Shown here one piece after another: positions 1 to 64,000 of a stretch of DNA of 64,000 nt. Positions within the stretch are counted from its first letter, which is position 1. Each line of letters opens with the position of its first letter. The DNA comes from Comamonas sp. lk. GTDB lineage: Bacteria; Pseudomonadota; Gammaproteobacteria; Burkholderiales; Burkholderiaceae_C. The stretch covers positions 16,929-80,928 of the forward strand of contig CAMBNY010000004.1 in assembly GCA_945869165.1 (NCBI GenBank), given 5' to 3'. The notes beneath the pieces are model-generated. The model saw nothing but the letters and a program-made list of their open reading frames with translations. It was not told the DNA's origin and did not search any database. The position numbers and the translations under genes were made by a program.

Positions 1-514
1 TGAGGCACTTGGTATAGGGGTCCTCTAGCAGTTCAGTAAGCGGCAGATCCAACTGCTGTAATAATTTTTCGACGTCAGGAAAACTACTCTTGAGAATGCT
101 GGCCTGCGGCCAATGGCTTAGCAGTTCATGGCGGTACGCCAAGTCGCGGGACGGAGAGAATACTTCAACACCCGTCGGGCGAACCAGCACATCCATGACC
201 CCCTCGATAGCAAGCACGCAGTGCATATCCACAAAAAGCCACAGCGGGGGAAGGCGTCGCGTTTGGAGCGTGTCGGCCATGGCCCAAAGGCTGATGTGAC
301 ATGGGCGCCCTGCGAGCGTGACATTCGCGTTCACGCGAGGGTAGTGAATTCCTACTTGCGTTTGCCGAACATCCTTTAACAAAGGCAAGCATTCCTCCAG
401 CAACAAGGAGCGCTCAAGCCGCAACTGATGGCGATGCCTGACCATGAGCCAAGCTATCGCAGCCATCGCGACTACCAAAAATGCCCCAGCCCCATAAATT
501 TCAAAAGATGGCAC
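1..514 (-). CDS. Hypothetical membrane-anchored protein, C-terminus truncated by the window edge
   Basis: Reverse-strand reading frame stays open to base 1: (V)PSFEIYGAGAFLVVAMAAIAWLMVRHRHQLRLERSLLLEECLPLL...PLTELLEDPYTKCL; N-terminal TM segment. Missing from the ORF track because it runs off the edge. Confidence 0.55.
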   Translation of the reverse strand, partial: MPSFEIYGAGAFLVVAMAAIAWLMVRHRHQLRLERSLLLEECLPLLKDVRQTQVGIHYPRVNANVTLAGRPCHISLWAMADTLQTRRLPPLWLFVDMHCVLAIEGVMDVLVRPTGVEVFSPSRDLAYRHELLSHWPQASILKSSFPDVEKLLQQLDLPLTELLEDPYTKCL

Positions 515-577
515 AGGCAAATTTTTGTTTAGTGGGCATCGACCAACACCGGAGGCCTGCCAACGGCTTGCGCAGGT

Positions 578-2008
578 TCAATAGCCGATAGGGCGCGGCC
601 AATTCATGGTGAACTGATCGCCCCGGCGGACATATTTATAGCGGTGCAGTACGAACCATGCGGAAATAATGATGAAAAAGGCCATGATGGCCAGCAAATT
701 GCGCCCGTAGCCAAGGAACACCGCTACAAAAGTGATTGCGCACAATGCCGCCAAGGTGAGTGTCGGGATCGGATGAAAAGGATGTACGTAGCCCCGCTCA
801 ATACTTCCCAGGGGCCACATGCGGCGAAAGCGGATCATGTTGATAGGCATAAACGTGTAGCCCAGCAGTCCCGCCAAAATCGAGAAGGTAACTATTTGGT
901 TGAGCATGATCTGCCCTTGAATCTGGGTGTAGCCGGTCAGGCCAAAAGCGCAGGCGATCGGCACTAAAAAGACAATCGCGCGGTACGGCGTGTGGTAGCG
1001 GGGATGGACTGCACCAAACCAGGCGGGCAGGTAGCGATCACGGCCCATAGAGAACCAAGCACGTGAGGCATCGTTGATGCACCCATTGGCAGACGCCATT
1101 GCCGCAAAGGCCGAGCCCACCCACATGAGCACCTGAAGACTCCAGTTGCCCGTGAGTTTGCCTGCGTCGTACATAGGCGTTGCGGCGATACCCAGGTATT
1201 CCCAAGGTATCAAGCCTGTACACACATACCATGTAATGATGGCGGCGATCACCAGCGTCAACATGCCGGTCATGGTGCCCAGCGGAATAGCACGACCCGG
1301 TGAACGGACCTCCTCGGCTGACTGGCAAGTGCCTTCGATGCCCAAGTAGTACCACATGCCAAACTGCAGACTTGCCAGTACCCCAAGCCATCCGTAGGGA
1401 AGGGTCTCATTGGAGAAGAAAACCTTGTGTTGAAGGAGCTGGGTTCCTGACCATGGCCCCACATGGAATAGAAGAAGCAGAATCGCTAAAAAAGCAAAGC
1501 CGGTGATCACGATATTGACGGACAGCGTCATGAAGACGCCACGGTAATTGAGCAAGGCCAGGATCAATATCGAAAGCGTGACAAACGGACGCGCCAATTG
1601 CTCTGCCTGTTCTGGCGAAGCGCCGCCAAAGTCTGCAGCCAAAGACTTCATGAGATCGCCGACCACAATAGCGTCAGCAGCTTCCAGCATGGTGTAGGCC
1701 AATACCAAATACAAACCCACGTTAAAGGCCATCAATGGCCCCACGATATGCTTGGCTTGGGTGTATTGACCACCGGCGGCAGCCACGGTCGAGGTCACCT
1801 CCGAATCAATCATGGCTACGCAGGTGTACAGCAGGCCGCTCACAAAACAAGCTACCAACGCGGCCCAAGGGCCACCGTTGTCAATCGTGAAGTTCCACCC
1901 CATGAACTCCCCGACCAAGACGATTCCCACTCCCAGCGCCCAGACATGTGCCGGACCCAATACACGGCGCAATCCGATATGTGGCACGTTCGATGTAGAT
2001 GTTGACAT
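578..2008 (-). CDS. APC-superfamily amino acid/amine permease (ethanolamine-permease-like)
   Basis: 476 aa, about 12 hydrophobic segments, N-terminal VLGPAHVWALGVGIVLVGEFMGWNFTIDNGG typical of APC permeases; adjacent to the NMG methylamine locus. Confidence 0.85.
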   Translation of the reverse strand: MSTSTSNVPHIGLRRVLGPAHVWALGVGIVLVGEFMGWNFTIDNGGPWAALVACFVSGLLYTCVAMIDSEVTSTVAAAGGQYTQAKHIVGPLMAFNVGLYLVLAYTMLEAADAIVVGDLMKSLAADFGGASPEQAEQLARPFVTLSILILALLNYRGVFMTLSVNIVITGFAFLAILLLLFHVGPWSGTQLLQHKVFFSNETLPYGWLGVLASLQFGMWYYLGIEGTCQSAEEVRSPGRAIPLGTMTGMLTLVIAAIITWYVCTGLIPWEYLGIAATPMYDAGKLTGNWSLQVLMWVGSAFAAMASANGCINDASRAWFSMGRDRYLPAWFGAVHPRYHTPYRAIVFLVPIACAFGLTGYTQIQGQIMLNQIVTFSILAGLLGYTFMPINMIRFRRMWPLGSIERGYVHPFHPIPTLTLAALCAITFVAVFLGYGRNLLAIMAFFIIISAWFVLHRYKYVRRGDQFTMNWPRPIGY

Positions 2009-2049
2009 TTCTTATCCTTTTAGTTGGTCATACCTTCGGACAATCAGAC

Positions 2050-2190
2050 TTATTCCTGGCCTTCGCGGGAACTGGTCAAGTAGTCCTCCGGAAATTCCTT
2101 GCCAACTTTCAATAGATCAGCCACCATCCATAGGGCAATGAGCGCGGAGAGTAGCCAAGCGCCGTTGGACAAAATTTCCCAAAAGTTCAT
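2050..2190 (-). CDS. 46-aa single-TM membrane protein
   Basis: Manual translation MNFWEILSNGAWLLSALIALWMVADLLKVGKEFPEDYLTSSREGQE*; starts at the stop codon of the upstream ORF (ATGA-like overlap), same strand as the permease. Confidence 0.55.
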   Translation of the reverse strand: MNFWEILSNGAWLLSALIALWMVADLLKVGKEFPEDYLTSSREGQE

Positions 2191-2693
2191 GCTGACTCCT
2201 TAGTTTGCGTGCCGCTTGCCGGGCCGAACCGTTCGTTGATCACTTCGCGCAGCTCTTTGTCGGATGCGCGCACCAAGAAAACAAAATATCCAATCACCAC
2301 GATGGCCGTGAGAATCAACATCAGCCAGTCGATTTCGTAGGACTTGGCCGCGATGGCCGCCTTACGTTCGGCTACTTTGGCATCGTCCCATCCAAGTGCG
2401 GTAAAGCGTTCGGTTTTGAGCTTCTGTTGATCGTCCGTCAGTCCATCAGCGCTCGGCGCGGCAGCCACTGCCGTGGCCGCCGCCGTGTTGGTGCTGGCAT
2501 CAGCGGCCGGTGCCTCGGCCACCGCAGTGGTTTGGGCTGCGGGTTCGGGTGCCGGTGCTGGCGCAGCACTCAAAACAGTCAGGTACAGGCACACCAGCAG
2601 CGTTGCCGCTACCAAGGCCACCACGAACAGGCTATCAAACAATTGCCCGGCGGAACTTTGCTCGGGTGGTCGGTATGGGGATGGTGACGCCAT
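2187..2693 (-). CDS. Membrane protein with two TM segments and an Ala/Pro-rich linker
   Basis: 168 aa; hydrophobic LFVVALVAATLLVCLYLTVLSA and WLMLILTAIVVIGYFVFLVRA segments. Confidence 0.6.
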   Translation of the reverse strand: MASPSPYRPPEQSSAGQLFDSLFVVALVAATLLVCLYLTVLSAAPAPAPEPAAQTTAVAEAPAADASTNTAAATAVAAAPSADGLTDDQQKLKTERFTALGWDDAKVAERKAAIAAKSYEIDWLMLILTAIVVIGYFVFLVRASDKELREVINERFGPASGTQTKESA

Positions 2694-2722
2694 AAATTTC
2701 CTCCTGGTTAACTTGCGTGATG

Positions 2723-3019
2723 CTATTTATTTGCAACGGCAATGGCATCGAGGTGTTCGATGTCTTGGCGGTAAATGTGCTCCTTGGCATGCTCGTAATG
2801 TTTCACCATCGCAATAATGGAAGCGGTGTTGAAAACACACAGGGCTAAGGCGCTGAGGTAGACCAGTCCCATGAAGTTGCCGGGCGGGCCTAAAGCCGCG
2901 ACCTGACTGACGACGAACCAGACGGCAAGCCAGGCGCCTATCAGCAAGGCGTAGGCAAATAGGCGGTCATTGCTGAACATTTTGTCAATACGTTCTCGCA
3001 TGCTGTTTTCTGCATTCAT
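2723..3019 (-). CDS. Small membrane protein with two TM segments
   Basis: MNAENSMRERIDKMFSNDRLFAYALLIGAWLAVWFVVSQVAALGPPGNFMGLVYLSALALCVF...; start trimmed to the second Met. Confidence 0.6.
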   Translation of the reverse strand: MNAENSMRERIDKMFSNDRLFAYALLIGAWLAVWFVVSQVAALGPPGNFMGLVYLSALALCVFNTASIIAMVKHYEHAKEHIYRQDIEHLDAIAVANK

Positions 3020-3316
3020 AGGAATTTCTCCAAGGATTTTTGAAAGAGCCATTTAAGTTTGCAACTATGTTTCCTATAGATAAATGGGTGAATACCCTTG
3101 GTTGGGAGCGAATGCAGGGATGAATCTGACTTTTTGAAGGCAGTTGATGGCATGCGACATCCGAATTACGCAAGGCTGGATTCAATTTCGACTGATTAAA
3201 TACACAGCCATACCCGTGCATTGCCTAGTTAGAGCGTTGATACCCTCAAGGAGTCGATTGCTCCTCAGGAGGCAAAGCTATACTAAATCGCAGCAAAGAA
3301 ATTTCGTTTGGAATTT

Positions 3317-3910
3317 ATGTCAAACAGTCCATCGTTAGAAGTGTTTCTCGGCAAGGCCATTCGCGAAAAGCGACTAAGTCATGGCCTGACGATTGCCGAC
3401 GTTTCTGAACGGGCCGGTATCAGCCGGGGTATGCTTTCGAAGATCGAGAACGCACAGACAGCGACCAGTTTGGACACCTTGCAGCGCATTGCATCGGCAC
3501 TAGGCGTTTCATTGTCGATATTGTTTAGAGATTTTGGTATCGAGGGGGGCTCTGCCCAGCACGTCCCCAATGGCGAGGGAATGCAGGTAGTACGCCGCGG
3601 CACAAAAAGTGGGCACACCTACCATTTGCTGGCCTACGACCAAGGCCCGACCAAAACGTTTGAACCGTTTCTGATCACCATTGACAACCAAAGCGAAGTT
3701 TTCCCGGATTTTGAACATCCGGGTACAGAATTCATTTACATGCTGGAAGGGCGGATGGACTACCGCCATGGGGAGCAAATTTACTCCCTGGTTCCTGGAG
3801 ATTCACTGACTTTTCGCGGCGAAGTTCCCCATGGGCCGGGTGTGCTGCACGAGGTCCCGATTCGCTTCATCACGGTCATCGTATACCCCATTCGAGGAGA
3901 TATTGAGTAG
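3317..3910 (+). CDS. XRE-family HTH regulator with C-terminal cupin domain
   Basis: HTH LTIADVSERAGISRGMLSKIENAQTATSLDTLQRIASALGVS; cupin-like PGTEFIYMLEGRMDYRHGEQIYSLVPGDSLTFRGEVPHGP. Divergent from the permease genes, upstream of mgd. Confidence 0.88.
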   Translation: MSNSPSLEVFLGKAIREKRLSHGLTIADVSERAGISRGMLSKIENAQTATSLDTLQRIASALGVSLSILFRDFGIEGGSAQHVPNGEGMQVVRRGTKSGHTYHLLAYDQGPTKTFEPFLITIDNQSEVFPDFEHPGTEFIYMLEGRMDYRHGEQIYSLVPGDSLTFRGEVPHGPGVLHEVPIRFITVIVYPIRGDIE

Positions 3911-4004
3911 CTTTTCCGAAGTTTTTTTGTTTATTCTTAAGAACAATAGTTGCATTCAAAGAATTTTCAATGCATACTCTTCGCTAGAACTTCAGAGACC
4001 TCTC

Positions 4005-5246
4005 ATGCCTTGGCGACTGCTCAAATTTGCCCTATCAGACCAACATCCTGAGCCACGGATGTTTACACCGCATGGGCAATTGAAGTCCAGCTATGACGTG
4101 GTCATCATCGGCGCAGGCGGACATGGCCTGGCCAGTGCCTATTACCTAGCGCGTGACCATGGCATTACCAATGTGGCGGTCATCGAGCAAGGCTACATTG
4201 GCGGCGGCAATACCGGACGCAATACCACCATCATTCGCTCCAATTACCTCACGCCCGAGGGCGTCAAGTTCTACGACGAGTCGGTGCGGCTCTGGCAAGA
4301 TCTGGCCACCGACTTTGACCTCAATCTTTTTTACTCTACCCGCGGCCATTTCACCTTAGCGCATACCGATGCTTCGCTGCGCACCATGCGCTGGCGTGCC
4401 GAAGTCAATAAGCATTACGGCGTGGACTCTGAGCTTGTGTTCCCAGATTTCATTCAAAAAGCCATTCCTTCGATGGATATGACTTGCGCCGGACACGCGC
4501 CGGTGATGGGTGCGCTCTACCATGCGCCGGGTGCGATTGCCCGCCATGATGCAGTTGCATGGGGATATGGTCGCGGTGCGGATATGCGCGGGGTGGAGAT
4601 ACATCAGCAAACCCGCGTGCTGGACATCATGACGCGCGGTGGCCGGGTTACCGGGGTAAAAACCACACGCGGCGACATTGCTTGCGGCAAGGTTTTGTGC
4701 GCAGTGGCGGGTTCCACGCCACGTATCCTGAAGATGCTGGATTTGCGCAGCCCGATTTACATCCACCCCTTGCAAGCCATGGTCAGTGAACCCATGAAGC
4801 AATGGCTGGACCCGATTATTGTGTCGGGTAGCTTGCATGTGTATATCAGCCAGACGGCGCGCGGAGAATTGGTCATGGGCGCTTCGCTAGATCCTTACGA
4901 ATTGCACTCCACCCGCTCGACCTTGGACTTTACCGAGAGCCTGAGCGCGCACATGGTGGAATTGCTGCCCCATTTGTCGCAGGCCAAAATCGTACGCCAG
5001 TGGGCCGGCATGGCCGATATGACGCCCGACTTTGCGCCGATTATGGGGAAGACACCGGTCGAAGGTTTTTACCTCGATGCCGGTTGGGGCACCTGGGGCT
5101 TTAAAGCCACGCCGGTAGCGGGCAAAACCATGTCCTACACCGTGGCCAATGACCGGGCACACCCACTCATCGAAGGCTTTGGCTTTGACCGGTTTGAGCG
5201 CTATGCGCCCACCGGTGAAAAGGGTGCCGCTTCGGTCGGCCATTGA
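4005..5246 (+). CDS. mgdA: N-methylglutamate dehydrogenase subunit A (sarcosine oxidase beta/SoxB-like FAD oxidoreductase)
   Basis: Rossmann FAD motif DVVIIGAGGHGLASAYYLARDHG; SoxB-like GRNTTIIRSNYLTPEG; assignment to NMG rather than sarcosine comes from linked gmaS-mgsABC. Confidence 0.85.
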   Translation: MPWRLLKFALSDQHPEPRMFTPHGQLKSSYDVVIIGAGGHGLASAYYLARDHGITNVAVIEQGYIGGGNTGRNTTIIRSNYLTPEGVKFYDESVRLWQDLATDFDLNLFYSTRGHFTLAHTDASLRTMRWRAEVNKHYGVDSELVFPDFIQKAIPSMDMTCAGHAPVMGALYHAPGAIARHDAVAWGYGRGADMRGVEIHQQTRVLDIMTRGGRVTGVKTTRGDIACGKVLCAVAGSTPRILKMLDLRSPIYIHPLQAMVSEPMKQWLDPIIVSGSLHVYISQTARGELVMGASLDPYELHSTRSTLDFTESLSAHMVELLPHLSQAKIVRQWAGMADMTPDFAPIMGKTPVEGFYLDAGWGTWGFKATPVAGKTMSYTVANDRAHPLIEGFGFDRFERYAPTGEKGAASVGH

Positions 5247-5256
5247 GGAGCGCACC

Positions 5257-5511
5257 ATGAAAATCATGACTTGCCCCATCAACGGCCCGCGCCTGATTTC
5301 GGAGTTTGCGTATTGGGGTGAATGCAAAACCATGCCCGATCCTGCAAGCTGTACCGATGTGCAATGGGCGGACTATGTATTTAACAAGAACGGCGCACCG
5401 GGCATCAAGCACGAATGGTGGTGCCACACGCCCAGCAATACCTGGTTTATTGCGGTGCGCGACACGGTGTCTGATGTGATTGAAAAGACCTTTCTCTATG
5501 GCCAGCAGTAA
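5257..5511 (+). CDS. mgdB: N-methylglutamate dehydrogenase subunit B (SoxD-like)
   Basis: 84 aa MKIMTCPINGPRLISEFAYWGECKTMPDPASCTDVQWADYVFNKNGAPGIKHEWWCHTPSNTWFIAVRDTVSDVI, characteristic of sarcosine oxidase delta. Confidence 0.88.
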   Translation: MKIMTCPINGPRLISEFAYWGECKTMPDPASCTDVQWADYVFNKNGAPGIKHEWWCHTPSNTWFIAVRDTVSDVIEKTFLYGQQ

Positions 5512-8443
5512 CTTCATGCGCCTGCCGCCCCAACATGGCGAGTGGATCGACCGCGCAAGCGCATTGCCTTTGCGTTTTGAAGGCCAAAGCTACAGCGGCT
5601 TTGAGGGTGACCGTATCACCACGGCTTTATGGGCTGCTGATCAGCGCGTTCTGGGCCGCTCCTTCAAGTACCACAGAGCGCGCGGTGTATTGACGCTGGC
5701 CAACCATGACATCAATGTCATGCTGCAAACTGACCAGGCCATGAATATCCGCGGCGATGTCGAGGCGCTGGTGGCAGGGATGGATTTGCATGTGGTCAAT
5801 ACGGCAGGTGGTGTTCACCATGACCGTAACCGATTCATGGGCCTGCTGGCGCGCTTTCTGCCCGTGGGTTTTTACTACAAAGCTTTCCACACCAAGCTAC
5901 TCTTTCCCTTGTGGGAACGCGTGATCCGCGATTTTTCCGGTTTGGGCAAGCTCGACCTGAGCAAGCCTGCGCTACATACGCCCAAGCGCTATGATTTTTG
6001 CGATGTGCTGGTAATCGGCGCGGGTATATCGGGTTTACAAGCAGCCTTGCACGCGGCGCAGGCTGGGGCGCAGGTCGTGGTGGTGGATGAAAACGCGCGC
6101 AGCGGTGGTAGCGCTAGCTACCAACTCGGCGCGGATACTGCATCCTTAGAGGCCTTGCACCAACTACAAGCTGCGGTGGCAGCGCAGCCGCTTATCCGCC
6201 TGCTTACCGACACCGTTGCCGCAGGCTACTACGCCGACCACTGGATCGCACTGGTGGACACGCAGCGCATGACCAAGCTGCGCGCTAAAGCCGTGGTGGT
6301 GGCCACCGGGGCCTTCGAGCTGCCTGCGGTATTTCGCCACAACGACATCCCCGGCATCATGACCGGCGGCGCAGCGCAGCGGCTGATCAACCGCTACGCG
6401 GTGCGCCCCATGCACACCGCAGTGGCACTGGTGGCCAATAGCGAAGGATTTACTGCCGTGCTAGATGCCCTGCGCGCGGGCGTGAAAGTCGCCGCCGTGG
6501 CTGATATGCGCAGCCCAACCCCAGCCTGTGCCGCGCGTGACGCGGTGTGCGCAGCCGGTGTACGCGTGCTAGACGGCTGGGTAATTTACGAAGCCCATGC
6601 AGGCGACAGTGGACGCCGCCTCACCGGTGTGACCCTTGCGCGTTTAATGGCCGATGGACAAGCCGATACCAGCAGCCAAGAACATATTGCCTGCGACGGC
6701 GTGATCATGAGCGTGGGCTACGCGCCCGCTTCCAACCTTTTGTACCAAGCGGGTACGAGCATGGGCTGGTCTGATGCCGTGCAGCAGTTTGTACCGGCCA
6801 AGCTGCCTGCGGGCATATTCGCTTGCGGACGGGTCAACGGCGTTTACGACAACGCTGCCAAGGCGCTGGACGGACAGCGCGCCGGTATGCTGGCTGCGGC
6901 CCATTGCGGCTTCGCCAGCCTAGCGGCGTTGCCAGAGGTGCCGGCGCCGCTTCATTGCCCGAGCCACCCGTGGCCCATCGTGGCACACCCCAAGGGCAAA
7001 AACTTTGTCGACTTCGACGAAGACCTACAGCTCAAAGATTTTTATAACGCGGCGCAAGAGGGCTACGACAACATCGAGCTGATGAAGCGCTACACCACCA
7101 ACGGCATGGGCCCCAGCCAGGGCAAGCATTCCAATATGACAGCGCTGCGGGTGCTGGCGCGCATCACCGGTAAAACGCCGATCGAGGTCGGCACCACCAC
7201 TGCACGGCCCTTCTTTCATCCGGTGCCGATATCGCATCTGGCCGGGCGCGGCTTCAACCCCGAGCGGCATACTCCCATGCGCGCCCTGCACACGCAGGCT
7301 GGCGCCGTCTGGATGGCAGCTGGCATGTGGCAGCGCCCTGAGTACTACGCGGTAGCAGGCCGTTCGCGCATGCAATGCATACGCGAAGAGGCGATGAACG
7401 TTCGCCAAGGCGTGGGCATCATCGATGTGGGCACGCTGGGTAAGCTGGAAGTGATAGGCCCGCAAGCCGCTGAATTTTTGGAGCGCATCTACATCTCGCG
7501 CTACGCCAATCTGGCCGTGGGCATGACCCGTTACGCGGTGATGTGCGACGAATCGGGCGTGGTGATTGACGACGGCGTGGTGGCCCGCCTGGGCGAGCAG
7601 CATTTTTATTTCACCACCACCACTTCGGGCGCGGCTACGGTCTACCGCGAGCTTTCGCGCTTAAACACCATGTGGCGTATGGACTGCGGCATCGTCAACC
7701 ATACCGGCGCGTTTGCCGGGGTGAATCTGGCCGGGCCGCAGGCCCGCCAACTTTTGGCAGCGTTGACCGCAGCCGACCTGGACGGTAGCGCCTTTCCCTA
7801 TCTAGGCGTGCGCGCTATCGAGGTCGCTGGTATTACGGCGCGTGCTATGCGCGTGGGTTTTGTCGGGGAGTGGGGTTACGAAATCCATGTGCCGGCCGAG
7901 CACGGCGCTGCGCTGTGGCAGGCCCTGATGCAAGCCGGTGCAAACCTGGGCATACGACCTTTCGGCGTGGAGGCGCAGCGCTTGTTGCGGCTGGAGAAGG
8001 GGCACATCATCATCGGCCAGGACACCGACGGCTTGACCGTTCCTCGCGAGGCCGGATTAGGCTGGGCGGCCAAATTGGACAAACCTTTCTTCATTGGCCA
8101 GCGCAGCCTGCAGGCGATTGCCAAGCAGCCGCAAAAGCAGACACTGGTCGGCTTCACAATGGATATACCCGGCATGGACGCCAGCCAGGACAGCCATCCA
8201 GACATGCCCGCAGAAAGCCACCTGGTTATTGTGGACGGCGAGATCAGTGGGCGCATCACCAGCGTGGCGTTCAGCCCGGCACTGGGCAAAGTCATCGGCA
8301 TGGTCTATGTCACACCGGCACTTAGCGCGGTAGGCACCCCCCTGCCCCTGCGCCTGACCAACGGGAAGATGGTGCACGCGCAGGTAGTGGCGCTGCCCTT
8401 TTTCGACGCTGCCGGTGCCCGACAAAAGGAGGCTAGCGCATGA
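5498..8443 (+). CDS. mgdC: N-methylglutamate dehydrogenase subunit C (SoxA-like, with GcvT-like C-terminus)
   Basis: N-terminal ferredoxin-like domain, GAGISGLQAALHAAQAG nucleotide-binding motif, C-terminal aminomethyltransferase-like region (VGIIDVGTLGKLEVIGPQAAEFLERIY, GFVGEWGYEIHVP). Confidence 0.88.
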   Translation: MASSNFMRLPPQHGEWIDRASALPLRFEGQSYSGFEGDRITTALWAADQRVLGRSFKYHRARGVLTLANHDINVMLQTDQAMNIRGDVEALVAGMDLHVVNTAGGVHHDRNRFMGLLARFLPVGFYYKAFHTKLLFPLWERVIRDFSGLGKLDLSKPALHTPKRYDFCDVLVIGAGISGLQAALHAAQAGAQVVVVDENARSGGSASYQLGADTASLEALHQLQAAVAAQPLIRLLTDTVAAGYYADHWIALVDTQRMTKLRAKAVVVATGAFELPAVFRHNDIPGIMTGGAAQRLINRYAVRPMHTAVALVANSEGFTAVLDALRAGVKVAAVADMRSPTPACAARDAVCAAGVRVLDGWVIYEAHAGDSGRRLTGVTLARLMADGQADTSSQEHIACDGVIMSVGYAPASNLLYQAGTSMGWSDAVQQFVPAKLPAGIFACGRVNGVYDNAAKALDGQRAGMLAAAHCGFASLAALPEVPAPLHCPSHPWPIVAHPKGKNFVDFDEDLQLKDFYNAAQEGYDNIELMKRYTTNGMGPSQGKHSNMTALRVLARITGKTPIEVGTTTARPFFHPVPISHLAGRGFNPERHTPMRALHTQAGAVWMAAGMWQRPEYYAVAGRSRMQCIREEAMNVRQGVGIIDVGTLGKLEVIGPQAAEFLERIYISRYANLAVGMTRYAVMCDESGVVIDDGVVARLGEQHFYFTTTTSGAATVYRELSRLNTMWRMDCGIVNHTGAFAGVNLAGPQARQLLAALTAADLDGSAFPYLGVRAIEVAGITARAMRVGFVGEWGYEIHVPAEHGAALWQALMQAGANLGIRPFGVEAQRLLRLEKGHIIIGQDTDGLTVPREAGLGWAAKLDKPFFIGQRSLQAIAKQPQKQTLVGFTMDIPGMDASQDSHPDMPAESHLVIVDGEISGRITSVAFSPALGKVIGMVYVTPALSAVGTPLPLRLTNGKMVHAQVVALPFFDAAGARQKEASA

Positions 8444-9045
8444 ACACCCTGACGCAGGCACCCCAACGCGCTTCACCTTTTGCGCTGGCGCAGCACTGGT
8501 CGACTCAAGATACAGGCCCGGCGGCCGCCGACCTGACCTTGACCGATCGATCGTTGCAGACCGCCCGCTGGGGCTGCAAAGGCCCGGCCGCGCCGCAGTG
8601 GCTTGCCGAACACGGCCTGCCCGTGCCGCCCGCTTACAACCGCTACTGCGAACTAGCGACCAGTGGCCTGGTCGCGCGCTTAGGTGTTACCGAATTCCTG
8701 ATAGAGGCTGACGCCGCAACCCTCGCCTCGCTGCACGACGCAGCCATGCCTGCAGGTCGGGTTCACGGCCTGTACCCGGTCTTGCGCCAGGACGCTGCCT
8801 TGCAGTTGGAAGGCCCCGCCTTGCACACGCTGTTGCGCCAAGTCTGCTCGGTCGATTTACAAGCCCGTGAGAACCCGCCAGATTCCGTGTTCCTCACCAC
8901 CATGGTGGGCGTTGGCGTGACCCTGTTGTGGCGCGGCAATGCGCTGCTGCTGTGGGCCGATGGCACCATGGGCAGTTATTTGTGGGACACATTGGCAGAG
9001 GTGGCGCGCGATTGCGGCAGCCTGCGCCTACGCCCCGCGCCTTGA
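8440..9045 (+). CDS. mgdD: N-methylglutamate dehydrogenase subunit D (SoxG-like)
   Basis: 201 aa, 4-bp overlap with mgdC, position and sequence style of sarcosine oxidase gamma. Confidence 0.75.
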   Translation: MNTLTQAPQRASPFALAQHWSTQDTGPAAADLTLTDRSLQTARWGCKGPAAPQWLAEHGLPVPPAYNRYCELATSGLVARLGVTEFLIEADAATLASLHDAAMPAGRVHGLYPVLRQDAALQLEGPALHTLLRQVCSVDLQARENPPDSVFLTTMVGVGVTLLWRGNALLLWADGTMGSYLWDTLAEVARDCGSLRLRPAP

Positions 9046-9096
9046 ATTTTTTTCCTAAGCACCCCGACCCATTGCCCAAATAAAAGGAGACATACG

Positions 9097-10425
9097 ATGA
9101 ATCGAGACGAGGCGAAGAAATTTTTCAAAGATAACAACGTACGCTATGTGTTGGCGCAGTTTGTAGACATCCATGGCGCGGCCAAAGCCAAAGCAGTTCC
9201 AGTCTCGCACTTTGATGAAGTGCTGGACACCGGCGCGGGTTTTGCCGGCTTCGCGGTTTGGGGCCTGGGCATCCAGCCGCATGGGCCGGATTACATGGCC
9301 CGTGGCGACCTGGGCGCGGTCAGCCTGGTGCCCTGGCAACCGGGTTATGCCCGTATCGTCTGCGACGGCCACGTCCACGGTAAGCCCTGGGAACACGACA
9401 GCCGCGTGGTGCTGAAAAAACAGGTAGCCCTGCTCAAGGAACAAGGCCTGACTTTCTTTACCGGCCTGGAGCCCGAGTTCTCGGTCTTGCGCCGCGACGA
9501 ACAGGGCAACATCGTGCCTTGCGATGCCAGCGACACCCTGCAAAAACCCTGCTACGACTACAAAGCCTTGTCGCGTACCCGCGAGTACATGGATCGCTTG
9601 GTAACCGCCGCTATTGGCTCGGGGCTGGATGTCTACCAGATCGACCATGAGGACGGCAACGGCCAGTTCGAGATCAACTACACCTATGGGGACTGCCTGA
9701 CCTCGGCGGACCAGTTCATCGGCTTCAAGATGGCCGCCGCCGAAATTGCCAATGACATGGGCCTGATCTGCTCCTTCATGCCCAAGCCCTTTAGCAACCG
9801 CCCGGGCAACGGCATGCATATGCACATGTCCATGGGCGACGGCAAGCGCAACCTCTTTGAAGACAAGTCCGACAAGCGCGGGCTGGATTTGTCCACCATG
9901 GCCTACCACTTTTTGGGTGGAGTGCTCAAGCACGCCAAAGCGCTCACCGCGATTTGCTGCCCCACGGTCAACTCCTACAAACGGCTGGTGGTCGGGCGCT
10001 CGCTCACTGGGGCCACCTGGGCACCTGCCTACGTGAGCTACGGCAATAACAACCGTTCCTGCATGGTGCGCATTCCGGGCGGTCGGCTGGAACTGCGCGT
10101 ACCCGACGGCGGCTGCAACCCCTACCTGGCCGCCGCAGCGGTGATTGCAGCGGGCATGGACGGCATGAAAAACCAGATCGACCCCGGTGACCCGGTCAAC
10201 GAAAACCTGTACGAGATGAGCGCTGCCGAGCTGCGCAGCCGTGGCATCGAGACGCTGCCGCAAAACCTCAACGAAGCCATCGACGCATTGGAAGCAGACC
10301 GCGTCATCATGGATGCGCTGGGCCCGGTAGCGCAGACCTTTGTGGACCTCAAACGCATGGAGTGGGTGGAATACATGCGCCACGTGTCCGACTGGGAAAT
10401 CAAAACCTACCTCGAATTTTTCTAA
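9097..10425 (+). CDS. gmaS: Gamma-glutamylmethylamide synthetase (glutamine synthetase family, GlnT/GmaS)
   Basis: GS fold motifs [85 protein letters not shown]; between mgd and mgs genes. Confidence 0.88.
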
Positions 10426-10459
10426 TCCCTTTTTTGTAGGGCTTTGCAAAGGACCGACT

Positions 10460-11371
10460 ATGTGCGGAATTATTGGATTACTGATCAAAAAACCTGCGCT
10501 GCGCAGCGAGTTGGGGCGCTGGATGACGCCCATGCTGATTGGCATGACCGAGCGTGGGCCAGACTCGGCCGGGCTGGCCGTGTTCAGCGACCCGCTAAGT
10601 GACGACCATGCCCGCAAGATCAGCGTGTATTCGGGCCTGACTGCTTTGGGTTCGGGCTTTGACTGGCATGCACTGGCCGCGGCACTGGAAAAGCACCAGG
10701 ATAGCGCGGTGACGGTGCAGACCAAGGACAACCACGCGATTGTCACGGTCACCGGCGACGCGGAGCAGGCACAGCGTTTCATCAAAGCCTACGACCCCCT
10801 GCTACACCTGCTCTCGCTGGGCCGCAGCATCGACTTGTACAAAGACGTTGGCATGCCTGCTGCCGTAGCGCAGCGCTATGACTTTGCGCACATGACCGGC
10901 TCCCATGTGGTGGGCCACACCCGCATGGCCACGGAGTCGGCGGTGACCCCAGACCGTGCGCACCCGTTTACCGCTGGGCAGGATTTCTGCATGGTGCACA
11001 ACGGCTCGCTCTCCAACCCCTACCAGATTCGGCGCATGCTGGAGCCACGCGGCATCAAGTTTGATACCGATAACGACACCGAAAGCGCTTGCCGTTTTAT
11101 CGAGTGGCGCATGCGTGAGGGCGACGACCTGAAAACCGCGCTGGAAACCGGTTTTGACGAGCTGGACGGTTTTTACACGCTGCTCATGGGGACGGAGAAC
11201 CAGCTTGCCCTGATCCGCGACCCCTTTGCCTGCAAACCGGCAGTGATTGCTGAAACAGACGACTATGTGGCCATTGCCTCGGAGTTCCGCTCGCTGGCCC
11301 ATTTGCCCGATATCGATCACGCCTATGTGTTCGAGCCCGCACCCCAGGAGATGTATATATGGAAGGCATAA
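10460..11371 (+). CDS. mgsA: N-methylglutamate synthase subunit A (class II glutamine amidotransferase-like)
   Basis: Ntn-hydrolase N-terminus MCGIIGLL with Cys2; GHTRMATESAVTPDRAHPF; FCMVHNGSLSNPYQIRRML. Confidence 0.88.
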   Translation: MCGIIGLLIKKPALRSELGRWMTPMLIGMTERGPDSAGLAVFSDPLSDDHARKISVYSGLTALGSGFDWHALAAALEKHQDSAVTVQTKDNHAIVTVTGDAEQAQRFIKAYDPLLHLLSLGRSIDLYKDVGMPAAVAQRYDFAHMTGSHVVGHTRMATESAVTPDRAHPFTAGQDFCMVHNGSLSNPYQIRRMLEPRGIKFDTDNDTESACRFIEWRMREGDDLKTALETGFDELDGFYTLLMGTENQLALIRDPFACKPAVIAETDDYVAIASEFRSLAHLPDIDHAYVFEPAPQEMYIWKA

Positions 11372-12051
11372 ATTTCGATCTACGCCAGCAGACGGTGCGT
11401 GATCTCAATGGTTTTTTGCATAGCGCAGAGGGCAAGGCCAAGCGCGGAACCATTGAGGTGCACCACCCCGACGGGGCGCACAGCATCGCTGCCGGGCTCA
11501 ATGCCCCGGTCAAAGTCGTAGTGCACGGCCACGCCGGTTACTACGCCGCAGGTATGAACATGCATGCCGACATCACCATCGAAGGCAGCGCTGGCACGGG
11601 CGTGGCCGAGAACATGATGAGTGGACGCGTCCACGTCAAGGGCTTTGCCAGCAATAGTGCCGGCGCCTCAGCCCATGGCGGCTTGCTAGTCATCGACGGC
11701 AACGCGGCACTGCGCTGCGGAATTTCCCTCAAAGGCGGCAATATCGTGGTGGGCGGCTCTGTGGGCAGCTTTTCGGCCTTTATGGCACAGGCCGGACGCA
11801 TGGTGGTATGTGGCGATGCGGGCGATGGTTTGGGCGACTCTTTGTACGAGGCGGTTTTGTACGTCAAAGGCAGCATCAAGTCATTGGGCGCGGATGCACA
11901 GTTGGAGCCGATGGGGGCCGAGGATCTGCAAATCGTGACCGATTTGCTTGCGCAGGCAGGCATGGGGCAACACAGCGCGGCAGACTTCAAACGCGTCGCG
12001 AGCAAACGCGAGCTCTACCACTGGAACGCCGACGCCAATCAGGAATACTAG
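11359..12051 (+). CDS. mgsB: N-methylglutamate synthase subunit B (GltB GXGXG-domain protein)
   Basis: Beta-helix GXGXG repeats GHAGYYAAGMNMHADITIEGSAGTGVAENMMSGRVHVKG; overlaps mgsA. Confidence 0.85.
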   Translation: MEGINFDLRQQTVRDLNGFLHSAEGKAKRGTIEVHHPDGAHSIAAGLNAPVKVVVHGHAGYYAAGMNMHADITIEGSAGTGVAENMMSGRVHVKGFASNSAGASAHGGLLVIDGNAALRCGISLKGGNIVVGGSVGSFSAFMAQAGRMVVCGDAGDGLGDSLYEAVLYVKGSIKSLGADAQLEPMGAEDLQIVTDLLAQAGMGQHSAADFKRVASKRELYHWNADANQEY

Positions 12052-12061
12052 AAAGAACGCT

Positions 12062-13429
12062 ATGGAAAAACCCATGAATTTTTATAAGTCCGCTTCGCAC
12101 GAAGAATCCTGGGGCTATGACGCCAAGATGTTGCAGTACATCCGCAACGCTGCTGCACATGGCCTGTATGAGATTCGCGGCTTGGGGGCCAAGCGCCAGC
12201 TTCCCCACTTTGACGACTTATTGTTTTTAGCTGCGTCGCTGTCGCGCTATCCCTTGGAGGGCTACCGCGAGCGCTGCACCACCAAGACGGTGCTGGGTAC
12301 GCGGTTTGCAAAAAAGCCCATCGAACTAGACATACCTATCACTATCGCCGGTATGAGTTTTGGCGCTTTGTCTGCCAATGTCAAAGAATCCCTGGGGCGC
12401 GCAGCCACGGAGATGGGTACGTCGACCACCACGGGCGACGGCGGCATGACCAGAGAAGAACGTGATTCTTCTAAAACCTTGGTCTACCAATGCTTGCCTT
12501 CACGCTATGGCTTTAACCCCGATGATGTGCGGCGTGCGGACGCGATCGAGGTCGTGATCGGACAAGGCGCTAAACCCGGTGGCGGCGGCATGTTGCTGGG
12601 CCAAAAAGTCAATCCGCGCGTGGCCAAGATGCGTACGCTGCCGGAGGGGGTGGACCAACGATCTGCCTCGCGCCAACCCGATTGGACCGGCCCTGATGAC
12701 CTGACGATCAAGATCAATGAGCTGCGCGAAATTACCGACTGGGAAAAACCGATTTACGTCAAGGTCGGGGCCACGCGGGTTTTTAACGACGTCAAACTAG
12801 CCGTACATGCGGGTGCTGATGTAGTGGTGGTCGATGGCATGCAGGGCGGTACCGCAGCCACGCAGACATGCTTTATCGAGCACGTTGGCATCCCCACGCT
12901 CGGTGCATTGCGCCAGGCGGTGGATGCACTGGAAGACTTGGACATGATCGGCAAAGTGCAATTGATCATTTCTGGCGGCATACGCACCGGCGCCGATGTG
13001 GCCAAGGCCTTGGCCATGGGCGCCGATGCTGTCGCATTGGGCCAAGGCGTGTTGGTTGCCTTGGGCTGCAACTCGCCAAGTTATATGCAGGATGGCGAGC
13101 ATATGAGTGCGCTGGCCGAGTACGAAGCGCTGGGCACTGCGCCAGGCTATTGCCATCATTGCCATACCGGCAAATGCCCGGTGGGCGTGACGACGCAGGA
13201 TGTCATCCTTGAGCAGCGTCTGCAACCCGATGTCGGGGCTAAACGGCTGCGCAATTACCTGAAGACGCTCAACATGGAGTTGACAACTATTGCGCGCGCC
13301 TGCGGGAAGCAAAACGTGCACCACCTAGAGCGCGAGGATCTGGTGGCTCTAACCGTCGAGGCGGCTGCGATGGCGCGCTTGCCTTTGGCCGGAACCAACT
13401 GGATTCCCGGGCATGACGGTAAGTATTGA
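12062..13429 (+). CDS. mgsC: N-methylglutamate synthase subunit C (FMN/Fe-S glutamate synthase-like)
   Basis: GltB-type FMN domain motifs GAKPGGGGMLLGQKV, DLTIKINELREITDWEKPIYVKVGATRV, GMQGGTAATQTCFIEHVGIPT; Cys cluster CHHCHTGKCPVGVTTQD. Confidence 0.88.
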   Translation: MEKPMNFYKSASHEESWGYDAKMLQYIRNAAAHGLYEIRGLGAKRQLPHFDDLLFLAASLSRYPLEGYRERCTTKTVLGTRFAKKPIELDIPITIAGMSFGALSANVKESLGRAATEMGTSTTTGDGGMTREERDSSKTLVYQCLPSRYGFNPDDVRRADAIEVVIGQGAKPGGGGMLLGQKVNPRVAKMRTLPEGVDQRSASRQPDWTGPDDLTIKINELREITDWEKPIYVKVGATRVFNDVKLAVHAGADVVVVDGMQGGTAATQTCFIEHVGIPTLGALRQAVDALEDLDMIGKVQLIISGGIRTGADVAKALAMGADAVALGQGVLVALGCNSPSYMQDGEHMSALAEYEALGTAPGYCHHCHTGKCPVGVTTQDVILEQRLQPDVGAKRLRNYLKTLNMELTTIARACGKQNVHHLEREDLVALTVEAAAMARLPLAGTNWIPGHDGKY

Positions 13430-13760
13430 TTTAGGTAGGGCTGCGCATCGTTAAGTTGGCGCAGGTCCAAAAGATTCAATGCAGTGCAATCGATTTGCCA
13501 TGGGGCATTGCTCCATGCCATAGTACTGAGAAAAACCCATAAGCATCAGCAATGGTTTGTGGAGCAAATAAACCGGAAGTCGTCTCATAATTTTTCACTC
13601 CATGATTCTGCAAACTAGCCAACGGAGATTTATTTCGCTCTAAGCATCAACAATAGTTCGTAACTCGCCACACCATCTATGGGAATATTTAAAGAGCTTT
13701 GAGCAGCTCTAATAGCATCACTTGTTTGGGAGCCCATCCAAAGTGGAATCACTGTCAATC

Positions 13761-15320
13761 TCATTTATAAGTAGCCACCATGACTACTCTGCCCAACATC
13801 ACTTGGTAAAGCTCTTCGGTACTCAACTCGGCTCCATCGGATTCACTGGAGCTGACCTTGGCATTTGCAATCGCAGGTAGGCGGTCAACGTGAATGGCGA
13901 AGTTAACGTCTTCTGGGATGAAACCCTCGTCATTTTGGATTTTTTTGTTGTCCAACTTGCCCACGGTGATTCCAACCACATTACCAAACAAGTCAAACAC
14001 GGGACCTCCGGAATTTCCCTTGTTCACTTTCGCAGTCAGCTGGAAGGTGCCTAAGTCGTCTTTCAAGCCCGTGCGTTTGGAGACCATCCCGTTGGTCAGT
14101 GATGGAGAGCCCTCACCCAGCATGTACCAAAGTGGGTATCCCATAACCACCACATTGCGCCCGACCCTGGGTTTAGAGTAAGCACCACCTGGAATAGCCC
14201 GGTCAGCAGGGAGCGCCTTCTCCAGCTCCAGTACCGCAATGTCATCTGACTGCGAAACAAATACAACCCGCACTTTAATGACTTCACCCAAGCCGGTACG
14301 GATAGCGAATTCTTTGCCGTCCTCAATGACGTGCCGGTTGGTAACCACTTTCCTTCCGCCGTCCACGATAAAGCCGCTGCCTCCGGTAATCATCACACCG
14401 GCAGGAAAGGGGAAGCGTTTGACCGGGGGCGCAAAGTCTTGCTCAGCGACTACGGGCGCTGTGCTCTTGGTTGCGCGGGACTGTTGGGCGACAGCTCTAG
14501 GTTCTGGTGGTTTAGGTTCTGGTGGTTTAGCTTCTGATGGTGTGGCTTCGGGCGGTGTGGCTTGCGGCGCAGAGCGACCATTTACCTCTAGCCATGCCTG
14601 GGTAACGTCGCGTCTAAAAACATCACCTTGTTTTTCATATAGCGCGGCAGCTATGCGCTTGAACTGCAGGCCCACTCTCGAGTTACCCGATTTGAATTCC
14701 AGATCAGCGAGTTGGTCGCGCACGGATGCGGCGCCGGGGTGACGTTCTGCAAAGCGCTCTAGTAGGCGCTTGGCCCCTGCACTGTCACCTGCGAGCGCCA
14801 GATACTTGGAATAGGAAATCGCCACACCATCGGAGTCCGGGCGCTCTTTGAGTAAGCCCTGCATCTGGTCACTGGCCTGATTTGCGTTGCCGGTTCGCAA
14901 GGCGATCGCGGCAAGTACGAAATCAGGCTCGGACGAATCGGGGTTAAGCGCCTTTGCAATTTGGACAAATCCACGTGCTTGCTTAAATTGACCCATCTGA
15001 AGATAGGCTTGAGCCGCACCCATGGCGGCCTCGAAGTTCTCCGGGGCCTGGGACTGCGCATCTTCAAAAAATCCCACCGCTTTAGCCGGGCGGTCGATGC
15101 CTAAATATATCTTGCCGGTCAAAAGGCCGATGAGAGCCGCTTCCTGCCGCGTCTCGGGCTCCAGCGTCTTCAGCACGGCAACCGCATCTTTAAAACGCTC
15201 AGCCTCTACCAAAACGCTGGCCTCGCGCAAAGGCGCGACGTTGTCTTGTGCGACTGCCACACCCGCCCACACTGCGCAAGCGTACAACACACACAAAGCT
15301 CGGATTGGCCAGTATGTCAT
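13761..15320 (-). CDS. Secreted TPR protein with C-terminal trypsin-like (S1C-type) serine protease domain
   Basis: Signal peptide; TPR-like N-half; catalytic motifs VTNRHVIEDG (His), SDDIAVLEL (Asp), NKGNSGGPVFD (Ser) all present; Pro/Glu/Ala-rich linker. Confidence 0.85.
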   Translation of the reverse strand: MTYWPIRALCVLYACAVWAGVAVAQDNVAPLREASVLVEAERFKDAVAVLKTLEPETRQEAALIGLLTGKIYLGIDRPAKAVGFFEDAQSQAPENFEAAMGAAQAYLQMGQFKQARGFVQIAKALNPDSSEPDFVLAAIALRTGNANQASDQMQGLLKERPDSDGVAISYSKYLALAGDSAGAKRLLERFAERHPGAASVRDQLADLEFKSGNSRVGLQFKRIAAALYEKQGDVFRRDVTQAWLEVNGRSAPQATPPEATPSEAKPPEPKPPEPRAVAQQSRATKSTAPVVAEQDFAPPVKRFPFPAGVMITGGSGFIVDGGRKVVTNRHVIEDGKEFAIRTGLGEVIKVRVVFVSQSDDIAVLELEKALPADRAIPGGAYSKPRVGRNVVVMGYPLWYMLGEGSPSLTNGMVSKRTGLKDDLGTFQLTAKVNKGNSGGPVFDLFGNVVGITVGKLDNKKIQNDEGFIPEDVNFAIHVDRLPAIANAKVSSSESDGAELSTEELYQVMLGRVVMVATYK

Positions 15321-15775
15321 TCGACTTTGAACACAATTTCTTTTTCAGCGGTACGGCCTTTGCTGTCGCTCACTCGCAGGAGAATCTTGTGGAATCCCAA
15401 TGGGATTTGCAAATTCGAAAGCCTGAGTCCTGTCACCGTTTTGGACGCTTCCTTCAGCAGGCGGTCCGTAATATCGATTTTGAACGCGCCGTAAAAGGCT
15501 TTGAAGCTGGCGAAGTTGAGCTCGGCGCCCCGCTGGGCCTGCATCAATATCTCGAGATTGAATGGATTTTTGACAGGCTGCGCCAGCGCCTCGGCGTCGA
15601 CCACGGATATCACCGGCCCCTGCGGGTTGGCAGACGTTGCATCCACGGCAAGCATGGGGACTTCGGCCTGCGAGGCCAAGGCCTCCTCGGCCGTAACAAG
15701 CTCGGCCGACCACCCTAACTCTGCGCAGGTCAGCAGAGCAGAGCCACAAAAAACCACCAACCACGGCAGACGCAT
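15317..15775 (-). CDS. Small secreted hypothetical protein
   Basis: 152 aa with N-terminal signal peptide; 4-bp overlap with the downstream protease gene. Confidence 0.65.
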   Translation of the reverse strand: MRLPWLVVFCGSALLTCAELGWSAELVTAEEALASQAEVPMLAVDATSANPQGPVISVVDAEALAQPVKNPFNLEILMQAQRGAELNFASFKAFYGAFKIDITDRLLKEASKTVTGLRLSNLQIPLGFHKILLRVSDSKGRTAEKEIVFKVE

Positions 15776-15790
15776 AGCAATTCGACCTCG

Positions 15791-16402
15791 TTACTTCTTC
15801 TTGGCCGCTTCGATTTCTTTCTCAAGCTGCTTCCAGGCTTCGGACGCCTCAACCTTTTTCTCCAAAGCAGAATTTTTCTTCACCTGGCTCGCAACCACTT
15901 TGTTGATCTCTCCGACGGGATAGCGCAGCATGACGAACGCACGGTACTTTCCACCTTCGGCCACAACCTCGTCGCTTTCTCGGACATATCCGGCCACGTT
16001 CACATCCAAAGCCACACTCTCGCCAACTGCTTTGATCTGCGTTTGAAAATCATCGTTGGATTTGTCACTGTCGGTTGCGAAATCACGGATCGTCCCCGAA
16101 ACCCGTACCCCAAGTTGTTGTGCCAATTCTTTGCGGGCCAAATGCATCGCTCTATCGACCGCCATCTGCCGGTTAGTCGATGCTTCGGTGGCCTTTGCGT
16201 ACAACGCATTGGGGTCCAAGGGATTCTTTTTATACCAATCAGGCGTTACCGAGAGCGACTGCTCAACCGTTTTAACTACGGTCTTTTGTTGCTCTTCTTC
16301 TTTCTTCTGCACAAACTCGGGCGTGCCGGGCTTGGGGCTGGAGCAGGCGGCCAGCGCCAGGGCAAGGGCAGCGCTCGCAATTCGGGTTCGGTTCAACGTC
16401 AT
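15791..16402 (-). CDS. LPP20-family-like lipoprotein
   Basis: Lipobox ALALAAC-SSPKPG; internal AVDRAMHLARKELAQQLGVRVSGTIRDFATDSD resembling LPP20 lipoproteins. Confidence 0.7.
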   Translation of the reverse strand: MTLNRTRIASAALALALAACSSPKPGTPEFVQKKEEEQQKTVVKTVEQSLSVTPDWYKKNPLDPNALYAKATEASTNRQMAVDRAMHLARKELAQQLGVRVSGTIRDFATDSDKSNDDFQTQIKAVGESVALDVNVAGYVRESDEVVAEGGKYRAFVMLRYPVGEINKVVASQVKKNSALEKKVEASEAWKQLEKEIEAAKKK

Positions 16403-16425
16403 GGCAATCTCCTGTGTAAATGCGG

Positions 16426-17826
16426 TTAGGTTGGCTTCAGTGTAGCAATTCGTTCTTCAAGCGCTTGCAGATCTTCGGTTGGCAACTGGCCTTGCAGGCC
16501 CATGGCTTTGAGGGTTCGCAGGGCGTTCGCGGCGGCACCGGCATCATTTGCGGCCAGGCTGAGAACCGCAGATTGGCGCAAGGCCTGGGCGGCCAGTGCA
16601 TCATCGCCAGCGCCCACATAGGCCACGCCGATCTGCATGTGCACAAACGGCCTACCAGGCTCCAGCTGCAGCGATCTACCCAGCGCCGCCACCGCGCGCT
16701 CGTAGCTTCCAAGCTGGTTATACGCCACGCCCATGGCCGTAAAGTAGTTGGCAGATGGTTGTGGCGCAGCCGCTGCGGCCTGCACAAAAGCGCGCGCCGC
16801 TTCGGCCGGGCGGTCCAGTTGTAAATAGGCCCGGCCTTGCAAAAAATGCAACTCAGGATTCTGGGGCGCGATAGCTAGGGCTTTGGTGCCCATGGCGAGT
16901 GCGGAGTCTGGCTCGCCTAGGCGCAGTCTTGCGCTGGCGATTTCCTGCATGGCGCGGCTGCTGCGCGGCGCTTTTTGCAGCAGAAAGTCGGCAATCACGA
17001 TGCGGTCCTGCGGCCCTGTCCAAGTAGGCCCGTCCAAGGCTTCCAGCAGCTCACCCTCCAGTTGCGGCAAGGGGTGTTGTTCCACGCTGCTAATAAAGGT
17101 GTGCACCGAAAGCGCAGCACCGCCGCTTGTCGGCACGGTAGCCGCAGCCGTGGTGACCAGCTCGCTATCCGGGGCGTATTTCAAATTCGGAATCGCCGCA
17201 ACCAGTCGGCGCGCAACGTCGTGCGTAGTGCGGGTGAGCTGCTCTTCGCGCACATTCGCGCCCGCAGCCACCGCGCCGCCAATCGCGCTGATCACATCCA
17301 TGGGCATGCCGCCGCCGCGCACCACCGCCGTGTGCTTGCCGCGCCAGATGACCTGTCCGGTACTGACTCGTGTCATGCGCAGGCTTGCCCCCAATCGAAC
17401 GTCGGAGTACACGCCCCAAAAACGGCTGCTGCGCTCAGTCAACTCGCCGGTCAGTAGCGTGTCACAGCCGCCACCCTTTGACACAGCTTGCAGGTTCTGC
17501 GCCTCGTCGCGCGACTTATCGATCAGCGCATCGATTTTTTGAAGCGGGACCAATGCGATGCCGCTGGGGGCTAGGTGGGCATGGATGGCTTTGCGCACAT
17601 CCTCGGCTGGCCCGAATTCGGGGTTGGCGAGGGACAAGGGCATCACGGCCAGACACAGGGGCGGCTTGGCGTTGAAGTCAGCAGAGGTTTCAAAGGCGAC
17701 CACGTCGCCAATCCCGTCACCGCTGCCTGGCTTATCCACATCCCCGGCCACGTACCGGGTGGCACAACCCGATAGCAGCGCTAGGGCCAGTAAAGGCGGC
17801 AGGCGAGCAGTTAGGGTGCTTTTCAA
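16426..17826 (-). CDS. Lipoprotein with CsgG/DUF799-like N-domain and C-terminal TPRs
   Basis: Lipobox ALALLSGC-ATRY; LVPLQKIDALIDKSRDEAQNLQAVSKGGGCDTLLTGELTERSSRFWGVYSDVRLGASLRMTRVSTGQVIWRG; TPR-like C-half. Confidence 0.65.
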   Translation of the reverse strand: MKSTLTARLPPLLALALLSGCATRYVAGDVDKPGSGDGIGDVVAFETSADFNAKPPLCLAVMPLSLANPEFGPAEDVRKAIHAHLAPSGIALVPLQKIDALIDKSRDEAQNLQAVSKGGGCDTLLTGELTERSSRFWGVYSDVRLGASLRMTRVSTGQVIWRGKHTAVVRGGGMPMDVISAIGGAVAAGANVREEQLTRTTHDVARRLVAAIPNLKYAPDSELVTTAAATVPTSGGAALSVHTFISSVEQHPLPQLEGELLEALDGPTWTGPQDRIVIADFLLQKAPRSSRAMQEIASARLRLGEPDSALAMGTKALAIAPQNPELHFLQGRAYLQLDRPAEAARAFVQAAAAAPQPSANYFTAMGVAYNQLGSYERAVAALGRSLQLEPGRPFVHMQIGVAYVGAGDDALAAQALRQSAVLSLAANDAGAAANALRTLKAMGLQGQLPTEDLQALEERIATLKPT

Positions 17827-17833
17827 GAGGAAT

Positions 17834-18700
17834 TCATTTCATTAGTTGGTAGGGTCGGCGTACGACCCGACGTTGGTCCAGCGGTATCTCGCGCAGAATG
17901 GCTTTGAACTCATCCAGCTCGTACGCAGGCAGCCATTTCTGGGGCGACTTGGTGGCCACCAGAATCAGCCATTCGTCGTAGGTCTTCTTAGTGTCCTTGT
18001 AGGCATTTGACCAGCTCGCGGTCAAGCAATAACTTTCGGCGGTCTTGCCTTTATCGGGCGCGGAGAAAGCGCCTTGCGGACAGTTCGGGCGGGTGGCTGG
18101 GCTATCGATGCGGTACACCTTGTTGTCCTCGTTGGGCAGCCAGCCAAATAAAGCAAGGTGGGCGGGCTCGGTGCTTTGGACGTCAAAAAGAATGTCGTCA
18201 TCCACATGGAAACTCTTTCGTGGCACCCTCTCGCGCTGCAGCGTGGCCCGCCGGGGGTTAGGGGTCAGAAAATAGATTTCTGACTTAAGCTGAAAGTTGG
18301 GGTCGGGCTTGCGGGTCGGGACTACCACGTCCACGTCCAGAGTAAGTACGCAGGCCCATGCTTTGTCGCCGCGTTTCTCCGCCTCAACTCTCTTAATGAC
18401 CTTCACGTCACCCCGGATTTCGCCCTCGATAATCGACCAGCTCATCTGGTTGAATTCGCAAGTGTCGTCGGTTTTTCCTGATGCTGAGCGGCACAGCATC
18501 TGCTCCTCGCTAGAAACCACCTCGCCAAGCACTGTCGCAATCGCCTTGCTCTTGGCCCGCTCCTCGGCGCGACGGCAGGCTTCGTTTTGCGAGACTTCGG
18601 CGTTATAGGAATATTCTTCGCTTATCACTACAGCCCGCGCTGTGCAAAGCGTGCATGCCAGAGCGAGGGGGACGAAATATCGAATGTATGGCGGCAACAT
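17834..18700 (-). CDS. Secreted DUF4384-like protein
   Basis: Signal peptide; SEIYFLTPNPRRATLQRERVPRKSFHVDDDILFDVQSTEPAHLALFGWLPNEDNKVYRI pattern of DUF4384. Confidence 0.6.
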   Translation of the reverse strand: MLPPYIRYFVPLALACTLCTARAVVISEEYSYNAEVSQNEACRRAEERAKSKAIATVLGEVVSSEEQMLCRSASGKTDDTCEFNQMSWSIIEGEIRGDVKVIKRVEAEKRGDKAWACVLTLDVDVVVPTRKPDPNFQLKSEIYFLTPNPRRATLQRERVPRKSFHVDDDILFDVQSTEPAHLALFGWLPNEDNKVYRIDSPATRPNCPQGAFSAPDKGKTAESYCLTASWSNAYKDTKKTYDEWLILVATKSPQKWLPAYELDEFKAILREIPLDQRRVVRRPYQLMK

Positions 18701-18738
18701 GGAGGGATGATAGGGGTAAAGATGCCAAGACTCTAGAT

Positions 18739-19548
18739 TTAAGGAGTCCTGGCTAAACGGAATCCGTAGAAGTAGATCCGGTTGTCAGGGTAGCTCCTGC
18801 CGCGGACGGCCGAGCGCAAATTCGCTGGGAAGTTGATCCAAGAACCGCCACGAAGCACCCGAAAGTTTCCAGCACAGCCTGTCGCCCATGCACTGCCATC
18901 AGTTGGCGCTCCACTATAGCTGCCGTGCCAACAGTCTTGCGTCCACTCCCATACATTACCGTGCATGTCGTACAGGCCAAAGGCATTGGGGACTTTCTGG
19001 CCCACTGCCTGCGTCTTGCTCCCACTATAGGCGCTGTACCAAGCGTAGTTGCCTAGCTTTGACTCGTCGTTGCCAAAGCTCCATTCGGTATTGGTTCCCG
19101 CCCTCGCGGCGTACTCCCATTCGGCTTCGCTGGGCAAGCGGTACTTCTGTCCGGTCTTCTGATTCAGCTTGGAAATGAACTGCTGGACTTCATCCCAGCT
19201 GACGTTTTCAACCGGACACTCCAGCCCGCACGCAGAAAAACTGCTTGGATTACTTCCCATTACTTCAAGCCACTGCTTTTGTGTGACTTCGGTCCTGCCC
19301 ATCAAAAAACTACGGATGTATACGGTATGGGGCGGTTTTTCATCATTGTTTTTATCCGAACCCATCGTAAAGCTGCCGGATGGTATCTGGACCATGTCAA
19401 TGGCTTCATTAAAACGCAATTCCAGCGGCGCAAAAGGCCGGTTGCCCGCCTCCTGAGCTATAAGCGCGTGCGGCAGGCTAAACCCGAACAGTGCTATCGC
19501 CAATGCACGCTTGGTCAAGGACTTCACCACGCAGCACAGGGACCTCAT
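18739..19548 (-). CDS. Exported SUMF1/FGE-sulfatase-fold protein
   Basis: MVQIPSGSFTMGSDKNNDEKPPHTVYIRSFLMGRTEVTQKQWLEVMG...RLPSEAEWEYAARAGTNTEWSFGN...NAFGLYDMHGNVWEWTQDCW...FRVLRGGSW. Confidence 0.9.
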   Translation of the reverse strand: MRSLCCVVKSLTKRALAIALFGFSLPHALIAQEAGNRPFAPLELRFNEAIDMVQIPSGSFTMGSDKNNDEKPPHTVYIRSFLMGRTEVTQKQWLEVMGSNPSSFSACGLECPVENVSWDEVQQFISKLNQKTGQKYRLPSEAEWEYAARAGTNTEWSFGNDESKLGNYAWYSAYSGSKTQAVGQKVPNAFGLYDMHGNVWEWTQDCWHGSYSGAPTDGSAWATGCAGNFRVLRGGSWINFPANLRSAVRGRSYPDNRIYFYGFRLARTP

Positions 19549-22079
19549 CGATACACCAAAACCCGGTCGGGGTCGCCAGATAACTGAGGGATTTGAATCC
19601 GGTTCACCGCGCCGGCCTGACGCGCCACCTGGTCTTTTAGGTAGACGTGCATTTCACCCACGGTGATCCGGCCATCCCGGTTCTCGTCGGCCTCGCCCTC
19701 CATCCCGCGCATCAAAAAGTAGCTGAAGATGCCATGCTGTAGCTCAGGGCTAGAGCTCGATATTTGGTCTTGCTGCGCGGCGCTAATGACGGTGAATTCT
19801 GCGGGAAACGCCTCTTGCGCCGATTTGAGGCTAAGGGGTCGCGCACTGGCAACCAGCGTCTCACCGGTTTTAGCGAGGCCGCTGTAACAACTGTCTAAAA
19901 ACAGAGTCACTGATTTAGGTTTAGCCGCCTGCAAAGCCGTGTTGATTTCTGACTGTAAAACGGCGGTCTTGTCCACATAGTCTTTGTCGGTCCCCACTGG
20001 CAATAGGTACAAGGCCTTACCGTCTGCAGACGGCAATCCATGTCCGCTGTAGAACACATAGACATCGGTAGTGGGTTTGACTCTTTGCGGAAGCCAGGCT
20101 TTGAAGGTTCGCAAGATATCAAGCTGCTTGGCGTCCGCATCGATCAGCAGTTTGATGTTCTCGGGCGCGATGCCTAGACCCCGGTTGGCGTAGTTGAAAA
20201 ACTCGCGTGCATCTTCGTTGGCATAGTCAGCGCGCGGAAGATTGGCGTAGTCTGCAATACCGATGATGATGGCCACCGCGTCGCGTTTGGTCTGCACCTT
20301 GACGTTGGCCGCGTTCAGCCTTGCCAGCGTCAGCTTGGTCTCTAAGACTTGACGCGCCACCCTCAAGGTCTTGGTATCCGTGTTGCCGTTGATATCGCGC
20401 CCGATGATGGTGAACACCGTGTCCAGACCCACCCGGGCAACTTTTCGGATGCTATAGATGCCGTCGGCCTTACCACCCATTTCCTCGCCATTGAGTAGCA
20501 AGGAGCTGGTATCGGCACCCGTCTTGACCGTGATTAGCACCTCGCCATTTGCGTCAGGTGGCGAGACGCTGGCCTGCAGGGCAATGCGTACGGCCTTTTT
20601 GGCTTGCTCGCGTTGGGCCAAGTCCACCTCCAGCTTGCGCCGCACATCGGCCAGCGCTTGGCCTTCTGCCTTGTACTTGGCAACTTCCTCAGCCGCTCTG
20701 CGGGATTCGTTTGCCAGGGCAAGTTCCTGGCTGCGGCGTTGCTCCTCTAGACGCTTGCGTAATGTGTCGTTTTCCTCCCGATACAGCACCCGCTCCACCT
20801 GATTGCCATCAACGGCCAACACACTTTGTTGCGTGATAACACCCGCAGCGCCGGTGCTAGGGAGGTCAATCGTCACTTGACGTGCTGCCTGTACGGACGC
20901 TACCCCTTGGCTAGCCACGCCTACTGCACCCGCCCCGCCTCCAATCGCCTTGATCCCTTTGAGCCCGAACTCGCCCCCTTCAGACACAGAAACCTCGGCA
21001 CTCAGTTGCAAATAATCCAAATCGGTGAGGGCGGCTTTGCGCAAGGCAATCGGTGCATCGGCAAATTCAAATCGGGTTGGCGCGCCCCCGTCAATTTTGA
21101 CGTCCAGGTACAAGATCGCACGCTTAGGGTCAAAACTGCTGCCTGCAGTCAGGAGTTGGGGCTGCACCAGCGTGAGGGACATTGCGGTGAACTCTTTGCG
21201 AACCGCGGATGCGATGCGTTCTTTAGCCGCGCGCGCCGCGTTGAGCTGCTGCACATTTTTGTTGCGCTGCTCCACCTGCGCTTTGTAGGTGTTCTGGATT
21301 TTTTCTATCTCCCCTTGGCGCTCGGCACGGGCCGCGGCCAGGCGCTCCTCGAACTCTTTATCGCTTTCCCATTTGTCCTGCGCTAAGGATAGCGCCACGG
21401 GGAACACTGGCGCGGGTATCTCCTTGATATTGATCGAACCCGTATCTTCCAGCCAGCGGCGCAGGGTATTTAGAACGGCTTTGGCGACTATGTCGGTCCA
21501 GACCTTGCTATCAGAGGGCTTTTTTCGCAGGGCGCTGACTTCACTTTCAATCTGTCCCCTCCAGGCAAACGCAATCGCCCGAGCTTCTTCAGCGCGTTTG
21601 GACGATGGCGCAATGTCTGCAACCCATATACCGTCCTCGATGACCGAACCGTTGGCAGCATACAAAACACCTTGCCCGTGCTTCTTGTTCTCTTTGATCT
21701 CGCCAATGTATTTCTCGCCATTGGCGTAGTAATAGGTACCTCGGCCTTGGAATTGGTTGGACTTGAATTGCCCGACGTAGCGGTCGCCGTTGGCTGCCCT
21801 ATAAATGCCCCAACCATCATATTGGTTAGCTTGCCATTCACCCAGATACTTGCCGCCATTGGGGGCTTGGAATTCACCAAAGCAGTTGTTCCAAATGCCT
21901 GTTTCTTTTGGGCAAACAATTAGTTTGGGTGTAATCGTCGCGGAACCTTGCATGCCTGCAGTTAGCTCTTTTTCCCAAGCGGCTCTTTGCGGATCTAAAT
22001 CTTCTGCTGCAAGCGCATTTGCACAACACGCAAAAAACGTGAGGCAAATTAGACGGATGAAACAAATCATATAGCGCAT
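19545..22079 (-). CDS. Exported caspase-like (peptidase C14) protein with N-terminal MORN repeats and coiled coil
   Basis: Signal peptide; MORN units YLGEWQANQYDGWGIY / YVGQFKSNQFQGRGTYYYANGEKYIGEIKENKKHGQGVLYAANG; caspase His motif VYVFYSGHGLPS and Cys motif VTLFLDSCYSG. Confidence 0.9.
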   Translation of the reverse strand: MRYMICFIRLICLTFFACCANALAAEDLDPQRAAWEKELTAGMQGSATITPKLIVCPKETGIWNNCFGEFQAPNGGKYLGEWQANQYDGWGIYRAANGDRYVGQFKSNQFQGRGTYYYANGEKYIGEIKENKKHGQGVLYAANGSVIEDGIWVADIAPSSKRAEEARAIAFAWRGQIESEVSALRKKPSDSKVWTDIVAKAVLNTLRRWLEDTGSINIKEIPAPVFPVALSLAQDKWESDKEFEERLAAARAERQGEIEKIQNTYKAQVEQRNKNVQQLNAARAAKERIASAVRKEFTAMSLTLVQPQLLTAGSSFDPKRAILYLDVKIDGGAPTRFEFADAPIALRKAALTDLDYLQLSAEVSVSEGGEFGLKGIKAIGGGAGAVGVASQGVASVQAARQVTIDLPSTGAAGVITQQSVLAVDGNQVERVLYREENDTLRKRLEEQRRSQELALANESRRAAEEVAKYKAEGQALADVRRKLEVDLAQREQAKKAVRIALQASVSPPDANGEVLITVKTGADTSSLLLNGEEMGGKADGIYSIRKVARVGLDTVFTIIGRDINGNTDTKTLRVARQVLETKLTLARLNAANVKVQTKRDAVAIIIGIADYANLPRADYANEDAREFFNYANRGLGIAPENIKLLIDADAKQLDILRTFKAWLPQRVKPTTDVYVFYSGHGLPSADGKALYLLPVGTDKDYVDKTAVLQSEINTALQAAKPKSVTLFLDSCYSGLAKTGETLVASARPLSLKSAQEAFPAEFTVISAAQQDQISSSSPELQHGIFSYFLMRGMEGEADENRDGRITVGEMHVYLKDQVARQAGAVNRIQIPQLSGDPDRVLVYR

Positions 22080-22310
22080 CGTAGCGAAATATACGTAAAT
22101 TACGGCCCAATCGATTAATTCAATTTCGGGTAATACCCCTTGGGAAAATTGCCTATGTCAACCCAGGCTAAGCCCGCCCCAACATTATCATTGACTTTAA
22201 TTAATGACAATCTACTACGCTAAGTCCTAGAAATTAACTTCCCAAACTTTAAATATTTATAATTCATTCAGTCAGACTAAATATTTTTTAATTTGTTGAC
22301 TAAGTACAAA

Positions 22311-24776
22311 TTATTTGGACAACAACTGACCCCCACCTATCCATTGAGGGTGTTGTTCAAAGGATTGCTTAGATGCATATGCATCCTGTGTCACCGCCTT
22401 GGCAACCACCTCAAATCTCTCACGTCTCAGATTGCCTATGGTGACCGCCCATTCCTTAAGTAGGTGGTAGGTAAAAAGTCGATGGCCCTTCGGACGGAAC
22501 GCAAGCGAAAAATCATTGGGACCACCGCCTGACAATACCGTCATTCGTTGATTCGCGGGTGGCTCAATTCCAGCCGGTTGCAATGAAAAGACTGGCGCAA
22601 CGTCTTTGAATATTAAGGCGCCATTATCCGTACGCCCCGAAAAACAAGTATCTAATACTACGATGATTTCTTTGGCGCGGCTGTTTAATAGTAATTTATA
22701 TATCTCGCTAAGCCTGAAAGCTGAGTTTTCAGAAATGTTTCCAGATGAATCCTGCGGGACCAAAGACGTCGTTCTACCAGAAGGCGTAGGAGCACCATGA
22801 CCCGCGTAATACAAAATTAGGGTGTCGTTTTCAGTGGCTCGCTTGGCTATGGCTTGCAAGCGCTCCATCCAACGCACCCCAGTAGCCTCTTGGTTGGTGA
22901 GCAAATCTAGATTCGCCGGTTCAATTCCATATTTTCGCTGTATCAACTCTGAAAAACTTCTGGCCGATCGATCGGCGAAGACAACTGCTGGTAATTCACC
23001 ATATTCGGCGATACCGGTAACCATTGCCAAGACATTACCATTTTTGGGTTTTGCTGGTATCTTCTGGATGAGTGGATTTAGGTCATCAATAAAATCGCCT
23101 TCGTCCATTTTCTTAATTTTTGCTTCAATGGAACGAATTTCTTCCCGCATGAGATCTTTTTCGACCGTGTTTTGCTTGGCGCTAATATCTGCTCGTAACT
23201 TGCTTAATCGCTCGCGCAAGCGAACCGACTCTAAGTCTTCGGCCAGCACCAGTTCCGTCGCCGCTACACTGGATGGTTCCACTCTACGGGCCGTCGGAAA
23301 CGGTATCAGGTTTTCCGGCTCCATACGAACGGTTTGCAGTACCGGCAACTCCAATCTATCGACATACTTCATCTCCAGAATTCGATTATTTATAACCAAC
23401 TGTGCCGATTTCGGACTAATACTTTTTTCAGTTAATGAAAAATTCACGAAAACACGCGAATTAAATAATTTTTGTTTTAGTTCACGAGCGTCCTGCGAAT
23501 CAATTTCGTCGCTCGTAACCATGTTAAATACCAAATCTGAACGGTCCCCTTGCCTAGCGCCAGCAACTTTTATGATAAATCGCCTGACGTCTGGGTCATA
23601 AACAACCTTGTTTACTACTGGATCGCCCGCCAGGTCACTAATGGTCTCATTGATGATTTGGATCTGCTGCTGATCATTGAGTTTTTTAGGAATTTCACTT
23701 TGGAATTGCTTGAATTTTTTATCAAGCACTTCTACCTGACGGTTAAATTCAGCAACTTTTCTTTTTTGCGATAATATCGCTTCGCGCAAACGGGCATCAA
23801 ATTGATCCTTGGATTCGAATTCGTCCCTTGTCAATTCAACCGCCGAAGACGGGCGAGAGCGTAATAGTGCGGTGTTTTCATTGACAATATTTTTGGGTAA
23901 TTCTGCCATCTTCCGCAATTGAGCCTCTGATCTTTTTTGAATTTCAGAAAATACATCCTGCCAAGTGACAGAATTGCGCCAGCCCGCACGCGGCTCACTA
24001 TTTGTATCTAGACCCAAAATACCGCGATCAGCGGCCCAAGTCGCATTTGCTTTTCTTTGTGTTAAAGCCAGCATTTGCCATATTTTCGGGACCTGAAAAT
24101 TTATACTTTTTTGACTAGAGACCAACTGATCTTTTGCGTTGGATTCGCAACTCACACAAACAACTTGAACTCGAAATGAATCCTGGTTAGTCAGCGCCCA
24201 ATTGAATAATTGATTCGACAAATCAATCCTAAATTTGCCTGGTGTCGCCGCCGTCACTTTTTGCCGTATGGGTTTCCCCAGTCCTTGAATTTCGATTTCC
24301 ACCTCCGTCAATGGTACAGAAATCCACTCAACACGATTGGTGGCAACCGCTCTACCCTTTTCGGTTGTAATGTCAAGTACCTTAACGTCAGTCTGTTGGC
24401 CCAGCGCATTTTCAAAAAAAGATTTCGACTCAATTAAAGGATATAGCCCACCGGTTAATACGGTTCCAATTGCGGCCCCAATGAGGTTGGTTTTTTTTCC
24501 TACGACTTCGCTGGACTGAACCACAGGCGCCTCGAATTCCGGTACGCCAAGTCTACGTAATAGCGTGAACTCCATAACACCACGGTCGTTTATCGATAAC
24601 GTTTCAAAGCCATCGGTTTTTTGCGTTGCCGCGTTAGGATCTAGAAACTTGACCGTGCCGGTTACTTCCGAGACTTGCTTCGTGTATTTGCCACCGCAAG
24701 ACCACAAATATGAGCATACGGTTACCAACAACACCGTGCGTACGAATCGCAAATAGCAGGAACTTTTGATTGTCAT
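22311..24776 (-). CDS. Lipoprotein caspase-like (peptidase C14) protein
   Basis: Lipobox-like SYLWSC-GGKY; His motif LILYYAGHGAPTPSG and Cys motif IIVVLDTCFSGRTDNG. Confidence 0.88.
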   Translation of the reverse strand: MTIKSSCYLRFVRTVLLVTVCSYLWSCGGKYTKQVSEVTGTVKFLDPNAATQKTDGFETLSINDRGVMEFTLLRRLGVPEFEAPVVQSSEVVGKKTNLIGAAIGTVLTGGLYPLIESKSFFENALGQQTDVKVLDITTEKGRAVATNRVEWISVPLTEVEIEIQGLGKPIRQKVTAATPGKFRIDLSNQLFNWALTNQDSFRVQVVCVSCESNAKDQLVSSQKSINFQVPKIWQMLALTQRKANATWAADRGILGLDTNSEPRAGWRNSVTWQDVFSEIQKRSEAQLRKMAELPKNIVNENTALLRSRPSSAVELTRDEFESKDQFDARLREAILSQKRKVAEFNRQVEVLDKKFKQFQSEIPKKLNDQQQIQIINETISDLAGDPVVNKVVYDPDVRRFIIKVAGARQGDRSDLVFNMVTSDEIDSQDARELKQKLFNSRVFVNFSLTEKSISPKSAQLVINNRILEMKYVDRLELPVLQTVRMEPENLIPFPTARRVEPSSVAATELVLAEDLESVRLRERLSKLRADISAKQNTVEKDLMREEIRSIEAKIKKMDEGDFIDDLNPLIQKIPAKPKNGNVLAMVTGIAEYGELPAVVFADRSARSFSELIQRKYGIEPANLDLLTNQEATGVRWMERLQAIAKRATENDTLILYYAGHGAPTPSGRTTSLVPQDSSGNISENSAFRLSEIYKLLLNSRAKEIIVVLDTCFSGRTDNGALIFKDVAPVFSLQPAGIEPPANQRMTVLSGGGPNDFSLAFRPKGHRLFTYHLLKEWAVTIGNLRRERFEVVAKAVTQDAYASKQSFEQHPQWIGGGQLLSK

Positions 24777-24795
24777 TTGAACTGCAATCAGCTGC

Positions 24796-25389
24796 TTAAT
24801 TATTAATGCCTATACCAATATAGAAAGCCTTGGATATCGAGTTTACGCCGAGGTTAAGCGCAAAACCATTAAAGCCGAACATCACGCCTAGATTTACATT
24901 AAGACCAGACTTATCACGACTGGTATCATCGTACCAGTAATCTTTCCGATTGTAATAATACTGTGAATATGCAGAAACTTTTCCGTAACCTAATCCGGCG
25001 TAAGCATGAACAGATCGATAAAACGGAACATTCATGTCCGGCGTAACCAACGGAAACGTAGCGCCAACAGAAAATACTCCAGCGCCGGTTTGTGTGCTCT
25101 TGAAGGTTCCACAAGAATAATAACAATTACCTTCGTAATAATTAGTAGAATCTCCCGGGCTGCCACTGATGCTGCCATTAAAATACAATCCTGGCCCGGA
25201 ATCTTTCAGGCTGTACATACCAAAACCGTAGGCGGGCATTAAGTCCGAATTCGCTGGGGTAGGTGCGTAGTGGAGTTCCATCACACTGGAGTCCGCCAAG
25301 GCACTGCCACTCAGAGCTGTGAGTATTCCAAGACGCGCAATCAAGTGAATCCAACTTGACAACTGAATGCCATTATTTATTTTGTTCAT
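24796..25389 (-). CDS. Secreted/outer-membrane-like hypothetical protein
   Basis: Signal peptide after trimmed start MNKINNGIQ; repeated Gly/Tyr-rich beta-strand-like segments ending in FYIGIGINN. Confidence 0.55.
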   Translation of the reverse strand: MNKINNGIQLSSWIHLIARLGILTALSGSALADSSVMELHYAPTPANSDLMPAYGFGMYSLKDSGPGLYFNGSISGSPGDSTNYYEGNCYYSCGTFKSTQTGAGVFSVGATFPLVTPDMNVPFYRSVHAYAGLGYGKVSAYSQYYYNRKDYWYDDTSRDKSGLNVNLGVMFGFNGFALNLGVNSISKAFYIGIGINN

Positions 25390-25659
25390 ATTTTGGAAAT
25401 TAATTAAACCGTGCAAACATTGGAAAAATAAGTTTATCAATACACTACTTTACCCACTATATCGTACCCTTTGAAAGAAAAAAGCTATTCTTACATTTGC
25501 TGTTGAATTGCATTCAATGGCCAGCATCTAATCAAAAGAATCCGAACCCTAATCTACCCGACAGGGAAACCTGCATGAATAAAAAGAAGCATGGGGGTTC
25601 CCTCACTTATTCTAAAGTTGGTGTATCCCCTCAATTTGCGCTTGGAACCACGCGCCCCA

Positions 25660-25773
25660 CCCTTTGATGACATGAATTCATCAGCGCTAAAGCTGTTGGC
25701 CGCCACCTGGTCGGCCGTGATCGGCCCCCATTTGCTATCTAAGTCCTTAGTTGGAAGGCCAAGCTCAAGGTAA
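25660..25773 (+). pseudogene. Possible N-terminal remnant of an IS5-superfamily transposase
   Basis: Forward frame LAATWSAVIGPHLLSKSLVGRPSSR resembles N-termini of the type (LTDAQWAxIxPLLPGK...GRP); stops immediately. Confidence 0.3.
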
Positions 25774-26040
25774 TTGAGTCGCCTCGGGGCGCAAGAAACT
25801 CCGCTTGCTTAAGACGGCGTGCACCAATCCCGCGTCTGCATCCACCCCAATGTGCACCTTCATACCAAAGTGCCATTGATCACCCTTCTTAGCCTGGTGC
25901 ATCTGAGGGGCGCGCTGGCCCGCGCCGTCTCTCCTAGAGCTGGGCGCCGCCGCCAAGGAGGCATCCACTACCCGTTTCCATGGCCGGGCCAGTCAGGCCA
26001 AACCATCGCCGCAGGAGGTGAACGCATAGCATGACGTCCA
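25765..26040 (-). pseudogene. IS5-family transposase remnant with internal deletion/frameshift
   Basis: VDASLAAAPSSRRDGAGQRAPQMHQAKKGDQWHFGMKVHIGVDADAGLVHAV (IS5 DDE core), preceded in another frame by VMLCVHLLRRWFGLTGPAMET. Confidence 0.7.
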
Positions 26041-26331
26041 CTGCAAAGGGTGGGCGACTAGCTATTTTTCATCGTGCGCGAGCGGCTCACGCCAAGCCAC
26101 ACCAATAGCCTAGGAAGCACCCATTCCGTTTTGCCAAGAACATTGCGCTTGCGCGTCCTCCTGATGATCAACGCGAAACCGGTGATGGCAAAGCTTTTTT
26201 GTTCGGTCGGCATCGAACGCTTGAGTGGGTCAGCCGATGAATCCGTTAATCTATTCGCATAGCGCTGCTTGGGCCGCACCGCCTTCAATGCCTGACTCAC
26301 CCATTCCGGTGGTGAAAGCGCAGTGGCAACC

Positions 26332-26450
26332 ACGGCTGGGCGTCATATGGCCCTTGTGATGGATGCGCGCAGACGCAAGGTGTTGGGCTGGGCCTTTAGG
26401 GAGCGAATGCTCAGCAACTACGAGATTGCCCTATTGAACATGAGGTAGCA
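26332..26450 (+). pseudogene. Integrase-core (IS3/IS481-type) transposase fragment
   Basis: Forward frame RHMALVMDARRRKVLGWAFRERMLSNYEIALLNM* resembles the rve core (LALVMDxxSRRVVGWAxxxRM). Confidence 0.5.
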
Positions 26451-26743
26451 CACACGCAGGCCCGGCTCAGTCCTTCACCCCTCAGAACGGGTCAGCTTGA
26501 GTCATTTGCGGATTAGTCGATGAGGAAACCACCATTACTGATGCAAAAAAACTACAAAATTCAAAGAAAAATTCGACAAAAACGCGTAAATTTGAAGTAA
26601 ACTCGTTTTGTCAGTTTGATCGAAGGCCTCTGGTTAGTAGTTCCATCGGACAGACGCGACACTGTGGAAAGCGTGAGCTTTAGCTCGTTGGACCGCGGTG
26701 TTCGAGTAATCAATCGAAATAACGCAATCTTAAGGAATTAACT

Positions 26744-27094
26744 ATGAAAATAGCAAAAGTTAGCTTGTTGGCTCTGTCCATCATGGCTGCTGGTTCGGTC
26801 TTTGCTCAAGCTGCCGGCCCTGACCAAAACACTTTGGTCGCATGCAACAACCAAATTTACGACTGCGATGTCAAAGGGAAAGAACCTCTTGAGAAGAGCA
26901 CAGTCTTTGAAAGAATCAAGGCCAAGAGCTGGGTACGCTTTATTTATGTGGCCAAGGCCCGTCCGGTAAAAGAAAAAGATCCTATTTACATAGTACAAGA
27001 AGAAACGACTAAGCAAGAGCCAGTAGTTGTGACCAATACGTTCGTAGTTGCACCGCAGGGCCTTGGCGATCCTTGGGCATACGTTCCAAAATAA
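26744..27094 (+). CDS. Small secreted hypothetical protein
   Basis: Clear signal peptide MKIAKVSLLALSIMAAGSVFAQAA; two Cys (LVACNNQIYDCDVKG); followed by a terminator hairpin. Confidence 0.65.
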   Translation: MKIAKVSLLALSIMAAGSVFAQAAGPDQNTLVACNNQIYDCDVKGKEPLEKSTVFERIKAKSWVRFIYVAKARPVKEKDPIYIVQEETTKQEPVVVTNTFVVAPQGLGDPWAYVPK

Positions 27095-27117
27095 TTTTGG
27101 GTGACTTTGACTGCAAG

Positions 27118-27147
27118 AAAAGAGGCTCTTTGGGGCCTCTTTTTTTT
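27118..27147 (+). terminator. Rho-independent terminator
   Basis: aaaagaggctctttggggcctctttttttt: GC-containing stem plus T-tract just after the 26744-27094 CDS. Confidence 0.8.
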
Positions 27148-27401
27148 GATGTGATGCGTCCGGTTGTCTGCAACCTCATGGTTTGGACTTGAAATCATGC
27201 TGCTGGAATAATTAGAAATAGTTTTCCAGCGGAACGCGAAAACACCCGTCAACCCGATGCCTATTGGATAACAGCATGAAACCGAATAATCCTAAGACGA
27301 GCATGGGCACCGTTTTCTCATCGAAACAACTAGGTAGTGGATTTTGACCCTCTTCGGTTAAACCATGGGATGATTTTTTGAAAAATTGGAATAAATACTT
27401 T

Positions 27402-28586
27402 ATGTCTATTTCGTCGAAATTTGTGGATTTTTTTGTCCATAGCGTTTGCGCAGTGTTATTAACTTCATTCATGCCGCTATTTGCTGCTGACCCTCCTAAA
27501 AACAGTGTTGCACCGAGGGCTAGGCCGGCCACGACAATCGAAGTTAGGCCCGCCGCCGCCACGGCAATCGAAGCTCCAAAACCGAGCCAACCAATCCTAG
27601 TGGCACCACTATCGCCAAACACTCAAAGCGCAGTTAATGTCCAAGTCCAAGCTGAGGAAAGGGTGCCGGTTGCAATTGTGTCGGTTCCAAGTACGCCAGT
27701 TAATGGAGTTTTTGGTGTTTTTGATTTTTCTTTGACACTGCCTCGCGGTTGGAGTGTCGGCACCGACGCCCGAGCCAAAAAAGCGCTTGCAGCTGATGGA
27801 AATGATTTGACGCCCATTTTCTCCTTTGAAAGCACCAATGGGGGCATTATTTATGGCACTTGGAGTGTATACGACGGTGGCTTGATTTTTTCACCCGAAA
27901 GTATCGCAGCTGGTAATCCAGGCATTCCTTCTGCTTGGGGCGTAAAAAAGGAAGATATTCGCAGCTTTGTTTCGAAAGCAGGACAGATTGACTACGCCGT
28001 AATGACTGCATCCGGTCCAGGCGATGGACTATCATTTTCTGCGTCTGGTGATAAACGTATGTCCGCGGTTTGGATAGATATTCCGTTCGTTTACAAAGAC
28101 AAAACGGAAGAGCGAAGCGCATGGGCTAAGTTATATTATCGCGGCCCAGTTGAAGGTTCCGCAGAAGCTACGACTATCTACGATGCCATTATGGAGGGTA
28201 TGAGACCGAACGGCGTCGAGCTGCTTAATCTTGTGGAGTACCGTCGCAACTATGCGGCTAAGAATAGAGCTTCAGCGGCAAAACCTGCTGTATCGCAGAT
28301 TACTGAAACGAATAAGCCAGTAGACACCTCAAGAGACGTAGCTGCAGCCAAAAAAATGCCTGAATCGGATAAAACGGTTGAACGTCTAGAGAAGCTTGCG
28401 GAGGACTATAAAAAGGGTTTTGATGACCAAAAGAAGGTTTTCGACGAGCAAAAGAAGGTTTTCGACGAGCAAAAGAAGGTTTTCGATGAGCAAAAGAAGT
28501 TTTTCGAAGAACTAAAGAAGGTTGCAGCACGAACGGAAAAAAATGCGCCTGCTCGGTCGCTGATAGACATTTTTAAGTTTGACTAA
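27402..28586 (+). CDS. Secreted hypothetical protein with C-terminal heptad-repeat coiled coil
   Basis: Signal peptide MSISSKFVDFFVHSVCAVLLTSFMPLFAADP; C-terminal FDEQKKV repeats. Confidence 0.65.
   Translation: MSISSKFVDFFVHSVCAVLLTSFMPLFAADPPKNSVAPRARPATTIEVRPAAATAIEAPKPSQPILVAPLSPNTQSAVNVQVQAEERVPVAIVSVPSTPVNGVFGVFDFSLTLPRGWSVGTDARAKKALAADGNDLTPIFSFESTNGGIIYGTWSVYDGGLIFSPESIAAGNPGIPSAWGVKKEDIRSFVSKAGQIDYAVMTASGPGDGLSFSASGDKRMSAVWIDIPFVYKDKTEERSAWAKLYYRGPVEGSAEATTIYDAIMEGMRPNGVELLNLVEYRRNYAAKNRASAAKPAVSQITETNKPVDTSRDVAAAKKMPESDKTVERLEKLAEDYKKGFDDQKKVFDEQKKVFDEQKKVFDEQKKFFEELKKVAARTEKNAPARSLIDIFKFD
28418..28522 (+). repeat. Five 21-bp tandem repeats encoding FDxQKKV heptads
   Basis: Units ttttgatgaccaaaagaaggt / tttcgacgagcaaaagaaggt (x2) / tttcgatgagcaaaagaagtt / tttcgaagaactaaagaaggt. 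Confidence 0.9.
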
Positions 28587-28665
28587 TTGCGAACTTGGAC
28601 TTGTTCTTTTAGACATTCCTTTGCGACATTTCTACGTCTGGGGCTTTGGGTATGACACGGGATTG

Positions 28666-30888
28666 TCAGCGCTTACCGATTACACCAGCCCCGCGCACTT
28701 CCAAGCGAATGGAATCAAGAACCTCGCCCTTTGCTCCAACAATCTGAACCTCATGGCGACCAGGCCAAGGTAGCCACTGGGCCTGCGGCCCCTTAGCAAA
28801 TGGTTTGCCATCCATCAACCAGTGGTTGACCACCCCATCAGCTCCAAAATGCAGGCGCTGGCGGTCCGGCGGAATATCAGGGTCCAAGGCGATGATGCTG
28901 CCATTTGCCGGATAGGAGATGCGCGCAATCGCACGGTCGCGCCTAGCAGCGTTCGGGCCGCTATCGCCTTGAGACAAGGCGAACTGGCTCTGCTGTGTGC
29001 CCTCGATAAACCACTCCATGCGAGGCGCTTCCGTCGCAAGGTCACTAGCCCGCTCAGTTCCGTACCCTACCGGCAAGGGCGAGGGAGTGCGCGGGAAACT
29101 GACCGCCTGACGCACCAGGCCGGCGGGGGGCAGCGGTGCGCGGCTGGGCGTTGCGCGGTGTAAATACTGCATCACACTGGCCCACACCGGCGCTGCACCA
29201 CTGGTGCCGCTGACATCCCACATCGGTGCGCCACTGGCATTGCCAACCCACACGCCGACGGTATATCGTTCAGAGTAGCCAATAGCCCAGTTGTCACGCA
29301 TATCTTTGCTGGTGCCGGTTTTGACAGCGCTCCAAAACCGGGTCGCCAGCACGCTGTCGCTGCCAAAAGTACGGGCGCGGGCATTGCTGTCGGCAAGAAT
29401 ATCGCCCACGATGAACGCCGCACGTGGATCGACCACGCATGCTGCTGGGGCTGGTTGGACACCGCCCGGCACAAACGTGCTTTGGCTAAAGCAACCACGG
29501 TTAGCCATAGCACGGTAGGCATTTGTCAGTTGTAACAAAGAAACATCCGCACTCCCCAATGCCAGGCTGTAACCGTAATAGTCGCCGGTTTCACGCAGTG
29601 ACAGACCCAAAGCCGTGAGCTGCTGGTGAAACGCGTCTGGAGAAACCATTACCAGCGTGCGTACCGCCGGCACATTGAGGGACGCGCCCAAGGCGGTACG
29701 CGTAGAGACCCAGCCTTTGAATTGGTGGTCATAGTTCTGCGGGATATACAAACCGCCAGAGGTTTGGATTTGCGCTCCAGAGTCATCCAATAAAGACGCC
29801 GCCGTAATACGCCGCTGCGCAATGGCTTGGGCATACAGAAATGGCTTGAGCGTGGAGCCGGGCTGGCGCAGCGCCACCACACCGTCCACCTGGGCAGCGG
29901 CACTGAGCGAACCCGAAGACCCCACCCAGGCCAAGACCTCACCGCTCGCGTTGTCCAAGACTAGGACCGCGCCATCCTCGACATGACGCCCCCGCAATTC
30001 ACGCAATTGCTGCGTAAGGGACTGCAAAGCCATGCGCTGCAATGGCGCACGCAGGGTGGTCCGCAGCACCTGAGGCAATGGTTCGCTGCGCTGACGCAGC
30101 GCCTGCCGCGCCAAATGGGGGGCAATTCCCTCGCTGGCCGCGAATTCGCGCCGCTGCAGCGCAGCCTGTGCGAAATAAACCAAACCTTCGCAATCTATCG
30201 CTCGGACAGAAACGTCCATAGCTTGCAGTACCGTGCATGCCCGTTGCCCGACCTGCGCGCCGGGCGCGTTGGGGGCTCGAACGAGGGCTGCGGCTATCGC
30301 CGCTTCGCGGTTGTCGAGCCCTGAGGCAGCCTTACCGAACAAAGTTCGGCTCAGCGCGTCAATGCCGACGAGCTCACCGCGAAAGGGCACCAAATTCAAA
30401 TAGGCTTCCAATATCTGGTCCTTGCGCCAGCCTCGTTCGAGCATCTGCGCCGACACGGCTTGGCCAATTTTTTGGACAACGCTGCGCCCGCCCGCCACCC
30501 GGCGTAGGTCACCATCAAGCAAGCCCGCCAATTGCATGGTAATAGTGGATGCGCCGCGGGTTTTCTGGCTCCAAAGATTTGCCCACGCAGCAGCCGATAC
30601 CCCCTTCCAATCAACGCCGCTGTGTTCGTAAAACCGCTTGTCCTCACTGAAAACCAAGGCCGTTCGCAAAGCCGGCGATATGTCTTCCAAAGCCAGCCAT
30701 TGCCCCTTACGCACGGTGTCATCAGCGCGGACACGCTGCAAGAGCACACCATCCCGGTCCAGCACCTGGACGTCAGAGGCGCGGTATGCCGCTTTGACGT
30801 CCCCGTAACGCGGCTGCGCAAGGGCTTGTCCAGCCAAGCAGCCCGTGGCCAACAGGCTCAGCGCCAAGCGCGCCAGCGGCATGCGCAT
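28666..30888 (-). CDS. pbpC: Penicillin-binding protein 1C (transglycosylase/transpeptidase)
   Basis: Transglycosylase EDKRFYEHSGVDWKGVSAAAWANLWSQKTRGASTITMQLAGLL; transpeptidase RQPGSTLKPFLYAQA and AVKTGTSKDMRDNWAIGYS. Confidence 0.93.
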   Translation of the reverse strand: MRMPLARLALSLLATGCLAGQALAQPRYGDVKAAYRASDVQVLDRDGVLLQRVRADDTVRKGQWLALEDISPALRTALVFSEDKRFYEHSGVDWKGVSAAAWANLWSQKTRGASTITMQLAGLLDGDLRRVAGGRSVVQKIGQAVSAQMLERGWRKDQILEAYLNLVPFRGELVGIDALSRTLFGKAASGLDNREAAIAAALVRAPNAPGAQVGQRACTVLQAMDVSVRAIDCEGLVYFAQAALQRREFAASEGIAPHLARQALRQRSEPLPQVLRTTLRAPLQRMALQSLTQQLRELRGRHVEDGAVLVLDNASGEVLAWVGSSGSLSAAAQVDGVVALRQPGSTLKPFLYAQAIAQRRITAASLLDDSGAQIQTSGGLYIPQNYDHQFKGWVSTRTALGASLNVPAVRTLVMVSPDAFHQQLTALGLSLRETGDYYGYSLALGSADVSLLQLTNAYRAMANRGCFSQSTFVPGGVQPAPAACVVDPRAAFIVGDILADSNARARTFGSDSVLATRFWSAVKTGTSKDMRDNWAIGYSERYTVGVWVGNASGAPMWDVSGTSGAAPVWASVMQYLHRATPSRAPLPPAGLVRQAVSFPRTPSPLPVGYGTERASDLATEAPRMEWFIEGTQQSQFALSQGDSGPNAARRDRAIARISYPANGSIIALDPDIPPDRQRLHFGADGVVNHWLMDGKPFAKGPQAQWLPWPGRHEVQIVGAKGEVLDSIRLEVRGAGVIGKR

Positions 30889-33800
30889 TAGCGGGCAGCC
30901 TGCACGCGCACGCGCGCATTGGGCGTTGCACCAAACATCTCCGGCGCATACATGGCCTCTACCCGCGAAGGTGGTAGAGAAAAATCGCCCACATTGTTCA
31001 GGCGTATGGTGTATTCGACCTTGGTAATGCCTTTAGGCAAGTAGCCGTAATAGCCCCGGTAGGACTCAAAACTTCGCTCCTCAAATACCGCCCACGCAGA
31101 CCCTTGCCGGGTCTCGCCCTGGCTCGCAATCTCAGAGTCGCGCCCCAAACCATTGCCCAAAATAGCAGCCCCGCCGGGTACTGGGTCGGTAAGCGCGACC
31201 CAGCTCATATCGGAGCTGGCGTTCACCTCAAGGGTGACGCGCAGCACATCCCCGCGCGTGTAGCTACCTGCAGGAAGGCTCTTGTTGGCCTGCTCCACCG
31301 GCGTAATGGTTTTCCGAATCTGGTAGCCCGCGCTGACCGGCTCTTTGAGCTGCACGGCAGCGATCGACTGCAAGGTCAACCAAGGTTTGCCAGAGCCTTG
31401 GTGGCTCAGCTTGAGCGCCTCGGTCCCCGCAGGTTTATTCCAAGGCAGAAACATGCTGTTATTGCGCAGATTACCGCCTATTGCGGGGGCGCCAAAGGCA
31501 CTCGACTTGTTGCCTTCGCCGGACGCCTCTCCCGCTTTGACACGCTCCACCTTGCTCCAATCAATGGCTGCATTAGCGGATCCCATGTTGGACTTGGTGG
31601 TGCCAGTGACCGGAGCCGACTCAAAACGCGCGGAAAATTTTTCTAGTGCCAAAGCACCCCACAAGTTAGCCGTGGTGGTCTGCCAGGCGCCACCCTGCTG
31701 TCGATTGATAAAGCCATTGGCCAATCTGCCGGCATCGTCCTTCCAGGCAGGGTCCTCGAGCACCGCCAATAACAGTCGCGCGCCATTGACGTCGCCGTTT
31801 TGCATCAGCCACCACCAGTAGTCGTCGGCATCGGAACTAAAGCTTAATTTGCTTCCCTGGTAACTGATGCGGCTGCGCAGAATCTGGCCGGCCTCGGCAA
31901 GCCGCTTGTCGCGGTCGGGCACATCAACAACGCGTTTGAGAATGTTGAACCAATCAATCACTGCATGGGTCGGCCATTGGTTAGGCGCCGCGGTAATGCT
32001 ATTGAGCATTTTGCCCTGGGCCTTGCCGTAGCGAGAGAGGGCTTCAATCGCAGCGAGTTTGCGCACATCCAGATCCTTGCGTGGGCTCCAGCCGTCTCGC
32101 TGGATGCGCCCCTCTACGAACGCAGTCAAGCCGCGCTCTAAAGGAGCGCGCGCTTCCTCACTCAGCGCAAAAACACGGTTCACACCGGAGGCCTCGTGCG
32201 CGGCCGCCAAGACGTAGGCAGCCAGGGTATCGCTGCCTCGGTTACTTTCGCCTTCACGCGGCGGAAAGTAGTTCACCAGTCCGTCAGCATCCAGGTAACC
32301 AGGTAGCTCCGCCACGACTGCCTGCCACGCCTTGGCGTCGCGCAAGCCCACCGCTTTGCTTACTTTTTGCTCCATGCACGAGAAGGGGTAATTGGCAAAC
32401 CAGTCACGCACTCCGGGCAATCCTTCGGACAGTCGCGGCTGCAGCACCATCTTCAGGCCGCCACGTCCCGGCAGCGCGTCCGCCGGGGCGTTCACGTCCA
32501 AGGTAAAGGAACCGTCAATTTGCGCCAAGGTCGCCTGCTGGACGGTGAGTGGCACGGCGGGGATGATGCGCTGCTGCGCTTTGAGGCCATCACGCGCAGC
32601 ACCAAGCTTGTCCTTGGCTTCTATCTCCCACTGGATGGACTCGAAGCGGGAGAACGCAAGTTGTGCGGGGGCGGTCACGTTCCACGCCACCTCGCGGGCT
32701 TCTCCGGCCGGAATCTCCAAGGTTTGCGGCGCTAACTCTAGCAACGTGGCGCGTGGAGTTACTACGACCTGCATAGCCTGTTTGGTAGTGTTACGCAATG
32801 TGAATTGCGCGCGGAATTGATCATCCTCGCGTACCAGCGGCGGCAGGCCGCTGATGATTTGCAGGTCCTGGGTGGCACGGATACTGGTGGAGCCGGTGCC
32901 AAACATACCTGTACCCGCATCGGCAATCGCCACGATTTTGAAGGTGGTCAAGGCGTCATTGAGCGGCACCGTCAGGGTAGCGCTGCCGTTGGCATCGAGC
33001 TGCACGCGGGGGTTCCACAACAACAAGGTGTCTAGCAACTCGCGCGTGCCGCTGCGGCCACCACCTCCACCGGCCGGTACCGCTTTGCGGCCAAAGTGCC
33101 TGCGGCCAATGATTTCCATCTGCGCGGTCGAAGTCTCCACGCCCCAGGCCCGGCGCTGCAACATGGCCTCCAACAAGTTCCAACTGTCATTGGGCAGCAG
33201 TTCCAGCAAAGCCTGGTCCACGGCGACCAAAGCCACTTCGGCGTTGGCCGCTGGCCTCCCATTGGGCAACTTGACCTGAACCTGTACCCGCGCATTACCG
33301 CGAACCGGATAGGTCTCTTTATCAGCCTTGACGCTGACGTCCAATTGGTGTGCCCCGGTTCCCACACGTATCTCGGCCACGCCAAGGCGGAAGGCAGGCT
33401 TGCTCAGATCCACCAAGGTCGTCGGCGCCGTGTATTCCCGCCCCTCGTACCAGAAGGTAGTCCACCATTCCCGTGGCGCGCGATAGCCCCAAGTGAAAAA
33501 ACTGTACCAGGGCACCTCGCGCAAACGGCCGCGCAAGGCCAAAACGCTGACAAAGACATTGGGCCCCCAGCCCTCCTGTACTTTGACTTCCACGGTCGGA
33601 TCCCGACCGCGTAGCTGTACCACACGGCTTTCAATGACGCCCTCGCGTTCGATCGTTAGCAAGGCAGTCGCCAGGCGAAACGGTGTACGGACTTGAAAGC
33701 GGGCGGTCTCGCCAGGCTCATAGCTTTTCTTTTCCGGCAAGAGGTCAATGCGATCATGGTTATCGCCGCCGAACCAGAGTTCGCCTTGCTTGGTGACATA

Positions 33801-36800
33801 CACCGAGCTGGCAGCCTGGCTGCTGTTGCCTGCGCGGTCGGTTGCCGTGACAACCAGCTCCACTTCTCCTGGATCGGACAGTGTGGTTTCGCACATCAGC
33901 AGTCCGCGGCTATCGCTTTTACCGGAGCACACACTGCCCAGATCTTTGACCGTGGTCTGGTTGTCATAGGTATAAAAGCCGCCCACCATGCGCTTGCGCG
34001 CACTGGTCACTATGCGCGCCATGGCACGTACCTGCAAGGCAACGCCCTCTTGCGGTTTACCACCCAGGTCCAAAGCGAGCGCCTGAAACTTGATCTGTTT
34101 GCCGCTGGATAGCCAGTCTTCGGTCTTTATGCCGGCCAACACGGCGGCTGGCCACAGAGTGCGCGTGCTACGCAGGGTTTGCACTTCGCCATTCGGATCG
34201 GAATAACTCGCTTCGAGCAAAAGATCAAGGGGCTGTTTGCCGGTTGCCAGCTGTGTCAGCGTGGTTTTACCGCTGCCGTTTTTGTCCAAGCGCACTGGCA
34301 ACTTGTCCGCGACCACGCGCGAATCCGAACTGTTGTTTTCTGATTCCTGCTCGCCGCCAGACACCGCGTCAGATCGGTCGCTAGGCGGCTGAAAGCTAAA
34401 AGCTTCATAGTCCGCGAAGCTGACGAATTTTGGTCGCAGCATGGCCGATACCTGAACCGGTAGATTAGCCGCCGGTCCGCCCGATACATAGTTGATTTGC
34501 ACCTCCACCGGTACGGAGGCGGCATTGACCAACTGTGCGCTACCTGCGGGGTTCACACGGCCCTCGTACACCGGCAATCGAAACTCTTCCACACGGAACT
34601 CGCCTGTGTGGATACTGTGATCATCGGCCTTACTCAATTCAATGCGGTACAGGCCTAGCTTGGCAGTGCGCGGTATGGCAAAGCTACTTTCGGCACTCTG
34701 GCCTCCAGTGGCCGTTTTGCGCCATACCAGTGCTTGGGGATATTCCTGTCCGCTGCCCAAGTGGGTCACCACCAGCCGATCAGGTGGTCCACTAGAAAGA
34801 CCGAAACCCTGCCCGGTCTGGCTACGAATGATGTGCTTCATGGAGACGGTCTCGCCCACACGCAACAAATTCCGGTCCACGATAGTGTGTGCCCGCTCGT
34901 CGGGGTGGGCGACTTGGCTAGTGGGCAGGTTAAAACGCCAAGACTCAATGCCGCGGTTCCAGTCGCTCCACGTAAAAGCGAGGTCTTCGACCACCCCCTT
35001 GCCATCGCCCGCCGGTTGCGGCGCGCGGGCGCTGACGAAATACGCTTGGTGGTAGCTGTTTTCGGTGTTGCAAGCAGGCGCTTGCGGCGAGATGCCCTCC
35101 AGGCGGGCGATGCCAGCAGCATCGGTCTTACCAACGCTAATCTCACGACCGCGGCAATCCGATACACGCACCATGGCACCCGCGACGGGTGCACCCTTGT
35201 CGAGTGTGGTGACCCAGGCCAAGGCGTTTTCACGCCCCAGCTTGAAATGCACAGCTAGGTTGGTGACCAGCGCGGAGGTCCTTACGTACATGGTACGCCC
35301 GGGCCCATGGCGAGCGTCGAGTAGGGAGGCTCCCAACTTTTGCGAAGCAATTTCTATCACATGGAAGCCGGGATCCAGCGGAATACCCACTACTTCAAAT
35401 GGGCGTGGGTCATTGCCTGCTGTCTTGGGTAAGTCCAGCGTTTTCACGCCGGGCTGGCCCTTTAACAAAGAGACCATGCGGGTCTGCACCTCTCTACGGT
35501 CGCTTTTATCGATGGATTTGGGGACCGTATTGAGATCGGACACAGCCACCTTGCGTGTCACCGATGCGGTGTCATAGGTTTGAACCTTTTGAAACCAGGC
35601 AATGATTTGTGCGTCATTGACTGGCTTGAGGTCGCTGACCTGCCCGGCCTGCAATCCTTTGACCTGGAGCGAGGCTTCCACATTGCGCAAGGTAACCGGC
35701 AGCAGTGCCACGCCGCCCGGTTCTGCAAAACGCTCCACTACACCGAACGGTGAGGCGGGAAATTTGGCAAGCGGTGGCAAGGCACCGGTGGACACCTTGA
35801 GGGGAAAGGTCGATGCATTGCGCAGACTGCGTCCGCTTTCATCTTTGAAATCCTTGGGTAGCTCCAAACGAAATTGCGTCAGCTCGGGCAACACATTAGA
35901 AAAACGAATGCTGTTGAGATCCTGTTCATCGCCCTGCCCGCTCCCGCGGGTCTCCTCAAAAACCGGTTTAAAGCTTTCTTTTTCCGATACCAAACGGACG
36001 CCCTCCAGCCATTTTCTCGGTACTGCCGAAGTAAAAGCCAAGGTCATCGGGCGGACCGGAAGGCAAGCACTTTGCGCGTTCTCCCGCTCGCAGCTGAAAC
36101 TGGCCGAAAATGGTTCGCGCACCGCAAAGCCAAATCGCTTCTGCGTTGCATTGGTAACCCCCTCTGGGGTGGCTACGCCCTTGTCAAATACCAGTTGCAG
36201 CTTGGCAGAAGGCGTAAGGCGACGATTACAAGCCAGCGTTAAAAAGGCCAGCGGGTTCTGCGCCGCGTCGCGATCCCATCCGTGCGCTTTCAGCAAAGCA
36301 GCGCGCTCTTTACCTTCGATCAAGCGCACCGCAATGCGCTCACCAAGCCCGTCGACCGCACACCACATATGCGCCTGCACACTGCCAAGGCTCGCCGCAC
36401 CCGAAAGGCGTAATGCAAAGTACTGCTCCTCATCCACAGGACTACCGCCATAAGGACGAATGTCCTTCACAAACGGCCCACCCGTACTGAAACTGAAGCG
36501 ATCCGGCCCGCTGAACTCAGCACCTTTTGACGACTTCAAACCGGGCTTTATCTGCGCGCTGCAGCGCATGCCGGAAGGCAAGTCGTCTTCTACATCAAAA
36601 ACCCAAGCGCGTTCATTCAACCATCGCCCTGCGCCCTTGAGTGCAAAGCCGTCGGCGCACCGCAGCTCCACCGGTGCCTCGGCCTTGGGGTCACCGAAGC
36701 CAATGACGGCCTCGTCAAATTTAATAACTATCTGCCGAACCTGTGCAATCTCACCCTGAGGAGATGCGCTGCTGATCTGGAATGCGTGTGCGGCCAAAGC

Positions 36801-36845
36801 GCTCAGCGCCAGCAATAAGATGGTCAAAAGGGTTTTGATGCGCAT
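30888..36845 (-). CDS. Bacterial alpha-2-macroglobulin family protein
   Basis: 1985 aa, signal peptide, MG-domain architecture, thioester motif YPFSCMEQKVSKAVGLRD (CMEQ codons at 32367-32378); overlaps pbpC. Confidence 0.92.
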   Translation of the reverse strand: MRIKTLLTILLLALSALAAHAFQISSASPQGEIAQVRQIVIKFDEAVIGFGDPKAEAPVELRCADGFALKGAGRWLNERAWVFDVEDDLPSGMRCSAQIKPGLKSSKGAEFSGPDRFSFSTGGPFVKDIRPYGGSPVDEEQYFALRLSGAASLGSVQAHMWCAVDGLGERIAVRLIEGKERAALLKAHGWDRDAAQNPLAFLTLACNRRLTPSAKLQLVFDKGVATPEGVTNATQKRFGFAVREPFSASFSCERENAQSACLPVRPMTLAFTSAVPRKWLEGVRLVSEKESFKPVFEETRGSGQGDEQDLNSIRFSNVLPELTQFRLELPKDFKDESGRSLRNASTFPLKVSTGALPPLAKFPASPFGVVERFAEPGGVALLPVTLRNVEASLQVKGLQAGQVSDLKPVNDAQIIAWFQKVQTYDTASVTRKVAVSDLNTVPKSIDKSDRREVQTRMVSLLKGQPGVKTLDLPKTAGNDPRPFEVVGIPLDPGFHVIEIASQKLGASLLDARHGPGRTMYVRTSALVTNLAVHFKLGRENALAWVTTLDKGAPVAGAMVRVSDCRGREISVGKTDAAGIARLEGISPQAPACNTENSYHQAYFVSARAPQPAGDGKGVVEDLAFTWSDWNRGIESWRFNLPTSQVAHPDERAHTIVDRNLLRVGETVSMKHIIRSQTGQGFGLSSGPPDRLVVTHLGSGQEYPQALVWRKTATGGQSAESSFAIPRTAKLGLYRIELSKADDHSIHTGEFRVEEFRLPVYEGRVNPAGSAQLVNAASVPVEVQINYVSGGPAANLPVQVSAMLRPKFVSFADYEAFSFQPPSDRSDAVSGGEQESENNSSDSRVVADKLPVRLDKNGSGKTTLTQLATGKQPLDLLLEASYSDPNGEVQTLRSTRTLWPAAVLAGIKTEDWLSSGKQIKFQALALDLGGKPQEGVALQVRAMARIVTSARKRMVGGFYTYDNQTTVKDLGSVCSGKSDSRGLLMCETTLSDPGEVELVVTATDRAGNSSQAASSVYVTKQGELWFGGDNHDRIDLLPEKKSYEPGETARFQVRTPFRLATALLTIEREGVIESRVVQLRGRDPTVEVKVQEGWGPNVFVSVLALRGRLREVPWYSFFTWGYRAPREWWTTFWYEGREYTAPTTLVDLSKPAFRLGVAEIRVGTGAHQLDVSVKADKETYPVRGNARVQVQVKLPNGRPAANAEVALVAVDQALLELLPNDSWNLLEAMLQRRAWGVETSTAQMEIIGRRHFGRKAVPAGGGGGRSGTRELLDTLLLWNPRVQLDANGSATLTVPLNDALTTFKIVAIADAGTGMFGTGSTSIRATQDLQIISGLPPLVREDDQFRAQFTLRNTTKQAMQVVVTPRATLLELAPQTLEIPAGEAREVAWNVTAPAQLAFSRFESIQWEIEAKDKLGAARDGLKAQQRIIPAVPLTVQQATLAQIDGSFTLDVNAPADALPGRGGLKMVLQPRLSEGLPGVRDWFANYPFSCMEQKVSKAVGLRDAKAWQAVVAELPGYLDADGLVNYFPPREGESNRGSDTLAAYVLAAAHEASGVNRVFALSEEARAPLERGLTAFVEGRIQRDGWSPRKDLDVRKLAAIEALSRYGKAQGKMLNSITAAPNQWPTHAVIDWFNILKRVVDVPDRDKRLAEAGQILRSRISYQGSKLSFSSDADDYWWWLMQNGDVNGARLLLAVLEDPAWKDDAGRLANGFINRQQGGAWQTTTANLWGALALEKFSARFESAPVTGTTKSNMGSANAAIDWSKVERVKAGEASGEGNKSSAFGAPAIGGNLRNNSMFLPWNKPAGTEALKLSHQGSGKPWLTLQSIAAVQLKEPVSAGYQIRKTITPVEQANKSLPAGSYTRGDVLRVTLEVNASSDMSWVALTDPVPGGAAILGNGLGRDSEIASQGETRQGSAWAVFEERSFESYRGYYGYLPKGITKVEYTIRLNNVGDFSLPPSRVEAMYAPEMFGATPNARVRVQAAR

Positions 36846-37263
36846 GACGTGGTCATTGATAAGTAATTCAGTTTAATTCCGCCGGGACATTAGCGGGCAT
36901 TAATTTAATGCTGGAATATTTGCAGCAAAAAATTCAATTTAACGCATAACGCGTGGGGCGTCAATGAGAATCCCAGTTCCCACAGCGCCGGGTCGGCGCC
37001 CATATTAAACGGATAATGCAACCCCGTTGAAACCCGACGACCCCATTTGATTTATTTTGAACCAAATAAAGTATTTAATTATTATTAAGAAAAAGAAAAA
37101 TATTATTTTAAAAATTTATAACACGATATATTTTTAAAATTCAAGACACGCCGCTATTGCAATTGAGCTGCGGTGCACTCGGAAGCTTCCACACCAAAAC
37201 CTATGCGGGCGCTGGAACGTCAGCCAAAGGCGGTCGCTCCACGCCAACGCCTAGCTGCATCGG

Positions 37264-37716
37264 CTAGGCAAACAAACCTAAGCCATGAAGGGCAGGCAAA
37301 ACAACGGAAACAATCGCAACCATGCTCAAAGTCAATCGCAGTCCTAACCAATGGTGGAGTACGAAATGGGGGTAAGTTCTGTAGTCAATGGCCAAGCACA
37401 ATAAAAGTACTGCGGCCACTGATAGGAGACCCCATTCGCCCTGCACCATCAAGCTGATCCAAGCGAGCAAACTTGGCACCACACCCCAAACTAACTGTTG
37501 GTTGCTGGGGGGATTTTCCACCATCGTTAATCCCCAGTGGATTGCACCAAGGAAACTGACAATGGTGGCACTGTAGGCCAGCAAGCTAAAAATAACTGCT
37601 GGTCTTTGCGCAGGGGAAACCATAAAGCTCAACGCAGCGAGCCCCATAAAAGGAACGAGTCCAGCAAGCCCTAACAAACGGCCTACAGAAGAAATGTTAT
37701 TGCTTGAAAAACGCAT
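37264..37716 (-). CDS. DUF3429-like membrane protein
   Basis: Four to five TM segments; LGLAGLVPFMGLAAL...SFLGAIHWGLTM...WGVVPSLLAWI typical of DUF3429. Confidence 0.7.
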   Translation of the reverse strand: MRFSSNNISSVGRLLGLAGLVPFMGLAALSFMVSPAQRPAVIFSLLAYSATIVSFLGAIHWGLTMVENPPSNQQLVWGVVPSLLAWISLMVQGEWGLLSVAAVLLLCLAIDYRTYPHFVLHHWLGLRLTLSMVAIVSVVLPALHGLGLFA

Positions 37717-37723
37717 AAGGTGT

Positions 37724-38239
37724 TTATTTGAAGGATAGCAATTGCGGGTCAAAACATCTCGTAAGAGGTAGCGGCAAATCAGGCACCTGCCTCGCCAGGT
37801 AATCTCGGATGAACGGAGCAGCTTTCCACGGCTTGGTGTAGCCGCTCCAGACGGCATTGCTAATAATTTTGGGTTCGATACCTGAAAAATCGAGTAGCAC
37901 CACGGCAGGCAATAACTCAGCAAACTCGGCCTCCGCCACAACCCATTTATCCATAGCCCAGACGCCTGCAATTCGAACTGATGCGGAATGGGGCGGGCTG
38001 TATTCGCTAATGAGCCTTTGCGTGATCTGGTAAGTCTCATCTGCAGGCTGTAGGCGCACTACACCTTGGCAGCTTCTTGTCATTTGAGTCAATTGATCGC
38101 TGGCAATGCCGCCTATATCAATTTCCCGTCCATCCAAGACCATCAAGGTTCCGTTATCACGCGCCGTCCAGCCGATATGGGAAGCCACGACGGCAAGCAC
38201 AACCAGTAGCAGTACAGATACCGATGTTCGTTTCTTCAT
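37724..38239 (-). CDS. Hypothetical exported/anchored protein
   Basis: Trimmed start MKKRTSVSVLLLVVLAVVASHIGW; 171 aa. Confidence 0.5.
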   Translation of the reverse strand: MKKRTSVSVLLLVVLAVVASHIGWTARDNGTLMVLDGREIDIGGIASDQLTQMTRSCQGVVRLQPADETYQITQRLISEYSPPHSASVRIAGVWAMDKWVVAEAEFAELLPAVVLLDFSGIEPKIISNAVWSGYTKPWKAAPFIRDYLARQVPDLPLPLTRCFDPQLLSFK

Positions 38240-38270
38240 GACGACAATGCACCGAAAAGGCGAGAACTGC

Positions 38271-38453
38271 TTAGTCCGTTTCGTTCGTGGCTGGCGGGAT
38301 GTCGCTCTGGCTTTCATGGCTTGGATGAAGTCCCGGCGCAAGCGGTTTCGGAAAACACATTTTTTCCCCATCCCATCGCTGCCCGCACCAGCACTCACCT
38401 TCTGCATTAATGATGCAGGTTCCCGTACCGCAACACCTTAGATCCTCGCTCAT
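38271..38453 (-). CDS. Cys-rich small protein
   Basis: 60 aa MSEDLRCCGTGTCIINAEGECWCGQRWDGEKMCFPKPLAPG; six Cys in the first 33 residues. Confidence 0.6.
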   Translation of the reverse strand: MSEDLRCCGTGTCIINAEGECWCGQRWDGEKMCFPKPLAPGLHPSHESQSDIPPATNETD

Positions 38454-38515
38454 TGAAGCTCCTTATTCATCCATTAAATCGGCCTAAGCCACCAGTAGGC
38501 GTTCTCAAGAAAACT

Positions 38516-39514
38516 TTATTCCTGCGCATTTTCTTGTAGAGCGATGCCCTCGTGATTGGCCACCATTTCTAAAGCACTCTCAAAGAGCGCACGCGCAGAA
38601 CCGGACACTGCGCTTAAGTATGCGTGCAAGTGCGCGTCTTCTGCAGACTTGTTCAAGCACTCGTGGCTGTATTGCTCAAAATTTGCCAGCTGGGTAATGA
38701 TTTCCGCAACATGGCGCGGGCATTCACAAAGCACATTGGTGGAGATATTGGCCACCCGGTTAAGCGTCAATTCACTGTATTTTCTGGGTGGTATTACGCT
38801 GCCCACCACTAGGCCACTGGATCCTTTTTCGGTGCCCACCAGTAAAGCTGAATTGACTAAATCGGCCAACTCAGCGTCCGATGCGGGTTCTTTTCGAACA
38901 ATCATCCCTGATCGTTTCATCAATTGGATGACGTTCTCTTGGCCAAAGTTGTACAAAACGATCACCTGGATCGCTTTGCAGTTTTGGGCCAATCGATGAA
39001 TATCAATTTGCATGCCGGCATGCAGGGAGTTCGCCTTGACAAGCAAGAAGGGAACTTGCCGTTCAAAGGTCGCGCCCAGCGCGTGCGACAAGTCATTGAA
39101 TATGTTGGTCACCTTGATGTTCTGGTCAATGAAGCTCAGGGTGAATTTTTTCGATTCGATGCGACTGGCCAAGGCCACACCGACGACCGCCATAGATGCA
39201 GCTTGTCCAGCAAGGCGGGCATCTGTGCGCGAGCGATTTGCATCTTGCCCTTGCACCAGCAAAGCGTTGAGTTCTTGCGACGAGCGTTGGGCAAGGCTGC
39301 TGATGGCATGGCCTCGCTCAGTGAGCCGTTTAAGCAAGGTTGCCCTCAGTACATCGTCGTCGGTATACAGACGATGCTGGCCCTCGGATTTTTGCGGGAC
39401 GAAGGTGCCATAGCGCAGCTCCCAAATCCGCAAGGTTGGACTGGGAACGCCACTCAATGTCGAAATCGCGCCGATCTTGTGCACCGCGCCACCTGAGTTT
39501 GCTTTATTGCTCAT
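38516..39514 (-). CDS. MerR-family transcriptional regulator
   Basis: N-terminal HKIGAISTLSGVPSPTLRIWELRYGTFVPQKSEGQHRLYTDDDVLRATLLKRLTERGHAISSLA. Confidence 0.85.
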   Translation of the reverse strand: MSNKANSGGAVHKIGAISTLSGVPSPTLRIWELRYGTFVPQKSEGQHRLYTDDDVLRATLLKRLTERGHAISSLAQRSSQELNALLVQGQDANRSRTDARLAGQAASMAVVGVALASRIESKKFTLSFIDQNIKVTNIFNDLSHALGATFERQVPFLLVKANSLHAGMQIDIHRLAQNCKAIQVIVLYNFGQENVIQLMKRSGMIVRKEPASDAELADLVNSALLVGTEKGSSGLVVGSVIPPRKYSELTLNRVANISTNVLCECPRHVAEIITQLANFEQYSHECLNKSAEDAHLHAYLSAVSGSARALFESALEMVANHEGIALQENAQE

Positions 39515-39516
39515 AG

Positions 39517-39543
39517 ATTGAATAGAAATTGAATAGATTATTC
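39517..39543. promoter_or_regulatory. Candidate operator in the MerR/Rrf2 divergent intergenic region
   Basis: Direct repeat attgaataga-a-attgaataga (39517-39537), overlapping the inverted repeat gaata-gat-tattc (39531-39543). Confidence 0.4.
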
Positions 39544-39619
39544 AGATTATTTTACTCTATTGTATAGAAAAATAGTCTTTGGTGGTAGATTTCCGAGACA
39601 GCAACTTATTCAAAAGCCC

Positions 39620-40147
39620 ATGTTTTTTAGCCTTCACGCAACGCAAGGACTCACTGCCATTGGGATTATTGCGACTTCTTCCAGGCAAAAGCCGGTGTCC
39701 ACGACCAGACTGTCCAGGCAAATTGGATTGTGTTTATCCAGTACAGAGATCATCGTCAAGCAGCTCAAGAATGGCGGTCTGATTTGCTCCCACCGCGGCC
39801 CTGGCGGCGGGTACCAACTTCTGCACCCCGTCAAGGATCTATCGGTTTGGGATGTGGTTTCGTGCTTCAAAGACAACGATCCGCCCGCCAAGACGGGCCA
39901 GGGCAGCCCTGAGAGCGAGGCTGCATTGGCTCTTGCAATCGAGTTGAAAGAAACGGCTTGCCAGCACCTACGGTCTTACCCCCTTACCGACGTACTGGCC
40001 CAACTTCCATCCGTTGCGCCCGACGACATGAACTCGCGCTCATTCAATACGGCCTTCCATCTGAAGCCCCTGCATCAGCCTAGCCCACCAAAGGCTCCTA
40101 GCTGGGTGTTTGATTTGGCGAGGTTCACCCATGCGGCGCATGCTTGA
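39620..40147 (+). CDS. Rrf2-family-like transcriptional regulator
   Basis: MFFSLHATQGLTAIGIIATSSRQKPVSTTRLSRQIGLCLSSTEIIVKQLKNGGLICSHRGPGGGYQLLHPVKDLSVWDVV. Confidence 0.8.
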   Translation: MFFSLHATQGLTAIGIIATSSRQKPVSTTRLSRQIGLCLSSTEIIVKQLKNGGLICSHRGPGGGYQLLHPVKDLSVWDVVSCFKDNDPPAKTGQGSPESEAALALAIELKETACQHLRSYPLTDVLAQLPSVAPDDMNSRSFNTAFHLKPLHQPSPPKAPSWVFDLARFTHAAHA

Positions 40148-40156
40148 GGCGCCCCT

Positions 40157-40477
40157 ATGAAAATTTCCTACATGTTGTGGAACAGAACGGGGAAAGGTCG
40201 CAAAGTCCCTGATGGGCAGGCATGGCAATGGGTCCACGAAATTGAGGATGAGCACCAAATGGCGAATGTCGTCAGAAGACTCAAGAAAACGATACGCGAA
40301 TGCCGATTAGCCTTGGTAAACCTACACATCGAGCAGCGGGATTGCTCAGACGGCCTGTTGGAGCGCGCAAGCTTCGCCTACAAAGGGCCCATCGTCTATG
40401 ACGAAAGTATCTCTCCCAAAAGAATAATTCATGTGCATGAAGATACGCTTGACGACCAAAACTTGGAGGCCGCTTAA
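40157..40477 (+). CDS. Hypothetical protein
   Basis: 106-aa ORF in tight spacing between Rrf2 and DCC genes. Confidence 0.55.
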   Translation: MKISYMLWNRTGKGRKVPDGQAWQWVHEIEDEHQMANVVRRLKKTIRECRLALVNLHIEQRDCSDGLLERASFAYKGPIVYDESISPKRIIHVHEDTLDDQNLEAA

Positions 40478-40479
40478 CC

Positions 40480-40845
40480 ATGCAAGCCACTGCCAATGCC
40501 ACCACCGTCTTGTATGACGGCTCCTGCCCCATTTGCAGTCGCGAGATACAGCAATACAAAAAAGGGGATCCGCAAGGTGAAATTTGCTGGCTTGATGTTT
40601 CAAGCCCAAACTTTGTAGCGCCCCCCGGGCAAAGCGCAGAAGCACTTATGCAACGATTTCACGTTATCCGGCCCGACGGCTCCATAGTCTCAGGAGCGGC
40701 TGCCTTTGTTCATCTGTGGGAACAATTGCCCGGCTGGAAAAAGCTGGCCCGCGTAGGCCGACTTCCGGGCATGCTCAATTTGATGGAATTCGGATGTGAA
40801 AAGTTTCTCCACTTCCGACCCAAGCTGCAAAAAATATTTGCATAG
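40480..40845 (+). CDS. DCC-family (DUF393) thiol-disulfide oxidoreductase-like protein
   Basis: Signature VLYDGSCPICSREIQQYKK (DxxCxxC). Confidence 0.88.
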   Translation: MQATANATTVLYDGSCPICSREIQQYKKGDPQGEICWLDVSSPNFVAPPGQSAEALMQRFHVIRPDGSIVSGAAAFVHLWEQLPGWKKLARVGRLPGMLNLMEFGCEKFLHFRPKLQKIFA

Positions 40846-40939
40846 TTCAACACGCTCAATCCCCGCTAGCTATTGGATGTATCCCGAAGCTTTGCGTCGA
40901 GCAGGCTATTGCCACCAATCAAAAACAGGAATTTTGTAA

Positions 40940-41293
40940 GTGGTTCAGGGGCGTATAAACCGGCAGTCGACGGCACTCGCACAGGAGCGCCTAGCCATAA
41001 CTCCAGAGATTTCGGTTTGCGCGCTCTGTGATCGTCCAATTCCGCCAGCTTTGCGAGATGCGCACCACTTGGTGCCTAAGTCACGTGGTGGTGTCAGTAC
41101 GGTCTATCTGCATCGTGCGTGCCACAGGCAAATCCATGCCTTGTTCACTGAAAATGAATTGGCTAAAAGTTACTCCACGCTTATAGCGCTTTGCGCACAT
41201 CCTGAAATGGCGAAATTTATCAACTGGATCAAGGGCAAAACAAGCGAGTTCAATCCACCAACCAAGCGCAGCCGTAACAAAGGCAAGTTTTAA
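40940..41293 (+). CDS. HNH endonuclease-like protein
   Basis: CALCDRPIPPALRDAHHLVPKSRGGVSTVYLHRACHRQIHALFTENELA. Confidence 0.8.
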   Translation: MVQGRINRQSTALAQERLAITPEISVCALCDRPIPPALRDAHHLVPKSRGGVSTVYLHRACHRQIHALFTENELAKSYSTLIALCAHPEMAKFINWIKGKTSEFNPPTKRSRNKGKF

Positions 41294-41586
41294 TCTCTGG
41301 GATGGCCAAAACCGCCCCCTCCCCCACAATGCTTCTTAATCGTACTCAGGCCCAAGTAGTGCATGAAATACGCTTAAATCGCTCTGGTGCGGCGCGTATT
41401 CAAAGGCGCCTAGTGCCTAAAATTTAGTGGAGAGGCTCGATGTAGCCTTGAAACTGCGAATGCCTAATTCCATATGAAAAATTGCCGTCCACTCACCGTT
41501 TTGCAGCCGATGCCAAAAAAACCAACTTTGCATGCAAATGAACGATTGCGCTGCGACCGCAGTCGGTTTGCTTGAGACCCCCTCTC

Positions 41587-41871
41587 ATGAAGCACTCCAT
41601 TACGCGCAGCTCAGATACCGGCACCGATGCCTTGTCCGCCGGCTGCATCTCCCGCATTATTGAAATGGCCTGGGAGGACAGAACTGCATTTGAGGCGATA
41701 GAGGCGCAGTTCGGTTTGAATGAATCCGGGGTGATTGCTCTGATGCGCAGGTATCTGAAGCCATCGTCTTTTCGGATGTGGCGCAAGCGGGTGACGGGGC
41801 GCCGCACCAAGCACGTAGCGCTGCGTAGTGCTGTTTTTTTACGCCACCGCGCCACCCATACACGACCATAA
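41587..41871 (+). CDS. TIGR03643/DUF2805 family protein
   Basis: ISRIIEMAWEDRTAFEAIEAQFGLNESGVIALMRRYLKPSSFRMWRKRVTGRRTKH. Confidence 0.85.
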   Translation: MKHSITRSSDTGTDALSAGCISRIIEMAWEDRTAFEAIEAQFGLNESGVIALMRRYLKPSSFRMWRKRVTGRRTKHVALRSAVFLRHRATHTRP

Positions 41872-41881
41872 GGTCAGCAAT

Positions 41882-43429
41882 ATGGCATCGCAACGGGCAC
41901 TGGTGTGGTTCAAGCGTGATCTACGGGTGCACGACCATGCCCCCTTGGTAGCTGCGCTCGCACACCCAGACGCGCTCGCAATTTTTATCATCGAACCAGA
42001 GTGGCTCAGCAGCCCTGACTGTGATTCCAGTCATGTCGACTTTGCACTGACCTGCCTTGCTGAGTTGCGCACAGCGCTTGCCGAACGCGGCCTGCCGTTG
42101 CTGGTACGCGTGGGCTCAGCGGTCCAGGTGCTGGCGCAATTGCAAAGCGATCTGGCCTTTACGCATTTGTTGAGTCACGAGGAGACTGGAGCCGCTTGGT
42201 CCTATGCGCGCGACCGCCAAGTCGCAGTGTGGTGCGCCTCGATAAACATCCATTGGAAGCAGTTCACCCAAAATGCAGTGATACGCGGATTACGTAACCG
42301 CGCGGGATGGGCCAAGCGCTGGCAGGCGCACATGGATGCTCCCCTGCATTTATTAAACGGCAAATTTGACGCAGCATTGCCGCTGCATCAACCCGCGCTC
42401 CCCACGTTGGCCAGCCTGGGGCTGTCGCCGCATGGAAAATCCTTGCAAATGGGAGGCGAGCGGGCTGCAAGGCGCGTCCTGAGCAGCTTTGTGCAGGTTC
42501 GAGGCTATGGCTATCGAAAGGCACTCTCCAGCCCTTTGAGCGCTGAAGAAGGATGCAGCCGCCTGAGTCCGCATTTGGCGTTTGGAACCATCTCCATGCG
42601 CACCGTGCACCAGGCCACCGAGCTGGCTATCGCCAATTCGCCTGATCGGGAGCTGTCGTATGCGCTACGCGGCTTTGCTGGGCGGCTGCGCTGGCACTGT
42701 CATTTCATGCAAAAGTTAGAAGATGAGCCTGACATCGAGTTTCATAATTTCGCCCGCGTGTGCGACGGTTTGCGTGAGGAAGCCTTCGACAGCAATCATT
42801 TTGAGGCCTGGTGCGCAGGCCAGACCGGTTACCCCATGGTGGATGCTTGCATGCGCTCGCTACGAGCTACTGGCTGGTTGAATTTTCGTATGCGAGCCAT
42901 GCTAGTGAGCTTTGCGAGTTACCACCTCTGGTTGCACTGGCGACAAACTGGTCTGTTTTTGGCGCGTCAATTTCTTGACTATGAGCCTGGCATTCACTGG
43001 AGCCAGATGCAGATGCAAAGCGGCACTACGGGTATCAACACGCTGCGTATTTATTCCCCCACTAAGCAAGCGCAAGACCAAGACCCGCAAGGCCTGTTCA
43101 TTCGCCGCTGGGTGCCTGAACTTGCCAAGGTTCCGCTGCCCTATCTGGCGGAACCGTGGAAGATGGACCTGAGCGTGCAGCGTATGGCCGCGTGCATGAT
43201 CGGCGTTGACTATCCATTACCCATCGTTGAAGATAAGTCAGCCATGAAAGCGGCCAAAGACAAAATGTATGGTTTACGTAAAACACCGCAGGCCAAGATA
43301 GAGGCAGATGGTGTACAGCACCGGCATGGGTCCAGGCGAAGTGGATTAATGGCCGCGGGGCAGCGAAGCAAGTCTAAGTTGCCCAGGCCACCCAGCGCGC
43401 CGTCACCCCAAGGAGACTTGTTCTCCTAG
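41882..43429 (+). CDS. Cryptochrome/photolyase family FAD protein
   Basis: N-terminal ALVWFKRDLRVHDHAPL; FAD domain GQTGYPMVDACMRSLRATGWLNFRMRAMLVSFASYHLWLHWR...QMQSGTTGINTLRIYSPTKQAQDQDPQG. Confidence 0.92.
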   Translation: MASQRALVWFKRDLRVHDHAPLVAALAHPDALAIFIIEPEWLSSPDCDSSHVDFALTCLAELRTALAERGLPLLVRVGSAVQVLAQLQSDLAFTHLLSHEETGAAWSYARDRQVAVWCASINIHWKQFTQNAVIRGLRNRAGWAKRWQAHMDAPLHLLNGKFDAALPLHQPALPTLASLGLSPHGKSLQMGGERAARRVLSSFVQVRGYGYRKALSSPLSAEEGCSRLSPHLAFGTISMRTVHQATELAIANSPDRELSYALRGFAGRLRWHCHFMQKLEDEPDIEFHNFARVCDGLREEAFDSNHFEAWCAGQTGYPMVDACMRSLRATGWLNFRMRAMLVSFASYHLWLHWRQTGLFLARQFLDYEPGIHWSQMQMQSGTTGINTLRIYSPTKQAQDQDPQGLFIRRWVPELAKVPLPYLAEPWKMDLSVQRMAACMIGVDYPLPIVEDKSAMKAAKDKMYGLRKTPQAKIEADGVQHRHGSRRSGLMAAGQRSKSKLPRPPSAPSPQGDLFS

Positions 43430-43601
43430 ATCTAGCTTTATCGCAAACTGCATAGCTATTTAATAGACAAACACGCATTATTGGTCGATTACACTCTTTG
43501 GACTGAGATGCGAAGACTATATTCAAAGTGGCCAAGTCAAATATGGCCTTCAAGTAATCGGAGCCCTTTTGGGACTTCTGAGGCAGTAGCCGGTTCACTC
43601 A

Positions 43602-43760
43602 ATGATTAACGTACTTAAACGATGGCCGCCCAATGCCCCTGACGAGATGGATCCGCGCCCGATACACACAGCCCTTCACCTGAAGCCCTTGCATCAGTCC
43701 GGCCCAGCTCGGGCTAGGGCTTTTGACTTGGTGAAGTTCACCATCACGGCGCATGCTTGA
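43602..43760 (+). CDS. 52-aa protein homologous to the Rrf2 C-terminal tail
   Basis: Manual translation MINVLKRWPPNAPDEMDPRPIHTALHLKPLHQSGPARARAFDLVKFTITAHA*; overlaps the next gene. Confidence 0.55.
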   Translation: MINVLKRWPPNAPDEMDPRPIHTALHLKPLHQSGPARARAFDLVKFTITAHA

Positions 43761-44466
43761 GAGTGCCCCACTTTTTGCCACGGGCCATTACAAGGCATTG
43801 GTGATCGGCTCTAGTGGGGCCATTGGCAATGCCTTTGCGCAAGCGTTTCTTGCAGATTCCCAATGCACCCATGTAGAACGCGTCTGCCGCAGCGCGCAGA
43901 GTGATTTTGATATTACCCATCAGGAATCTATCAGCGCTCAGGCAACATTGTCTAATGCCAACGGTCCCTATCAAATCATCATCGACGCCACCGGCGCGAT
44001 CGTGATGCATGGCCTAGGTCCCGAGAAATCGCTAGCCAGTCTTGAACCGGAACATTTAATGCAAGCCTTTTTGATCAATGCAATTGGTCCGGCTATGGTG
44101 TTGCGCTACTTTTCGCCCCTCCTGGCAAAGGGTTCGTCGATATACGCAAAACTTTCCGCTCGGGTTGGCAGCATCAGCGACAACAAGAAAGGCGGATGGT
44201 ACGGTTACCGAAGCTCCAAAGCTGCGTTGAATATGATGTTGCAAACGGCGGCCATCGAGCTCCAGCGCAAAAGCCCGAGCCTTCGCGTGGTTGCTCTGCA
44301 ACCTGGAACGGTAAAGTCCCGGCTCTCTCTACCATTTACGGGTTCTTCCATTGGCCTGCTAGATCCACAGGAGTCCGTCGCTGGCATGCTTGATGCCTTA
44401 AAAGGTTTGCAGCCCAAGTCGGGTGCCTATTTCCTAGACTACCAAGGCATTGAGATACCTTGGTGA
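43753..44466 (+). CDS. Short-chain dehydrogenase (C-factor-like SDR)
   Basis: ALVIGSSGAIGNAFAQAFLAD; catalytic GGWYGYRSSKAALNMMLQTAAIEL (YxxxK-type YRSSK). Confidence 0.85.
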   Translation: MLESAPLFATGHYKALVIGSSGAIGNAFAQAFLADSQCTHVERVCRSAQSDFDITHQESISAQATLSNANGPYQIIIDATGAIVMHGLGPEKSLASLEPEHLMQAFLINAIGPAMVLRYFSPLLAKGSSIYAKLSARVGSISDNKKGGWYGYRSSKAALNMMLQTAAIELQRKSPSLRVVALQPGTVKSRLSLPFTGSSIGLLDPQESVAGMLDALKGLQPKSGAYFLDYQGIEIPW

Positions 44467-44536
44467 CGTTTTGCAACTAGCGGTATTTGCATTTAGTAAA
44501 AACCATTTACTTTCTCCGCACCTAATGTAGAAACGA

Positions 44537-44713
44537 ATGAAAACTAGTTTTAAAGGAAATAAACAGTCCCTACCCAGCAAACTATGTGTAGTTTGCGGCC
44601 GCAGCATGACCTGGCGCAAGGCCTGGGCGAAGAACTGGGATTCCGTGCTGTATTGCTCCGATGCATGCCGCAGCCGAAAGAATTCCGTTGGCAATCAGGC
44701 ACCACATGGCTGA
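44537..44713 (+). CDS. DUF2256 small Cys protein
   Basis: Manual translation MKTSFKGNKQSLPSKLCVVCGRSMTWRKAWAKNWDSVLYCSDACRSRKNSVGNQAPHG*; not in the ORF track (58 aa). Confidence 0.85.
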   Translation: MKTSFKGNKQSLPSKLCVVCGRSMTWRKAWAKNWDSVLYCSDACRSRKNSVGNQAPHG

Positions 44714-46277
44714 GACGCTTCGCCTAATTTCGGCATTACCCGGAAAGGTTCGTCATCTGGTTGTTGTTTTGGGCGATCAGCTCGACCTTCAGTCTTCGGC
44801 CCTGGAGGGCTTTGATGCGACGCAAGACGTGGTCTGGATGGCCGAGGTGGTCGAAGAGTCCACGCACGTCTGGTCGGCCAAGCAGCGTATTGCTGTGTTT
44901 TTAAGTGCTATGCGTCACTTTGCGCAAAGCTTGCGCGAGCAAGGCCTGCCCGTGGACTACACGCGCCTGGAAGCACCGGATAACGCGGGCACATTAGCGC
45001 TGGAACTAGGCAAAGCGATTACCCTGCTGCAACCCACGGCGATGGTCATGAGTGCCCCTGGCGATTGGCGGGTACTACAAAGCCTGCGCGCAGTAGCAAA
45101 AGAGCACGCGGTAGCGTTAGACCTGCGCGATGACATCCATTTCTTTAGCACGGTGCGCGAATTTGCTAGCTATGCCGAAGGCAAAAAACAAGTGCGCCTG
45201 GAATACTGGTACCGCGAATTGCGCCGCAAGCACGACATTTTGATGGACGGCAAAAATCCGCTAGGCGGGCAATGGAATTTTGATGCCGACAACCGCGACG
45301 CATTTGGCAAAGCAGGCCCGCAAAATGTCCCCCCGCCAAGCCGTTTTGCGCCGGACAGTATCACCCAAGAGGTAGTGGCATTGGTCGATACCCACTTTGC
45401 CAGTCACCCCGGCAGTTTGCACAGCTTCGCCTGGCCTGTGACGCGCCCGCAGGCTTTGGTGGCCCTACAGGCGTTTATCGAGCAGCGCCTTCCACTTTTT
45501 GGCAAATATGAAGATGCCATGTGGGCCGGTGAGGTCTGGCTTTATCACTCGCATCTGAGCTGCGCCCTCAATCTCAAGCTCTTGAATCCACGCGAAGTCG
45601 TGCAGGCCGCCGTTGATGCCTATCGCAATGGCAGCGCACCACTTGCGTCTGTGGAGGGATTTGTTCGGCAGATTCTGGGGTGGCGCGAATATGTGCGCGG
45701 CATCTACTGGCTGCATATGCCAGACTACCTGGAACGCAATGCGCTTAATGCACAAGCCGCCCTACCCGCTTGGTACTGGACCGGACAAACCGATATGGCG
45801 TGCCTGAAAGATGCGATTACGCAAACGCTCGCGCATGGCTATGCCCATCACATTCAGCGACTGATGGTGACCGGCTTGTACGCCCTGCTGCTAGGAGTCA
45901 AGCCGCAAGCAGTGCACACTTGGTACTTGAGCGTGTACGTGGACGCAGTAGAGTGGGTGGAACTGCCCAACACCCTGGGGATGAGCCAGTTTGGCGACGG
46001 CGGACTGATGGCCAGCAAGCCCTATGTCGCCAGCGGCAAATACATCCAACGTATGAGCAACTACTGCGCGGGGTGTAAGTACGATCCCGCCCAATCGACA
46101 GGCCCGCGCGCTTGTCCGTTCACTACTTTGTACTGGGACTTTTTAATGCGCCACGAGGATGCTCTCAAACAAAACCCGCGCATGGCCATGCAACTGAAGA
46201 ACCTGGGGCGACTCGATACCGCCGCACGGGAAAGCATTGCATCCCATGCTGGCGCTCATCGCATTGCCCAGCTTTAG
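44706..46277 (+). CDS. FeS-BCP-type cryptochrome/photolyase-related protein
   Basis: LVVVLGDQLDLQSSALEGFD; IQRLMVTGLYALLLGV...WVELPNTLGMSQFGDGGLMASKPYVASGKYIQRMSNYCAGCKYDP...GPRACPFTTLYWDF; Cys positions compatible with a 4Fe-4S cluster. Confidence 0.92.
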   Translation: MAETLRLISALPGKVRHLVVVLGDQLDLQSSALEGFDATQDVVWMAEVVEESTHVWSAKQRIAVFLSAMRHFAQSLREQGLPVDYTRLEAPDNAGTLALELGKAITLLQPTAMVMSAPGDWRVLQSLRAVAKEHAVALDLRDDIHFFSTVREFASYAEGKKQVRLEYWYRELRRKHDILMDGKNPLGGQWNFDADNRDAFGKAGPQNVPPPSRFAPDSITQEVVALVDTHFASHPGSLHSFAWPVTRPQALVALQAFIEQRLPLFGKYEDAMWAGEVWLYHSHLSCALNLKLLNPREVVQAAVDAYRNGSAPLASVEGFVRQILGWREYVRGIYWLHMPDYLERNALNAQAALPAWYWTGQTDMACLKDAITQTLAHGYAHHIQRLMVTGLYALLLGVKPQAVHTWYLSVYVDAVEWVELPNTLGMSQFGDGGLMASKPYVASGKYIQRMSNYCAGCKYDPAQSTGPRACPFTTLYWDFLMRHEDALKQNPRMAMQLKNLGRLDTAARESIASHAGAHRIAQL

Positions 46278-46328
46278 GCCATAGACCAAAGAGTAAGCAA
46301 CCACCCTTAAACCCACAAAAGGTACTAT

Positions 46329-47027
46329 ATGCTCGATCTTCTACCTCCCTCCATCAAGGTCACGCCCGGTTGGTGGCGCACCGCGATCACATGTGTCTCA
46401 CTGATCTTTGTATCTCAAACTGCCATGGCTATTGAAGAACCCAGTTTTAAAGTCATCGCGAAGTCTGGCAATTTTGAGCTACGGCAATACGCCCCCATGT
46501 TGGTAGCAGAGACGCTGGTGGATGGCGATATGGATGATGCGGGAAGCACCGGCTTTCGGAGAATTGCCGACTACATATTCGGCAACAACCAGGTGCAGGC
46601 AGGTACCGGCTCCACCAAGATTGCCATGACCGCACCGGTCACTATGGAACCGCAATCCCAGAAAATCGCCATGACAGCTCCGGTTGCGCTCATTCCAGCC
46701 GAGAAAATTGGGGCTTCCCAGCAGTGGCGGGTTCACTTCGTCATGCCGTCGCAGTACAACATTAATACGATTCCCAAGCCTAAGAACCCGGATGTGAAGC
46801 TGCGTGAGGTTGCAGGCAAACTGTTTGCCGTCCACAGCTTTACAGGCTTTAACACCGAATCACGCGTGCAAGCCAAAACCGATGAGCTCAGTGGCTGGAT
46901 TGGGCAGAAGAATTTGAAAGCGCTAGGCCCCGCGCAACTCGCGCGCTACGATCCGCCATGGACGCTGCCGATGTTCAGGCGTAATGAAGTCATGGTTGAA
47001 GTGGAAGATACCAAAACGCCGCCCTGA
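46329..47027 (+). CDS. SOUL heme-binding family protein
   Basis: FELRQYAPMLVAETLVDGDMDDAGSTGFRRIADYIFGNN...KIAMTAPV repeated; signal peptide. Confidence 0.9.
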   Translation: MLDLLPPSIKVTPGWWRTAITCVSLIFVSQTAMAIEEPSFKVIAKSGNFELRQYAPMLVAETLVDGDMDDAGSTGFRRIADYIFGNNQVQAGTGSTKIAMTAPVTMEPQSQKIAMTAPVALIPAEKIGASQQWRVHFVMPSQYNINTIPKPKNPDVKLREVAGKLFAVHSFTGFNTESRVQAKTDELSGWIGQKNLKALGPAQLARYDPPWTLPMFRRNEVMVEVEDTKTPP

Positions 47028-47096
47028 CCTGACCCCACTAGCCCTAGCAAAGGAGAGGTGGTGCCATCCTGCCAGTCTTTCTAACTTGAATAAGCG

Positions 47097-47753
47097 CTAG
47101 AACAAAGGGATTTGCCGCGATTGCAGTAGATAGTCCGCTACAAACTGTGCCAAGAAGACATGATGTTGATTGGCATGCCATTGGGGTTGCATATATTTTT
47201 TGGTATACCAATGCGATTGGCTCTCTAAATGGCACCCTACTAAGCCCACAGAACCTTGAACAATCGCCATAGGGTCGCCGTTCGCATAGGTGGCAACGGT
47301 TTCAAACTGGCCGCTCAAGAACGTGGGGCCGTCATAAAAATACATGCGCTCCGTTTGGCCACGCCATTGCACCGGGGCCGTGGTGCCGTAGGACGCGCGT
47401 ATATCGGCCCGGGGGCGTTTGATGTATTGCACACAGCGCGTGCTTTTCAATAAATTGAAATAATAGGCATCGGCCCAATAGGCGCCCATGCAAATCCCCA
47501 GGTATTTACCGCCACGCTGCATATAGGCGCGTACATCGGGCAAATTCGGTTTGAGAAGGCTACGAAATACGGTCGCCTCCCCATCACCGCCGGGAAACAC
47601 CACCAGATCGACGTCATCGAAAAACCCGGCATCCACCTTATGCCGGGTAAACAACTTGATACGCGCGAGCGGCACCAAAGCGGCAATCACCCCGTTGACA
47701 GAATCGGTCGAACAGGTGGGATGGTGTATGAAAAGGGCGATGGTTTTCTTCAT
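47097..47753 (-). CDS. BPL_N-domain (glutamine amidotransferase-like) protein
   Basis: DLVVFPGGDGEATVFRSLL...MQRGGKYLGICMGAYWADAYYFNLLK; N-terminal extension of the track ORF to 48596 judged spurious. Confidence 0.75.
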   Translation of the reverse strand: MKKTIALFIHHPTCSTDSVNGVIAALVPLARIKLFTRHKVDAGFFDDVDLVVFPGGDGEATVFRSLLKPNLPDVRAYMQRGGKYLGICMGAYWADAYYFNLLKSTRCVQYIKRPRADIRASYGTTAPVQWRGQTERMYFYDGPTFLSGQFETVATYANGDPMAIVQGSVGLVGCHLESQSHWYTKKYMQPQWHANQHHVFLAQFVADYLLQSRQIPLF

Positions 47754-48038
47754 GCCGGGAAATAGGAAATTGTCCTCCATCCTGTCTTTTAGGTGCGGAT
47801 TTAAAAAGCTAGCTTGCGGCCTGGGGTGCAAGGTCAATCCGGTCAATTTTCGTATTGCGTCCCATGGCGAGCGTCGATCCTCGGGGCTTCGGGGGCATAA
47901 ATGTACACCTTCATTGCGGTGACGGCAGCGGCGAATTGGTTCTACCGAACACCCATAGACTAAGCCTAAAGGCGCTCCAACGCGGTCATGCCAGCGCAGT
48001 TTGCCCCAACCTATACTTTGCGCTAACCAGGAATCTGT

Positions 48039-48995
48039 ATGCCCACTTTTCCCTTTCAACACATCGTCGTCGTCGGCGCGGGCGCCGTTGGCAGTTTTTT
48101 TGGCGCCATGCTGGCGCGCGCCGGTCACCAGGTCACGCTTATCGGTCGGCCCGCACATGTGCAAGCGATAGAAACCCATGGTTTGCAACTGGATTTGGCA
48201 AAGGCCACTGCGGTGGAGAGCGTGCGCATTCCCTCCACTACCGATCTGGCGGTTTTGCGCCAAGCAGACCTGGTATTGTTTTGCGTCAAATCGACCGACA
48301 CGGCGGCTGTTGCGCACAGCATGGCTACGCATGTGGCGCCCCAAGCCATCATCATGAGTTTGCAAAACGGCGTCGAGAACGCGGCGCTGATTGCCAGTGC
48401 ACTGCCCAACCCGGTGATTCCAGCCGTGGTCTATGTGGCTACCGAGATAACTGCGCCGGGGTGCCTCAAACACCATGGCCGGGGCGAGCTGGTCATCGGC
48501 ACCATGCAGGCCCCCAGACTTAGCAACGCGCCACAAGCGTTGGCAGATATCGAGGCACTTTTTTCCAGCGCGCAGGTGCCGGTGCAAATCTCGCAAGACG
48601 TGATGGTAGACCTCTGGTCCAAGCTGCTGATTAATTGCGTATTCAACGCGATTTCCGGGCTAGCCCAAACCAGCTACGGCAAGCTGGCGGCGGTGCCAGC
48701 TATCCAGACGACCCAGGCCGCCTTGGTGCGCGAGCTCATTGCCGTGGCCCTGGCCGATGGCACCCCACTAGACGTAGCTACCGCCATGCAAGCCGTGGCC
48801 ACTATTACCAAGACCATGGCAGGGCAAAAGTCCTCTACCGCGCAAGACATGGCGCGCAGCAAGCCCAGTGAGATCGACCACCTCAATGGCTTTGTGGTGC
48901 GGCGCGGGCAAGCGCTAGGCGTGCCCACGCCGGTGAACCAAGCCCTGTACGCACTGGTTAAATTGGTCGAATCCTCTTATCCCGCGCATGCCTGA
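48039..48995 (+). CDS. panE: 2-dehydropantoate 2-reductase family
   Basis: IVVVGAGAVGSFFGAMLARAGHQVTLIGR; catalytic-region VDLWSKLLINCVFNAISGL. Confidence 0.88.
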   Translation: MPTFPFQHIVVVGAGAVGSFFGAMLARAGHQVTLIGRPAHVQAIETHGLQLDLAKATAVESVRIPSTTDLAVLRQADLVLFCVKSTDTAAVAHSMATHVAPQAIIMSLQNGVENAALIASALPNPVIPAVVYVATEITAPGCLKHHGRGELVIGTMQAPRLSNAPQALADIEALFSSAQVPVQISQDVMVDLWSKLLINCVFNAISGLAQTSYGKLAAVPAIQTTQAALVRELIAVALADGTPLDVATAMQAVATITKTMAGQKSSTAQDMARSKPSEIDHLNGFVVRRGQALGVPTPVNQALYALVKLVESSYPAHA

Positions 48996-49995
48996 CACGC
49001 CCGTCCCGCCCGAGTTCGCGCGGGCCTTGCGTGAATTGGGTTTGTCCTATGCAAGCAGCCTGAAAGGCATTCCGCTCACGGGCGGGGTCTCTTCCGACAT
49101 CTGGTGTATTGAAACTGACAAGGGCCTGGTCTGTGCCAAACGCGCCCTAGCCAAATTGCGCGTTGCCGCCGACTGGCAAGCACCGGTAGAGCGCAACCGC
49201 TATGAAGCACGTTGGCTACAAGTTGCGAACACGGCATCGCCCGGTTGCGCGCCTGCGCTACTAGGTCAACACGCAGAACTGGGTGTACTGGTGATGCGCT
49301 ACTTGCCGCCTGCCGACTACCGCCTGTGGAAGCAGGAACTGCATGCAGGCCGAGCTGAGGTAGCCACCGCCCAGGCGGTGGGCGAAGTGCTGGCGCGTAT
49401 CCACAGCTACGCCGCACAACAAGACGGTTTGGCAGCCGAATTTCCCACACAGCAAATCTTTTTTGAAATCCGCCTGGCGCCCTACTTGGTAGCTACGGCA
49501 CAGCGCCATCCCGATCTGGCAAGCGCACTGCAGGCCTTGGTCCTGCAAACCCAAAGCCATGCCAAAACGCTGGTTCATGGCGACGTCAGCCCCAAGAATA
49601 TTTTGCTCGGCAGCCAAGGCCCGGTGCTGCTGGATGCCGAATGCGCCACTTGGAGCGACCCGGCTTTTGACCTGGCGTTTTGCCTGAACCATTTTTTACT
49701 CAAATGCCTGTGGACGCCTTCGGCCCGCGCAGACTTTTTGCATTGTTTTGGGGCGTTTGCGGCCAGCTATTTAGCAGGCGTGGATTGGGAAAATCCGCAG
49801 GCCTTGGAAGCACGCGCCGCGCGCCTGCTGCCCGGATTATTTTTGGCACGCGTGGACGGTAAATCGCCGGCGGAATACATCACCGACGACGCACAGCGCG
49901 CGCAAGTACGGCGCGTGGCTAGTGCATTTTTACTAAAGCCCTCTGCCCAGTTGCAAGACATCGCCCAAGCCTGGGCCAAGGAACTTCAATCATGA
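48988..49995 (+). CDS. APH-type phosphotransferase
   Basis: Kinase motif KTLVHGDVSPKNILLGSQGPVLLDAECATWSDPAFDLAFCLNHFL. Confidence 0.85.
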   Translation: MPDTPVPPEFARALRELGLSYASSLKGIPLTGGVSSDIWCIETDKGLVCAKRALAKLRVAADWQAPVERNRYEARWLQVANTASPGCAPALLGQHAELGVLVMRYLPPADYRLWKQELHAGRAEVATAQAVGEVLARIHSYAAQQDGLAAEFPTQQIFFEIRLAPYLVATAQRHPDLASALQALVLQTQSHAKTLVHGDVSPKNILLGSQGPVLLDAECATWSDPAFDLAFCLNHFLLKCLWTPSARADFLHCFGAFAASYLAGVDWENPQALEARAARLLPGLFLARVDGKSPAEYITDDAQRAQVRRVASAFLLKPSAQLQDIAQAWAKELQS

Positions 49996-51272
49996 AAGAC
50001 TTTGCGATTCGATCGATCCACGCGCGCCGGGTCTGGGACAGCCGGGGCCGCCCTACGGTGGAGGCTGAAGTCGTCCTGGGTGACGGCGCCATGGGGCGCT
50101 CGATTGCGCCAGCGGGCGCCTCCAAAGGCAGCCGCGAAGCGCTGGAATTGCGCGATGGCGGCACGGCCTTTGGCGGCTTGGATGTGATGCAAGCCGTAGG
50201 CCATGTGAATGGCGAAGTTTCACGCGCACTGCTAGGCACCCCTGCCCATGACCAGCGGGCCCTAGACGAGGTATTGATCGCGCTAGACGGTAGCGAGAAC
50301 AAATCGCGCCTGGGCGCCAATGCCACCTTGGCGGTGTCGATGGCGGCGGCGCACGCCATGGCAGCGGCATCGGGCATACCTTTGTACCGTTACCTCGGGC
50401 ACGGCCAGGTCGGCCGCATGCCCATGCCACAAATTCAGATTTTTGGGGGCGGCGCGCATGCGGGTCGACGCGTGGACGTGCAAGACTTTATGGTGGTCTG
50501 CCCCGGCGCGCATAGTTTTGCGCAGGCGCTGGAATGGACCGCAGAGGTCTATCGCCACGCCGGCCTTTTGATGGCCCAGCGCGCTAGCTTGCATGGCGTT
50601 GCCGACGAGGGCGGCTGGTGGCCTGACTTTTCTAGCAACGAGCAAGCGCTGGAAACCTTGGTGCTATCTATCGAGCGCGCCGGTTTTATTCCGGGCGAGC
50701 AGGTAGCCATTGCCCTAGATATTGCGGCATCCGAATTTGGCAAAGCAGGGCATTACCGCCTGGGCCTGGAAGCGCGGGAAATGGACTCGGACGCTTTGAT
50801 CGAGATGCTGCTGGGCTGGATAGACAAATACCCGATTGTGTCGATTGAAGACCCCTTGGCCGAAGACGACCCCCAGGGCTTTGCGCGCTTCACACAAGCC
50901 GCAGGCCATCGCTTGCAAATTGTGGGTGACGACTTCTTGGTGTCTAGCGCAGCGCTGATCCGCCAGGCCGCAGCGCTGGGCGCGGCCAACACCGTGCTGC
51001 TCAAACCCAACCAGCGTGGCACCCTGAGCGAAACCCTGGACGCCTGGATTGCCGCCAAGGCAGTGGGCTACAGCGCGATCGTGTCCGCGCGTTCGGGCGA
51101 AACCGAAGACAACACCATCGTAGATCTGGCGATTGGGTGGAATGTGGGCCAGCTCAAAGTCGGCTCCTTCGCGCGCGGCGAACGCATGGTGAAGTGGAAC
51201 CATGCGCTGCGCATTGAAGAGCAGCTCGGCGCGCAGGCGCGCTTTGCCGGGGGCGCTGTATTTCGCAGATAA
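49992..51272 (+). CDS. Divergent enolase-family protein
   Basis: RRVWDSRGRPTVEAEV, APAGASKGSREALELRDG, VADEGGWWP, ALDIAASEF, VSIEDPL, LLKPNQRGTLSETL, SARSGETEDNTIVDLAI, QLKVGSFARGERM. Confidence 0.92.
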   Translation: MKDFAIRSIHARRVWDSRGRPTVEAEVVLGDGAMGRSIAPAGASKGSREALELRDGGTAFGGLDVMQAVGHVNGEVSRALLGTPAHDQRALDEVLIALDGSENKSRLGANATLAVSMAAAHAMAAASGIPLYRYLGHGQVGRMPMPQIQIFGGGAHAGRRVDVQDFMVVCPGAHSFAQALEWTAEVYRHAGLLMAQRASLHGVADEGGWWPDFSSNEQALETLVLSIERAGFIPGEQVAIALDIAASEFGKAGHYRLGLEAREMDSDALIEMLLGWIDKYPIVSIEDPLAEDDPQGFARFTQAAGHRLQIVGDDFLVSSAALIRQAAALGAANTVLLKPNQRGTLSETLDAWIAAKAVGYSAIVSARSGETEDNTIVDLAIGWNVGQLKVGSFARGERMVKWNHALRIEEQLGAQARFAGGAVFRR

Positions 51273-51447
51273 AGCGTCGTTTGCCGGGTTCGCTCCAGCC
51301 CGGGCCTTGATGCACGTCAAGTCCTTGCGCGCCCGATAGCCTACGCTTGGCAGCAGGCGCATACCCTACGGGAATGCGCGTTTAGCGTCCCCGAACTCTC
51401 CATGTCGGAAGTTCAGCGCACACACGAGGCACGAGCGGTGCCGCTGC

Positions 51448-52377
51448 ATGCAATACAAAGACTATTACGCTGTTCTGGGCGTTCCCAAGAGCGCCGATCT
51501 GGACGCGATCAAAAAAGCCTATCGCAGCCTGGCGCGCAAAAACCACCCCGATGTGTCCAAAGACGCGGGCGCTGAAGAGGGCTTCAAAGCGGCAGCGCAG
51601 GCCTATGCGATTTTGAAAGACCCGGACAAACGCGCCGCTTACGATGCGCTGGGAGACGGCGGCGCGCAGGGCGACTTTGTACCACCGCCCCATTGGCGCG
51701 CCCAATACCCAAGTGCAGGTGAAGGGTTGGAAGACCTGGACCTGGCAGACCTACTGGCCTCGTTCCACGCGCGCTCAGGCCCCTCCGCAAGAGCCAGTAC
51801 CCCACGGCCCGGACAGGACTTCGAAGACACCATCAGCATGGCCTTGCGTGACACGCTGCACGGCATGCAAGTGCCTATCACCTGGGTAGACGAAGGCCTG
51901 TCCAAAGACCTGATGGTGGATATTCCAGCGGGGGTGCGCCAGGGCCAAAGAATTCGGCTGCGTGGCAAGGGCGGCAAAGGCTGGCATGGCGGTCCGCCGG
52001 GCGACTATTACCTGCAAGTCGCGCTGGCGCCCGACCCGGTGTTTACGCCGCTAGGCCATGACCTGCTATTTCAATTGGATTTAGCGCCCTGGGAAGCCGT
52101 GTTGGGTGCGCAGGTGCAAGTTGCAACGCTGCAAGACCCGGTGCTCCTGACCGTGCCCCCAGGCAGCCAGGCGGGCCACAAGCTGCGCTTAAAAGGCCAT
52201 GGCTTGCCCGGCCCCAAAGGGGTGCGTGGCGACATGTTGGCGGTGATTCACATCAAGACGCCCAAGACCATCTCAGAGGCCGAGCGCACCCATTACCAGG
52301 CGCTAGCGAGCATTTCCAGCTTTCTCGCCCGACCACTACTCGACAGGGAGGCCACCCATGGCACAACTAGTTCTTAA
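51448..52377 (+). CDS. cbpA: J-domain protein, CbpA-like
   Basis: DYYAVLGVPKSADLDAIKKAYRSLARKNHPDVSKD (HPD) plus DnaJ C-terminal domain GVRQGQRIRLRGKGGKGWHGGPPGDYYL. Confidence 0.92.
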   Translation: MQYKDYYAVLGVPKSADLDAIKKAYRSLARKNHPDVSKDAGAEEGFKAAAQAYAILKDPDKRAAYDALGDGGAQGDFVPPPHWRAQYPSAGEGLEDLDLADLLASFHARSGPSARASTPRPGQDFEDTISMALRDTLHGMQVPITWVDEGLSKDLMVDIPAGVRQGQRIRLRGKGGKGWHGGPPGDYYLQVALAPDPVFTPLGHDLLFQLDLAPWEAVLGAQVQVATLQDPVLLTVPPGSQAGHKLRLKGHGLPGPKGVRGDMLAVIHIKTPKTISEAERTHYQALASISSFLARPLLDREATHGTTSS

Positions 52378-52675
52378 CGCGCATTCCATAGAAACACTGG
52401 ACCACCTCAGCGGCTTGCAGCTTGCCAATTTGTGCGGTCTGCACATCGACGAGGTGCAGGACTTGGTAGATTACGGTGCCTTGCAATGCGCCTTTGCCCG
52501 CGAAGGACTGGACTATTTTGATGGCGCCAGCCTCAGCCATCTTCTGGTCGCCTGCAAGCAGCGGCGGGACTACGACTTAGACCTTTTTTCGGTGGTCATC
52601 GTGTTGCAGTACTTGCGCGAAATTACCGACTTGAAGATGCAGCTAAGCCAGTTTCAGGCCATGCTGTCGCGATGA
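52358..52675 (+). CDS. cbpM: CbpM-like chaperone modulator (MerR-like fold)
   Basis: 105 aa, directly overlaps cbpA; DEVQDLVDYGALQ... and C-terminal leucine-rich helix. Confidence 0.75.
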   Translation: MAQLVLNAHSIETLDHLSGLQLANLCGLHIDEVQDLVDYGALQCAFAREGLDYFDGASLSHLLVACKQRRDYDLDLFSVVIVLQYLREITDLKMQLSQFQAMLSR

Positions 52676-52708
52676 CATCCACACCCCATCAACGTCTAAG
52701 GTAAGCCG

Positions 52709-54460
52709 ATGCTCTGGCTCGATAAGGCTCAACGCTTTCTATTCTTTACCGGCAAAGGCGGCGTCGGTAAAACCTCTATTTCTGCCGCAAGCGCCATTGC
52801 CCTGGCCGACGCGGGCAAGCGCGTCTTGCTGGTCAGCACCGATGCCGCGTCCAACCTGGATGAGATGCTGGGCATCAGCCTGCAAAACGTCCCGGTGCCG
52901 GTGCCGGGCGTGCCCGGCCTGGCCTGTATCAACATCGATCCCGATGTCGCCGCCCTCGCCTACCGCCAACGCGTCATAGCCCAAATGGGCGCAGTGGCCA
53001 GCGCGGCAGAAAAAGCGGCTGTTTCCGAGCAGTTATCCGGTGCTTGCACCACAGAGATTGCCTCTTTTGACGAGTTCTCCAGCCTGCTGGCGCAGGCCCA
53101 CAGCCACTATGACCATATCGTGTTTGACACCGCGCCCAGCGGGCACACGCTGCATTTACTCAGCCTGCCCAAAGCCTGGAGCGGCTTTCTGGCCAATAAC
53201 GACCAAGGCGCATCCTGCTTGGGCCCGCACTCTGGTCTCAAAATGCAAGAGGCACGCTTCAACCAAGCCTTGGCTGTATTGAGCGATCCGGCGCGCACCA
53301 CCGTCATTTTGGTGGCCCGCCCCGAAACCAGCGCGCTGCAAGAAGCAGCCCGTACCAGTGTCGAATTGTTAGCACTGGGTTTGTCCAACCAGCGCTTGAT
53401 CGTCAACGGTGTTTTTCACGCAAGCCAGCCCCAAGACCCGATTGCACGGGCTATCGAACAACAAGGCGCCAAGGCCTTAGCCGCGCTGCCGCAAGCCCTG
53501 GCCTTGTTGCAGCGCGACGACGTGCCGTTGCGCAGTTTTGACAGCGTTGGCCTTGCCGCGCTGCGCGCTTTGCTTGGCGATGGCGAGAACCCAATCACAC
53601 CGCATTTGGACACGCTGCAGGTGCATACGCCAAAGTCCGTTGCCGCACTGGTTGAGGACCTGGCGCAGCAAGACTATGGCTTGGTGATGGTCATGGGCAA
53701 AGGCGGCGTGGGCAAAACCACGATTGCAGCAGCCCTGGCCCTGGGCTTGCTGGCCAAGGGCAAAACGGTGCACCTCAGCACCACCGACCCTGCAGCCCAC
53801 CTGGCGCAAACCTTGGCCCAAGAGGTGCCCGGACTGCGCGTCAGCCGCATCGACCCCAAGGTGGAGACCCAGCGCTATATCGACAAAATGATGGCATCCA
53901 AAGCCGCGTTAAGTGCGGATGAAAAAGCACTGCTCTTAGAGGACTTGCAGTCGCCTTGTACCGAAGAGGTGGCGGTGTTCCATGCCTTCTCGCATATCGT
54001 GGCACAAGCGCGCCATGGATTTGTGGTGCTCTATACCGCCCCCACCGGCCACTCCCTGCTCTTGATGGACGCCGCCGGCGCCTACCACCGGCAAATTCTC
54101 AGCACCTACCCGCAAGCGGGCGGGGCCGCGCTGAGTCTGATCACACCTTTGATGCGCATGCAAGACAAGGACTACACCAAAATTATTTTGGTAACCCTGC
54201 CCGAAAGCACCCCGGTATCCCAGGCCGCAGCGCTGCAAGAGGACTTGCGGCGCGCCAAGATAGAGCCCTATGCCTGGGTGCTCAATCGCTCGGTGTTGGC
54301 GGCCCATCCCAGCGATCCCTTGCTGCGCGCCCGTCTGCAAGGCGAGGTGGCGCAAATCGGCCGTATCGAGGCGGGGCTGTCGTCCAACTTATTCGCTATC
54401 GCCTTCCAGCCCGAACCGCCAGTAGGCCTGCACGCACTGCGCAGCTTGCTGGCGCAATAG
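52709..54460 (+). CDS. Tandem ArsA/Get3-family ATPase
   Basis: Two deviant Walker A motifs: FFTGKGGVGKTSISAAS and MVMGKGGVGKTTIAAAL; DTAPSGHTLHLLSLPKAW in half 1. Confidence 0.9.
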   Translation: MLWLDKAQRFLFFTGKGGVGKTSISAASAIALADAGKRVLLVSTDAASNLDEMLGISLQNVPVPVPGVPGLACINIDPDVAALAYRQRVIAQMGAVASAAEKAAVSEQLSGACTTEIASFDEFSSLLAQAHSHYDHIVFDTAPSGHTLHLLSLPKAWSGFLANNDQGASCLGPHSGLKMQEARFNQALAVLSDPARTTVILVARPETSALQEAARTSVELLALGLSNQRLIVNGVFHASQPQDPIARAIEQQGAKALAALPQALALLQRDDVPLRSFDSVGLAALRALLGDGENPITPHLDTLQVHTPKSVAALVEDLAQQDYGLVMVMGKGGVGKTTIAAALALGLLAKGKTVHLSTTDPAAHLAQTLAQEVPGLRVSRIDPKVETQRYIDKMMASKAALSADEKALLLEDLQSPCTEEVAVFHAFSHIVAQARHGFVVLYTAPTGHSLLLMDAAGAYHRQILSTYPQAGGAALSLITPLMRMQDKDYTKIILVTLPESTPVSQAAALQEDLRRAKIEPYAWVLNRSVLAAHPSDPLLRARLQGEVAQIGRIEAGLSSNLFAIAFQPEPPVGLHALRSLLAQ

Positions 54461-54472
54461 GCCTGCCCCTGC

Positions 54473-57052
54473 ATGTCCAAGGCTGCGCAACAGGCTAATC
54501 AAACGCCCCAAGGTTTGTCCAGCGCGCAAGCCGCACTGCGACTCGCCGCCGATGGGCCCAATGCCTTGCCCCCGGCCACAAAGAGTTCTTTAGTGGGGCG
54601 CATAGGCCACATGTTGCACGAGCCTATGTTTGTGTTGCTGCTGGTGGCAGCGGTGCTCTACATCGTGTTGGGCGATTTGAATGAAGGCTTGGTATTGGCG
54701 GTGTTTGTGCTCGCGGTGCTGGGGCTTACGCTGTACCAGGAAGGCAAGTCGGCCAACTCCATCGAAGCCTTGCGCGCCATGCACCAACACCAGGCACGCG
54801 TGCTACGCGATGGCGCGGCAGTGCGCATCCCGGCCAGCCAGCTGGTGGTGGGAGATCTGGTGCTGGTGGCCGAAGGCGACCGGGTGGCAGCCGATGGCGT
54901 ATTGCTGGAAGCGGACAGCATGGAGGTGGACGAATCGATGCGCACAGGCGAATCGATACCCGTGGCCAAAGCAGTCCTGGCAGAGCCTGCGGCCCTGAAG
55001 GCGCATATTTTTTCGGGTACCCACCTGGTGCGCGGCCATGGCATTTTTTGCGTCACGGCCACTGGCGCCCACACCGAAATCGGCAAGATCGGTAGCAGCT
55101 TAAGTGCATTAGATTCCGAGGCAACACCGCTGCAAAAGCAAACCGCGCAGTTGGTGCGCGTGCTTGCCACGCTAGGCCTGGGTTTGTGTACTGCCATGGT
55201 GCTTTTAATGGGCTGGCGCAGCGGGCAGTGGCTGCCTGCTTTGTTGTCTGGCATCGCGCTGGCGATGGCCATGCTGCCGGAGGAATACCCGGTCGTGCTT
55301 GCCATCATCCCGGCGCTGGGCGCGCACCGCCTGGCGCAAGCAGGTGTGCTAACGCGCCACATCAACGCCATCGAGACTCTGGGCGCCACCAGTGTTTTGT
55401 GTACCGACAAAACCGGCACACTGACCCACAACCGCATGTCGGTGCAAGCCCTGGCTTTGGCGGCCCAAGGTGTGGTGCCGAGCGCGATGTTTACGCCAGG
55501 ACACAGCGACACGCTGCCCGCAGACTTTGCGCCATTGGTCCAGCACGCAGTGCTGGCCAGTGCCCAAACGCCGACAGACCCGATGGAGATTGCCTTCCAA
55601 GGATTTGCCGCTCGCTGGATAGACCCATTAGGCCCGACCAAGGGTTTGTATGACGGATGGCGCTTAGTGCAAAGCTATCCCTTGAGCACAGCGCTACGCG
55701 CCATGGCCCATGTGTGGCAACACCCGGACAGCGGTGACTATGCGATTGCGGCCAAGGGCGCACCAGAAGCCATCATGCACTTGTGCCACATGGAAAGCGC
55801 TGCGCAAAACGCTTGCATGCATCAGGTGGAGGCGATGGCCGCCCAAGGCCTGCGTGTGCTGGCCGTGGCCCGAGGGCAGCACGCCGGTGGCCCTTGGCCC
55901 AAGGCGCAGCATGATTTTGATTTTCAATGGCTGGGCCTGATCGGCCTGGCCGACCCCATGCGCGAGGAGGTGCCGCAGGCCATGGCGCAATGCCAGGCCG
56001 CTGGCATCCGGGTGATCATGGTCACGGGCGACCACCCCGCCACCGCGCAAGTGATTGCGCAACAAGCAGGCATGCCGCCCGGTGCGCTGCTCACGGGTGA
56101 CGCCATCGAACTGCTTAGCGATAGCGCGCTGGCCGATGCGCTGCGCTCGGCCCAGGTATGCGCTCGCATATCGCCGCACCAAAAGCTGCGCATCGTGCAA
56201 GCGCTCAAGCGCAATGGCGAAATCGTCACGATGACCGGCGACGGCGTCAACGACGCCCCCGCCTTGCGCGCTGCCCATGTGGGCGTAGCCATGGGCGCAC
56301 GCGGCACCGACGTAGCACGCGAAGCGTCAGACCTGGTCTTGGTGGACGACAACTTCGCCTCTATCGTGCGCAGCATCCGCATCGGGCGGCGCATTTTTAG
56401 CAATTTGCAAAAGTCCATGGCCTATATTTTTGCCATCCATATTCCCATAGCCATGCTGGCGCTGGTGCCCATGCTGTTTGCGCTGCCGCCGCTTTTTTTG
56501 CCACTGCACATCGCCCTCTTAGAAATGGTGATTGACCCGGCATGTTCTCTGGCCTTTGAAAACGAGCCTGAAAGCGCCAATGCCATGTCTAGCCCGCCAC
56601 GCGACACCCGCGCACCGCTGTTTAGTGCGGCTGCCATGGCCCGTGCCGGTGTGCAGGGTATGTGGGTCTTGCTGTCTGCTGCCTTGGCCTATGGGGCATC
56701 CACCCTTACGCCACAAACGAGTGACGCCCTAGTCCATTCGCGCACTATGGTCATGGTGGCATTTGTGGTGGGCAACGGATGGCTCATCTTTATTTCGAAA
56801 GCCCAAGGTCAGCCACTGCTCCAAGCTAATCTGCCCGTCAATCGGGCTGCTGTCGTAATTGCCATAGGCACGTTTGCACTTGTGCTGCTGGCCGTCTACC
56901 TACCCTGGCTTGCCAGCCAACTGAAGTTCTATCCACTAGAGCCACAGGCACTGGGAATTGCGATGGCCTGCGGTAGCCTGGGTTTTATCGTTCACATTGC
57001 AGGGTCGGCGTTACAACGCTGCGGCCTTGGTTCGCTCAGCCACGAATACTGA
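54473..57052 (+). CDS. P-type cation-transporting ATPase
   Basis: DKTGTLTHNRMSV phosphorylation motif, DESMRTGES actuator motif, TGDGVNDAPALRAAHVGVAMG hinge. Confidence 0.93.
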   Translation: MSKAAQQANQTPQGLSSAQAALRLAADGPNALPPATKSSLVGRIGHMLHEPMFVLLLVAAVLYIVLGDLNEGLVLAVFVLAVLGLTLYQEGKSANSIEALRAMHQHQARVLRDGAAVRIPASQLVVGDLVLVAEGDRVAADGVLLEADSMEVDESMRTGESIPVAKAVLAEPAALKAHIFSGTHLVRGHGIFCVTATGAHTEIGKIGSSLSALDSEATPLQKQTAQLVRVLATLGLGLCTAMVLLMGWRSGQWLPALLSGIALAMAMLPEEYPVVLAIIPALGAHRLAQAGVLTRHINAIETLGATSVLCTDKTGTLTHNRMSVQALALAAQGVVPSAMFTPGHSDTLPADFAPLVQHAVLASAQTPTDPMEIAFQGFAARWIDPLGPTKGLYDGWRLVQSYPLSTALRAMAHVWQHPDSGDYAIAAKGAPEAIMHLCHMESAAQNACMHQVEAMAAQGLRVLAVARGQHAGGPWPKAQHDFDFQWLGLIGLADPMREEVPQAMAQCQAAGIRVIMVTGDHPATAQVIAQQAGMPPGALLTGDAIELLSDSALADALRSAQVCARISPHQKLRIVQALKRNGEIVTMTGDGVNDAPALRAAHVGVAMGARGTDVAREASDLVLVDDNFASIVRSIRIGRRIFSNLQKSMAYIFAIHIPIAMLALVPMLFALPPLFLPLHIALLEMVIDPACSLAFENEPESANAMSSPPRDTRAPLFSAAAMARAGVQGMWVLLSAALAYGASTLTPQTSDALVHSRTMVMVAFVVGNGWLIFISKAQGQPLLQANLPVNRAAVVIAIGTFALVLLAVYLPWLASQLKFYPLEPQALGIAMACGSLGFIVHIAGSALQRCGLGSLSHEY

Positions 57053-57325
57053 GCGCTTGCGCGGTTCAAAGGCTCTTGCCTGCTGTGATTCAGTGGGCGA
57101 GGCGCTAGGCAAGATATCGGGATAGTTCAAACGCCTAGCTAAGTCAAGGCACCAACAGCCGCGTGTTGAGACCATTGGCCTAAATATTGCCAACGGTCAT
57201 GCAGGCGATAGCACGGTGTGGATTTTGAAGCTACAGTAGTCCAGCGTGTTTTTGATGCGCCGCAACATTGCGGGTAGCCTTGGCACCGATTCCCGACTCA
57301 CTAAATGACTACCAAAGGAGCATGC

Positions 57326-58492
57326 ATGACGGCTGGCCTATTTTCATTTTTACCCATGGACCGGGTGCACTTTGGCACGGCCGCGGCCACGGCATTGCAA
57401 CAAGAAGTAGAGCAGCGCGGTGCGCAGCGTGTATTTGTGGTCACGGGCCGCACCCTCCATGAAAAGACGGATTTAGTTCGCACGGCTACGGCAGGTATCA
57501 AGAAGCAAATGGTCGGCACTTTTGACGCTTGCGTGGAGCACACGCCTTTTAGCACCGTCATCGCGCTAGCCCAAGCCTTGCGCTCGGCAAATGCCGACTT
57601 GATTGTGAGCATAGGGGGCGGCACCGTCATTGATACGGTAAAAATCGCGCTGGTTTGCTTGGCTGAGAATGTCCAAACGATCGAACAACTGGGTGATTGG
57701 CATATGGCCATCAACCCCGATGGCAGTGTGCGTGTGCCCGTTGTCAGGGAACCGCCGTGCCGCCAAATCACGATTCCCACGACGCTTTCAGGCGCGGAAT
57801 TTAGTGACTTAGCCGGAGGCACGAACACCAGCACCGGAATCAAACATGGCTTCACTGGGCGCTTTATTGGCTCTGCCAGCGTTATCTTGGATCCCGCTAT
57901 GACCGTGGCTACGCCCGATGCCTTATGGCTCTCCACCGGGGTACGCGCTATCGACCATGCGGTTGAAGCGCTGTGCGCGGTGAACGCGCAGGCTTTCACA
58001 GATGCCTTGGCCATTAGGGCATTGGGCCTTATGCAAAGCGCCCTGCGCCGTTACATGGTCGACCCGCATGACCTAAAAGCCCGTTTGAATGGGCAAACCG
58101 CCTCATGGCTGGCTGCGACCAGCATTCGGCGCGTTCACTACGGTGCCAGCCATGGCCTGGGACATGCGCTGGGTGGTGATAGTGGTGTGCCGCATGGCAT
58201 CACGTCCTGCGTTCTGCTACCCACGGTGATGCGCTATAACCAAGACTATTGCGCCAAGCCCCTGCAAGAAATAGCAGCTGCATTAGGCGACCCTTCACGT
58301 TCTGCTGCAGACCAACTCCAAGACTTGATTGCAGAACTGAAGTTGCCCACGCGTATTTCCCAATTGAAGGTGGCGCATGAAAGATTGCCCATCATCGCCG
58401 AGAAAGGTTTGGGTAATCCCTTCGTACGCTCCAATCCAAGGCCTATCACTAAAGCGGCAGACAACCTCGAAATCCTTCAGGCCGCCTGGTAA
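57326..58492 (+). CDS. Iron-containing alcohol dehydrogenase (maleylacetate-reductase-like)
   Basis: LIVSIGGGTVIDTVKIA; IPTTLSGAEFS; AIDHAVEALCAVNA; GASHGLGHALGGDSGVPHGITSCVLLP. Confidence 0.88.
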   Translation: MTAGLFSFLPMDRVHFGTAAATALQQEVEQRGAQRVFVVTGRTLHEKTDLVRTATAGIKKQMVGTFDACVEHTPFSTVIALAQALRSANADLIVSIGGGTVIDTVKIALVCLAENVQTIEQLGDWHMAINPDGSVRVPVVREPPCRQITIPTTLSGAEFSDLAGGTNTSTGIKHGFTGRFIGSASVILDPAMTVATPDALWLSTGVRAIDHAVEALCAVNAQAFTDALAIRALGLMQSALRRYMVDPHDLKARLNGQTASWLAATSIRRVHYGASHGLGHALGGDSGVPHGITSCVLLPTVMRYNQDYCAKPLQEIAAALGDPSRSAADQLQDLIAELKLPTRISQLKVAHERLPIIAEKGLGNPFVRSNPRPITKAADNLEILQAAW

Positions 58493-58551
58493 GTTGGGGC
58501 CAATTAAGCATCAATCCAAAAAATTTCTCCGCCTACGCTCATCCAAAAGAT

Positions 58552-59817
58552 ATGAACACCCACCTCCAACCCACGCCCGTCCCACTGGATGCTATGGAAA
58601 GTGATCCTCGCCATATGGCTTGGATGGTAGGCACGCCACCTCCCCCGCAAAAGCGCGTACGATTTGATGACGGCAGCATGTTGCGATTTCCGCAAAACCG
58701 TTGGGCCAATAGCAATTACCGTAATTTGGTACCCACCAAGGTCATCTCGCGCGGCCCTGGCCCGGTGGTGACCCTAGAACGCGCCGACCGCCAGGATTTG
58801 GACGCGCTACAGTTCCAGCCCATCGGATCATCCACGCCGATGCGCTGGGACCAGTCGCTACTAACCAATTACACCGACGGTATCGTGGTACTTCATCGTG
58901 GCCGGATCGTCTACGAGCGCTACGCAGGCGCACTCAACGCAGACACGCCGCATATCGCCTTTTCAGTGACCAAGTCATTTATCGGTTGCATTGGCGCCTG
59001 CCTGGTCTACGAAGGCCTGATCGACGAAACAGCCATGGTCACCCACTACATACCTGAACTCGCTGGCAGTGGCTTTGCCGACGCGACGGTGCGCCAAGTA
59101 CTTGATATGACGACCGGCTTGGATTACAGCGAAGATTACACCGACTCCGAGGCAGGCATTTGGCATCACGCCCGGGCCGGAGGGTTGCTCTTTCGTCCCA
59201 CGGGTTATCAGGGTCCAGACAGTTTTTATGAATTCCTGCCAACCGTGAAAAAGCAAGGCGTTCACGGTGCGCATTTTTCCTACAAAACAATCAATACGGA
59301 TGTGCTGGGGTGGATCATTCAGCGTGTTACGGGGATGTCGCTAGCCGACAACCTATCGCAGCGTATCTGGTCACTGCTAGGGGCAGAACACGATGCCTAC
59401 ATTACGGTCGACTCGGCAGGTACTGAATTTGCGGGCGCCGGCCTGAACACCACGCTGCGCGACCTGGCGCGCTTTGGGGAGATGATGCGCAACGGCGGGC
59501 GGGCCCTAGGCCAAAAACTGCTGTACCCCGAAGTGGTTGCGGATATCTCCCGAGGCGCAAACCCGGCGCAATTTGTATCTGCGGGCTACCACACCCTGCC
59601 CGGCTGGAGCTACCGCAGCATGTGGTGGATCTCGCACAATCCACATGGCGCCTATATGGCTCGGGGCATTCACGGCCAGGCGCTGTACATCGATCCATTG
59701 GCAGAGATGGTGATTGCGCGCTACGGCTCACACCATATCGCCGGCAACCTAGGCATAGATCCGCACTCTATTCCTGCCTACCATGCGATGGCACTGCATT
59801 TAATGCAGTCCAACTGA
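58552..59817 (+). CDS. Class C beta-lactamase-fold serine hydrolase (NylB/EstB-like)
   Basis: SVTKSFIGCIGACLVYEG (SxxK), MTTGLDYSEDYTDSEAGIW, HFSYKTINTDVLGWIIQRVTG. Confidence 0.88.
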   Translation: MNTHLQPTPVPLDAMESDPRHMAWMVGTPPPPQKRVRFDDGSMLRFPQNRWANSNYRNLVPTKVISRGPGPVVTLERADRQDLDALQFQPIGSSTPMRWDQSLLTNYTDGIVVLHRGRIVYERYAGALNADTPHIAFSVTKSFIGCIGACLVYEGLIDETAMVTHYIPELAGSGFADATVRQVLDMTTGLDYSEDYTDSEAGIWHHARAGGLLFRPTGYQGPDSFYEFLPTVKKQGVHGAHFSYKTINTDVLGWIIQRVTGMSLADNLSQRIWSLLGAEHDAYITVDSAGTEFAGAGLNTTLRDLARFGEMMRNGGRALGQKLLYPEVVADISRGANPAQFVSAGYHTLPGWSYRSMWWISHNPHGAYMARGIHGQALYIDPLAEMVIARYGSHHIAGNLGIDPHSIPAYHAMALHLMQSN

Positions 59818-59847
59818 AAGTACGCCGCATCATTGACAACACCCAGT

Positions 59848-60453
59848 ATGACCAACTTAAAAAATCTCCAGCTGATCCCCGCGCGCAAAGGCAGCGCTGC
59901 GCGTATGCGGTCGGGTCAAACACTCCAGGTGATCAATACCCATGGTTCACAGGTGGTGGATTTTTGGGCCTTCAACGAAGCAGACCTTGGCGAATGCATG
60001 TCCATGGAACATACCCGTGGCATGTTGTGCAGGATCACGCCTTTGGTTGGCGATAAGCTTTACACCAACAAGCGCCGCGTCATTCTTTCCATGGTCGAAG
60101 ATACCTCGCCAGGCATTCACGACACCTTGATCGCATCTTGCGACCGCTACCGCTACGAGCAACTCGGCGCAATAGGTTTTCATGACAACTGCACAGACAA
60201 TTTAGGACATGCTCTTGCCGCCATCGGATTGCAACGCATCGTCCATCCGGCGCCATTCAATTTATTCATGAACATACCGGTCAAAAATGGTATTGAACTA
60301 TCTTTTGAAGCACCATTGGGAAAAATCGGCGACAGCGTCAGTTTTCGTGCGGAGATGGACTGCGTCGTGGCCTTCTCCGCCTGCCCGCAAGACATGCTGC
60401 CCATCAATGGTGCCGACTGCATCATTCACGATGCGCACTACCTGATCTCGTAA
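59848..60453 (+). CDS. Urea carboxylase-associated (DUF1989) family protein
   Basis: GQTLQVINTHGSQVVDFWAFN...SMEHTRGML...GFHDNCTDNL...FNLFMNIPV...VVAFSACPQDMLPINGADC. Confidence 0.85.
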   Translation: MTNLKNLQLIPARKGSAARMRSGQTLQVINTHGSQVVDFWAFNEADLGECMSMEHTRGMLCRITPLVGDKLYTNKRRVILSMVEDTSPGIHDTLIASCDRYRYEQLGAIGFHDNCTDNLGHALAAIGLQRIVHPAPFNLFMNIPVKNGIELSFEAPLGKIGDSVSFRAEMDCVVAFSACPQDMLPINGADCIIHDAHYLIS

Positions 60454-60482
60454 GTAAGCAAAGTGCGCAAGGCCTGAAACCG

Positions 60483-60572
60483 CTAAATGTCGCCAATCAA
60501 TACGGTGTAAACGAAGATCAGGCAAACCACTACAAACCAGAACGCCAATATGGCAAAAACTGTGTTTTTCAT
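60483..60572 (-). CDS. 29-aa single-TM microprotein
   Basis: Manual translation MKNTVFAILAFWFVVVCLIFVYTVLIGDI*. Confidence 0.35.
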   Translation of the reverse strand: MKNTVFAILAFWFVVVCLIFVYTVLIGDI

Positions 60573-60721
60573 GGTGGCGAACTCCGAAGTTTCAGCGGCA
60601 GGAGAATCTATCAGCCGCGAGAATAGCACTTAAATCAGCCGGTACAAGCACTACCCGGTCTAGTGGCATTACCGTCAGTACCTAGACTCGCGATCCACCG
60701 TAGGCCCGCGCAATTGCTTAT

Positions 60722-62176
60722 TCAGTTATACCCAGGCGGCGCTAGAAAGGCGGCAAATTCTTTTTCTAATCGCTTGGCCATATCGATACACAAGAGATCG
60801 CCATACTGCGGTCCGATGATTTGTACGCCACTAGGCAACCCTGTTTCGGTCAGGCCCGCAGGCGCGATGGTAGATGGCAGATAAGCCATCCCCGAATAAC
60901 CGGCCCAGAACAATTGCGTGGTCGTTGGCTGGGCTTGGCCATTGACATCTAGCATGCGCTCCCAGCGCTCGCCCTTCTGGTTGTGCGGGAATGCGACCGT
61001 GGCCGCAGTCGGACACAGCAAGAAATCGTAGTCCTTGAAGAAAGCCTCCCACTGCAATTGCATGCGATAACGCTGCTCGTGCAAGAGCAGCCATTCGTAA
61101 TGCGACAACGCACAACCGCGCAACATCCAGGCTTCGTAATCGTCGCGCTTAGGGCCTAAGGCCGCGGCGCGGTCCTGTACGCCGCGAAACTGCGTTAGCG
61201 ACAGATTGCGTGCAGTCGCAGCGCGTAACAGCAGAATAAAAGTCTTGTGTGCTTCGTGCAGGTCGATGTCTGGCCTCGCGCTATCGCTCACTTTGGCGCC
61301 TGCCTTACCCAGAAAATCCGCCACAGCTTGAATGCGGTTTTGTACCGCCGTGTCCACCGGCGCGGTGGCTGCAGTTTTGAGCACCGCGACCCTGAATTCT
61401 TTCCAGTGTTTCTTTACGGGTTTTTTGAGTCGAACACGCCAGCCACGCGCATACACATCGTCGCCGCCGGCCATGACGCCCAGCCCTATCTCCAGATCGC
61501 GCGCACTGCGTGCCAGCGGACCGGCGACACAAAGGTCATCCGGCGACAAAAACGCAGGCAACGCATGGCCTTCCATAGAGCACAACCCGAAAGTGGGTTT
61601 GTGGCCGTACACGCCGCAGTAATGCGCCGGATCGCGGATGGACGCACCAATGTCGCTCCCCGTATCGAGTGCGGTCAAACCAGCGGCCAAGGCTGCCGCC
61701 GAACCGCCCGAAGAACCGCCAGGTACCTTTGATGGGTCCCAAGGATTGTTGGTGGTGCCGTAGACTGGATTGAAAGTCTGCCAATCGGCCAGCATGGTTG
61801 GCACATTGGTCTTGCCAAAGATGATGGCACCGGCGGCGCGGTAGCGTTTCACGGCATCCGCGTCGGCGGCGGGCATGTACTGCTTCATATCCGCCCTGCC
61901 CCATGTGCTGGGTAAGCCGCTCATGTCGAACGACTCCTTGATGGTCATGGGTATACCGTGTAAGGGGCCACTACTTTCGCCGCGCAAAGTCATGCGGTCG
62001 GCGGCACGCGCCCGCTTTTTAGCACGCTCAATGTCCAGCACGACGATGGCGTTGAGCGCCGGGTTAAAGCGCTCGACCCGTTGGAGGTACGCCTTGAGCA
62101 ACTCCAGGCTGCCAATTTTTTGCTGACGGATGGCAGCGGCCAATTTGTGCGCCGGTACGAAAGGATTAAAGCTCAT
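60722..62176 (-). CDS. Amidase-signature family protein
   Basis: GPLHGIPMTIKESFDMSGLPSTWG; KVPGGSSGGSAAALAAGLTALDTGSDIGASIRDPAHYCGVYGHKPT. Confidence 0.92.
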   Translation of the reverse strand: MSFNPFVPAHKLAAAIRQQKIGSLELLKAYLQRVERFNPALNAIVVLDIERAKKRARAADRMTLRGESSGPLHGIPMTIKESFDMSGLPSTWGRADMKQYMPAADADAVKRYRAAGAIIFGKTNVPTMLADWQTFNPVYGTTNNPWDPSKVPGGSSGGSAAALAAGLTALDTGSDIGASIRDPAHYCGVYGHKPTFGLCSMEGHALPAFLSPDDLCVAGPLARSARDLEIGLGVMAGGDDVYARGWRVRLKKPVKKHWKEFRVAVLKTAATAPVDTAVQNRIQAVADFLGKAGAKVSDSARPDIDLHEAHKTFILLLRAATARNLSLTQFRGVQDRAAALGPKRDDYEAWMLRGCALSHYEWLLLHEQRYRMQLQWEAFFKDYDFLLCPTAATVAFPHNQKGERWERMLDVNGQAQPTTTQLFWAGYSGMAYLPSTIAPAGLTETGLPSGVQIIGPQYGDLLCIDMAKRLEKEFAAFLAPPGYN

Positions 62177-62190
62177 GGGGTTAGCCTTTT

Positions 62191-62457
62191 CTAAAATTTG
62201 ACCGTTGCCCAGGTTTTGACCTGCGGCGGAGCTTTTAAACCACCGGGGTAGAAACGGTTGTGTGTCGGCGAAATGATGAGTTCATTTATGCAAGCGCGGG
62301 CTGGCATTTGCGCCAGCGCAGCGGCGTTGGTGGTGGCGTTGCGCCCGCTAATAACGACGTGCGCCCCGGCTCTGACCAGTTCAATGGCTCCGGCCAAACC
62401 GATACCGCTGCCGCCGCCCGTGATCCAGGCCACCCGGCCTTGGAGTGAGTCTTTCAT
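62191..62457 (-). pseudogene. Short-chain dehydrogenase remnant with internal deletion
   Basis: N-terminal GRVAWITGGGSGIGLAGAIELVRAGAHVVISGRN joined directly to C-terminal-like RACINELIISPTHNRFYPGG; 88 aa instead of about 250. Confidence 0.75.
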
Positions 62458-62572
62458 GTCTGCCTCCTGCTTATTGATTGCCAAGCCTACTACTCAATTG
62501 ATAACTTGAGACGATCCTGCGGCAAACGCTTCTGGATCTAGATGACACGGCGATTCAGGCCGTCGACCGCTA

Positions 62573-62613
62573 AGGTGAAAAAAGAAAAGCCGCCGAAGTT
62601 TATCCGGCGGCTT
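62573..62613 (-). terminator. Rho-independent terminator for the minus-strand liv-type operon
   Basis: Perfect 9-bp stem aagccgccg...cggcggctt (62587-62613), followed on the minus strand by ttttctttttt. Confidence 0.85.
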
Positions 62614-62648
62614 ATCAGTTTAGTATTGGAAAATTGCTTGCAATCGGT

Positions 62649-63857
62649 TTACTTAGGACCAAAAATTTCACCAAACAGTTCCCATGACTTGCCATTCCAT
62701 TTCATCAGCTGTTTGTTCTCAATAGGATAAAAGTCGGTCGGCGATGTATTGAACTTAACACCCGGCAAGAGCATGTCGTTTTCCATATTCTTCAAGTTAG
62801 CGGCTTGCTTCATAATATTTGCCCGGGTCAATTCGTTTCCGGCTTGCCGTATCACCTGCGCCGTAGCCGCGGCATGAATATAGCCGGACGTATAAAAGCC
62901 TTCCTTAATATCGGCACCAGGCATGTTTTTCTCAAACCATGCCTTGTAGGCTAGGTAGCCCTTGTCGTTTGCCCACATGGGATCAGCCGGGTCTTTGAAG
63001 TAGTTGGACGAAATCACACCAACCCCATTCTCCGCACCGGCAGGAATCATCACAGAGGTCACCGACGCAGAAACTGAGTTCAGATAATGCACTGGCTTCC
63101 AGCCCAGCTCTGCTGCCTTTTTAATCGCCTGCGCGGCAAATTTCGGCGTGGTGACGTTAAAGAAAATATTAGCACCGGAAGACTTCAGACTGACCATCTG
63201 GTTGTCCATAGTTGGGTCGCTAGTCTCATAACTAGCGCGGGCAATAATCATGCCTTTTTTATCACCTAGTCCGTCCTCCATACCCTTGACATAGTCTTTT
63301 CCATAGTCATCATTTTGGAAAAGGATCGCAATTTTTCCGTTTGGATAATTTTTAAGAATATGCGCTGCATAAATTTTCCCCTCCGATTGGTAGTTGGGCT
63401 GCAGTCCCATAGTCCAGGGGTAGTTGGCAGGGTCGCCCCATTTCGTTGCCCCCGTATTCACAAAAAGGTGGGGGACTTTTTTCTTATTCATGTACTCATG
63501 GATTGCGCTATTCGGAGGCGTGCCCAAAGTCGCCGTAAGGAATAAGACCTCCTCCTGTTCCACCAGTTTGCGGGCCTGCTCTACCGTTTTAGGTGGTGAA
63601 TAGTTGTCATCCAAGGAAATGAAATTGATTTTTCGACCGTTGATTCCACCTTGATCATTGATGGATTTGAAATACGCACTAATGGCCGTTCCGATCAGGC
63701 CGTACGCAGAAGCCGGGCCCGAATAAGGCACCATGTTTCCCACCTTAACCTCTTTGTCGCTGGCACCGGAATCATAGGTGCCGGCGGCCCATGATGAGGC
63801 CCCTGCGATCAGTGATAAGCCTATCGCAATACTTAATTTCTTGAAACTTTTCTTCAT
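62649..63857 (-). CDS. Branched-chain amino acid-type ABC transporter substrate-binding protein
   Basis: Signal peptide MKKSFKKLSIAIGLSLIAGASSWA; EVKVGNMVPYSGPASAYGLIGTAISAYFKSINDQGGINGRKINFISLDDNYSPPKTVEQARKLVEQEEVLFL. Confidence 0.92.
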   Translation of the reverse strand: MKKSFKKLSIAIGLSLIAGASSWAAGTYDSGASDKEVKVGNMVPYSGPASAYGLIGTAISAYFKSINDQGGINGRKINFISLDDNYSPPKTVEQARKLVEQEEVLFLTATLGTPPNSAIHEYMNKKKVPHLFVNTGATKWGDPANYPWTMGLQPNYQSEGKIYAAHILKNYPNGKIAILFQNDDYGKDYVKGMEDGLGDKKGMIIARASYETSDPTMDNQMVSLKSSGANIFFNVTTPKFAAQAIKKAAELGWKPVHYLNSVSASVTSVMIPAGAENGVGVISSNYFKDPADPMWANDKGYLAYKAWFEKNMPGADIKEGFYTSGYIHAAATAQVIRQAGNELTRANIMKQAANLKNMENDMLLPGVKFNTSPTDFYPIENKQLMKWNGKSWELFGEIFGPK

Positions 63858-64000
63858 TTTGCGTCTCCTGGGTTGAGTTTTTTTAGAGCACCCATTACGC
63901 CGCCGGGAGCGACATAGATCAGTGCAATCAGAATTGCACCATAGACTGCCCATGGTGCAGATTTCGAAATTTCATCGGCGATATTTGGGACAAATTGGAT
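63854..64000 (-). CDS. ABC transporter permease C-terminus (LivM/LivH-like), truncated by window edge
   Basis: Manual translation ...IQFVPNIADEISKSAPWAVYGAILIALIYVAPGGVMGALKKLNPGDAK*; stop overlaps the SBP start. Confidence 0.7.
   Translation of the reverse strand: MQFVPNIADEISKSAPWAVYGAILIALIYVAPGGVMGALKKLNPGDAK

Follow-up and report, generated by a model that had tools for sequence, protein, structure and literature searches.

Nine neighbouring genes of Comamonas sp. lk, which encode proteases, a lectin-fold protein and lipoproteins that all carry export signals, raise the question of whether they form one system and what that system might recognise outside the cytoplasm. They lie on contig C4 of the MAG G000 (2.64 Mb, 84% complete), within the window, by which we mean the whole 64,000-nucleotide stretch of DNA that was analysed. 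The preliminary description had listed nine co-oriented minus-strand ORFs, and all nine were found in place on that one strand. They were numbered g1 to g9 by order of transcription (24796-25389 down to 13761-15320).

24796-25389, minus strand: g1, small predicted exported protein, outside the conserved core
22311-24776, minus strand: g2, the second of two caspase proteins, its lipobox doubtful, outside the conserved core
19545-22079, minus strand: g3, exported MORN-repeat orthocaspase of 844 aa (Pfam C14 and MORN)
18739-19548, minus strand: g4, exported protein of the FGE/C-type-lectin fold, predicted diversified sensor (Pfam FGE)
18754-18852, minus strand: DGR-type variable region of g4 (RGGSW...GFRL), with A-restricted, third-base-frozen variation in six copies
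within 18766-18837, minus strand: hypervariable codons of the g4 variable region
17834-18700, minus strand: g5, exported DUF4384-family protein, assigned from the DUF4384 matches of its family members
16426-17826, minus strand: g6, lipoprotein with a PelC-like N-terminal domain and TPRs (AlphaFold model, PDB matches)
15791-16402, minus strand: g7, lipoprotein (lipobox), weakly LPP20-like
15317-15775, minus strand: g8, small exported protein without known family, conserved within the operon (alignment)
13761-15320, minus strand: g9, exported protein with TPRs and an HtrA/trypsin-like serine protease domain (Trypsin_2)

The two caspase-like proteins, the TPR-trypsin-like protease and the FGE-fold protein of the preliminary description were confirmed by Pfam. 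Peptidase_C14 was matched by g2 (2.9e-9) and by g3 (5.9e-15), which also carries MORN repeats; Trypsin_2 was matched by g9 (1.2e-24), together with TPRs, and FGE-sulfatase by g4 (2.2e-51). In g3 the C14 domain is combined with an intact His/Cys dyad (FYSGHG, DSCYSG) that was invariant across eight homologues, the features by which g3 is classed as a predicted orthocaspase (Peptidase C14); an EF-hand-like loop, DENRDGRITVGE, was read from the sequence after the caspase core. The catalytic triad of g9 is likewise intact (TNRHV, DDIAVL, GNSGGP), and its His, Asp and Ser were invariant in eight homologues, including those from SAR116. Exported MORN-repeat proteins akin to the N-terminus of g3 also occur on two other contigs of the genome, C17 (L012:270-1835) and C77 (L013:3234-5057).

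Both reported gene overlaps (15317/15320 and 19545/19548) proved to be real, to measure 4 bp and to recur in other loci. The start of g9 overlaps the stop of g8, as it does in L016, L089, L091, L102 and L110, and the start of g4 overlaps the stop of g3; the caspase/FGE overlap was also found in L016, L076 and L089, which gives four species. Promoter and terminator scans of the cluster returned no more sites than shuffled sequence, and the limits of the operon were therefore not set by predicted promoters or terminators. At 28666-36845 of the window the cluster is adjoined by two genes, one of the penicillin-binding protein 1C type and, after it, one for a bacterial alpha-2-macroglobulin, a pairing known from periplasmic protease trapping. 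On the other flank (3831-13429) are sarcosine-oxidase-like and glutamate-synthase-like genes that, partly as judged by eye, resemble the N-methylglutamate pathway.

Export was assessed by a sequence heuristic. Each of the nine proteins combines a positively charged start with a hydrophobic core (10-residue mean KD, observed at 1.9-2.6) and either an AxA-like site or a lipobox, in agreement with the proposal that the whole set is exported. Of the two lipoproteins proposed earlier, g6 (LSGC) and g7 (LAAC) have lipoboxes, with a cysteine that was invariant in seven homologues of g6 and nearly invariant among those of g7; the atypical LWSC of g2 adds a third, doubtful candidate. The DUF4384-like label of g5 held for the family, in which eight of ten members match DUF4384 (best 1.4e-11), and not for g5 itself, which has no match. 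A search of the g5 fold against the PDB gave no confident match, and an early guess of a FlgT-like N-terminus was dropped, being unsupported by the family and fold searches. The AlphaFold model of g6 (pLDDT 78.7) resembles PelC in its N-terminal part (9h80_A, 5t10_B, 5t11) and TPR proteins in the remainder; Pfam also found TPRs in g6. PelC is a lipoprotein of an exopolysaccharide export family and crystallises as a dodecamer. The family of g7 gave weak matches, to LPP20 in one member (0.024) and to PDB 5ok8 (0.16). For g8 neither a Pfam family nor a PDB family match was obtained; a paralogue with 34% identity belongs to a further caspase cluster of G000 (L014:7023-7463). Together, the export signals and the PelC-like fold of g6 suggest a periplasmic or outer-membrane location for the set.

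To find the genes elsewhere, approximately 85,000 species genomes were scanned with an alignment of g3-type caspases, and the flanking ORFs were compared with all nine proteins. Co-occurrence in other genomes was limited to g3 to g9 and did not extend to g1 or g2. The series g5-g6-g7-g8-g9 kept its order, and had a g3-type caspase nearby, in five species, represented by the window, L089 (a Comamonas sp. lk MAG), L091 (Comamonadaceae Jr-7aug17-40) and the Oxalobacteraceae loci L102 and L110. The cluster lacks g6 in G002, a MAG that is 80% complete (same contig as RH-23may17-808), and lacks g6 and g8 in L093. Of two SAR116 genomes, L106 has g5, g6, g7, g9 and a caspase in a different arrangement, and L107 resembles it. 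A short caspase-DUF4384-g7 version was found in L108, in L109 and in a genus with genomes of 1.5-1.9 Mb. Reduced versions are found in other Burkholderiales as well as in SAR116. The named relatives with similar clusters are mostly MAGs of Comamonadaceae, other Burkholderiales and Oxalobacteraceae, and the isolate names of several suggest ponds and reservoirs. The distribution is patchy: with its own genome counted, g5 was present in 2 of 61 close genomes and in 4 of 399 genomes sampled in the order, and among 401 genomes sampled in the family strong matches to the g3 caspase were confined to its own genome. Plasmid searches gave distant matches only for g3 and, for g4, 629 records, every one below 60% identity. 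On contig C3 of G002 (L016, L075) the cluster is strongly expanded, with no fewer than nine FGE and five caspase genes in the 30 kb around genes of the g5, g7, g8 and g9 types.

In the loci examined no relative of g1 was found, nor any of g2 beyond 22% identity; g1 had no family in Pfam or NCBIfam, and its composition prompts the guess that it is possibly an outer-membrane barrel. Both g1 and g2 look private to G000, so that the nine genes are unsupported as one set, and the co-conservation proposed in the preliminary description applies to the core of g5 to g9 and a caspase, which keeps its order in several Comamonadaceae and Oxalobacteraceae MAGs and is partial elsewhere. Failure of co-conservation, or negative signal predictions for most members, had been named as grounds for abandoning the proposed system; because the export signals are there and the core is co-conserved, neither was encountered.

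A possible role in recognition is suggested by g4. Its best PDB match was TvpA (2y3c, 2.8e-40), the variable protein of a Treponema DGR; by the heuristic it has a plain signal peptide and no lipobox, and its tail reads RGGSWINFPANLRSAVRGRSYPDNRIYFYGFRLARTP. The tails of six FGE copies, three from G000 and three from G002, were aligned at the DNA level. Among the variable columns at codon positions 1 and 2, A was present in 27 of 28 in the variable region and in 52 of 74 upstream. The third base was kept in 76 of 78 variable codons, while upstream silent sites had diverged. When pairs of codons for different amino acids were compared, the third base was equal in 163 of 183 pairs within the variable region, compared with 138 of 371 upstream, counts that are descriptive because codon pairs are non-independent. 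Nearly all of the fully variable codons end in C and codon 10 always ends in T, which is the expected product of copying AAC and AAT template codons with A changed.

Adenine-directed substitution in a variable region of the C-type-lectin fold, a feature of DGR membership, is thus present in g4. DGR targets typically have, at the C-terminus of an FGE fold, a variable region of about 40 aa that contains AAY codons, and in human FGE the same segment holds the catalytic residues Cys336 and Cys341 (PMC6328139). No cysteine is present in this segment of g4, and it is therefore probably not an enzyme. From these features it is very probable that g4 is a ligand-binding protein that has been diversified.

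Ordinary positive selection together with gene conversion among FGE paralogues might have produced such a pattern with no DGR involved, and both the absence of DGR machinery from the assemblies (see below) and the many paralogues able to recombine would fit. However, selection would not freeze the third base of codons that change the amino acid, gene conversion would homogenise the A-type sites as well, and a T-ending codon 10 among C-ending variable codons points to copying from AAT and AAC. This cause of the variable region was rejected on the behaviour of the third base, and we consider it very improbable.

Several FGE paralogues are present in G000, mostly beside caspases. The variable pattern is absent from the other FGE paralogues of G000 and G002, which may be retired copies. 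Further caspase-FGE cassettes lie on contigs C42 (L011:3003-8252) and C17 (L012:4024-10422) of G000; two FGE copies on C42 have DGR-type variable regions, and the other cassette tails have lost the pattern. Contig C28 (L014:3560-9750) carries an exported caspase cluster with a 1034-aa protein of two FGE domains, the g8 paralogue and a second caspase. The preliminary description had overlooked both the variable region and the scattered cassettes. Its periplasmic or outer-membrane sensing-proteolysis system stands in so far as the set is predicted to be exported and its core is co-conserved; with the hypermutated region and the cassettes included, the likely role moves away from generic sensing of envelope stress and closer to ligand recognition of a diversified kind.

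The machinery for such diversification was then considered. Neither G000 nor G002 gave an RVT_1 match; as these MAGs are incomplete (84% and 80%), the absence of a reverse transcriptase is not final. With three mismatches allowed, a search of 103 genomes of the genus with the variable-region pattern returned just the six variable regions of G000 and G002 and no match in the remaining 101, and with this pattern viral contigs yielded no template. A DGR-type reverse transcriptase was not recognised in the L076 genome or the L082/L089 genomes either. As a positive control, a similar pattern applied to G051, a genome of the same order, found a template-like copy (AAC AAC AAT ... AAC ... AAC) and two variable regions adjoining a reverse transcriptase with a GNLTSQ motif (L133:7950-13974). 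The targets of that DGR are two FGE proteins, one exported and of 337 aa, the other of 1036 aa, with a TIR-like gene near. The exported FGE target is a point of likeness to g4, whereas in the 20 kb read no g3-type caspase or g5-g9 operon lies beside the G051 targets.

Three candidate elements were rejected. The reverse transcriptase of L105 (Paramagnetospirillum marisnigri) has the motif PQGGPMSP and is a group II intron-type fragment; the DGR of the congener G013 (L132:81-3224) has phage-like neighbours and no FGE target, and does not match the template sought here; and in Paramagnetospirillum caucaseum (L134) no connection was visible between the DGR-type reverse transcriptase and the caspase locus. 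The L105 fragment had resembled a linked DGR because it lies next to a gene for a TIR-like protein with a C-terminal FGE domain and a variable-region-like tail (9852-12886), which adjoins g6, g7 and a caspase.

Since neither a template nor a reverse transcriptase was found, DGR membership is claimed for the variable protein only. The machinery would either lie on an unbinned replicon or contig or have been lost recently. If the former DGR of the lineage has been lost altogether, the variable regions would be fossils and the system would now run on fixed lectins. The missing reverse transcriptases and template copy agree with such a loss, as does the loss of the pattern from several FGE paralogues. 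Against this, binning tends to lose plasmids and islands, and the sequences themselves point to continued rewriting. Between g4 of the window and its G002 orthologue, the ratio of changes at positions 1 and 2 to those at position 3 was 17:2 within the variable region, against 14:24 upstream of it (Fisher p = 0.00018). Two G002 copies differ at only two sites in the variable region, both A-type second positions, yet 10 of 38 conserved upstream codons are silently different. The bias in the orthologous pair and the differences within the G002 pair indicate that rewriting continued after the species split. We regard fossil regions as unlikely, and prefer a periplasmic or outer-membrane sensor-protease system whose sensor is hypermutated now or was so recently.

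FGE-fold proteins and caspase-fold proteases also meet in the type IX system, which pairs the outer-membrane protein PorK/GldK with the protease PorU. A secretion or surface-attachment machine of this kind would account for the similarity of g4 to the GldK model (5.3e-27) and to PorK structures (9.3e-17). The GldK score of g4 (95 bits) is, however, below the cut-off of 350, g4 has no lipobox, and Pfam and NCBIfam recognised no further type IX component among g1 to g9; this origin is highly improbable.

The closest parallels are the STAND and VMAP systems, in which DGR-diversified FGE sensors have trypsin- or caspase-type neighbours, as in the STAND-NTPase and VMAP (MoxR-vWA) conflict systems of Thiohalocapsa PB-PSB1 (PMC10907252, PMC7159879). 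Shared with them are an FGE-fold sensor with an A-directed variable region, trypsin and caspase proteases alongside, an effector of these types adjoining the CLec protein, and several systems per genome. In contrast to them, all members of the present set are predicted by the heuristic to be exported, the partner operon consists of DUF4384 and lipoprotein genes, and the incomplete MAGs yielded no reverse transcriptase or template. No MoxR, vWA, VMAP, STAND/NACHT or EAD module was found among g1 to g9 with Pfam and NCBIfam. The set would thus work like a DGR-linked conflict system, yet one without NTPase modules and exported throughout.

Orthocaspase-CLec variable proteins occur in cyanobacteria (PMC7517822). 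These also combine an orthocaspase with a DGR-diversified CLec domain, but are fused and mostly predicted to be cytosolic, whereas g3 and g4 are separate, translationally coupled and predicted to be exported. DGR targets in general have mostly been placed in the cytoplasm, and some outside it (PMC10907252, PMC7159879, PMC7517822). TvpA, an FGE-fold DGR variable protein, is the closest structure to g4, which differs from it in having a plain signal peptide instead of a lipobox, a caspase-operon partner, and a reverse transcriptase and template that are missing from the MAG. Similarly, g6 shares its N-terminal fold and lipobox with PelC/CsgG-like outer-membrane lipoproteins and departs from them in its long TPR domain and in having no exopolysaccharide or curli operon around it. 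PADLOC recognised no defence system, only the caspase and trypsin-type domain models scoring. The literature found on DUF4384 consisted of orthocaspase surveys and unrelated papers, and no paper was found in which DUF4384 shared an operon with these lipoproteins and with caspases. The partner operon appears to be undescribed.

With middling confidence, we propose that g3 to g9 form a sensor-protease system that is exported and associated with the outer membrane, with a sensor diversified in the manner of a DGR target. The codon pattern shows that the C-type-lectin face of g4 has been rewritten by adenine-directed copying from a template. The lipoproteins g6 and g7 are expected to tether the complex to the outer membrane; g6 might do so as a PelC-like ring, as its predicted fold would allow, and g5 and g8 would be exported adaptors. 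Outside the cytoplasm g4 would bind a changing ligand and, once bound, could activate the translationally coupled caspase g3; a cascade might then lead to the TPR-trypsin protease g9, as suggested by the gene pairings and the intact active sites. The most likely use would be to recognise an external agent that keeps changing, for example a phage, a predator or a competitor, and proteolysis of envelope proteins may then alter the surface or kill the cell; this step is the weakest of the scheme. The operon also occurs without a nearby FGE gene (L102, L110), which indicates that the sensor is not obligatory and counts against the proposed system.

The same genes might instead serve a diversified adhesin apparatus with no part in defence, in which g4 and its paralogues would be lectins displayed at the surface for attachment, g6 and g7 an assembly platform at the outer membrane, and the proteases would mature or shed the adhesins. 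The family to which the PelC-like fold of g6 belongs, the several FGE paralogues per genome and the known exported DGR lectin TvpA would all suit such an apparatus. On the other hand, neither a secretion channel nor polysaccharide genes were noticed beside the cluster, and the two protease types are conserved in L102 and L110, where no FGE gene is near. Because of this retention of the proteases, we favour a defence directed at phages, predators or competitors; adhesion we think doubtful, about as much so as fossil variable regions.

Most of the DGR-protease conflict systems described are predicted to be intracellular, and a link with multicellular bacteria has been drawn for them; in the present set the sensor, the proteases and the accessory proteins carry export signals. 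The codon pattern alone allows DGR targets to be recognised, even where a MAG lacks the retroelement. The gene set lets one ask what ligand a diversified bacterial lectin binds, whether an orthocaspase can be turned on outside the cytoplasm, and whether the choice of ligand follows phages or predators. Somewhat more tentatively than the system itself, we suggest that the several hypermutated lectin sensors per genome, together with exported caspases, a trypsin-like protease and a lipoprotein platform, may represent a wholly extracytoplasmic form of diversifying recognition, which would provide free-living freshwater bacteria with variable surface immunity or discrimination.
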